Source of the DNA: Bacillus multifaciens
Lineage (GTDB): Bacteria; Bacillota; Bacilli; Bacillales; Bacillaceae_G
Direction: 5' to 3'
Assembly (NCBI RefSeq): GCF_030756675.1
Contig: NZ_JAVBXD010000042.1
Coordinates: forward strand, 1-35,933
Length of the DNA stretch: 35,933 nucleotides
In this document: positions 1-35,933 of the stretch, one piece after another
Position numbering within the stretch: the stretch's first letter is position 1
Layout: every line of letters begins with the position of its first letter
The notes under the pieces: generated by a model
What the model was told of the DNA's origin: nothing
The model's database searches: none
Seen by the model: the letters and a program-made list of their open reading frames with translations, nothing else
Translations under genes and position numbers: made by a program

Positions 1-50
1 ACACTTTAAAGCGGTCAGTGCCTTTTCCTGCCACATGCGAAGTGAAAACA

Positions 51-82
51 AAGGGAGAAAGCGAGTGGAAGCTCCTTTTTTT
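51..82 (+). terminator. Possible rightward terminator of a gene left of the window
   Basis: A 7-bp stem (AAGGGAG at 51-57 pairing with CTCCTTT at 72-78, one G-T pair) is followed by a run of T. No gene lies upstream inside the window, so the parent gene would be outside it. The stem is short and the call is weak. Confidence 0.3.
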
Positions 83-311
83 CTGCATAGCAGCAATCTA
101 TATGTCGGAAAATCAAAATGAATTTATATATATAAATACAAATAAAAAAACTCTTTTAAGGGAACGAGAGCATCTGGCCGTGCATAGAAACGTTCAGAAC
201 CTATTTCTTCCACATACAAAGTTTAAAACAAAAAAGTAAGCAACTGCAGATCAAGGTGTATTCTGCATATCAGCGAATTACATGTTGATAATTCAACATG
301 TATATAGTAAA

Positions 312-390
312 CGAAAACATCCATGGTAATAACATTACGTATTGCGTATAAACGAGTTAACAGAGATCGTTATAACTATAAGAAAACGAA
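312..390 (+). repeat. Dispersed repeat, copy A
   Basis: This copy aligns by eye with 7320-7417. Shared blocks are ACGAAA(A/G)CATC, GGTA(A/G)TAA, GTTAACAG and the 17-base string AACTATAAGAAAACGAA (374-390; 7401-7417). The copies differ by short gaps, mainly about 14 bases between GTTAACAG and the 17-mer. In both places a stem-loop follows directly. The B. cereus group is known for families of short dispersed repeats (bcr elements); which family this belongs to, if any, cannot be decided by reading. Confidence 0.55.
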
Positions 391-400
391 TAGAAATTAA

Positions 401-427
401 AAAATGCCAAAAAATCGGCATTTTCTT
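401..427. terminator. Stem-loop, bidirectional terminator candidate
   Basis: AAAATGCC and GGCATTTT form an 8-bp stem with T-rich flanks in both directions. On the minus strand it follows the hairpin at 455-481 behind the RND gene, so it may back up termination of that gene. Confidence 0.5.
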
Positions 428-454
428 TGACATAATTTTTTTCAACAAAGTGAA

Positions 455-481
455 GGGAATGGAAAAAAGTTTTCCATTCCC
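455..481 (-). terminator. Hairpin behind the RND efflux gene
   Basis: A perfect 12-bp stem (GGGAATGGAAAA at 455-466 against 470-481) with a 3-base loop lies 9 bases past the stop codon at 490. The T run is partly inside the stem, so it may act as a terminator or as an mRNA 3' stabiliser. Confidence 0.6.
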
Positions 482-489
482 CTATTTCT

Positions 490-3400
490 TTACACTGTCT
501 CTTCTACCTTCAAAACCGCCTTTTTCTTTGTGAATTTCCTCTTTATTATATCCATCACATAATAAGCAGTCGGTACAATAATTAACGTTAAGAGCGTAGA
601 TGTTAATAAACCAGAAATAACCACAATGGCAAGGGATCGAGAGATGAGTCCTCCATCAGTAGACAACGCTAGCGGCATGAGTGCCCCAATTGTAGCAAGG
701 GCCGTCATTAAAATCGGACGGAGCCTTGTTGCCCCTGCTTCTAATACAGCTTCCTTTATAGTCATTCCTTGCTTTTCATTTTGCATAACGCGATCCATCA
801 ACACGATGGCATTCGTAACAACAATTCCAATCAACATAAGGAACCCAACAAGCGCAGGCATACCTAAAGGTTCGTTAGTCATATATAATCCAAGCAAACC
901 ACCTGTAAAAAGGAATGGTAGGGAAAATAAGATCGCAAATGGAGCCATTACATTTCCAAATGTCACTAGCATAACCATGAAGACAAGAACAACCGCGATT
1001 CCCATAGCAACAATCATATTTTGAAAGCCTTCATTCATAGCTTGTGACTGTCCTTCCGAGCGGTATTTTACTCCTTTTGGTAAATCTAGATCCTTTAAAC
1101 GTTTGTCTACCTCTGCTTGAACACCGGAAACGTTATCTGTCGTAAATCTTGCGCTTACTTGTACATACTCTTGTTGATTCAAACGGTACAACGCAGTCGG
1201 TCCAGGCTCCTCAGAAAGTGTCGCTACATCCGATAACTTTACCTGCTGACCAAGGGGGCTCGTAATCTGTTGACTTGTAATACTTTCAATAGACGTAAGG
1301 TTATCACTTTTTAAGCCTACATTCACAGAAGTTGTTTTTCCATCTAACTGTACTGCCGTGATATTTTCACCAGAGATAATCCCCCTCACAAAAGCGGCAA
1401 TCATCATCGGATTCAGACCTTTTTCTGCAGCTTTTTCTTCATTAATTGCTAGATTAAGTTGCGGTTTTACTGCGGATAAGTTTGTTTTCACATTGGACAA
1501 ACCTTTTATATCCTTTATCTTCTCCACAATTTTATCGCTAGCATTTTCCAAATCTGTAGCATTTCCACCTTCCACGATAAGAGCAAATTGTCCTCCTCCT
1601 CCTGTTATACCGATTGGTGTCAAAGCTGTTTCAATACCCGTCCCCAAATTTTTCATCTTTTCTTTAACATCTTTTTCAAAAGTTGTTACTTCTTCTTTCG
1701 GCATGTTATCCTTCAGGTCAATAGATAAACGAACCCTTTCTCCTGAAACGATTGTTTGATAACTTTTTATACTCACTTGTTTACTAAGAATACTTTCCAT
1801 ATCCTTCGCCACACTGTTCGCTTTATCAAGTGAAGTTCCAACAGGCAAGTCTGTTGTTAAATTGTATGAGACCGCCTTTTCTTCAGGTAGAAAGTTTTTT
1901 GGAATCATTGGCACAAGTACTAAAGATGAAGAAAATACAACGAAAGCCAAAATAAGTGTTATCACCTTTTTCTGCATCGCCCAGCTCAGCATACGTTGGT
2001 ATGTTCTCTGTAACATTGTTTCTTGTGGTTCCTTATGTTTCAAACGTAATAAGAACAATTTAGCAAGAAGTGGTACAACTGTTAATGAAACAAGTAACGA
2101 GAATGCAAGTGCCACAATAACGGTAATTCCAAAAGGTGCGAAGAACTTCCCAATAATTCCTGGTACGAACGAAAGCGGACCAAATACCGCCATAGTTGTG
2201 ATTGTTGAAGATGTAACTGCGCCGCCAACTTCTTTAGCAGCCGTAAGAACCATGCTTTCATCACGCTGTTTACTATTTAACGTTCTTCGGTAAATGTTTT
2301 CAATCACTACGATAGAATCATCAATTACCCGACCAACTGCCACCGCAATACCTGCCAGCGTCATCATATTCAAACTGTATTGTAAATACTTCATTGTAAT
2401 CATAGCTGCTAACACAGAGAGTGGAATCGATAATACCGCCACAATCGTAGCTCTCACATTACGCAAAAATACAAATGTTACGATGACAGCAAATAACGTT
2501 CCAAGCAACACTTCCTTAAGCATGCTGTTAACCGATTTTTCCACCTGTTTCGAACTATCATACAGCTTAGTCAATTTATATCCATCTGGTAGTTGTAAAT
2601 CGGATAACTTTTGATTCATTTGCTTTACAACCTCAACCGCGTTCGCTCCTGGCTTCGCTTTAACTGATACAAGAACAGCAGGTGTATCCTTCAATCTCGT
2701 ATATATCGTTTCTGTCTTACTTCCATACTCAACATTTGCCACATCTGATAGCTTTACTGTTTGTACTTCTGCAAGACCTGGCACCATCATTTCCACATTT
2801 TTCACGTCAGTAAGTGATTTCAGTTTGAAGTCTGCTTGAACATTTAACGTTTTTTCATTTAAATTGACCTGCCCCGCTGGAAAAGAAAAATTGTGGGCTA
2901 AAAGTGCCTGCTTCACTACTTCATAAGTAATATTTTTTTCTTTCATTTTTTCAGCATCAAGTTTAATAGATAACTGTTTTTCCGTTTCACCGGAAATATC
3001 CACCTTACCTATATTTTCAACAGTAGATAAGGTCGTTTTAATTCGTTCGTTCACATATTGCGAAATATCAGCTTGCTTAGCATTATCTGAAGAAATGGCA
3101 AAAGTAAGTACTGGCATCTGTGAAGGACTATCTTTTATAATGACAGGTTTCCCTGCCCCATCCGGTAATTTTAGAGACGCAACGGCACTTGTTACATCTT
3201 TCTCTGCCTCATCCATTTTCCGATCCATATCAAATCCTAAAATAGCAACTACGCTGTTGCTGTGGGATTCAATATATAAATTATCGAGTTTTTGGATATT
3301 AGAGAGTGCAGTTTCTAACGGTTTCCCTATATCTTCTAACCCTTGATCTGGTGTGGCACCCATATAAGGAACCTGTATGATTACATATGGAATATCAACA

Positions 3401-3519
3401 TTTGGCATCTGCTCCATTTTCATCGTTTTAATAGAGTATATTCCCCCAACAACGATAAAAATCATTGCAAGAAAAACGACACCTACATTTTTTAAGGAAA
3501 AGCGAATCCAAGATCCCAT
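490..3519 (-). CDS. RND-family efflux transporter permease (SwrC/AcrB-like)
   Basis: This is a proton-driven exporter of the resistance-nodulation-division superfamily, 1009 residues and close to the usual length. It has the usual plan: a first helix (about residues 12-32), a large extracytoplasmic loop beginning MEQMPNVDIP, a helix cluster with the RND signature GRVIDDSIVVIEN (acidic pair at residues 400-401, the expected proton-relay position), then a second half repeating the pattern and ending in a Lys-rich tail. Among Gram-positives it most resembles SwrC/YerP, which in B. subtilis exports surfactin; the substrate here is unknown. The frame is open to 3633, but the extra N-terminus is encoded by the repeat element upstream. 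The chosen ATG at 3519 follows GGGGGA by 6 bases. No periplasmic-adaptor gene adjoins it. Confidence 0.9.
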   Translation of the reverse strand: MGSWIRFSLKNVGVVFLAMIFIVVGGIYSIKTMKMEQMPNVDIPYVIIQVPYMGATPDQGLEDIGKPLETALSNIQKLDNLYIESHSNSVVAILGFDMDRKMDEAEKDVTSAVASLKLPDGAGKPVIIKDSPSQMPVLTFAISSDNAKQADISQYVNERIKTTLSTVENIGKVDISGETEKQLSIKLDAEKMKEKNITYEVVKQALLAHNFSFPAGQVNLNEKTLNVQADFKLKSLTDVKNVEMMVPGLAEVQTVKLSDVANVEYGSKTETIYTRLKDTPAVLVSVKAKPGANAVEVVKQMNQKLSDLQLPDGYKLTKLYDSSKQVEKSVNSMLKEVLLGTLFAVIVTFVFLRNVRATIVAVLSIPLSVLAAMITMKYLQYSLNMMTLAGIAVAVGRVIDDSIVVIENIYRRTLNSKQRDESMVLTAAKEVGGAVTSSTITTMAVFGPLSFVPGIIGKFFAPFGITVIVALAFSLLVSLTVVPLLAKLFLLRLKHKEPQETMLQRTYQRMLSWAMQKKVITLILAFVVFSSSLVLVPMIPKNFLPEEKAVSYNLTTDLPVGTSLDKANSVAKDMESILSKQVSIKSYQTIVSGERVRLSIDLKDNMPKEEVTTFEKDVKEKMKNLGTGIETALTPIGITGGGGQFALIVEGGNATDLENASDKIVEKIKDIKGLSNVKTNLSAVKPQLNLAINEEKAAEKGLNPMMIAAFVRGIISGENITAVQLDGKTTSVNVGLKSDNLTSIESITSQQITSPLGQQVKLSDVATLSEEPGPTALYRLNQQEYVQVSARFTTDNVSGVQAEVDKRLKDLDLPKGVKYRSEGQSQAMNEGFQNMIVAMGIAVVLVFMVMLVTFGNVMAPFAILFSLPFLFTGGLLGLYMTNEPLGMPALVGFLMLIGIVVTNAIVLMDRVMQNEKQGMTIKEAVLEAGATRLRPILMTALATIGALMPLALSTDGGLISRSLAIVVISGLLTSTLLTLIIVPTAYYVMDIIKRKFTKKKAVLKVEETV

Positions 3520-3543
3520 CTCCATTCCCCCTGTTCCCTCGTG

Positions 3544-3747
3544 TTTATTTATCCCGCTATTCGTGGGCAGTAATACTCCCACCTCAAAAATCAGCAAAAG
3601 CATTGTCCAGCTCCAGCGGCTAAAATCTCCCACCTAACTTCTTAAGAAGTTAGGTGGGAGATACACTGCCCGTAAAAGCCCGATTGGTGAGGGCTAATAA
3701 TCAGTGGGGGATGAAGAAAACCCCCACTGATTAAAGTTTCACTTTAT
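3544..3747. repeat. Multi-hairpin element flanked by TTTAT (bcr/MITE or structured RNA candidate)
   Basis: About 200 bp of dense secondary structure. It has a perfect 38-bp palindrome (3625-3662), a 5-bp stem AGCCC/GGGCT (3677-3695), a 12-bp stem (3699-3710 with 3721-3732), and a long-range pair GGGCAGT (3565-3571) with ACTGCCC (3665-3671) that would close the palindrome into a larger domain. CTCCCACCT occurs both at 3576-3584 and inside the palindrome. TTTAT occurs near both ends (about 3544-3551 and 3743-3747). In the B. cereus group, short mobile repeats such as bcr1 are associated with TTTAT; a remnant of an IS605/TnpB-type element end is another reading. It lies immediately upstream of the RND start codon. 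Confidence 0.55.
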
Positions 3748-4107
3748 CAAACGAAACGCCCTGACTGATATAATCTCATATAAGATGCAGCCTTCTCCCC
3801 TGATTTTAAACCATACAAATAAACAAATTTTTAGCAGGCTTTCTTAATATACGAACCTCATATTTAAGTTTCTATTTTTACTACGACTACCACGAAAATG
3901 TACAGATATAGAATATAAACTAATCTATTTTTAATATTTATATATTTCTGATTTTTAAAAACAGATTCATTCTCCGTCTTTACTAAATAACTTCCTATCA
4001 TTATTAGAAAAGATTATAGCTTTCATACATTTTTTTAATAACTATCGTCAGTTCCTCCCCTCTTGTCCTCCTTTTTAAATTGTAAATTTTATCCTGTAAA
4101 TGTCAAC
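3748..4107. other. AT-rich intergenic stretch
   Basis: No coding frame, RNA gene or convincing terminator is visible. This was continuous with 5983-6220 before the insertion sequence entered. Confidence 0.5.
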
Positions 4108-4115
4108 CTAAATAT
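4108..4115. repeat. Target-site duplication, left copy
   Basis: CTAAATAT directly abuts the left inverted repeat and is repeated exactly at 5975-5982. An 8-bp duplication is characteristic of the ISL3 family. Confidence 0.92.
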
Positions 4116-5974
4116 GGTTCTTTCCAAGGTTGGTTGAAATTCCAACAATTTGTCCATACTATTCCTATTATTTAAGTGAGGGATGGTACTGTAAAATGAA
4201 TGATGTGGTGAAATTATTAGATGAAAACCTTAGATATATCTCACACGAAATTATAGAAGACACGCTATTTATTCGGGTTGCCTCGGAGAAGCTGTCATTA
4301 ACATGTCCTTCCTGTAGTATAGTTTCGACCAAAGTTCATTCTCGATATGAAAGAACATTTCATGATTTGCCTATTCAAGGGAAGAAGGTTGTATATGTGA
4401 TCAATAACCGCAAAATGTTCTGTCATAATGCGCAATGCCATCGCAAAACATTTGCTGAACAATTCTTATTTTTACCCTATAAAGCGAAAAAATCCACTCG
4501 CTTGGAACAAGAGATCATGAAAATCGCCCAAAATGTTAGTTCGCTTGTAGCTGAAAAAATATTGAACCGTGGCATTGCGAAGGTTGGAAAAAGCACCATT
4601 TGCAATCTACTAAAAAAAAACAATCGAAATTGATAAAGCTCATGTGAAAAGAGTCTGTATCGATGATTTTGCTTTAAAAAAGAGACATACGTATGGCACG
4701 ATTATGATTGATTTAGATACACATCAAGTGGTTGACTTAATTCGTTCTAGAGACAGCGAAGAGGTGACAAGTTGGCTAAAAACTTTTCCGAATTTGGAGA
4801 TTGTTTCTAGAGATGGTTCTATCACGTATGCTCATTCCATTGCAGGGGCTCATCCGAACGCTATTCAAATAAGCGACCGCTTCCACTTGCTTCAAAATCT
4901 GACAAAGTATTGTACAGAATTTTTCAAGTCCATCATAAAAACGAACGTCAAAATCCCAGTGACACCCTCAAAGAAAGCATCTCTTATGAACGCGAATAAT
5001 TTAAACATACCATTCACAAAAAAAGTCAAAATAGCGAATGGCTTAATGGATACTGGTTATACGTTTCACCAAATAGTGAAAGCTTTACAGATGGATATCA
5101 GAACAGTGAAAAAGGTTTTATCCATGAGCTTAAGCGAACAAGAAGAATATCTGATGAGCACAATGAAAATATCTCATGAACACAAAAAGCTGCAGAAAGA
5201 AAAACAGATATGTGAAGCACGGCAGCTGTATAAACAAGGAAACTCCAAGCGAAGTATCGCACGTCAACTCGGATTAGATCGCAGAACCATCTCTAAATAT
5301 TTGAATCCAGAAACAACAGGAATGCATGCAAGCTTAGGACAAACGAGAACAAGCATGCTAGATCCCTATGCAGAAGAAATAAAACAGTACGTAACCAATA
5401 GGTATACATCTGTTCAGATTGGTGCCATTCTTCGAAAGAAAGGATACAAAGGTTCTGCCTCTACTGTGCGCCGTTATATTTCCAAACTGAAAAAATCTTT
5501 ATTTGAAGACCCTCAATTGTTACATGATATGGAGTTTGAATTCGTGAAACGAAAAGAGATTATCGCTCTTTTGTTCTGTTCGGAGAAAACAAAAATTAAA
5601 TTATCTGAAGAACAAATAAAAGAAATTTACAAGTTGCATCCGAAAATCGAATCCGTCATAAACTTGGTGAATGACTTTAGGGACATCCTGAAACAAAAAA
5701 GAAACGATGTACTGCAGGTCTGGATTGAACGAGCAACTGCGCTGAATATTCAACCGCTCAACAGCTTTATCAATGGAATAGAAAGAGACTTGACAGCTGT
5801 GAAAAATGGTATCGCTTATGAATATAACAATGGTCTAGCCGAAGGGAAAATCAATAAATTAAAGTTGGTGAAACGCACCATGTATGGCCGTTGTCTGTTT
5901 GATTTGTTAAGAAACAAAATTTTATTACTTGAATATGAGAAAGGGGGTCTTTTCAACTAACTTTGGAAAGAACC
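4116..5974 (+). mobile_element. ISL3-family insertion sequence, complete
   Basis: An element of 1859 bp bounded by 24-bp inverted repeats with two mismatches: the left end begins GGTTCTTTCCAAGGTTGG (4116-4139) and the right end is the complement of GGTTCTTTCCAAAGTTAG... (5951-5974). Both ends are flanked by the same 8 bp, CTAAATAT, so it moved here by simple transposition and has not since recombined. It carries one transposase gene split by a frameshift, with the stop codon inside the right repeat. Well-preserved ends suggest a fairly recent arrival. It sits in an intergenic region between the RND gene and the CarD gene and disrupts no recognisable gene. Confidence 0.93.
4196..5960 (+). pseudogene. 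ISL3-family transposase, frameshifted at an A9 run
   Basis: Two frames make one transposase. The first (start ATG 4196 behind GAGGGATGG) has the N-terminal zinc finger typical of ISL3 transposases (CPSC about residues 37-40 and a later CHNAQC) and runs out at 4633. The second continues from about 4622 with the catalytic domain: Asp in CIDDFALKK, Asp in SDRFHLLQNL and Glu in LAEGKINKLK are the likely DDE triad. Between the zinc finger and the DDE Glu there are HTH-like segments (for example KRSIARQLGLDRRTISKYL). The switch lies at nine A residues (4612-4620); eight would restore one frame of about 587 codons. It may be inactive, or it may be rescued by slippage on the A tract. Confidence 0.88.
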
Positions 5975-5982
5975 CTAAATAT
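5975..5982. repeat. Target-site duplication, right copy
   Basis: CTAAATAT, identical to 4108-4115, directly follows the right inverted repeat of the ISL3 element. Confidence 0.92.
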
Positions 5983-6226
5983 GTACACTTCTGATCGTTT
6001 AAGAATGTGCAAAATTATTCTTTCTCTTCGCTAAAGTTAGCTAATTTTGTATCCTGGAAAACTTCATCCTAGGCTTTAAAGTTAATGTTGGTCGTTAATC
6101 ATTGTACTACGTTTTTCATAACGTATATCAATTTCATAATTCGTTAGGTTTACCAGTGTTTCTACGAATGTATGTAGCAGTAATTTTCTTTCATCAAAAA
6201 AAACAAATAAAATCAAACTAAATTTA

Positions 6227-6256
6227 TTGACTCTTATAATTATTTTGTGGTATTAT
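6227..6256 (+). promoter_or_regulatory. Sigma-A-type promoter of the CarD gene
   Basis: TTGACT (6227-6232) and TATTAT (6251-6256) are separated by 18 bp, about 70 bp upstream of the coding start. It lies beyond the IS, so the insertion did not separate it from its gene. The left flank (5983-6226) shows nothing else. Confidence 0.6.
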
Positions 6257-6324
6257 ATTAAATTTTACTTATTACCTTATATGTGATAGAATTAAGAAGG
6301 TTACCATATATGGAGGTGGATTAT

Positions 6325-6801
6325 TTGTTTCAAATTGGCGATAAAATTGTTTATCCAATGCATGGAGCAGGTATCATTGAAGGCATAGAAGAAAAAGAAA
6401 TTCTAGGAGAAAAACAAAAATATTTTGTAATAAGAATACCCATTAGTAATATGGAAGTAATGATCCCCATGAAAAAAATGATCCAATCACGCATACGACT
6501 AATTGCCGATATACTCACATTAGAAAATGTACTACTGATTTTTCAATACGGCGAATCAGATGACTCACTCTCATGGAAGCAAAGATATACTCAAAACATG
6601 GAAAAAATGAAGACGGGTGAAATCCTAGAAGGCGCTGAAGTAGTACGTGACTTAATACGCAGGAATAAAGTAAGGGCTCTTAATACAAGTGAAAAGCAAA
6701 TGTTAGACAACGCACAAAAAATTTTAATTAGTGAATTGAGTTTAATTAAAGGAATTACTGAAAATCAGGCAATTGAGTTATTAAATACGAAAGTCGGCTA
6801 G
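6325..6801 (+). CDS. CarD-family transcription regulator (YdeB-like)
   Basis: CarD/CdnL proteins bind the RNA polymerase beta subunit through an N-terminal Tudor-like domain and modulate open-complex formation. The 158-residue product begins FQIGDKIVYPMHGAG, the family's hallmark, followed by the beta-rich RNAP-interaction domain (about residues 2-60). An alpha-helical C-terminal half ends in a conserved stretch, LIKGITENQ. It is very like B. subtilis YdeB in length and sequence as I recall it. The frame is open from 6283, but TTG at 6325 is preferred because GGAGGTGG lies just upstream and the family begins at this Phe-Gln-Ile. It is single-gene, with its own promoter and terminator. Confidence 0.88.
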   Translation: MFQIGDKIVYPMHGAGIIEGIEEKEILGEKQKYFVIRIPISNMEVMIPMKKMIQSRIRLIADILTLENVLLIFQYGESDDSLSWKQRYTQNMEKMKTGEILEGAEVVRDLIRRNKVRALNTSEKQMLDNAQKILISELSLIKGITENQAIELLNTKVG

Positions 6802-6864
6802 GTAAAGAACTTCTTTCAAAACCATTTTGAACTGGATTTATAATTATATAAGATACCTAAAACG

Positions 6865-6897
6865 ACAAAATAGCCTAACATCTATTTTGTTTTTTTT
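6865..6897 (+). terminator. Terminator of the CarD gene
   Basis: A 9-bp stem, ACAAAATAG (6865-6873) with CTATTTTGT (6882-6890), runs into a tract of T. It is a typical rho-independent terminator 64 bp after the stop codon. Confidence 0.85.
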
Positions 6898-7039
6898 GCT
6901 TTATGAATCTAAATATGCTATGATTAAAATTACGATTTGATTATAGGAACATTACCTTCTAAAAAAAATTCTTTTTCCTCTAAATGAATTATTCTCACCA
7001 CTTTTTATTCCCATACTTCTAAGTATACGATGAGGTTCA

Positions 7040-7233
7040 TTTATCCAATCATTGTTTTTGGATATCCCGATTCATACTGGCGCGGTCATCGGAGCCGTAA
7101 GGACGAAAGAGAGGTAGGGCTTTCGTTGTTTTGAGGTTTCAAAAACGATAATGAACATTTACTGTTCTTATCTTCCGTTTTAACGTAAAAACGATAACAA
7201 ATTTAAATATATGCTTATATTTGCTTGGTTTAT
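7040..7233. other. Structured non-coding stretch flanked by TTTAT
   Basis: This unexplained segment is more GC-rich than its surroundings around 7078-7126. Stem ACGAAAG/CTTTCGT (7103-7109, 7120-7126) has a purine-rich loop. A nested hairpin joins AAAACGATAA, GAACA, TGTTC, TTAT and CGTTTT (7142-7181). AAAACGATAA occurs twice (7142-7151 and 7187-7196). TTTAT is found at both ends (7040-7044, 7229-7233). It has no convincing reading frame. It could be a B. cereus-group bcr-type repeat or a small RNA. Sequence around it (6898-7039 and 7234-7319) shows no gene. Confidence 0.45.
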
Positions 7234-7319
7234 ATAAATAAGAGACACACCTTTAAGTTGTTTATATAAAAACAACCAGGACAGTACAATGGTTTAAAAG
7301 TGAAAAAGGATTTGAATGC

Positions 7320-7417
7320 ACGAAAGCATCAAACGGTAGTAATGTTAACAACAAATTGCATGCAACAAGTTAACAGCAACCCAATCAAAGAATGTTGTAA
7401 AACTATAAGAAAACGAA
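7320..7417 (+). repeat. Dispersed repeat, copy B
   Basis: Homologous by eye to 312-390, with the exact shared 17-mer AACTATAAGAAAACGAA at 7401-7417. It runs straight into the stem-loop that closes the vWA/tubulin operon on the other strand. That is the same arrangement as copy A, which precedes the stem-loops behind the RND gene. Confidence 0.55.
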
Positions 7418-7448
7418 AAGAACATGCAGGTAAACCTGCATGTTCTTT
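7417..7448. terminator. Terminator of the vWA/tubulin-like operon
   Basis: A perfect 14-bp stem (7417-7430 with 7435-7448) with a TAAA loop. On the minus strand it is followed by a T-rich stretch and begins right after the stop codon of the 46-codon gene, which marks the operon's end. Confidence 0.8.
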
Positions 7449-7449
7449 A

Positions 7450-7590
7450 TTATTCATCTACAGTCTCATTTTCATCTTTACTAATACTGTCATCAATAGA
7501 TTGAGTATCTTTATTCTCCATAAAAACCATTGCATGATAAATTTCTGCATACAATCCAAACACTTGGTACACACTTCCAAGAAACGGCAT
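7450..7590 (-). CDS. 46-residue protein, third gene of the vWA/tubulin-like operon
   Basis: This short frame is not recognised as a known family. It starts at ATG 7590 behind AGAGGGA (spacing about 7), 56 bp after the tubulin-like gene stops, and ends one base before the operon terminator, so it is very probably translated. The N-terminal half is hydrophobic/aromatic (MPFLGSVYQVFGLYAEIYHA) and could form an amphipathic or membrane-touching helix. The last 20 residues are strongly acidic (for example DDSISKDENETVDE). This resembles small partner or regulator peptides of cytoskeletal proteins (MciZ of FtsZ is 40 residues), but no sequence similarity is claimed. Its role is inferred only from position. 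Confidence 0.65.
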   Translation of the reverse strand: MPFLGSVYQVFGLYAEIYHAMVFMENKDTQSIDDSISKDENETVDE

Positions 7591-7646
7591 GAGAATCCCT
7601 CTTTTCAAAATAATTCATTCCAAAATTAAGGATTCCCAATCTTTTA

Positions 7647-10600
7647 TTAAACATTCGTTTCTATATCTTCCTCTTCTATTTGGATATTAAGAAGATGTAA
7701 CCATTTCTTATATGGTGCACTGTTCGGATCTACAAATTCTTTTGCGTATGAACGATTCCATAGTTGTTTTACAAATAAAGCTGCTTCTTTTTTAGCTGCT
7801 GATTCTGCACCAGTCCCGTAATAAGCTTTAAAATACTGTTCAATTTCATCCACAAGTAATCGCAATAACTCATCAGAAGTTTCTTCTAACGTTGGGTCAT
7901 ATTTCGCTTCCTTATCATACATCAAGATAATATCTAAAATATTATGAATATGTTCTTTTCGAAGCCATCTTATATCTTGAGCGCCTAATACAAATGGATG
8001 TGTATATAAATGTCCTCCATGTTGCAATGCTTTTTCCTGTTCTTCTTCAAAACGAGAAATGATATTCTCATATATAAATGGGTTATGAAGCAAGGCACGA
8101 TGCAATTTATACCCTTCGTTTGTTACATTTTTCCCCATTGATTGAATAAGAGAACTTCGGCCCACTCCGTTATATTGGTAAACGAACTGACCGTCTACCG
8201 CAGCAAGGCTAATCCAGCGATATATATATGCATATAATAAAGCACGATTACATTTCTCATAATCTAACTTCGTTTGTGTTGCATTTAAATCAGGCATAAA
8301 CGCTGGCAAATGCCAATATTTATCGAGATGAGGCGTTAAATTTGATTTACGAATGTTTAATTTATTTACGCGGCGATAATACGCTTGAAAGTAGTCTCCC
8401 TTTTCGTTTACATAACCATTTACAAGATGTCCGGACGACAATTTCGGAAAATCTTGCAGCGATAACCCGTAATGCGCACGATAACATACAATTTCATACG
8501 GCGAAAAAGCTTTATCAACGGTTTCTTTTTCTTGAAACATTTCTTGGAGCGCTTCTTCATTTAATTCTTGATGAACAAATGGATGAATACCCCAATATTG
8601 CAATTCACGGTGATGCGGCACTTTCGGTATAAATGGACTTGCAAGGTGTAATAAATCTTCTATTTTTTCATTAACATATTCTGTCATATCACGTCTTTGA
8701 ATCGTAGCTTCTTTTCGAAGCGCTTCAATAATATTTAATTCTAACTTATCTCTGTACCGTTCTCGCAGTTCCTTTTCACAATACGTTAAAATGTGTTTTC
8801 GGTAAAAATCTTCTACCTTTTGAGATTGCCCTTCTTCTGCCCCTGCTTCCCGGCAATACTCTCGATATAAACTCATATAAATTTCAGCAGATATCTCTTT
8901 TGGCAACACACCATTATTTACATGGTGATGAATATCGTTCCATATTTCTTCCTGCATTCGTTCATCTGCTAATACGTATACATTTGTTGGATTTGTTTTC
9001 CCCTCAAATTCTTTACTACGTTTTTGAATGTCTAATAATAAGTTTTCACGGGTTTCTTGTAAATTATCAAAGAAACGCTCCCAATATTGAATCATTTTAT
9101 CTACAGCTTGATATAAAGATTGATACACAAGTTCTAATAACATTTCTTTTCGGTACTCATTTAACTTGTGTACATATTGGGTGGCGATATCTTGAAATTC
9201 TTTTCGAAACATACGCTGTTCATTATGAAATACTTTTCCTATCCACCCTTGCTGCTGTGCGAGTTCAACACGGCGAACAGCTGTTACCGTTCCTTCAATA
9301 TTACTCACATTAAACTTTTTATCATAATTTTGAATGAGATTCCGCTTTTGCTCATTATTTTCATGCAAACGATTCATTTTCTCAGTTAACAATTTACGAA
9401 TTTCATATAACATATACCTTGCCGCAACAGGGTGAACGGGAGCCGTTTTTTTCAAAAACCATGTATTTAACTGATAGGACTGTCCTTCGGAACCACTTGG
9501 CGTAAAACGATCTGCTTCAATTATGTCATAAACTAATGTTGTGACATGCTCATGTACTCGGCTTGGGATTGCATACGCATATAACCGCACCCCATGATCA
9601 ACTCGTGCGACTTCCCCTTTCATTTGCTCCGCAATTTTCAACTTTGCAGCCGAAATTTTACACTCACGTTGCAAGCGATTTAGCTCTTCATCCTTTTGCA
9701 CCGTTCGCTGCACATAACTTTCTACCGAATCGAGAAACAATTTTGCCTTTGATATACCAATTTTTCCGCCCTCTGCCCCTTCACGTGCTTCATAATACAT
9801 TTGTTTATAAAACACATGCGCTTGTTCTGGACGAGTCGCTAAATGTTCTAAATCCTCTAAGAAACTTTTCCCTCGCTCTGGTTTTTCACGTTGCATACCG
9901 CGGCGAACATCTTGCTCATACCGTGTTTTCTTCTCTAAAAAGAGTCGATCTAAATGAAGCCATGATTCATCTAGCCCTTGCACCGCCCATTTCAAAGCAC
10001 AATAACGAAGAACATTTTCATACGGATAAATAAGTTTCGCGACACCCGCTCCGCAGTATCGCGCTTTACCATTTGAATCCGCAAGTTGCTGAATTTGATT
10101 ATCTTCCTGTGCAAAATGACTCGTTGACATTGGACTAAACAGTTGTAAATAAATCGTATTTGCCATTTGTTCCATATAGTCAGACAAACTATTTAAATGA
10201 TGTCCATGTAAATTTTCATAGTCATATAAAAAGCAATAATTATATGGTAAGTGATGTTGCATAATTGTATGATTTGTACGACCATCTTCATCCACTTGAT
10301 CAGGTCTGTATTCCAACTCAATTGTAACGCCCCCGCGGCGCGATAACTCTCCTGTAGATCCTAATGTAATAGCGTGTAATTCTTTTAACGATGCATAGCC
10401 GTTTGCTTGCACTGCTTCAAATTCTTTCCCGCTTATTGTGCGCGTCTTTACGAGAGCGTCAGGAAGCAAGAAAGCGCCGCGAATTAAAATGTTGTGATGT
10501 TGTAACTTTTTCCGAAGCATTTCTCGTAAATAAAGAGCGATTTGCAAAAACATCCCCGAACCTGTACCACCAGCTAATGATGTAATAATAATGACCCGTA

Positions 10601-11009
10601 CTCCGTACTCTGTTTTATCACTAGTGACCGGGAAAATTTTCTCGATTTCCTGCCAAAACGATGTTAATTTATCTTCTTTCATTGCTGCGCGAAGTGCTAA
10701 ACGAGAAATAACTCGAAGCTGACCTGCACCTTCTGTTAATGGTTTATCTAGTATAGTTGGATCAATTGGAAACCAGTCTGGGATTGTTGGATCTTCTGCT
10801 ATATATTCACGCGGTGTTTTACTAGAACTTGTTTGCGTCACAAATTTACGAATATGTTGAAAATGACTTAACGTATTAATATCTGTATCAAAGACGTGCA
10901 TCGCTACTTTTTTGCGCCGTTCTAGTGGAAGTTTTCGATAAATATCATGCGTAATCGTGCTACCAATTCCTCCGAGTCCAATTAAAATTGTCGGCACTTG
11001 AAAATCCAT
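7647..11009 (-). CDS. Large tubulin/FtsZ-superfamily protein (Tubulin_2-like)
   Basis: A cytoplasmic protein of 1120 residues, about three times the size of FtsZ. It opens with a Rossmann-type strand and glycine loop (TILIGLGGIGS, residues 6-16). At about 147-152 it carries GGTGSG after a hydrophobic strand, the tubulin/FtsZ nucleotide-binding signature. Residues up to about 340 fit a divergent GTPase core. The remainder is largely helical and charged with probable coiled coils (about 420-480 and 550-680), and it ends in a mixed domain. There is no signal peptide or membrane helix. I chose ATG 11009 because AGGAAGGTGG lies 5 bases upstream; GTG 11018 is an alternative. It follows the vWA gene by 17 bp, so the two are co-transcribed. 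FtsZ-like proteins paired with vWA proteins have been proposed to remodel membranes; the function here is unproven. It is not plasmid TubZ: no TubR gene lies nearby. Confidence 0.82.
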   Translation of the reverse strand: MDFQVPTILIGLGGIGSTITHDIYRKLPLERRKKVAMHVFDTDINTLSHFQHIRKFVTQTSSSKTPREYIAEDPTIPDWFPIDPTILDKPLTEGAGQLRVISRLALRAAMKEDKLTSFWQEIEKIFPVTSDKTEYGVRVIIITSLAGGTGSGMFLQIALYLREMLRKKLQHHNILIRGAFLLPDALVKTRTISGKEFEAVQANGYASLKELHAITLGSTGELSRRGGVTIELEYRPDQVDEDGRTNHTIMQHHLPYNYCFLYDYENLHGHHLNSLSDYMEQMANTIYLQLFSPMSTSHFAQEDNQIQQLADSNGKARYCGAGVAKLIYPYENVLRYCALKWAVQGLDESWLHLDRLFLEKKTRYEQDVRRGMQREKPERGKSFLEDLEHLATRPEQAHVFYKQMYYEAREGAEGGKIGISKAKLFLDSVESYVQRTVQKDEELNRLQRECKISAAKLKIAEQMKGEVARVDHGVRLYAYAIPSRVHEHVTTLVYDIIEADRFTPSGSEGQSYQLNTWFLKKTAPVHPVAARYMLYEIRKLLTEKMNRLHENNEQKRNLIQNYDKKFNVSNIEGTVTAVRRVELAQQQGWIGKVFHNEQRMFRKEFQDIATQYVHKLNEYRKEMLLELVYQSLYQAVDKMIQYWERFFDNLQETRENLLLDIQKRSKEFEGKTNPTNVYVLADERMQEEIWNDIHHHVNNGVLPKEISAEIYMSLYREYCREAGAEEGQSQKVEDFYRKHILTYCEKELRERYRDKLELNIIEALRKEATIQRRDMTEYVNEKIEDLLHLASPFIPKVPHHRELQYWGIHPFVHQELNEEALQEMFQEKETVDKAFSPYEIVCYRAHYGLSLQDFPKLSSGHLVNGYVNEKGDYFQAYYRRVNKLNIRKSNLTPHLDKYWHLPAFMPDLNATQTKLDYEKCNRALLYAYIYRWISLAAVDGQFVYQYNGVGRSSLIQSMGKNVTNEGYKLHRALLHNPFIYENIISRFEEEQEKALQHGGHLYTHPFVLGAQDIRWLRKEHIHNILDIILMYDKEAKYDPTLEETSDELLRLLVDEIEQYFKAYYGTGAESAAKKEAALFVKQLWNRSYAKEFVDPNSAPYKKWLHLLNIQIEEEDIETNV

Positions 11010-11026
11010 GTGAACCACCTTCCTAT

Positions 11027-13123
11027 TTATTCACATTCATACTTATATAACTCTTTTCCATATCCACGATCAATAACAACCATTTCGTTCGGATATAACG
11101 TTTTATGCTCACGTCCTGCTTCTTCATCTGTTAAAAACATACCATCAATCACCATACCTGGTACTTGCGAATCTTTCGTTACAAATATAGATTTTGAAGC
11201 TTTTTTTGCAACAAACGTAACGGACTGTACGGTTTTCCGTTCTGCCCGAAATGGAATACCAAAATAATGATTCCACCATTTTGTCCGCAGTGGTTCTGGT
11301 TCAGATTTGTATAACCAATCTTCCGCAATCGATTGGTCCCATTCATAATATATAAGCGCCTTCCTATGAAAACGCGGACGAACCACCCATCCAATAACAA
11401 GAGTTACAACTATGAGTAAGATGATACTAAATGGTAAAACGAACTGAAAAATGATCGCATAACGCTCAAAAAAAGATACATCGATAATAGAAAGTAAAAA
11501 TTGTTTACTCACTTTTTGTGATTGTGAATCTCGTAATGTGATGGTAGCTTCTACGGTGCCGGTATCTGTAAAGTTAAATGTGTTGGAGTAATGAGGACGA
11601 GGATAGACGTACAGTTGATTTCTATGTTGCTTGATCTCATAGTTGATAGATTTATGAAATGTAACAGTAGCTGTTTTCAGTAATTCCTTTACTTCTGCTT
11701 CTGACATTGCTTCATTATTCAATAGCGGTTGTATGATAAATGGTGCGCTATGCTTTAAATTTGTTACTTTTTCTGTATAATTCGTTGTCACAACTTGTAA
11801 TGATAGTTTTGGTTTTGGAACAGATTGAATATAAAATTCTTTCGTTTGACGATAAAATCCTTTAATATTCATGTGCACATTTCCGCGTACCAATTCTTTT
11901 CCTACATTTGTTTCATAGTAGAAAGCTTTCCGCTCTCCATTCCATTTCATCGCATACATTTGACCGTTTATTTCTATTTGAGCGGTAAAATATGAAGCAT
12001 CTACTGGTATATTTGTTGGTTTTGCTTCAATAACTGCTGTTTGACCTTCGTAAAATTGTTCTGTTGTCTTTTTCTGCTCTTTTTCATAAGTAGAAATCGT
12101 ATAATCTAATGCTGGTTCGACAAGCACTTTCATATTTTCCTTTGAAACTACTTGATTAATTTCTACTATATATGCACCGGGTTCGATTACAGCACTATTT
12201 TTAGACATAATTTGTGTAATACCACCATATAGCCCCATTCCTGCTGGTGCCTGAATTGAAAATTTTGATTGTAGCTGAAGTGACCCTTTTATATTTTGAA
12301 TACGATACGGCACTTTCTGAGAAGATTGATCAACAAGCGTAATTCGTTTTAATGGAAATGGTGTTGTAATTTCGATTTTGTTTCCTACTATATTTGTTTT
12401 CACCGCCTCTTCTACTGATGAAAATGGATCACGATTCGCAATAAATGCAGCCGCTTGGTTCACACTGTGAATAACACCATTTTCTCCGCTTGTAGGTAGC
12501 ACGATTCCATTCGTTTGTTGTTTCCAAATCTCTTTAAAGATGTTCATTTGTGTTTGCTCTTGCGTTCCTAAATTTTCTTCCATCGTAATTAATACCGCAT
12601 GTAAAGAAACTTTTTTTGCTTCCATTTCTTTTTTAAACTTACTTAACGTTTCGGAAATTCGTTTTTTCTCATTTTCATCTTGCTTTTCTAGCTCATTAAA
12701 AGCGCCATCTGTTAGAACAATAAGCCAAAATTCTCGATTGGCATTCACCTGAACCTCCCTCTTCATCGATTGAATTGCCGTTTCTACCGATTGAAAAGGA
12801 GTATTCGCTTGCTCATTCCACGTTTGAATCTTGTCAATCTCTCCTTGTCGCTTACTATTCCCCAAAGAAACCGATATCTCCTCAGCTGGATGACTCATTG
12901 GTACATAAGAAAACGTATCCTTTTCATCTAATAATGCAATCAAACTTTGCAGTGCATAATTGGCATATTTCCATCGATCATTATTGCGCATACTTCCAGA
13001 ATCATCATACACAAGTGAAACAACGCGCTGCCTTCCCTCTTCTCCTTTCGCCAAACTAGAAAAAGGATTCATACATACAAGCAATAAAAACAAAATGGAT
13101 GTGGCTATGATTCGAGTATACAT
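11027..13123 (-). CDS. Membrane-anchored von Willebrand A domain protein
   Basis: A 698-residue protein, first gene of the operon. A signal peptide (residues 1-25, cleavage near SLAKG) is followed by a vWA domain (about 33-235) with a complete MIDAS set: DDSGS at 40-44, Thr 108 in NTPF and Asp 139 in VLTDG. These residues bind a divalent metal and a ligand. Several beta-rich extracellular segments follow (about 240-550). One transmembrane helix spans about 555-581, then a cytoplasmic tail of about 117 residues (KALIYYEWDQ... to the end). The metal site therefore faces outward and the tail can meet the tubulin-like partner inside. The start at ATG 13123 has AAAGGTGG about 13 bases upstream. 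It resembles no named Bacillus protein that I recall. Confidence 0.85.
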   Translation of the reverse strand: MYTRIIATSILFLLLVCMNPFSSLAKGEEGRQRVVSLVYDDSGSMRNNDRWKYANYALQSLIALLDEKDTFSYVPMSHPAEEISVSLGNSKRQGEIDKIQTWNEQANTPFQSVETAIQSMKREVQVNANREFWLIVLTDGAFNELEKQDENEKKRISETLSKFKKEMEAKKVSLHAVLITMEENLGTQEQTQMNIFKEIWKQQTNGIVLPTSGENGVIHSVNQAAAFIANRDPFSSVEEAVKTNIVGNKIEITTPFPLKRITLVDQSSQKVPYRIQNIKGSLQLQSKFSIQAPAGMGLYGGITQIMSKNSAVIEPGAYIVEINQVVSKENMKVLVEPALDYTISTYEKEQKKTTEQFYEGQTAVIEAKPTNIPVDASYFTAQIEINGQMYAMKWNGERKAFYYETNVGKELVRGNVHMNIKGFYRQTKEFYIQSVPKPKLSLQVVTTNYTEKVTNLKHSAPFIIQPLLNNEAMSEAEVKELLKTATVTFHKSINYEIKQHRNQLYVYPRPHYSNTFNFTDTGTVEATITLRDSQSQKVSKQFLLSIIDVSFFERYAIIFQFVLPFSIILLIVVTLVIGWVVRPRFHRKALIYYEWDQSIAEDWLYKSEPEPLRTKWWNHYFGIPFRAERKTVQSVTFVAKKASKSIFVTKDSQVPGMVIDGMFLTDEEAGREHKTLYPNEMVVIDRGYGKELYKYECE

Positions 13124-13572
13124 GTTGAAGCTTCGCCACCTTTGTAGACAAATTCCTATGTTTAAACTTATGAGAAGAAATACAAGATATGACTTGTATT
13201 TCGAAAAACAAATAATATCATAATATTATTATGTAAACTTATTTTTAAGAAGACGTTTGTTACTTTTTCTAATCTCAATAACAAACTTCCTCTACTCCAT
13301 TTACAATTCAAATAATTATTTTCATCTCTGTATCACAATGAAAAACTGACATTTATGGTTTATAGTTTATAAGGGAAAGTAATAACTAAAGATCAGTATA
13401 AAGTTTAAATTAGTTTACATAATAAAATTATTAAAACTTATATTTATAACATCAGTAATTGCATTCCATTTTCCAACATTATACCTTCCAATTTTCATAC
13501 CGAGCTCGCGCAACCGTACTCGTTTCATTCTCTCACCTTTTTCTGAATTTTCTTTCTTTTAATTATAACAAA
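13124..13572. other. Leader region of the vWA operon, with an inverted repeat
   Basis: A very AT-rich region upstream of the vWA gene. A perfect 13-bp inverted repeat, AGTTTACATAATA (13412-13424) and its complement (13227-13239), brackets about 170 bp. TTTACA in either arm could serve as a -35 box, but no clean promoter of standard spacing was found. No gene is seen. Confidence 0.4.
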
Positions 13573-13603
13573 AATAAGAGTGCCATCTATAAGCACTCTT
13601 ATT
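13573..13603 (-). terminator. Terminator of the 111-codon gene
   Basis: An 11-bp stem, AATAAGAGTGC (13573-13583) with its complement (13593-13603), has a T run on the minus strand. The stop codon at 13599 lies in the stem. It separates this gene from the vWA operon. Confidence 0.85.
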
Positions 13604-13934
13604 GTTTCACATATACTTCTACAACTGGATTTTCTTTTCGATCAGCATGGAGGCGAATATTACTTTCTTTCGTATCGTAAATAGTTGCTAATAATAAGAT
13701 GGTTAATAGGTTAGGAATTTTGCTATCTGTTCCATATTTTCGTTCAAGTGCTTCTTTATACTCAAACGCAAGATCTCCCTGTATATATGTATACACTTCA
13801 AATCCATCCTTTAAATCACAAACAATACTATCAATAATATCCGCTCCAACTTGACGCTCCATTTCTTTTCGCAGTGCATCTATTAATTCCTCCCATGATA
13901 CTTCATACGTTTGAAACGCATCTGAACGATTCAT
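13599..13934 (-). CDS. Hypothetical protein, 111 residues
   Basis: Not recognised. The frame is open to 14021, but ATG 13934 (MNRSDAFQTYEV) is preferred because AAAAGGAGAG sits just upstream and the extra N-terminus is low-quality Lys/Arg/Ser sequence. The protein is acidic, with a helical first half (WEELIDALRKEMERQ), a central beta-like part (DGFEVYTYIQ) and a hydrophobic segment NLLTILLLATIYD (about 78-90) that is probably a buried helix, since it contains Asp. There is no signal peptide and no Cys motif. It has its own terminator, so it is likely monocistronic. Confidence 0.7.
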   Translation of the reverse strand: MNRSDAFQTYEVSWEELIDALRKEMERQVGADIIDSIVCDLKDGFEVYTYIQGDLAFEYKEALERKYGTDSKIPNLLTILLLATIYDTKESNIRLHADRKENPVVEVYVKQ

Positions 13935-14109
13935 TTTTTCTCTCCTTTTTATTTTACCTAGCAGGCAATCGGATTTTTCATTACTAGAAAACATTCTTTC
14001 CCTATCCTTCCCGTTTTTCATCGTAATTATGAACTTGTAGACAAACGTACAAGCCGCTCTTGTCCCTTTCTCATATCGTAATATTGGAAAGAGAAAGGGG
14101 AGAAATTTT

Positions 14110-14421
14110 ATGAGTTCTCGTCAACATTATTACACATGTCGACGCTATCACGGACGAGTCGTACGTATTGAAGACTATGACGGCAATATTCACCTCGGAA
14201 GAATTGTCGATGTAACGGATAAATCAGTATGGATTGAAGCGGTTCATCAAAAGCGATTTGACTATGGATTTGGCTATTCTGACTGTGGCTGTGATGTTTG
14301 CGGTGGTTTAAGTGAATGCGATAATTGTGGGTTTGGATTTGGACGCGGTGGATTTGGTGCTGTTGAACTTGGTTTTGGATTTATTTTCGGTATTGCATTA
14401 GCTGCTTTATTTTTCATATAA
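14110..14421 (+). CDS. Small Cys/Gly/Phe-rich protein with hydrophobic C-terminus
   Basis: A hypothetical protein of 103 residues. It starts at ATG 14110 behind AAAGGGGAG. Residues 12-50 look like a small beta-barrel (GRVVRIEDYDGNIHLGRIVDV), a pattern seen in several Bacillus spore or surface proteins. A cluster of five Cys follows (CGCDVCGGLSECDNCG, about 59-74), then a Gly/Phe stretch and a hydrophobic end (FGFIFGIALAALFFI). The Cys pattern could bind metal or cross-link, and the end could touch membrane or coat. CATATCGTA at 14072-14080 resembles the -10 of sporulation sigma factors, but no matching -35 is seen, so sporulation control is only a guess. Confidence 0.72.
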   Translation: MSSRQHYYTCRRYHGRVVRIEDYDGNIHLGRIVDVTDKSVWIEAVHQKRFDYGFGYSDCGCDVCGGLSECDNCGFGFGRGGFGAVELGFGFIFGIALAALFFI

Positions 14422-14427
14422 AGAAAG

Positions 14428-14449
14428 GCCAACGTATCGTTGGCTTTTT
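14428..14449. terminator. Terminator between convergent genes
   Basis: GCCAACG (14428-14434) pairs with CGTTGGC (14438-14444) and runs into TTTTT. It ends the Cys-rich gene and sits at the stop of the methyltransferase read from the other strand. Confidence 0.8.
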
Positions 14450-15168
14450 CATTTTTGACAAATAAAAATTCGATGTCCTAATCTATGCTTATATTGCTGT
14501 GAAATATGTTCATGCAAAGTCCACGTCTCATACAAATCTTGTGAAATAATATCCGATATATCCCACTCTGGTTGTTCTACATGTGAAGAGATTGTTTCGG
14601 CAATCGTTCCGCCTCCAAGCACACGCACTGATGTAAATTGCGCTTCTTGAAAGAGTGAAATCCATTCCTGTTCTGTTAATAGCTGTTCCATTCCATATAA
14701 GGTTACAATCTGTTCTTCCACATGTACTGGTAGGTGTTGCTCAGTTATCATTTCAATAACAAGCAGCGCCCCGCCGCGTTGTAAGACACGATAACATTCA
14801 TTTATCGCCTTCCTCTTATTTGTAAAAGCAAGAACAGACTCCCCTAATACAATATGAAATACTTCATCGTGAAACGGTAGTGCTTCTACACTTCCTTTTA
14901 TAAGTTCAATATTTACTCCATCTTGATTCCATCTCTTTCTTGCTTTTTGAAGCATCGTTTCATTCAATTCAACTGCACTTACCACTGAGCCATATTGTTT
15001 CACAATATAAGAGGCTGTTCGGCCCGTTCCGCACCCAATTTCCAATAACTTTGTATATGGTCCTAATGAAAGCTGTGCTAATAACTGCTTTGTTAATGTA
15101 AAGCCTCCCGGATGTGCACTTCCAATACCAAATGCTGCAAGGAAATCTAAATAAGAATATTGTTTCAT
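14449..15168 (-). CDS. Class I SAM-dependent methyltransferase
   Basis: A 239-residue cytoplasmic enzyme with the seven-strand Rossmann fold. Motif I is LLEIGCGTGRT (residues 41-51), the acidic end of strand 2 is Glu 67 (SAVELNE), a motif II-like segment is VEALPFHDEVFHIVLGE, and there is a late-strand block VLQRGGALLVIEMI. It belongs to the broad UbiE/small-molecule methyltransferase group, so the acceptor substrate cannot be told. AAGGAGATACTT precedes ATG 15168. It is transcribed alone, convergent with the Cys-rich gene. Confidence 0.85.
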   Translation of the reverse strand: MKQYSYLDFLAAFGIGSAHPGGFTLTKQLLAQLSLGPYTKLLEIGCGTGRTASYIVKQYGSVVSAVELNETMLQKARKRWNQDGVNIELIKGSVEALPFHDEVFHIVLGESVLAFTNKRKAINECYRVLQRGGALLVIEMITEQHLPVHVEEQIVTLYGMEQLLTEQEWISLFQEAQFTSVRVLGGGTIAETISSHVEQPEWDISDIISQDLYETWTLHEHISQQYKHRLGHRIFICQK

Positions 15169-15374
15169 AAGTATCTCCTTCTATCTTATACTTAACGATG
15201 GAATGAAACAGATAACACATAGAAAAAACAAATTGATGAAAGTTTCACTTTATTGTAATACTGCATATGTATTCACCACACTTCAAAATGTGCACAATGA
15301 AAAATGGTTAAGAACTTGTTGTTTCAAAACCAGCCATGCCACTATCTTAACGGAGTACAACCATTTATACATGA

Positions 15375-15421
15375 AAAAAGTGATAGCTTTCTCATGTATA
15401 TCGAGAAAGCTATCACTTTTT
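15375..15421 (-). terminator. Terminator of the leftmost OppA-type gene
   Basis: A perfect 19-bp stem (15375-15393 with 15403-15421) with AAAAAG/CTTTTT ends, 56 bp past the stop codon at 15478. It lies in an extra segment of about 148 bp that the other three copies lack. The rest of 15169-15374 holds a diverged copy of the array's 3' flank (CAAAATGTGCAC at 15284-15295) and no gene. Confidence 0.85.
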
Positions 15422-15477
15422 ATACTATGAGGATTTTTCCACAGACTACTGTATTATATCCTCTTTTTAACTGATTC

Positions 15478-17187
15478 TTATTTTTTGTTGTCTTTTTCAG
15501 TGACATATGCCCATTTATAGCTGAAATCGCCGCCAAAAGTATGAGAAGCGATGTCATGTACGTACGGACGTACTAAGAAAGAGTTACCACGTTGATATAT
15601 TGGCGCAATTGCTGCGTCTTTAAGTAAGATTTTTTCAGCTTTTCCAAGTTGTTCCCAACGAGTTTTTACGTCAGTTAGTAATTCTTTTTTACCTTTTTTC
15701 ACGATTTCATCATACTCTTTATTTGAATAACCCATTTGGTTATGAGAGTTTGTTGTTTCGAACATATCAATAAATGTCATTGGATCTGGATAGTCCGGTC
15801 CCCAACCAGCGTAAGAGAAATCATAATCTTGCTCTGTTTCTAACTTTAATTTTTGTTTAAACGGTTGGTTTTTCAAGTTAACTTTTAAACCTGGTAAGTT
15901 TTTCTCTAATTGTTCTTTTAAGTACTCACCGATTTTCTTCGCATTATCAGTATCATAGTTTAAAAGTTCAAGTGTAACTTCGTCTTTACCTAATTCTTTC
16001 TTCGCTTCTTCCCAAAGCTTTTTCGCTTCTTTTGCATCAAACGCTACGTCTTTAACAGAACCGCCGAATGAATCACGGAAATCTTTTTTATCTGGACCAG
16101 TTGAAAGCGTTGCTGGTACAAGGAAATCCGCTGGCTTAGAACCATCATTTAAGATGACGTTCGCTAATGCCTTTTTATCAAATCCTTTTGCAATTGCTTG
16201 ACGAAGCTTTGTATTTTTCAGTGGTGTATCTTGACCGCCACGTTTTTGATTTAAGCGCAGGAAGAATGTTGATGGATCTAACTCTGTTTTGAACTCATCT
16301 TTGTTTCCTTTATATTTATCAACATATTCTGCTGCTAATCCAACACGGTCAGCTTGGCCACTTTCATATAAGTTAACGCGAGTAGATAGCTCTTTAACTA
16401 CGCTAACGTTAATTTCTTCTAGCTTCACAGTTTTCTTATCCCAATATTGATCATTTTTCTTATATTTCCATCCTTGTTCATGCTTCCATTCAGCTAAAGA
16501 GAATGGTCCGTTGTACACTAATGTGTCAGCTTCTAAGCCGTATTTATCACCTTTTTCTTTTACAACTTTTTCATTTACTGGATAGAATGAAGCAAATGAT
16601 GTTAATTGAATAAAATATGGAATTGGATTTTCTAATTCCACTTCTAATGTATAATCATCAACCGCTTTTGCTCCTAACGAGTCAGCCGGTGCTTTTCCTT
16701 CATTAATTGCCTTTGCATTTTTCACATCATACATAATGAATGCATATTCAGCAGCCGTTTTTGGATCTAACAGACGTTGCCATGCAAAAACGAAATCCTT
16801 TGCTGTTACAGGGTCGCCGTTTGACCATTTTGCATCTTTACGAAGTTTAAATGTATATTTTTTACCATCATCGCTCTTATTATATGATTCTGCAACACCT
16901 GGAGTTGGCTTATTGTCTTTATCAAGGCGATATAAACCTTCCATTACGTTGTTTAACACAATAAATGAAACTTGATCCGTTGATTTAGAAGAATCCATAG
17001 ACGGAATTTCTTGCGTTTCTAATAAATTCAATACTTGCTTGTCTGCTAACTTACCCTCTGTTTTTTTGTCACCATTTTTCGAATCTGTACTTGCTTTGTT
17101 GTCCCCTGCCCCAGAACATGCCGTTAGTGCCACACTCATCGCTAATACTGGTGCTACTACAGCTGTGATTTTTTTCATCTTTTTCAT
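15478..17187 (-). CDS. oppA: OppA-type peptide-binding lipoprotein, copy 1
   Basis: A solute-binding protein of peptide ABC importers (SBP_bac_5), 569 residues. The signal peptide ends in the lipobox LTAC with Cys 24, so the protein is lipid-anchored outside the membrane. A Lys/Ser linker (25-46) precedes the two-lobed binding fold. Residues 106-154 (YTFKLRKDAKWSNGD to AFIMYD) are identical in all four copies. It groups with copy 4 in the middle (DKKTVKLEEIN, MFETTNSHNQ), but its C-terminus (RPYVHDIASHTFGG) is unlike the other three. GGGAGGG lies 6 bases before the ATG. No permease or ATPase gene lies nearby, so it must share an Opp transporter encoded elsewhere. In the B. cereus group, Opp import also carries signalling peptides such as PapR. 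Confidence 0.88.
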   Translation of the reverse strand: MKKMKKITAVVAPVLAMSVALTACSGAGDNKASTDSKNGDKKTEGKLADKQVLNLLETQEIPSMDSSKSTDQVSFIVLNNVMEGLYRLDKDNKPTPGVAESYNKSDDGKKYTFKLRKDAKWSNGDPVTAKDFVFAWQRLLDPKTAAEYAFIMYDVKNAKAINEGKAPADSLGAKAVDDYTLEVELENPIPYFIQLTSFASFYPVNEKVVKEKGDKYGLEADTLVYNGPFSLAEWKHEQGWKYKKNDQYWDKKTVKLEEINVSVVKELSTRVNLYESGQADRVGLAAEYVDKYKGNKDEFKTELDPSTFFLRLNQKRGGQDTPLKNTKLRQAIAKGFDKKALANVILNDGSKPADFLVPATLSTGPDKKDFRDSFGGSVKDVAFDAKEAKKLWEEAKKELGKDEVTLELLNYDTDNAKKIGEYLKEQLEKNLPGLKVNLKNQPFKQKLKLETEQDYDFSYAGWGPDYPDPMTFIDMFETTNSHNQMGYSNKEYDEIVKKGKKELLTDVKTRWEQLGKAEKILLKDAAIAPIYQRGNSFLVRPYVHDIASHTFGGDFSYKWAYVTEKDNKK

Positions 17188-17287
17188 TTTGTACCCTCCC
17201 TAATTATTATGCATGATACTAACTATGAGGAATCTTCTGATAACTTTATATTTCTATATAGTTATCAGAAAATTTCTATTAATTAAT

Positions 17288-17315
17288 ATTCTACTGTTTT
17301 TTTTGATTTTGTAAA
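17288..17315 (-). promoter_or_regulatory. Promoter of copy 1, with leader hairpin
   Basis: TTTACA (17310-17315) and TAGAAT (17288-17293) with a 16-bp spacer. The transcript would have a leader of about 95 nt. In it, an 11-bp inverted repeat TTCTGATAACT/AGTTATCAGAA (17235-17245, 17260-17270) is perfect in this copy and decayed in the others. Confidence 0.65.
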
Positions 17316-17444
17316 GTGCTATTATTAAAAAAATCAAAAATTTATTTTTTTACACTAATATTTATAAACATTCTATGAAATTAATTGAAACTTCCATTTC
17401 GTGTAGTACGGCTTATGTATTCATCATTCTTCAAAATGTGCACA

Positions 17445-17479
17445 GAGAAAAGAGGATACGATACGCATCCTCTTTTCTC
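17445..17479 (-). terminator. Terminator of copy 2
   Basis: A 13-bp stem, GAGAAAAGAGGAT (17445-17457) with its complement (17467-17479), starts 5 bp after the stop codon at 17484. Confidence 0.8.
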
Positions 17480-17483
17480 ATAA

Positions 17484-19187
17484 TTATTTGCCTTCTTTTT
17501 CAGTAATATATGCCCATTTGTAACTGTATTGGCAACCGACGTTGTGCTTATAAATATTGTGTACAGTAGGACGTTGTAAGAATGCTCTTCCTGGTTGATA
17601 CATCGGTACGATAGCTGTTTCATCCTCAAGTAGGATTTTTTCAGCTTTTGCCATTTCTCCCCAACGTTTTTTCGGATCTGTTAGCAATTCACCTTGAGAT
17701 TTCTTAACAATCTCATCATATTTCGCATTTGAATAACTCATTTCGTTTTGTGGATTTCCTGTTTGGAACATATCTAAGAATGTCATTGGATCCGCATAAT
17801 CTGGGGTCCAACCTGCATAAGACATATCATAATCTTGCGCTGTTTCTAATTTTAATTTTTGCTTGAACGGCTGAAGTTTAATATTAATTTTTAAACCTGG
17901 TAAATTTTTCTCAAGTTGCTCTTTTAAGTATTCACCAATTTTCTTTGCACTGTCTGTATCATAGTTTAAAAACTCAATTGTCACTTCTTCTTTACCCATT
18001 TCTTTTTTCGCTTCTTCCCAAACCTGCTTTGCTTTCTTTACATCCGTTTTGATGCCTGTAGATTTATACGTTTCATGGTAATCCTTTCCATCTGGTCCTG
18101 CAGCAAACTTTTCTGGAATAAGGGCATCTACTGGTTTAGAACCATCATTTAAGATAACATTTGCCAATGCTTTTTTATCAAATGCCATTGCAATTGCTTC
18201 ACGAACTTTCTTATTCTTTAATGCTGTATCTTGACCGTTACGTTTTTGATTTAAACGTAAGAAGTACGTTGACGGTTCTAACAGCGTTCCAAATTCATCT
18301 TTATTTGCTTTATATTTATCAACATATTCAGCTGTTAAACCAACGCGGTCAAGTTGGCCGCTTTCATATAAGTTCACACGAGTAGATTGTTCTTTTACAA
18401 CGCTCCAATTGATTTCATCTAACTTGACATTTGCTTTATCCCAGTACTGATCGTTTTTCTGTACTTTCCAGCCTTGTTCATGCTTCCATTCTGTCATTTT
18501 AAACGGTCCATTATAAACCATCTTATCAGCTTCTAAACCGTATTTATCTCCATGTTCTTTTACAACTTTTTCATTTAGCGGTAAAAAAGATGTAAATGCT
18601 GTTAAACCAATGAAATACGGAACAGGGTTATCTAATTCTACCTCTAATGTGTAATCATCTACTGCTTTTACACCTAAAGAGTCAACCGATGATTTTCCTT
18701 CGTTAATCGCTTTTCCATTTTTTATATCATACATAATGAATGCATATTCAGCAGCCGTTTTTGGATCTAACAGACGTTGCCATGCAAATACAAAGTCTTT
18801 TGCCGTTACAGGATCTCCATTTGACCATTTTGCATCTTTACGAAGTTTAAATGTATACTTTTTACCATCATCGCTCTTTTTATAAGATTCTGCGATACCT
18901 GGAATAGGCTTATTCTCTTTATCAAGACGATATAAACCTTCCATCGTATTCCCTAAGATAAGAGAAGAAACAGTATCTGTTGATTTTGAAACATCCATTG
19001 AAGGAATTTCTTGTGCTTCTACTAAGTTTAGCACTTGTTTTGCCGCTAACTTACCTTCTGTTTGTTTATTTCCATTTTTCGGATCTGTACTTGCTTTTTT
19101 GTCCCCTTCCCCAGAACATGCTGTTAGCGCCACGCTCATCGCTAATACTGGTGCTACTACAGCTATGATTTTTTTCATCTTTTTCAT
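17484..19187 (-). CDS. oppA: OppA-type peptide-binding lipoprotein, copy 2
   Basis: 567 residues, with the same lipoprotein signal (Cys 24), linker and two-lobed SBP_bac_5 fold as its neighbours. It pairs closely with copy 3: DKMVYNGPFKMTEWKHEQGW, DKANVKLDEINWSVVKEQ, FQTGNPQNEM and the end RPTVHNIYKHNVG are shared. These replace the versions in copies 1 and 4. The differences fall in the lobes that line the ligand pocket, so peptide preference probably differs between the two types. Uniquely for this copy, a Cys replaces Ser/Gly near the C-terminus (HNVGCQ). It has its own promoter and terminator. Confidence 0.88.
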   Translation of the reverse strand: MKKMKKIIAVVAPVLAMSVALTACSGEGDKKASTDPKNGNKQTEGKLAAKQVLNLVEAQEIPSMDVSKSTDTVSSLILGNTMEGLYRLDKENKPIPGIAESYKKSDDGKKYTFKLRKDAKWSNGDPVTAKDFVFAWQRLLDPKTAAEYAFIMYDIKNGKAINEGKSSVDSLGVKAVDDYTLEVELDNPVPYFIGLTAFTSFLPLNEKVVKEHGDKYGLEADKMVYNGPFKMTEWKHEQGWKVQKNDQYWDKANVKLDEINWSVVKEQSTRVNLYESGQLDRVGLTAEYVDKYKANKDEFGTLLEPSTYFLRLNQKRNGQDTALKNKKVREAIAMAFDKKALANVILNDGSKPVDALIPEKFAAGPDGKDYHETYKSTGIKTDVKKAKQVWEEAKKEMGKEEVTIEFLNYDTDSAKKIGEYLKEQLEKNLPGLKINIKLQPFKQKLKLETAQDYDMSYAGWTPDYADPMTFLDMFQTGNPQNEMSYSNAKYDEIVKKSQGELLTDPKKRWGEMAKAEKILLEDETAIVPMYQPGRAFLQRPTVHNIYKHNVGCQYSYKWAYITEKEGK

Positions 19188-19287
19188 TTTGTACCCTCCC
19201 TAATTGTTATGTACGATACTAACTATGAGGAATCTCCTAACAACTTTATGTTTCTGTATAATTGTCAGAAAATTTCTATTAATCAAT

Positions 19288-19315
19288 ATTTTACTAGTTT
19301 TCCCTATTTTGTAAA
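19288..19315 (-). promoter_or_regulatory. Promoter of copy 2
   Basis: TTTACA (19310-19315), 16-bp spacer, TAAAAT (19288-19293). This is the same placement relative to the start codon as in copy 1. The leader inverted repeat is degraded here (CCTAACAACT against AATTGTCAGAA). Confidence 0.65.
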
Positions 19316-19446
19316 GTTATATTATTAAAAAATCAGAAAATTATTTTAATACATTGATATTAATATTCATTCTATGAAATTAATTAAAACTTCCATTTCT
19401 TGTAGTACGGCTTATATATTCATCATTCTTCAAAATGTGCACAAAG

Positions 19447-19476
19447 AAAAGAGGATACGATATCGCACCCTCTTTT
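19447..19476 (-). terminator. Terminator of copy 3
   Basis: AAAAGAGG (19447-19454) pairs with CCTCTTTT (19469-19476), 8 bp past the stop at 19484. It is a shortened version of the hairpins behind copies 2 and 4. Confidence 0.7.
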
Positions 19477-19483
19477 TAAATGA

Positions 19484-21187
19484 TTATTTACCTTCTTTTT
19501 CAGTGATATATGCCCATTTGTAGCTGAATTGGCTACCAACATTGTGCTTATAAATATTGTGTACAGTAGGACGTTGTAAGAATGATCTACCGCTTTGGAA
19601 CATCGGTATAAGTGCTGCTTCATCCTCAAGTAGGATTTTTTCAGCTTTCGCCATTTCTTCCCAACGTTTTTTCGGATCTGTTAATAACTCACCTTGAGAT
19701 TTCTTAATGATGTCATCATATTTCGCATTTGAATAGCCCATTTCGTTTTGTGGATTTCCTGTTTGGAACATATCTAAGAATGTCATTGGATCCGCATAAT
19801 CTGGGTTCCAACCCGCATAAGACAAATCATAATCTTGTGCTGTTTCTAATTTTAATTTTTGCTTAAACGGCTGAAGTTTCATATTCACTTTTAAACCCGG
19901 TAAGTTTTTCTCGAGCTGTTCTTTTAAGTACTCACCAATTTTCTTTGCATTATCTGTATCATAGTTTAAGAACTCAACTGTCACTTCTTCTTTACCCAAT
20001 TCTTTTTTCGCTTCTTCCCAAACTTGTTTCGCTTTTTTTACATCCGTCTTGATACCTGTAGATTTAAATGTTTCACGATAATCTTTTCCATCTGGGCCTG
20101 CAGCAAATTTTTCTGGAATAAGAGAGTCTGTTGGTTTAGAACCATCATTTAAGATAACATTTGATAATGCTTTTTTATCAAATGCCATTGCAATAGCTTC
20201 ACGAACTTTCTTATTCTTAAATACTGTATCTTGTCCATTACGTTTTTGGTTTAAACGTAAGAAAAATGTTGACGGTTCTAGCATCGTTCCAAATTCATCT
20301 TTATTCGCTTTATATTTATCAACGTATTCAGCTGTTAAACCAACGCGATCAAGTTGGCCGCTTTCATATAAATTCACACGAGTAGATTGTTCTTTTACAA
20401 CACTCCAATTGATTTCATCTAACTTAACATTTGCTTTATCCCAGTACTGATCATTTTTCTGTACTTTCCAGCCTTGTTCATGCTTCCATTCCGTCATTTT
20501 AAATGGTCCATTATAAACCATCTTATCAGCTTCTAAACCGTATTTATCTCCATGTTCTTTTACAACTTTTTCATTTAGTGGTAAGAAAGATGTAAATGCT
20601 GTTAAGCCAAGGAAATATGGAACAGGGTTATCTAATTCTACTTCTAATGTATAATCATCTACTGCTTTAACACCTAAAGAATCTAATGCTGCTTTGCTTT
20701 CATTAATTGCTTTTGCGTTTTTTATATCATACATAATGAATGCATATTCAGCAGCCGTTTTTGGATCTAACAGACGTTGCCATGCAAAAACGAAATCTTT
20801 CGCTGTTACAGGGTCTCCATTTGACCATTTTGCATCTTTACGAAGTTTAAATGTATACTTTTTACCATCATCGCTCTTTTTATATGATTCTGCGATACCT
20901 GGAGTAGGCTTATTATCTTTATCAAGACGATATAAACCTTCCATCGTATTGCCTAACATAAGTGAAGAAACAGTATCTGTTGATTTTGAAACATCCATTG
21001 AAGGAATTTCATTTGCTTCTACTAAGTTTAGCACTTGTTTTGCCGCTAACTTACCTTCTGTTTGTTTATTTCCATTTTTCGGCTCTGTATTTGTTTTTTT
21101 GTCCCCTGCCCCAGAACATGCTGTTAGTGCCACACTCATCGCTAATACCGGTGCTACTACAGCTGTGATTTTTTTCATCTTTTTCAT
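19484..21187 (-). CDS. oppA: OppA-type peptide-binding lipoprotein, copy 3
   Basis: 567 residues, the closest relative of copy 2 over its whole length. It has the lipobox LTAC at 21-24, linker 25-46 and the SBP_bac_5 domain after that. It differs from copy 2 by scattered substitutions, for example MFQSGRSF in place of MYQPGRAF near the C-terminus. An intact frame with mostly conservative changes suggests all copies are under selection and are not decaying duplicates. It has its own promoter and terminator. Confidence 0.88.
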   Translation of the reverse strand: MKKMKKITAVVAPVLAMSVALTACSGAGDKKTNTEPKNGNKQTEGKLAAKQVLNLVEANEIPSMDVSKSTDTVSSLMLGNTMEGLYRLDKDNKPTPGIAESYKKSDDGKKYTFKLRKDAKWSNGDPVTAKDFVFAWQRLLDPKTAAEYAFIMYDIKNAKAINESKAALDSLGVKAVDDYTLEVELDNPVPYFLGLTAFTSFLPLNEKVVKEHGDKYGLEADKMVYNGPFKMTEWKHEQGWKVQKNDQYWDKANVKLDEINWSVVKEQSTRVNLYESGQLDRVGLTAEYVDKYKANKDEFGTMLEPSTFFLRLNQKRNGQDTVFKNKKVREAIAMAFDKKALSNVILNDGSKPTDSLIPEKFAAGPDGKDYRETFKSTGIKTDVKKAKQVWEEAKKELGKEEVTVEFLNYDTDNAKKIGEYLKEQLEKNLPGLKVNMKLQPFKQKLKLETAQDYDLSYAGWNPDYADPMTFLDMFQTGNPQNEMGYSNAKYDDIIKKSQGELLTDPKKRWEEMAKAEKILLEDEAALIPMFQSGRSFLQRPTVHNIYKHNVGSQFSYKWAYITEKEGK

Positions 21188-21286
21188 TTTGTACCCTCCC
21201 TAATATTATGTACGATACTAACCATGAGAAATTTTTTGATAACTTTATATTTCTATAAAATAGTCAGAAAATTTCTACTAGTTAAT

Positions 21287-21314
21287 ATTCTACCACCATT
21301 CTCTGTTTTGTAAA
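21287..21314 (-). promoter_or_regulatory. Promoter of copy 3
   Basis: TTTACA (21309-21314), 16-bp spacer, TAGAAT (21287-21292). The leader repeat is partly kept. Confidence 0.65.
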
Positions 21315-21440
21315 GTTGTATTATCGAAAAAATCAAAAAATTATATTATTACAGTAATGTTTATAATTATTCTACTAAATAAACCAAAACTTCCATTTCG
21401 TGTATGTGTATGCATCCATTACATATCAAAATGTGCACAA

Positions 21441-21474
21441 TGAAAAGAGGATGCGATATCGCATCCTCTTTTCA
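21441..21474 (-). terminator. Terminator of copy 4, perfect palindrome
   Basis: A 34-bp perfect palindrome starting TGAAAAGAGGATGCGAT, ending 6 bp before the stop at 21480. It is the most complete version of the array's terminator. Confidence 0.8.
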
Positions 21475-21479
21475 AATGA

Positions 21480-23186
21480 TTATTTATCTTCTTTTTCAGT
21501 GATATATGCCCATTTGTAGCTGAAATCACCGCCAACATTATGCTTGTAAATGTTGTGTACAGTTGGGCGTTGTACGAAGGAAGCTCCACGTTGGTAAATT
21601 GGTGCAATTGCAGCATCATCAAGTAATATTTTCTCTGCCTTTGCTAGTTGTTCCCAACGAGTTTTCTGCTGAGTTAATAAATCTGTTTTACCTTTTTTAA
21701 CAATCTCATCATACTCCTTATTTGAATAACTCATTTGATTATGAGAGTTTGTTGTTTCGAACATATCGATATATGTCATCGGATCTGCATAATCAGGACC
21801 CCATCCACCAAAAGAAATATCATAGTCTTGTGCTGTTTCTAATTTTAATTTTTGTTTAAACGGTTGATTTTTTAAGTTAATTTTTAAGCCTGGTAAGTTT
21901 TTCTCTAACTGTTCTTTTAAGTACTCACCAAGTTTTTTCGAATTGTCGTTATCAAAGTTTAATAATTCTAGAGTAATTTCATTCTTTCCTAATTCTTTTT
22001 TCGCTTCTTCCCAAAGCTTTTTTGCTTCTTTCGTATCAAATGCTACAGCTTTTACATCACCGTTCACTTTACGGAAGTCTTTATCATCCGGACCTTTTAC
22101 GAAGTCAGTTGGTACAAGATAATCTGCTGGTATAGATCCATTATTTAAAATTACATTTGCCAATGCTTTCTTATCAAACCCTTTTGCAATCGCTTGACGA
22201 AGCTTTTTATTTTTTAAAGGTGTATCTTGTTCTTTCATTCGTTTTTGATTTAAGCGTAAGAAGAACGTAGATGCCTCTACATAAGTTCCAAATTCATCTT
22301 TTCTCGATTTAAATTTATCTACATATTCAGCACTTAAACCTATGCGATCGATTTGACCACTTTCGTATAAGTTAACGCTAGTTGATAATTCTTTTACAAC
22401 ACTGAAATTAATTTCTTCTAACTTAACTGTTTTCTTATCCCAATATTGATCATTTTTCTTCAGCTTCCATCCTTGTTCATGTTTCCATTCTGTCATTGCG
22501 AATGGACCATTATACACTAACGTGTCTGCTTCTAAACCGTATCTATCACCTTTTTCTTTTACAACTTTTTCATTTAACGGATAGAAAGATCCAAATGTTG
22601 TTAATTGAATGAAATATGGAACTGGATTGTCTAATTCCACCTCTAATGTATAGTCATCAACAGCTTTTACACCTAAAGAATCAACTGGTGATTTACTTTC
22701 ATTAATCGCTTTTGCATTTTTTATATCATACATAATGAACGCATATTCAGCAGCCGTTTTTGGATCTAATAGACGTTGCCATGCAAAAACGAAATCTTTT
22801 GCTGTTACAGGGTCTCCATTTGACCATTTTGCATCTTTACGAAGTTTAAATGTATATTTTTTACCATCATCGCTCTTTTTATATGATTCCGCCACACCTG
22901 GAGTTGGTTTTTGGTCTTTATCAAGACGATATAACCCTTCCATTACATTGTTTAGTGTAAGGAAAGACACTGCGTCCGTTGCTTTAGAAGAATCCATTGA
23001 TGGAATTTCTTGTGTTTCTACTAAGTTTAACACTTGTTTTGCCGCTAACTTACCTTCTGTTTGTTTGTCTTCATTTTTCGGCTCTGTACTTTCTTTTTTG
23101 TCCCCTGTCCCAGAACATGCTGTTAGCGCCACGCTCATCGCTAATACTGGTGCTACTACAGCAGTGATTTTTTTCATCTTTTTCAT
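21480..23186 (-). CDS. oppA: OppA-type peptide-binding lipoprotein, copy 4
   Basis: 568 residues, the copy at the promoter-side end of the array. It has the same lipoprotein signal and SBP_bac_5 fold. Its middle resembles copy 1 (LVYNGPF, DKKTVKLEEIN, LRQAIAKGFDKKALANVI, FETTNSHNQM). Its last ~30 residues (QRPTVHNIYKHNVGG, ITEKE) match copies 2 and 3. It therefore looks like a mosaic produced by recombination or gene conversion. It also has an extra residue, RMKEQDT, where copies 2 and 3 read RNGQDT. It has its own promoter and terminator. Confidence 0.88.
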   Translation of the reverse strand: MKKMKKITAVVAPVLAMSVALTACSGTGDKKESTEPKNEDKQTEGKLAAKQVLNLVETQEIPSMDSSKATDAVSFLTLNNVMEGLYRLDKDQKPTPGVAESYKKSDDGKKYTFKLRKDAKWSNGDPVTAKDFVFAWQRLLDPKTAAEYAFIMYDIKNAKAINESKSPVDSLGVKAVDDYTLEVELDNPVPYFIQLTTFGSFYPLNEKVVKEKGDRYGLEADTLVYNGPFAMTEWKHEQGWKLKKNDQYWDKKTVKLEEINFSVVKELSTSVNLYESGQIDRIGLSAEYVDKFKSRKDEFGTYVEASTFFLRLNQKRMKEQDTPLKNKKLRQAIAKGFDKKALANVILNNGSIPADYLVPTDFVKGPDDKDFRKVNGDVKAVAFDTKEAKKLWEEAKKELGKNEITLELLNFDNDNSKKLGEYLKEQLEKNLPGLKINLKNQPFKQKLKLETAQDYDISFGGWGPDYADPMTYIDMFETTNSHNQMSYSNKEYDEIVKKGKTDLLTQQKTRWEQLAKAEKILLDDAAIAPIYQRGASFVQRPTVHNIYKHNVGGDFSYKWAYITEKEDK

Positions 23187-23284
23187 TTTGTACCCTCCCT
23201 AACTTTCATGTACGATACTAACTACCAGGAATTTTCTGATAACTTTATATCGTATATAATTATCGAAAAATTTAACTATTTTAC

Positions 23285-23312
23285 TTTCTACTCTATTTCC
23301 TTATTTCGTAAA
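23285..23312 (-). promoter_or_regulatory. Promoter of copy 4
   Basis: TTTACG (23307-23312), 16-bp spacer, TAGAAA (23285-23290): the weakest match of the four. Similarity with the other leaders continues to about 23390. Confidence 0.55.
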
Positions 23313-23390
23313 GTTTTATTATTGAAAATTTAAAAAATAATTCCGTTACAGTAGTACTAATAATTCATTCTATAAAAAACTCAAAAAAAT

Positions 23391-23746
23391 AGCCCCCTCA
23401 CTATATGAATGCTATAACTCTTTTGTTTATTACTAATTTGTTAAACTCGTATAAAACAATTATTTGAATAATATTATATTCCTATACATTTCTTTCTTTT
23501 GCGCCTCTTATGTTTTGTCTGACAAATTCATTTTTTACTTCGCACAACAACAGCAACCTTTTTATTCTTTCTTGCATTAAATAAATTTATTCACTTTGTT
23601 TTTTTCAACAGATAAATTGTTGAAATACATCGTCATCTATTCTCTTCCCTTAAATTTATATCAGTTTTTCTACTTGTATAGATTACTTTACATAAACTGT
23701 TTCAAAAACAAGTATTATTATTCTAAACACCGTTATTACAACAAAA
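23391..23746. other. AT-rich intergenic stretch right of the OppA array
   Basis: No supported gene. A 71-codon frame at 23596-23811 lacks a ribosome binding site and runs through the exporter terminator. Confidence 0.5.
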
Positions 23747-23787
23747 AAACAACCTTATCTCGGTTGAATAGCGAAATAAGGTTGTTT
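23747..23787 (-). terminator. Terminator of the ABC exporter operon
   Basis: A 12-bp stem, AAACAACCTTAT (23747-23758) with ATAAGGTTGTTT (23776-23787). On the minus strand the stem runs into seven T. It is 29 bp past the stop at 23817. Confidence 0.88.
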
Positions 23788-23816
23788 GTATTTTTTACAA
23801 TGTTTATATAACATCT

Positions 23817-24623
23817 TTATAAAGGTAGATCTCTTCTCTTAAATAACATAACAGCCATTATAAAGAGAATACAAGCTGCTGTAAGTAAACCAATGCTTGC
23901 CGGCCATATGTTATACGTTCCATCTACAATTTCTTGCGGGCGATACAAGTTAAATATAGATAGATTTCTCATCCATTCCAATTTCTCGCTCAATTTTCCG
24001 AGCATATCCAATCCATAAAACAATACTGTTATACCTGTAGAAATGCTCAATGCTTTCTTTTCATCGTTAAGTAAACAGGAAAAGAAAAATGAATAGGCAC
24101 AAATAACAAGAAACACAAGTCCACCAAGAAAATTGAGTTTTAAAAATAGCACTTTATCAAGAGATACTTTTTCAATTAGCCATTCTGCCCCAGCTAAACC
24201 GCCAAGATAAGTAGCTATAACGATTGTAAATAATCCGATGATTAAGACAGATGCTTGTGTCAAAATTACCTTTGTACGTGAAACAGATGTCGATAATAAA
24301 TAAGCCATCGACCCTCTATCAACTAGATGAGCAACGAGTTGTGTCGATGCTAAAATACTATATACCATTAATAGCAAAACAAAGATTAACCCATAATATT
24401 CTCCAGCCAAAAAATCACTCAATTGGTTAAACCCTTTTTCAAATCCTACTGCTTTTAAAACCCCTTTCGGCATCGCTTTCATGATTTCATCGATTCCCTT
24501 TGCAGATGAAATCGATGGAAAGATCCAAATGAGTAACCATAAATAAAGAACGGAACCGATAGCATAGTTCAAAATCATTTTTGCATTTGCTTTTAAACTA
24601 GCAACAAATAACGCTTTACTCAT
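23817..24623 (-). CDS. ABC exporter permease subunit (ABC-2 type)
   Basis: A 268-residue integral membrane protein. Hydrophobic helices are visible at about 16-36, 75-95, 110-135, 140-162, 168-186, 195-210 and 240-262. This is the usual shape of small ABC-2 permeases encoded with one ATPase. Its ATG overlaps the ATPase stop codon by 4 bp (ATGA), so translation is coupled. An extracytoplasmic/loop segment after helix 1 (SSAKGIDEIMKAMPKGVLKA) is typical of this group. The substrate is unknown: lipid, drug or peptide are all possible. Repression by the divergent TetR protein suggests the operon responds to a toxic compound. Confidence 0.85.
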   Translation of the reverse strand: MSKALFVASLKANAKMILNYAIGSVLYLWLLIWIFPSISSAKGIDEIMKAMPKGVLKAVGFEKGFNQLSDFLAGEYYGLIFVLLLMVYSILASTQLVAHLVDRGSMAYLLSTSVSRTKVILTQASVLIIGLFTIVIATYLGGLAGAEWLIEKVSLDKVLFLKLNFLGGLVFLVICAYSFFFSCLLNDEKKALSISTGITVLFYGLDMLGKLSEKLEWMRNLSIFNLYRPQEIVDGTYNIWPASIGLLTAACILFIMAVMLFKRRDLPL

Positions 24624-25510
24624 AACCGATTTTCTCCTTCCGCATCATAATAATGCATAAAGATATTTTCTAAATCCATTGTTCTCACCTGAAAACCAAT
24701 TACATTGTACTGCGCTAATGTTTGAAGAAGCTCATTATAATTTCCTTGTACAATAATAGAAGCTGTATGCCCTTGTATACTTTCAATTTGTAACGTTGTT
24801 TTCTTTAATGACTGTAATTCTTCATGCGAAGATACTGTTACATCAATCACTTGCCTTTGTTTCGCTCGTAAATCGTGAATATTTTCAACCGTTAATAAAC
24901 GTCCTTCTTTAATAATCCCCACTCGGTCACATGTCCGTTCAATTTCTGTAAAAATATGAGAAGACATAAAAATGGTTTTCCCTTTTTGTTTTTCTTCCAA
25001 AATAAGTTCTACAAATAACTGCTGCATGAGCGGATCTAAACCTGAAGTCGGTTCATCTAAAATGAGCACCTCAGGATCATGCATAAAGGCTGCTACAATC
25101 CCTACCTTTTGTTTCATTCCTTTAGACATTTTTCGAATAGGCGTTTTCACATCAAACTGAAAGCGTTCAATTAATTCATCACCGCGGCCGTTATTCTTCA
25201 TCCCACGCATCCCTTGCATAAGTTGTAAAAATTCCAGTCCGTTCATTCCTTCAATAAAAGAAATCTCTCCTGGTAAGTAACCAACACTTCTTTGAATTTT
25301 TGCTGCGTCTTTCCAACAATCAAGTCCAAGAATCGTCGCTGTTCCAGAAGTAGGTTGTATAAAACCCATTAAATTGCGAATTGTTGTTGATTTTCCAGCT
25401 CCATTGGGGCCTAAATAACCAAATACTTCTCCTTCTTTTACTTGAAATGAAACATCGAATAAACCTTTTCCGTTTGAAAATTGTTTCGTTACATTTTGAA
25501 CAATTAACAT
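24620..25510 (-). CDS. ABC exporter ATP-binding subunit
   Basis: A 296-residue ATPase of the CcmA/BcrA/DrrA export group. Walker A is GPNGAGKST (34-42), the signature motif is the variant MSKGMKQK (128-135, in place of LSGGQ), Walker B is [11 protein letters not shown] (149-159) and the switch His is His 185 (SSHIF). The C-terminal ~85 residues form the accessory domain common to drug- and bacitracin-type exporters. The start ATG is preceded by AAGGGGTGA. The promoter upstream overlaps a long palindrome. Confidence 0.9.
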
Positions 25511-25523
25511 AAAATCACCCCTT

Positions 25524-25555
25524 TTTTGAAATATTTAATATATCATATTTCAAAA
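25524..25555. promoter_or_regulatory. Probable TetR operator 1
   Basis: TTTTGAAAT-N14-ATTTCAAAA. It starts 2 bp past the exporter -10 box, covering the expected transcription start, so binding would block the exporter promoter. The arms and spacing are repeated exactly in operator 2. Confidence 0.7.
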
Positions 25556-25557
25556 TT

Positions 25558-25586
25558 ATTATACCCCTCCATTGCAAAGGAATCAA
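25558..25586 (-). promoter_or_regulatory. Promoter of the ABC exporter operon
   Basis: TTGATT (25581-25586), 17-bp spacer, TATAAT (25558-25563): a near-consensus sigma-A promoter. Confidence 0.8.
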
Positions 25587-25590
25587 TATT

Positions 25591-25622
25591 TTTTGAAATT
25601 AAATAAATCCTATATTTCAAAA
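25591..25622. promoter_or_regulatory. Probable TetR operator 2
   Basis: A second TTTTGAAAT-N14-ATTTCAAAA, 67 bp from the first and ending 3 bp before the -35 box of the regulator gene. This position suits autoregulation. Confidence 0.7.
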
Positions 25623-25625
25623 TTG

Positions 25626-25654
25626 TTGTTTCTATTCTTAATATCTTGTATATT
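25626..25654 (+). promoter_or_regulatory. Promoter of the TetR gene
   Basis: TTGTTT (25626-25631), 17-bp spacer, TATATT (25649-25654). AGAGGTGAT precedes the ATG. Confidence 0.6.
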
Positions 25655-25673
25655 TGAGTAGAGGTGATTTAAT

Positions 25674-26264
25674 ATGAACGGTTTCGAAAAGGTAAAAAAA
25701 AAGAAAAAACAAGCCATTAAAGCCGCTGCCTTAGAGTTATTTTCTAAACATGGGTATAAAGATGTAAAAATAGAAGATATTGCAAAGCAAGCTAAAGTTT
25801 CACAAGTTACAATATATAATCATTTTGGGAGCAAAGATGCTTTATTTCGCGAACTCATTCAAGAGTTTACAATTCAAGAGGTCGATTATTATGAAGAACT
25901 GTTAACGAGCGACTTATCTTTTCAAGAAAAAATACAGCGCATTATGACTCAAAAATTAAAAAGTATACACCGTCTACATCCTGAAATGATTGCACAAGCA
26001 ATGCAAACAGATGAAGAATTGCGTAATTTTCTATTTACATATCAAAATGAAAAAGCGCTTCCCCTTTTTCTTCGCTTTATTGAAGAAGCACAGCAGAAAA
26101 AAGAAATTAATCCAAATCTTTCAAAAGATATGATTTTGTTATATATCGGTGCTTTTTCTAAGATGAGTGATCAATTCGTTGCACACTTAGTTGGTGAACA
26201 TCGTGAACAGCAAACAAAAGAAATCCTCACGATGTTTTTCTATGGACTTTCTAATCCAAACTAA
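25674..26264 (+). CDS. TetR/AcrR-family repressor
   Basis: 196 residues. The N-terminal DNA-binding domain (about 10-58) has the family's helix-turn-helix, IEDIAKQAKVSQVTIYNHFGSKDALF. The C-terminal helical ligand/dimer domain is divergent, as expected, so the inducer is not predictable. It is transcribed away from the ABC exporter, and the two identical palindromes between them are its likely targets. It probably keeps exporter expression low until a compound binds. Confidence 0.9.
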   Translation: MNGFEKVKKKKKQAIKAAALELFSKHGYKDVKIEDIAKQAKVSQVTIYNHFGSKDALFRELIQEFTIQEVDYYEELLTSDLSFQEKIQRIMTQKLKSIHRLHPEMIAQAMQTDEELRNFLFTYQNEKALPLFLRFIEEAQQKKEINPNLSKDMILLYIGAFSKMSDQFVAHLVGEHREQQTKEILTMFFYGLSNPN

Positions 26265-26287
26265 AAACCCGGCAGATGCCGGGTTTT
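26264..26287. terminator. Bidirectional terminator between tetR and the binding-protein remnant
   Basis: An 11-bp stem, AAAACCCGGCA/TGCCGGGTTTT, with a 2-base apex. It serves both convergent genes. Confidence 0.88.
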
Positions 26288-26291
26288 CCCA

Positions 26292-26790
26292 TTATTTACT
26301 TACCTCTCCTTCTTGCGTTCCTGGATATTTCGCACCTTCGTACTTATAAATGTAAACTTTAGCAAATTTGTTATCACCTTTATCGTCGAAAGCTACTTTC
26401 GTAATAACGCCATCGTATTCTTTTATAGCACGAACGGCATCGCGTACTTGTTCACGTGTTGGATACTTACCGTCATTTTTCTTAATAGCATCTTTTATTC
26501 CTTGTAAAATAACACCAGCTGAATCATATCCATATGCAGAGTATGCTTCCACATCTTTTTTAAACTTCTCTTTATATTCTGTTACAAATGCTTTCCCTTT
26601 CTCCGTTACTGTTGGTGCAGTTGCTACTGTTGTATAATACGTATCTTTTAATCCATCTTTTGCTACTTCCCCCATTGTTGGAGAATCGATACCGTCACCA
26701 CCCAAAATTGGTGCTGCAACCCCTTTTTCACGTGCTTGTTTTACTAAAACGGATCCTTCACCGAACGTGCCTATACATTGAAATAAGAAT
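26292..26790 (-). pseudogene. Branched-chain amino acid binding protein, 3' remnant
   Basis: Only about the last 160 residues of a LivJ/LivK-type periplasmic-binding-fold protein (usually about 390) remain. The family-like sequence begins GTFGEGSVLVKQAREKG (about 26771 downwards) and continues APILGGDGIDSP, the Tyr-rich AYSAYGYDSAGVILQGI and the normal C-terminal end. Left of the stop codon a terminator is in place. Rightwards the frame meets a stop at 26790-26792 in sequence that does not belong to the family. There is no signal peptide, lipobox or start codon. The break coincides with the start of prophage genes, so integration into this gene is the likely cause. Confidence 0.85.
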
Positions 26791-26908
26791 TACCATATCT
26801 TAAATTTCTTTCTATTATTAGAAAATCCTCCCTTAAAGCATTTCAGTTTATTTGTTATACTAAATAACGGTATATATTTACAATAGGTTTTTAGGGAGGC
26901 ACAACAAC

Positions 26909-28093
26909 ATGAGTAAAAAAGAAAAAAAGCCAAGTGAAGAGCAATTAGCCAAACAGGCTATAACTAAAAAATATACAACTTCACCTATCATCGTCACGGC
27001 TAAATTTAGTTCCACTGAAAGTGGATACGCTGCTGTTGATAAAGATAACATCCAATTATTTAAGTACAACAAAGGTACCCAAGATGTTTCTAGCATTGCT
27101 ACATATTATTTCGAAGATTACGATACAGTTACAATTGACAGATTTGCTGTAAAAGCTATCATGAATTTCAAAGGTGTACATAAAACTTTCAATTTTATTC
27201 CACTACAACAAACAAAAGATATTGAGAGATTAATCCAAACTAATACTTCTATTAAAATAGAAAAAGTAGAACGCAAATGGTACAACAAGATTCTAGGCTT
27301 CCGCTCAAGTACAAAATGGAAGATGATTGTAGCTAGTGCTGTGTATTTATTTATTGCTGTTGCTGTAATTAGTGGGTTTGCAGATAAAAAAGAAAAACAA
27401 GACAAAATTGCATCTTCTAATGAGAAAGCGAAACAAGAATACAAAGAAAAACGTGATCAAGAACATAAAGAAGTTATGAAACAAGTTGAAGAACTTCAAA
27501 TGAAAGAAAAAGAAGCAAAAGAACTGAGAACTGATGATGGCCGAAAAATAAACATTGAAATCTACAAAAAGTACAATGTTAAATATCCTACCTTTGAACC
27601 TACAGATAATAAAGAGTCAAAAGATAAAGCTGTAATGGAACGTTTTGAGGAAATGGCAAAGAAAAATAACATGTCAGTCCCTGAATACATCACAAAAGAA
27701 AAAGACATCGTAGCTGCAAATGTACAAAAGGAAAAAGAAGAACAAATGAAAAAAGCGGATGAAGCTAAGGCTAAAAATTCCTCTAATAATACAGCTTCTT
27801 CCACTGATTCCTCACAATCAAAAAAATATATAAAAGATATACTTAATCAATTAAATGATAATATAAGCACTTGGAAAGCAATGAACGGTGGGAAATTAAA
27901 TCAAAGTGATGTAAAAGTAATTAATAGTGACTTGAATTTCGTTCTTGAACATGTTCATGATTTAGAAGAGGAATCAGGCACAACAGAACAGATAGAACAA
28001 TTCAAACGTGCAGTCAATGCACATATTAATGCGTTCCAAATAGGTGAAGTAAAAGACGTCTCCAAACTTATATCACAAGCAAATAATTTATAA
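26909..28093 (+). CDS. Prophage accessory protein: PH-like domain, one membrane helix, long coiled coil
   Basis: A 394-residue protein of no recognised family. Residues 23-118 alternate short strands and resemble bacterial PH-like domains (IIVTAKFSSTESGYAAV, ATYYFEDYDTVTID). A transmembrane helix follows at about 138-157. A highly charged Lys/Glu coiled coil spans about 160-290 and a Ser/Asn linker about 290-306. A helical end domain (KKYIKDILNQLNDNISTWKA) completes it. It is transcribed against all other prophage genes, with AGGGAGG before the ATG and its own terminator, next to the attachment site. That position is typical of lysogenic-conversion ('moron') genes, so a role in the lysogen, such as superinfection exclusion or envelope change, is inferred. 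Confidence 0.75.
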   Translation: MSKKEKKPSEEQLAKQAITKKYTTSPIIVTAKFSSTESGYAAVDKDNIQLFKYNKGTQDVSSIATYYFEDYDTVTIDRFAVKAIMNFKGVHKTFNFIPLQQTKDIERLIQTNTSIKIEKVERKWYNKILGFRSSTKWKMIVASAVYLFIAVAVISGFADKKEKQDKIASSNEKAKQEYKEKRDQEHKEVMKQVEELQMKEKEAKELRTDDGRKINIEIYKKYNVKYPTFEPTDNKESKDKAVMERFEEMAKKNNMSVPEYITKEKDIVAANVQKEKEEQMKKADEAKAKNSSNNTASSTDSSQSKKYIKDILNQLNDNISTWKAMNGGKLNQSDVKVINSDLNFVLEHVHDLEEESGTTEQIEQFKRAVNAHINAFQIGEVKDVSKLISQANNL

Positions 28094-28098
28094 AGTAG

Positions 28099-28125
28099 AA
28101 AGCCCTTCTCACATGAGAGGGCTTT
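28099..28125. terminator. Terminator between convergent prophage genes
   Basis: AAAGCCC..TCTC-ACAT-GAGAGGGCTTT with a one-base bulge, running into T. It ends the accessory gene and contains the stop codon of the gene on the minus strand. Confidence 0.85.
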
Positions 28126-28483
28126 TTACTTTATTCATTAAGTCTCGTGAAAAAGTATCTTCTAAGTATCTAAATGCAACAGCCTCTTCTTTTGTCATTT
28201 CTCTTACATAAAGTGAATCCTCACGTGTCAATGGTTCTAATAATACCAATCCCGACATATTTCTATATACTCTTCTAAAATCCACTGTTCCTTCCTCACT
28301 CAAAAGTTTACTTAGAAATAGTTCAACCGGAACAGGTGTTAAAAAATTATTATTTTCATCAATAAAATTAATATCTATGTTGTCATCAATTTCCCGAATG
28401 TGAAACAAGAAATTTTTATCTTGCTGAGATACTTGTACTAAATACGCTGTTATCTTTTGTTCATCGATTATTGTCAACTCCAC
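28109..28483 (-). CDS. Hypothetical prophage protein
   Basis: An acidic protein of 124 residues, not recognised. The frame has an ATG at 28492, but that codon overlaps the AAGGAGATG ribosome site itself. GTG at 28483 (VELTIIDEQKI) has the right spacing and is preferred. The sequence is a beta-rich first half (ITAYLVQVSQQDKNFLFHI) and a helical second half (TKEEAVAFRYLEDTFSRDLM), with no membrane segment. It is probably soluble and stands alone, convergent with the accessory gene. Confidence 0.65.
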   Translation of the reverse strand: MELTIIDEQKITAYLVQVSQQDKNFLFHIREIDDNIDINFIDENNNFLTPVPVELFLSKLLSEEGTVDFRRVYRNMSGLVLLEPLTREDSLYVREMTKEEAVAFRYLEDTFSRDLMNKVKSPLM

Positions 28484-28584
28484 TAAAATCATCTCCTTAA
28501 TTGTTATTCCATGTAAAATTTTAACAACAAAGTGTTAATAACATGTAAAATAATGGTTAAAAATTTTATAAAATTTGTTCCCAT

Positions 28585-28629
28585 AAAAAAAACGTCCACT
28601 TGAGAAAGACTCAAATGGACGTTTTTTTT
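28585..28629 (-). terminator. Terminator of the small prophage cassette
   Basis: A long stem (AAAACGTCCA..TTGAG with CTCAA..TGGACGTTTT, one-base internal irregularity) with A and T runs on the two sides, 30 bp past the stop at 28659. The 90 bp to its left (28493-28584) contain TTAACA-N6-TGTTAA, possibly regulatory for the 28109-28483 gene. Confidence 0.85.
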
Positions 28630-28658
28630 ATACCGTTAATTCTTAACTAAGCTGCTTT

Positions 28659-28871
28659 TCATTTCCTCATTTGTTCTTTTCTTTTCAGAATATCTTCTTT
28701 AAAGAATAATCGATCGCGTGGCATTTCCTTAATAGGGATTAATTTCTTTTCTGTAACCAGTTGGTGTATATACTGCCGTGAACATCCAAGAATGCTCACG
28801 GCTTCGGTTGTATTTACAGTTTCTTCGTTAATAAATCGTATTAAATCATCTTTCGTATCAAACTTATACAT
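28659..28871 (-). CDS. Small helix-turn-helix (excisionase/MerR-like) protein
   Basis: A 70-residue putative DNA-binding protein. TEAVSILGCSRQYIHQLVTEK (about 22-42) is a typical winged-helix turn as in phage excisionases and HTH_17 proteins, followed by DRLFFKEDILKRK, the usual wing and final helix. AAAGGAG lies 11 bases upstream of the ATG, inside the preceding gene, whose stop codon overlaps the ATG by one base. It is the last gene of the three-gene cassette and may control that cassette or other prophage promoters. Confidence 0.78.
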   Translation of the reverse strand: MYKFDTKDDLIRFINEETVNTTEAVSILGCSRQYIHQLVTEKKLIPIKEMPRDRLFFKEDILKRKEQMRK

Positions 28872-29050
28872 TACTTATGCTTCTCCTTTATATAGGCTGT
28901 AATTACATTAAAAACAATTGCTACGAAAGCAAATGCACATACAATCAAGTACACGTAATCCATAGTTCCTAGATGGTTATAATCGATGAGTGTAAGAAAA
29001 AACACCAATACCAGCACAACAGGAATGATTTGTAATATTGTCTTTTTCAT
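28871..29050 (-). CDS. Small two-helix membrane protein
   Basis: 59 residues with two hydrophobic segments: KTILQIIPVVLVLVFFLTLI (about 3-22) and YVYLIVCAFAFVAIVFNVI (about 32-50), ending in a Lys-rich tail. Its stop codon overlaps the next start (TAATG), which supports real translation. No good ribosome site precedes the ATG; instead a 9-bp hairpin lies about 33 bases upstream. No family is recognised. A holin-like or membrane-associated role is possible but unsupported. Confidence 0.6.
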   Translation of the reverse strand: MKKTILQIIPVVLVLVFFLTLIDYNHLGTMDYVYLIVCAFAFVAIVFNVITAYIKEKHK

Positions 29051-29082
29051 AATAATTTATGAATGTGTTATAATCTTAGGTA

Positions 29083-29104
29083 CAAGGGAGGTTTCCCTCC
29101 CTTG
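29083..29104. other. GC-rich hairpin between two small prophage genes
   Basis: CAAGGGAGG (29083-29091) pairs with CCTCCCTTG (29096-29104) around a 4-base loop. It has no T run, so it is not a simple terminator. In the mRNA it would sequester an AGGGAGG sequence ahead of the 59-codon gene, so it may tune translation or mRNA ends. Confidence 0.45.
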
Positions 29105-29110
29105 CATTGC

Positions 29111-29257
29111 TTAGTTTTGAGAGTCGTCTTCTTGTCGGGAGCGACTCTTTTCTCTCTCTTCTTTTATCTTGTAGTAGATATCCATCGTATTTTTAATACC
29201 CGATGAAGTTTGAGAGTAGATTGTTGCGATAGCACCTAAGATTATCAACCAATTCAT
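29111..29257 (-). CDS. Small prophage protein, 48 residues
   Basis: The first gene of the cassette. It starts at ATG 29257 behind an ideal AAAGGAGGTGA and a strong promoter. The N-terminus is hydrophobic (MNWLIILGAIATIYSQ) and the rest is charged and helical (DIYYKIKEEREKSRSRQEDD). It is likely a small membrane-associated or signal-anchored peptide. No family is recognised. Confidence 0.7.
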   Translation of the reverse strand: MNWLIILGAIATIYSQTSSGIKNTMDIYYKIKEEREKSRSRQEDDSQN

Positions 29258-29285
29258 GTTTTCACCTCCTTTTCTTTATACTCTT

Positions 29286-29315
29286 ATTATACCACATAAC
29301 TTTACTCACGTAAAG
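29286..29315 (-). promoter_or_regulatory. Cassette promoter overlapped by an operator-like palindrome
   Basis: TTTACG (29309-29314), 17-bp spacer, TATAAT (29286-29291). The perfect palindrome CTTTAC-TCAC-GTAAAG (29300-29315) covers the -35 box, an arrangement typical of repressor sites. The sequence from 29316 to 29498 is AT-rich and shows no gene. Confidence 0.7.
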
Positions 29316-29498
29316 CAAATGATTGAAATTCCTTCTATAAAATGAAAATAATATACAAAAATGGATTAAGTTATGCAAAATTACATATTTATATTCTTTA
29401 TATATTGATATAATAATACAGAAAGGTTTCTAACTACTTTTGTATTTGTAATGTCATAACTAATGTTTGATTAGGAAACTGTCATCTTGTCAAACAAT

Positions 29499-29540
29499 AC
29501 CAAAAAGCCCTGATGCTCTACTTCATCAGGGCTTTTTGGT
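29499..29540 (-). terminator. Terminator of the lysis genes
   Basis: A perfect 17-bp stem, ACCAAAAAGCCCTGATG with its complement (29524-29540), and an 8-base loop, two bases past the endolysin stop. Confidence 0.92.
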
Positions 29541-29542
29541 AT

Positions 29543-30565
29543 TTATCTCAACCAATTCACATAAGACTCATCAAAATACATCCAACCTTCAACGCCATCG
29601 CCAGTGATGTAAATCCAGTTTTCGAAACGATAATGAACATCATAAGCGGAACGCTTTGTAATTTTATTGATGACAACATCACCAGTACTCGCACCTTTTC
29701 GTAAGTTAACATCCGTTGCATTAACCCACACGACACCTTGAGATTTACCATCTCTATTAATTTTTGCTACATCATCTCTCATCCAATTTTCAGGATTAAC
29801 TTTATACCAAAAATGAGCACCATCATAATGCCATTCATAATAAGTATGACCTTGCCCTTTTGTTGCTTGTCTCATTACAAGAGAACTTACATTAGGTTCT
29901 TTTCGAATATTTGCTACATCAGCAGTAGTTGTAAGATAACCTAAAACCTCTTCTTGTGGTTGTAAGGATTGAGCGCTACCTCCTGTAAACCATTCAAGCG
30001 ACTTATCTCTGTTCAGATAGTTCAAATCTACCTTTCCGATACCATCGAGCCATCCGCCTGTTTCACCGTCTGCATATTGCCAAATATCACATGCATATTT
30101 AGGTTTTGATGTGCTGTATCGTGGAATCCACAGAAAATCAGCTTGTACACTTTGTAAATTGTAAAGTGGATACAGTTCATGAGATACATAGAAACCAACT
30201 TTCCAGCCAGCATCTTTTAGTGTATCAATGAATGCTTGTGATGCTTCTGCTAGATTATCTCCACCGCAAGCATCTAATGTGTCTTTCTCACAATCTAAAA
30301 CTAGGAATTTTGCATTAGGATTAACACGAGCAAGGAAGTCTTTCGCTTCTGCAATGGCATCAGCTACACTGACATAGCAACCATAAGCATATGCTGCATG
30401 TGGAATGCCATATGATTCTAACGCCTCCACATATTCATTGTATTTAACATCTTTCTTATTTGAACCGTATTGTACGCGGCAAATAGCTAAATCTAATTGT
30501 GGTGCTAATATATCCCAATCTGGATTTCCATTGTGATATGAAATATCGATAATACGTTTAGTCAT
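29543..30565 (-). CDS. Phage endolysin: GH25 lysozyme with two SH3 domains
   Basis: 340 residues. The N-terminal GH25 muramidase domain (about 5-190) has DISYHNGNPDW (Asp 7) and the catalytic pair Asp 91/Glu 93 in VLDCEKD. Two bacterial SH3-type wall-binding repeats follow (about 207-265 and 278-333; the second has VNLRKGAS). The enzyme cuts the MurNAc-GlcNAc bond of peptidoglycan at the end of the lytic cycle. There is no signal peptide, so it needs the holin encoded immediately upstream; the holin stop and this start overlap by one base (TAATG). It resembles PlyB-type lysins of B. cereus-group phages. Confidence 0.93.
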   Translation of the reverse strand: MTKRIIDISYHNGNPDWDILAPQLDLAICRVQYGSNKKDVKYNEYVEALESYGIPHAAYAYGCYVSVADAIAEAKDFLARVNPNAKFLVLDCEKDTLDACGGDNLAEASQAFIDTLKDAGWKVGFYVSHELYPLYNLQSVQADFLWIPRYSTSKPKYACDIWQYADGETGGWLDGIGKVDLNYLNRDKSLEWFTGGSAQSLQPQEEVLGYLTTTADVANIRKEPNVSSLVMRQATKGQGHTYYEWHYDGAHFWYKVNPENWMRDDVAKINRDGKSQGVVWVNATDVNLRKGASTGDVVINKITKRSAYDVHYRFENWIYITGDGVEGWMYFDESYVNWLR

Positions 30566-31029
30566 TATTCATTCTCTCCCTTAATTTCTTTTTTTCTTGT
30601 TTCGGATCTAGTAGTCTTTGCCTCAATCTCACTAGAAAGTTTCTCTAGCATCTTTTGAGAAATCCATTTATCCCAACCAGCACGTGAGCAATTAGCAATA
30701 GCACTTTTCAAAATGTGCCAAATTAACCCACCAGCTAATAGATTGAAAAAAGTAATTACTCCATCCAAACTAAATGCCAAGTCTAAAACATGACCCATAA
30801 ACGGGATGTAAAGAATAGTAAGTGTTCGCTTAATCCCTTTAATCCCATATGAACTTGCATAACTTCCATCCTTATGTGCTGCCTCTGTTCCTGTAATCCA
30901 ATCAAAGCCAATTACAGTTCCGAGGGCTAAAATCATGAGAAAGTTTTGTGTACCATATATGACATCAATAACCCCTCCTAAAAAGCCGATAATTGGTCCA
31001 ATAATCGCTGTTTCCTTCGTTACATGCAT
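30565..31029 (-). CDS. Phage holin (phage_holin_4 family)
   Basis: 154 residues. Helices lie at about 9-27, 30-45, 65-85 and 90-112, with the family's motif DWITGTEAAHKDGSYASSYGI and a charged C-terminal tail (SSEIEAKTTRSETRKKE). It forms membrane lesions that let the endolysin reach the wall. ATG 31029 (MHVTKETA) is chosen over an upstream alternative because AAAAAGGAGATG lies directly before it. A terminator stands only 24 bp upstream. Confidence 0.9.
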   Translation of the reverse strand: MHVTKETAIIGPIIGFLGGVIDVIYGTQNFLMILALGTVIGFDWITGTEAAHKDGSYASSYGIKGIKRTLTILYIPFMGHVLDLAFSLDGVITFFNLLAGGLIWHILKSAIANCSRAGWDKWISQKMLEKLSSEIEAKTTRSETRKKEIKGENE

Positions 31030-31052
31030 TACTTCATCTCCTTTTTGGCAAT

Positions 31053-31077
31053 AAAAAAGGAGCATATTCTATGCTCC
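31053..31077 (-). terminator. Terminator between tail genes and lysis genes
   Basis: GGAGCAT/ATGCTCC stem with a 5-base loop and six T on the minus strand. It lies between the 54-codon gene and the holin, with no evident promoter after it, so lysis genes probably depend on read-through. Confidence 0.75.
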
Positions 31078-31095
31078 TGTACCTTACGGTTGTAT

Positions 31096-31260
31096 TTATT
31101 TTTGTTTTGGTTTTAACTTCTCACTTTCTTCTCTTAATTTATGATTTTCTGCTTCTAGTTCGATTACGCGAGCCAAATAAATGTTTTTCTCTTGGGTGGC
31201 TGCATTTAGCTGTTCTTCCACCACTTTTGCGTACATTTCTGCGTTTGCTGTTATTTTCAT
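31096..31260 (-). CDS. 54-residue coiled-coil phage protein overlapping the tail gene
   Basis: Starts at ATG 31260 behind AAGGTGAT and reads a different frame from the tail gene, which it overlaps by 122 bp. The product is a continuous charged helix (AEMYAKVVEEQLNAATQEKN, VIELEAENHKLREESEKLK) with heptad spacing. It looks like a genuine short coiled coil, whereas the tail protein's sequence over the same bases is Arg/Ser-rich and unstructured. Small proteins at this place in related prophages are often chaperones or holin accessories. Here the function is unknown. Confidence 0.68.
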   Translation of the reverse strand: MKITANAEMYAKVVEEQLNAATQEKNIYLARVIELEAENHKLREESEKLKPKQK

Positions 31261-34200
31261 CAATAATCACCTTTTCTATTTGATTCAGCCTATCGTCTGT
31301 TCTTTGTACATACTGTTGAAAACCTCTTATTGTAACTGATAAAGAGGCATATAAATTAACCCCTTTTCGTTCATCATCTGTAAATGAAAGCGGACAATCA
31401 TCAACCATAAAACCATAATGCTTTGGAATGTTTTTTAATGTGTATGGTACTTGTCCAGCTTCTTTCTGTTCACGCATTTCATACAAGGTAGCTACATCAC
31501 TTTTGAAATAATACTCTTTTATTTTTAAATCTAAAACATCTTGTAATGCATCAAACTGTAAGTCTTTTATAAATGTCTTCAGCTTTCGTTGAGAGGTAGT
31601 TTTATATTCTGATGCTACGAGACCAGAATGGTTTGAACCATTACCGCTCTGTACTTGTATATATCCTCCCCATCCATCATCAGAAACGAGTCTTCCTCTA
31701 TACAAACTTAAATGTGAACGGTTATTTTCAGTTACCCATTCGTTGAAATAGTTACCCATTCGCTCAAAATAAATTTTATTTGATGTCATCCCTGCTTTTT
31801 CATTACTTTGCGGATTCAAAAACTGAAGTGAGGGTTTCCATCCTTGAAATTGATCATAAGCTCTAGCTGCAACAGCTTTACCTTGACCTTGGTCTAATAG
31901 AGTAAATCCGTTTGATCCATATGTTGCTCCATCATTACCTGTACCAAACGAAGCGCCCCATGCTGCAATTTCTACATAATTCGCTTCTTTTCCATCCTCT
32001 TTATAGCCTCTACTATAAAATCTCCCTCTCTCTAATCCGGTAATAATTTTCTTCGCCCATTGGCTTTGCTCATTAGGATTTTCAATACCTTGTGTGAAAA
32101 TTCGACCATTAGACATTTCTGTGAAATTATTACTATTGTTTGGATCCCTTGCTCTAATAGTGATACCTTCAAGCAATTTACCAGCGATTGATTCTGCTGT
32201 AACAGCACCAACTAAATTAATACGCTTTGCTTCAATTTTTATTGCTTCAGCTGTTTGATTAATCTCTGAAATTACACTACCTTTACGGACTGTGTTAGTA
32301 ATTGCTTTTTCAGTGACATCAATACGCCCCTCAACTGTTTTTACATAAGCACCTGTAGCATATTTACCGTCAGCTTCTACTCGTGTATACACTTCTGTTT
32401 TTTTGGCGGAAAGACTAATACCTTCTTTTGTAGCTGCAATCTCACGATCGATTTGCTCTGTTTTCTTATTGTAATCAGCTGTTGCTACCTTTTCTGCAAT
32501 CTGTCCTAATAATTCATCTCTACCAACAATGTCCATTGCATTCTCAGTAAACTCAGATGGCTTCATTCCACGCTGTAGCATCATTTTAGACGCCCAAAGT
32601 CTACCGTTTCGTATTACATAGAACCTAGCATCAACGAGTGCTGTTCCAATCGGTGCTTTTGCTGTTCCATATGCGAATTTCCAAATGTTGTTTTCTAATG
32701 GGATATCAAAACCCGCGGTAGATATTCTCGCACCAGAAGCGTTAAAAAACTCTATTTCTATCCTTACTCCTTTGTCGATTTTGCCTTTATCATCAGTCAT
32801 AAACCAACCAGATATAACAAAATCTTCACCAGCTGCAGCTTTAACTTTCTCACTAATAGCTCCTCGCCAATTGTCAGCCGTTAATCCAGTCTGGTCTGTT
32901 TTAATGCTGTAAGATCCGTTATACATAACATTGGTATCACGTACAACATTAGGATATAAGGACCAATGGCTTGAATCTGTTTTTAATAATGAGTTTCTAA
33001 TCAAATTATCCATGCCTATGCTGCTAACATAGTTACCCACTTCGGTAATCGTTACTTTTCCTTTAATCGCTTCTGCTTGTGCTTCCAGTGTAGATTTCGC
33101 TTCTTGTATTTGTTTTCCTTGCGCTGTTTGTGTTTCCTGGATACTACCAACACTTTGTTTGATACCCTCTGCGTTTTTCTCTACAGTAGTAACACGTTGA
33201 TTAAAAGAATTTTGATTACTTTCGACTTTCGTTATACTTTCTTTTATGCCCTCCACACTCTTGACAATCTCGGTTGTTTTCTTAGTAAAATCTTCATTAG
33301 ACACTCCATCTTCTGGAGCTGGTTGATGCGATGACGGAATTGTACCGATCTCAATTTGAAGATTTCTAAATTTAACAGTTCCAGAAGCACTCCTTAACAA
33401 GGCTGTTACTGTTAAATTATCAATTTCTTTATCTTCAATAACCTGTGATACTTTAAAATACCTACGATACGAATTGGTGCCAGCAGGAACTACTTTGCCG
33501 TAACACGATTCAAACCAATTTGTTTTCCCGTCTTTATAACCAACCCTTAATTCTATACCAACACTATTGTTACCAGCTGTTCCATGCACTAAATTCATTG
33601 TTTCTGCATCAAAGCTTAAAACAACTTGCTTCCCTCTAAAATCTGTTTTACCTAAATCGGAAACATTATAACTTTTACTTTTAGTTTGACTATTATCAGT
33701 ATTTGTAAGTACAACTTCATCAGAGCTTAATAGGACATAATTTCGAGTACCAACACTAAGATTATTAGTTTTCTTCTCTACACTATCTAACTTTTCGCTG
33801 ATTTTCCCGGCCTGCTCTTTAATTTCTGTTGTTGTCTTTTTCAGTGAATTTGTATCAGACTGCACATCAGAAATTGTCTTTTTTGTCCCCTCCACAGTTT
33901 CTTCTACAGTATTTATTTTGTTGGTGATGGTTTCATTCTCTTTATTTAACGATTCAATAGATTGTTTAAATCCTTCTGCCGTTTGTTCTGTAGTAGTGAC
34001 TCTCTTGCTAATATCACCTTGCTCTTTTTGTACATTTGATATAGTTCGAGTAACGCCATCAATTGTTTCTTCAATCTTGTTATATTTTCCTTGCGCTTCT
34101 TTTTGAACCGCTTCTACCTTTTCATTAAGCTCTGTTCTTGCCGTTTCTACTTGTTTGTTTACTTGTTCTAATGCTTCTTTTTTTACTGCATCTACATCTT

Positions 34201-35524
34201 GAACAATAGGTTCCCACGTTTTACCGTTCCATTTTTTTAAAATACCCGGTCTACCTTTTGAGATATCCAACCACAATGATTTACCAGGCTCCAGGTTAGT
34301 CGTTGGTTCCGTATTACTTTCAATGATTGTGGTTTGAAAGTTCTTTTGGTTTTCTTCCACTAATTCAGCAAGTTTCTTTGCTGCTTCACTTTCCTTTTTG
34401 ACTTCTTCCACTTTCTTTTCTGTCTCTGCATTGATACGTTCTGTATACTTGTTGGATTCCTCTAATAGCTTTTTATCTAATTCTTTTACGACAGAAAGAA
34501 TATCCGCGGTCCATTTCTTTTGCTCTTCTGTTCTATCCACAAGTTCATCTCGTTTATTACTAAACTCATAGACGTTTGGTGTCTGCTCAAATGGATAACG
34601 GGTTCGTTTTACGACACGCACATCAAAATCCATGTTGTACTTGTGATGTTGGAGAATCGCTTTATCTCCGACCTTTGGCTCATTCGAATCATCAAAGTTT
34701 GCTTCTTTATGGTCCACAGTGATAGAAGTGACTGGAATATCATTTACAGCCTCTTCGCAACGTTTCCTTGCTGTTTCTTCATTTTTAATCTTGTCATCCT
34801 CAATATTCTCAGCTTGTCGATAACGAATGAGTTCCGGCATTTTGTATTTAAGAGGTGATTCATAATAATACGTAAATTGTGGACCGTCCCCTTCTTCTTT
34901 AGATGGTTTATGTCCTAAAAGTAAAACAGAGAATGAGCAATTGCTGTCATCTGTTGTTTTCTTAATGGCATTTACGTTATAACCGAATTTATATAGCTTG
35001 TCTGTTGTTTTACCGATTCTATCCGCAAAGATAACGGTCATGTTATCGAATATACATTCAATATCGAATCGATCCAGTAGCTTTCGAATCATTTTCATAC
35101 GACTTTCGCCACCGAAGTTATCAAACTGTAATTGATTTTTTTTAGAACAACGATTGATATATTTGAAATTACTTCCCTCAAATGTGTGTGCAAGTCCTTC
35201 TTCTATAGAAAAGTAACCAGTAACCTTCTTCTCTTGTGTTTGTAAAGATAATTCAGCACCTATTTGAATTGCATCACAATCCTTGAATCCTAATTCATCA
35301 AGATGATTCACTAGAATGATATAGTATTGACCCTCAAAGATAAGTAGATTTCTATCTTCTACATACTGATACACACGCTTATTCATAGCTGTATCTAGAA
35401 CTTCGAAGCGAATAGAGGACGGTTCATTCTTACCCTCTACTACCTCAAAAAGTTTCATATCAACTAGATGAAATTGATCGCCCGTTGATAATTGTTCAAT
35501 TTTAGGTCTTTCTACTCGTTTCAT
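31139..35524 (-). CDS. Tail endopeptidase/fibre protein with C-terminal S74-type chaperone
   Basis: 1461 residues. Residues 1-330 form the Prophage_tail (tail-associated endopeptidase) hub domain (GYFSIEEGLAHTFEGSNFKY at 103-122). Coiled coils follow (about 335-400, 445-590, 745-830). A small beta domain with LWLDISKGRPGILKKWNGKTW lies at 417-437. Two CBM/jelly-roll-like modules are at about 590-735 and 838-1000. A beta-rich fibre part (1100-1300) precedes the S74 intramolecular chaperone, which begins at Ser 1311 (TSQRKLKTFI) with Lys 1316 in the catalytic position. It probably trimerises, cleaves itself and binds the host surface. The ATG overlaps the previous stop (ATGA), so start 35524 is preferred over TTG 35536. 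The last ~35 residues are overprinted. Confidence 0.88.
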   Translation of the reverse strand: MKRVERPKIEQLSTGDQFHLVDMKLFEVVEGKNEPSSIRFEVLDTAMNKRVYQYVEDRNLLIFEGQYYIILVNHLDELGFKDCDAIQIGAELSLQTQEKKVTGYFSIEEGLAHTFEGSNFKYINRCSKKNQLQFDNFGGESRMKMIRKLLDRFDIECIFDNMTVIFADRIGKTTDKLYKFGYNVNAIKKTTDDSNCSFSVLLLGHKPSKEEGDGPQFTYYYESPLKYKMPELIRYRQAENIEDDKIKNEETARKRCEEAVNDIPVTSITVDHKEANFDDSNEPKVGDKAILQHHKYNMDFDVRVVKRTRYPFEQTPNVYEFSNKRDELVDRTEEQKKWTADILSVVKELDKKLLEESNKYTERINAETEKKVEEVKKESEAAKKLAELVEENQKNFQTTIIESNTEPTTNLEPGKSLWLDISKGRPGILKKWNGKTWEPIVQDVDAVKKEALEQVNKQVETARTELNEKVEAVQKEAQGKYNKIEETIDGVTRTISNVQKEQGDISKRVTTTEQTAEGFKQSIESLNKENETITNKINTVEETVEGTKKTISDVQSDTNSLKKTTTEIKEQAGKISEKLDSVEKKTNNLSVGTRNYVLLSSDEVVLTNTDNSQTKSKSYNVSDLGKTDFRGKQVVLSFDAETMNLVHGTAGNNSVGIELRVGYKDGKTNWFESCYGKVVPAGTNSYRRYFKVSQVIEDKEIDNLTVTALLRSASGTVKFRNLQIEIGTIPSSHQPAPEDGVSNEDFTKKTTEIVKSVEGIKESITKVESNQNSFNQRVTTVEKNAEGIKQSVGSIQETQTAQGKQIQEAKSTLEAQAEAIKGKVTITEVGNYVSSIGMDNLIRNSLLKTDSSHWSLYPNVVRDTNVMYNGSYSIKTDQTGLTADNWRGAISEKVKAAAGEDFVISGWFMTDDKGKIDKGVRIEIEFFNASGARISTAGFDIPLENNIWKFAYGTAKAPIGTALVDARFYVIRNGRLWASKMMLQRGMKPSEFTENAMDIVGRDELLGQIAEKVATADYNKKTEQIDREIAATKEGISLSAKKTEVYTRVEADGKYATGAYVKTVEGRIDVTEKAITNTVRKGSVISEINQTAEAIKIEAKRINLVGAVTAESIAGKLLEGITIRARDPNNSNNFTEMSNGRIFTQGIENPNEQSQWAKKIITGLERGRFYSRGYKEDGKEANYVEIAAWGASFGTGNDGATYGSNGFTLLDQGQGKAVAARAYDQFQGWKPSLQFLNPQSNEKAGMTSNKIYFERMGNYFNEWVTENNRSHLSLYRGRLVSDDGWGGYIQVQSGNGSNHSGLVASEYKTTSQRKLKTFIKDLQFDALQDVLDLKIKEYYFKSDVATLYEMREQKEAGQVPYTLKNIPKHYGFMVDDCPLSFTDDERKGVNLYASLSVTIRGFQQYVQRTDDRLNQIEKVIIDENNSKRRNVRKSGGRTAKCSHPREKHLFGSRNRTRSRKS

Positions 35525-35933
35525 ATAGTGCCCCAACCCACTTCTAGATAGTCTATTTTATTATTGTGGTCATTTTTATCGTAAGAAAACCCGCCGCCAT
35601 TCACAATTACATTTGTTACAATACTATCTTGAATACCAACAAGTGTTACTGTTCTTGCTTGACAGTTTGCTAATATTGCTCTAAACGTCTTTTTGCCTCC
35701 ATCTTCGCCAATGTGAATATCAGCACGTGGCCAGCCTCGTTGGTTGTTGTATTTTGCGACACCACCTATGCAACTCCAATCCAGCGTGTAATAACACCAA
35801 ATACCATCTTCTTGACAATAAGAAATATCAGGATTTGTAATTCTTACTCCAAACCCAAAATCAGTTACAATTCCAGCGTTCATTGATTTTACAACCGGAT
35901 TTAAAATCCTCACATTTTGATACTGTGGAGCAT
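35521..35933 (-). CDS. Beta-helix tail protein, C-terminal part (runs off the window)
   Basis: The frame is open to the window edge; GTG at 35913 is an internal codon at least as likely as a start, so the true N-terminus lies outside. About 137 residues are visible. Repeating short strands with Asn/Gly turns (GVRITNPDISYCQEDGIW, TVTLVGIQDSIVTNVIVNGGG) suggest a right-handed parallel beta-helix, as in pectate-lyase-like tail spikes and fibres. It sits just before the tail endopeptidase gene with a 4-bp overlap. Dit is the usual neighbour there, but the sequence does not look like Dit. Confidence 0.6.
   Translation of the reverse strand, partial: APQYQNVRILNPVVKSMNAGIVTDFGFGVRITNPDISYCQEDGIWCYYTLDWSCIGGVAKYNNQRGWPRADIHIGEDGGKKTFRAILANCQARTVTLVGIQDSIVTNVIVNGGGFSYDKNDHNNKIDYLEVGWGTI

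Follow-up and report, generated by a model that had tools for sequence, protein, structure and literature searches.

The window, by which we mean the whole 35.9-kb stretch of DNA analysed, carries a pair of adjacent minus-strand genes, one for a membrane protein with a vWA domain and one for a tubulin-like protein, followed by a small ORF and a terminator-like stem-loop.

11027-13123, minus strand: vWA-domain membrane protein, 698 aa (ORF; PF13519, E 8.8e-7; model pLDDT 86.8)
7647-11018, minus strand: FtsZl1/Tubulin_2 protein, 1123 aa (PF13809, E 2.2e-75; model pLDDT 82.8, pTM 0.70)
7450-7590, minus strand: 46-aa ORF, probably a truncated remnant, its first 19 residues resembling the start of a ~100-aa gene at the same place in relatives
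7417-7448, minus strand: intrinsic terminator-like stem-loop with a 14-pair stem and a T-rich tail

The leftward order and the gaps of 17 and 56 bp given in the first-pass annotation are reproduced by the ORF calls when ATG starts are taken. The tubulin-like gene can start at a GTG at 11018 (1123 aa) or at an ATG at 11009 (1120 aa), and the small ORF at an ATG at 7590 (46 aa) or a TTG at 7608 (52 aa). The ORF caller takes the longest ORF without a ribosome-site model; a few starts are too long, and in GC-rich loci (e.g., L001, L055) it yields some wrong-strand ORFs. The single terminator described at the operon end corresponds to the stem-loop at 7448-7417, whose stem is the longest among the region's terminator-like sites, although such sites are not rare (6 found vs. 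4.1 expected). Promoter-like sites in the operon region are not above chance (23 found vs. 27.9 expected), and no plasmid DNA match to this region was found. An Rfam scan of window positions 6000-16000 returned nothing but a BsrC small RNA (7052-7139, minus strand, 83.1 bits), downstream of and outside the operon.

The small third gene had been put forward as a possible undescribed component of the system, and a survey of gene neighbourhoods speaks against this: the ORF exists and is not a conserved operon member. It has no match in Pfam, NCBIfam or PADLOC. A ~100-aa ORF lies directly 3' of the tubulin-like gene in E. antri (L010), in its close relative G008 and in Bacillus sp. 165 (L015), beginning MPFTDG... 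in L010 and L015. Among the first 19 residues of the window ORF, 10 are identical to this longer ORF, and beyond them the two differ; on the strength of these residues and its position, the window ORF is probably a truncated remnant of the ~100-aa gene; it could also be a separate short gene. The ~100-aa family is present in 7 of the 19 genomes of the window's family, 4 of which lack the FtsZl1 gene, and is absent from two pair-carrying genomes (G001, G002); it is therefore no part of the system.

Elsewhere in the window, four tandem minus-strand ORFs of 567-569 aa (15478-23186), the first and last of which match SBP_bac_5, are probably copies of an oligopeptide-binding protein. Genes for a prophage tail protein, a holin and a GH25 lysozyme-like protein (29543-35536, minus strand) probably mark the end of a prophage, and parts of an ISL3-type transposase, probably interrupted, lie across two adjacent ORFs at 4130-5960.

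Predicted architecture of the two proteins

The vWA protein is predicted to consist of an extracellular portion, one membrane-spanning helix and a cytoplasmic tail, all encoded on the minus strand.

13049-13123, minus strand: predicted signal peptide (residues 1-25; inferred from sequence, with a model helix at 2-18 and then a low-confidence stretch)
12431-13033, minus strand: predicted extracellular vWA domain (residues 31-231)
12992-13006, minus strand: MIDAS DxSxS motif (D40, S42, S44)
11483-12400, minus strand: beta-rich stalk (residues 242-547; strands in the model; 36-49% identity to five relatives)
11381-11458, minus strand: predicted single transmembrane helix (residues 556-581; judged from the model helix and the hydrophobic sequence)
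11030-11380, minus strand: predicted cytoplasmic beta-rich tail, 117 residues (model; 51-66% identity to five relatives)

The VWA_2 match lies over the curated Pfam cut-off, and a vWA fold is present in the predicted model. The full MIDAS set first noted in this product is there (D40, S42, S44, T108, D139), and these five residues are identical in all 44 aligned homologues among the matches listed. The single helix and the tail of about 117 residues are likewise present in the prediction, and an outside-to-inside relay through the protein is plausible. Compared with four Ectobacillus-type genomes, identity is 60-63% in the vWA domain, 42-49% in the stalk and 61-66% in the tail; compared with Bacillus sp. 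165 it is 53, 36 and 51%, respectively. The tail is therefore more conserved than the stalk, and no more so than the vWA domain. Because the tail is conserved like the vWA domain where the GTPase is the only other known component, contact between tail and GTPase is hinted at; this is the best available hint, and not proof, that the two meet.

The second protein matches Tubulin_2 over residues 11-348 with 254.6 bits against a cut-off of 27, placing it in FtsZl1, a family whose link to vWA proteins was drawn by Makarova and Koonin (2010; PMC2875224); the first-pass annotation had mentioned such a link for FtsZ-like proteins. According to the available text of that paper, a vWA gene lies in the same operon for the majority of the family. 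The parts assigned to the window protein are as follows.

9960-11000, minus strand: predicted GTPase domain and first part of the tubulin C-terminal domain (~residues 7-353; boundary inferred from strand order)
10554-10571, minus strand: GGTGSG nucleotide loop (residues 150-155)
10101-10103, minus strand: D306, identical in 43 of 43 aligned proteins among the matches listed
8610-9959, minus strand: predicted helical/coiled-coil insert splitting the tubulin fold (~residues 354-803; model secondary structure and aligned ranges)
8463-8609, minus strand: predicted rest of the tubulin C-terminal domain (strands within 804-852; model alignment to FtsZ)
7650-8456, minus strand: predicted C-terminal, mainly helical domain (residues 855-1123; model)

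The GGTGSG motif, correctly noted from the first, is identical in 43 of 43 aligned proteins among the matches listed. D306 aligns by hand with what we take to be the first Asp of the FtsZ T7 loop. Structure prediction, which had been named as the check for a tubulin fold, indicates a complete tubulin/FtsZ fold split by a helical insert of ~450 residues, and the model contains the two domains by which the FtsZ/tubulin superfamily is recognised. The alignment with FtsZ chains whose last residue is 311-317 extends to model residue 851-853. This match is to a predicted model with a pTM of 0.70, and the Foldseek hits are weak (best E 3.3e-4). Long helices at 463-501, 530-563 and 594-668 and a helical end at 969-1122 are seen in the model, the coiled-coil character of the middle being judged from these helices. 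Neither the two large window proteins nor the FtsZl1, vWA and C2 profiles found a convincing relative in sequence searches of solved structures.

In its family match, GTP loop, helical/coiled-coil middle, helical C-terminus and vWA neighbour, the protein resembles FtsZl1 as described in 2010. That account, in its available text, aligned nothing past H5 (PMC2875224), whereas the C-terminal tubulin domain is located here, by the model, in two parts divided by the insert. The protein also differs from CetZ, FtsZ and tubulin themselves: its PF00091 score of 24.6 bits is below the cut-off of 33, and it has the ~450-residue insert and an extra C-terminal domain.

Conservation of the pair and the larger cassette

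Loci were collected by the tubulin-like protein alone, from the best 80 of 82 relatives together with plasmid and phage records and nine regions from genomes of the same order, giving 97 sources (window, L001-L087, L110-L118). With a single window protein as query, no relative was found in genome and viral contigs; the genome scan was redone with a three-row alignment, and the locus list depends on two short patterns. Against the clade profile, 56 FtsZl1 genes score at E <= 1e-150 in the 97 sources among the matches listed, and more distant members are not counted. At all 54 of these clade genes that have at least 600 bp of DNA before them, among the matches listed, one of the two ORFs called next upstream is a homologous vWA gene in the same orientation; a small called ORF intervenes in L019 and L050, and a few of the vWA genes are partial. 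Conservation as neighbours, on which the first-pass annotation had staked its proposal, is thus found in relatives. The pairing is not due to chance, and the pair is a fixed unit.

The FtsZl1 gene is uncommon. It matches in 15 of 397 sampled genomes of the order (12 full-length at 42-81% identity, 3 weak) and occurs in 5 of 19 genomes of the window's family. The window protein is 79-82% identical to those of three named Ectobacillus species, with which the protein tree also groups it; for another 7.7-kb stretch of the window, the best-scoring DNA matches among the 19 genomes of the family are 70-75% identical.

In most relatives the pair belongs to a larger cassette. Within the next four or five same-strand ORFs of the 42 loci with at least 4.5 kb downstream, a gene of family C2 is found in 36 and one of family C3 or C35 in 35, among the matches listed; the vWA, C3, C35 and C2 profiles were made from the same loci that were later counted. 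A comparison by hhalign relates C3 to C35 (probability 98%, E 2.8e-14). Most of these proteins are ~650-730 aa long, and inspection by eye suggests a coiled coil and two TM segments. In Psychrobacter (L031), C2 is present and C3 absent by profile. C2 proteins are mostly ~1280-1450 aa long. They carry TM segments near the N-terminus, as judged by eye, and towards the C-terminus an HExxH stretch, which occurs in the last 250 residues of 30 of the 38 C2 proteins longer than 900 aa among the matches listed. The C-terminal part of C2 resembles the putative metallopeptidase DUF6782, though weakly (22.5 bits against a cut-off of 27). A reading of C2 as helicase-like, made by eye from the sequence, was dropped, as no family supports it.

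Some loci depart from this layout. A Turicibacter MAG contig (L048) holds two tandem cassettes, the end of one and the start of the next. In L056, L076 and L079 a second, different tubulin-like gene stands in tandem with the first or nearby, and these loci may represent the two-tubulin systems of Kaur et al. (2020). In three Alphaproteobacteria, a C2 relative (probability 98.9%, E 1.7e-17) lies 3' of FtsZl1, and a vWA protein follows; a ~700-aa gene there compares with C3 at a probability of 10%. On the three Thermaceae plasmids found (L003, L005, L007), BrxL comes after a distant set of vWA, Tubulin_2 and unknown genes, separated from it in L003 by an IS transposase, and such sets lie near methyltransferase, helicase or HEPN genes; they are possibly a BREX-like system with a tubulin-like protein. 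The Thermaceae vWA protein aligns with the clade vWA in the vWA part only (probability 57%), and the third gene shows no relation to C3 in profile comparison. An Azospirillum FtsZl1 gene (L006) is flanked by caspase-family and OmpA-family genes.

The window belongs to a group with two genes. Six loci lack C2: the window, the three named Ectobacillus species, G008 and Bacillus sp. 165. By profile search, C2 and C35 are absent from 5 of 5 two-gene whole genomes, with 2 of 2 controls positive; a single-sequence search gave 0 of 4 two-gene genomes vs. 3 of 3 controls, and the called ORFs of the window's own 35.9 kb contain no match to C2 or C35. All four genes are present at each of the 9 remaining Bacillales loci of the clade among the matches listed, three of the four being in pieces or short in L115. 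In a quick tree with some long branches flagged, the two-gene group forms one clade (support 100) nested in a 15-row Bacillales clade (99), the other nine members of which have four genes. The simplest reading is that two genes were lost in the ancestor of the two-gene group, and these results suggest that the window pair is the reduced core of a larger cassette.

The two genes that remain are still under constraint in the group that lacks C35 and C2. Between the window and four Ectobacillus-type genomes, the tubulin-like gene has a pN of 0.12-0.14 and a pS of 0.80-0.86, and the vWA gene evolves faster (pN 0.29-0.32). Since silent sites are saturated elsewhere, dN/dS (0.02 and 0.10) comes from one close pair only, E. 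antri and G008. Two genes 1-2 kb upstream of the window pair recur 3-8 kb upstream of the pair in L009 and L010, by which the pair looks vertically inherited in the window lineage; they are not in the available DNA around L008, L015 and L116.

Possible roles at the cell envelope

The reading ranked first, which we put at somewhat less than an even chance, is that the two genes form a receptor-scaffold module at the envelope. The vWA domain would bind a wall or surface ligand through its metal site, and the tail of the protein would recruit or gate the GTPase, which alone among the partners is shared by the two-gene and four-gene forms. Assembling beneath the membrane in a GTP-dependent way, the GTPase could then organise the envelope locally or report its state. 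The domains, the pairing at 54 of 54 loci among the matches listed, the invariance of both motifs, the retention of the pair without C35 and C2, the low pN of the tubulin-like gene, a tail better conserved than the stalk and the single clade formed by the two-gene group support such a module, which may be likened to an integrin-type link from the outside to a tubulin-like polymer, although it is not an integrin. We think it improbable that the pair is a bacterial counterpart of the integrin-cytoskeleton link, in which an extracellular metal-dependent I/vWA domain, one TM helix, a small tail domain and a tubulin-family GTPase split by a long coiled-coil arm would act without the two further membrane proteins that its relatives use.

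Counting against a receptor-scaffold role are the CARF-HEPN (Csm6-like) genes (TIGR02710, E 1.8e-34) of three relatives, which point to a role in conflict. They occur in 3 of 14 cassette genomes and adjoin the cassette in all 3, twice after C2 and once before the vWA gene.

L011, 12121-13599: CARF-HEPN gene
L012, 19515-20972: CARF-HEPN gene
L110, 4062-5561: CARF-HEPN gene

In a conflict or defence system, ranked second and in our view doubtful, the cassette would sense attack on the envelope and trigger exchangeable effectors, and the window would retain only the sensing core. With the Csm1 model, no Csm1/Cas10 gene was found above the cut-off in these three genomes; in one of them, G007, a fragment scores 22.1 bits where the cut-off is 170. 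The same reading draws on a TPR protein after C2 in Psychrobacter, with marginal NACHT/NPHP3 matches below the cut-off, on the distant FtsZl1 genes near BrxL on Thermaceae plasmids and on the conflict roles proposed, in the available text of Kaur et al. (2020; PMC7159879), for GTPase systems with tubulin and vWA genes. However, PADLOC 2.0.0 gave no match for the three window proteins at E 0.1, a marginal one for C3 (E 0.0055), none for C2 and none at E 1e-4 for five other genes after or beside the cassette. The flanks of L013 are ordinary (TetR, prephenate dehydrogenase) and are shared by its close kin L112 and L113, and the window lineage has apparent vertical inheritance and no adjacent effector. 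On the side of a conflict role, among the matches listed, the gene after C2 (35 loci) encodes an FtsK/SpoIIIE-type ATPase in 8, a family named from L044 only (E 9e-18), and a marginal-transglutaminase protein in 6, named from L018 only; this transglutaminase-like gene of Clostridia scores 73 against an NCBIfam cut-off of 450 bits, and its Pfam match is also below the cut-off.

The proposal of Makarova and Koonin (2010; PMC2875224), by which a tubulin-like polymer held at the membrane by the vWA protein would remodel that membrane or form vesicles, is ranked third and seems unlikely. TM segments seen by eye in the vWA, C3/C35 and C2 proteins would fit it, as would the report, in the available text, that disrupting the Synechocystis Tubulin_2 gene sll0445 and its two neighbours impairs phototaxis (PMC9880817). 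However, the 2010 proposal, in its available text, was drawn from gene context only, and the Synechocystis neighbours differ from those here, such that the phototaxis phenotype may not carry over.

That the two-gene form is a decaying remnant without function is very improbable: two of the four genes are missing, the small downstream ORF looks truncated and the broken genes of L115 show that decay does occur, but each of the 6 two-gene loci has both reading frames open, the 5 of them that were aligned (G008 being outside the alignments) have intact motifs, and there is strong protein-sequence constraint at saturated silent sites.

Relation to known systems and significance

The pair shares with the GAP1-N2 systems, as far as the available text of Kaur et al. 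(2020) describes them, a tubulin-domain protein and an extracellular-vWA protein in Firmicutes, and differs in having one tubulin and one vWA gene. Their marker GAP1-M (PF20014) is absent from 5 of 5 two-gene genomes and was found in 2 of the 18 genomes searched, G403 and G055, the latter having it and the cassette on separate contigs; no GTPase-family match was seen among the 16 window ORFs scanned with Pfam. Synechocystis sll0445-0447 likewise includes a Tubulin_2 protein, but its partners are FtsA- and DivIC-domain proteins, and the available text names no vWA protein (PMC9880817). Unlike the 2010 account of FtsZl1, the present analysis defines the neighbours C3/C35 and C2, though these are possibly among its families A1-A2 and B1-B9, and a two-gene form. 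Searches by title and the start of the abstract found, among the matches listed, no paper on the four-gene cassette, the split fold or the two-gene form, C3 and C2 being nameless.

Few branches of the tubulin superfamily are as poorly understood as FtsZl1, for which the one mutant phenotype met in literature searches is the cyanobacterial motility defect, as given in the available text (PMC9880817). The natural two-gene version, which occurs in named and cultured Ectobacillus strains, is the smallest form seen here for asking whether a surface receptor controls a tubulin-like polymer, and the split-fold model and the four-gene cassette provide concrete, checkable targets.
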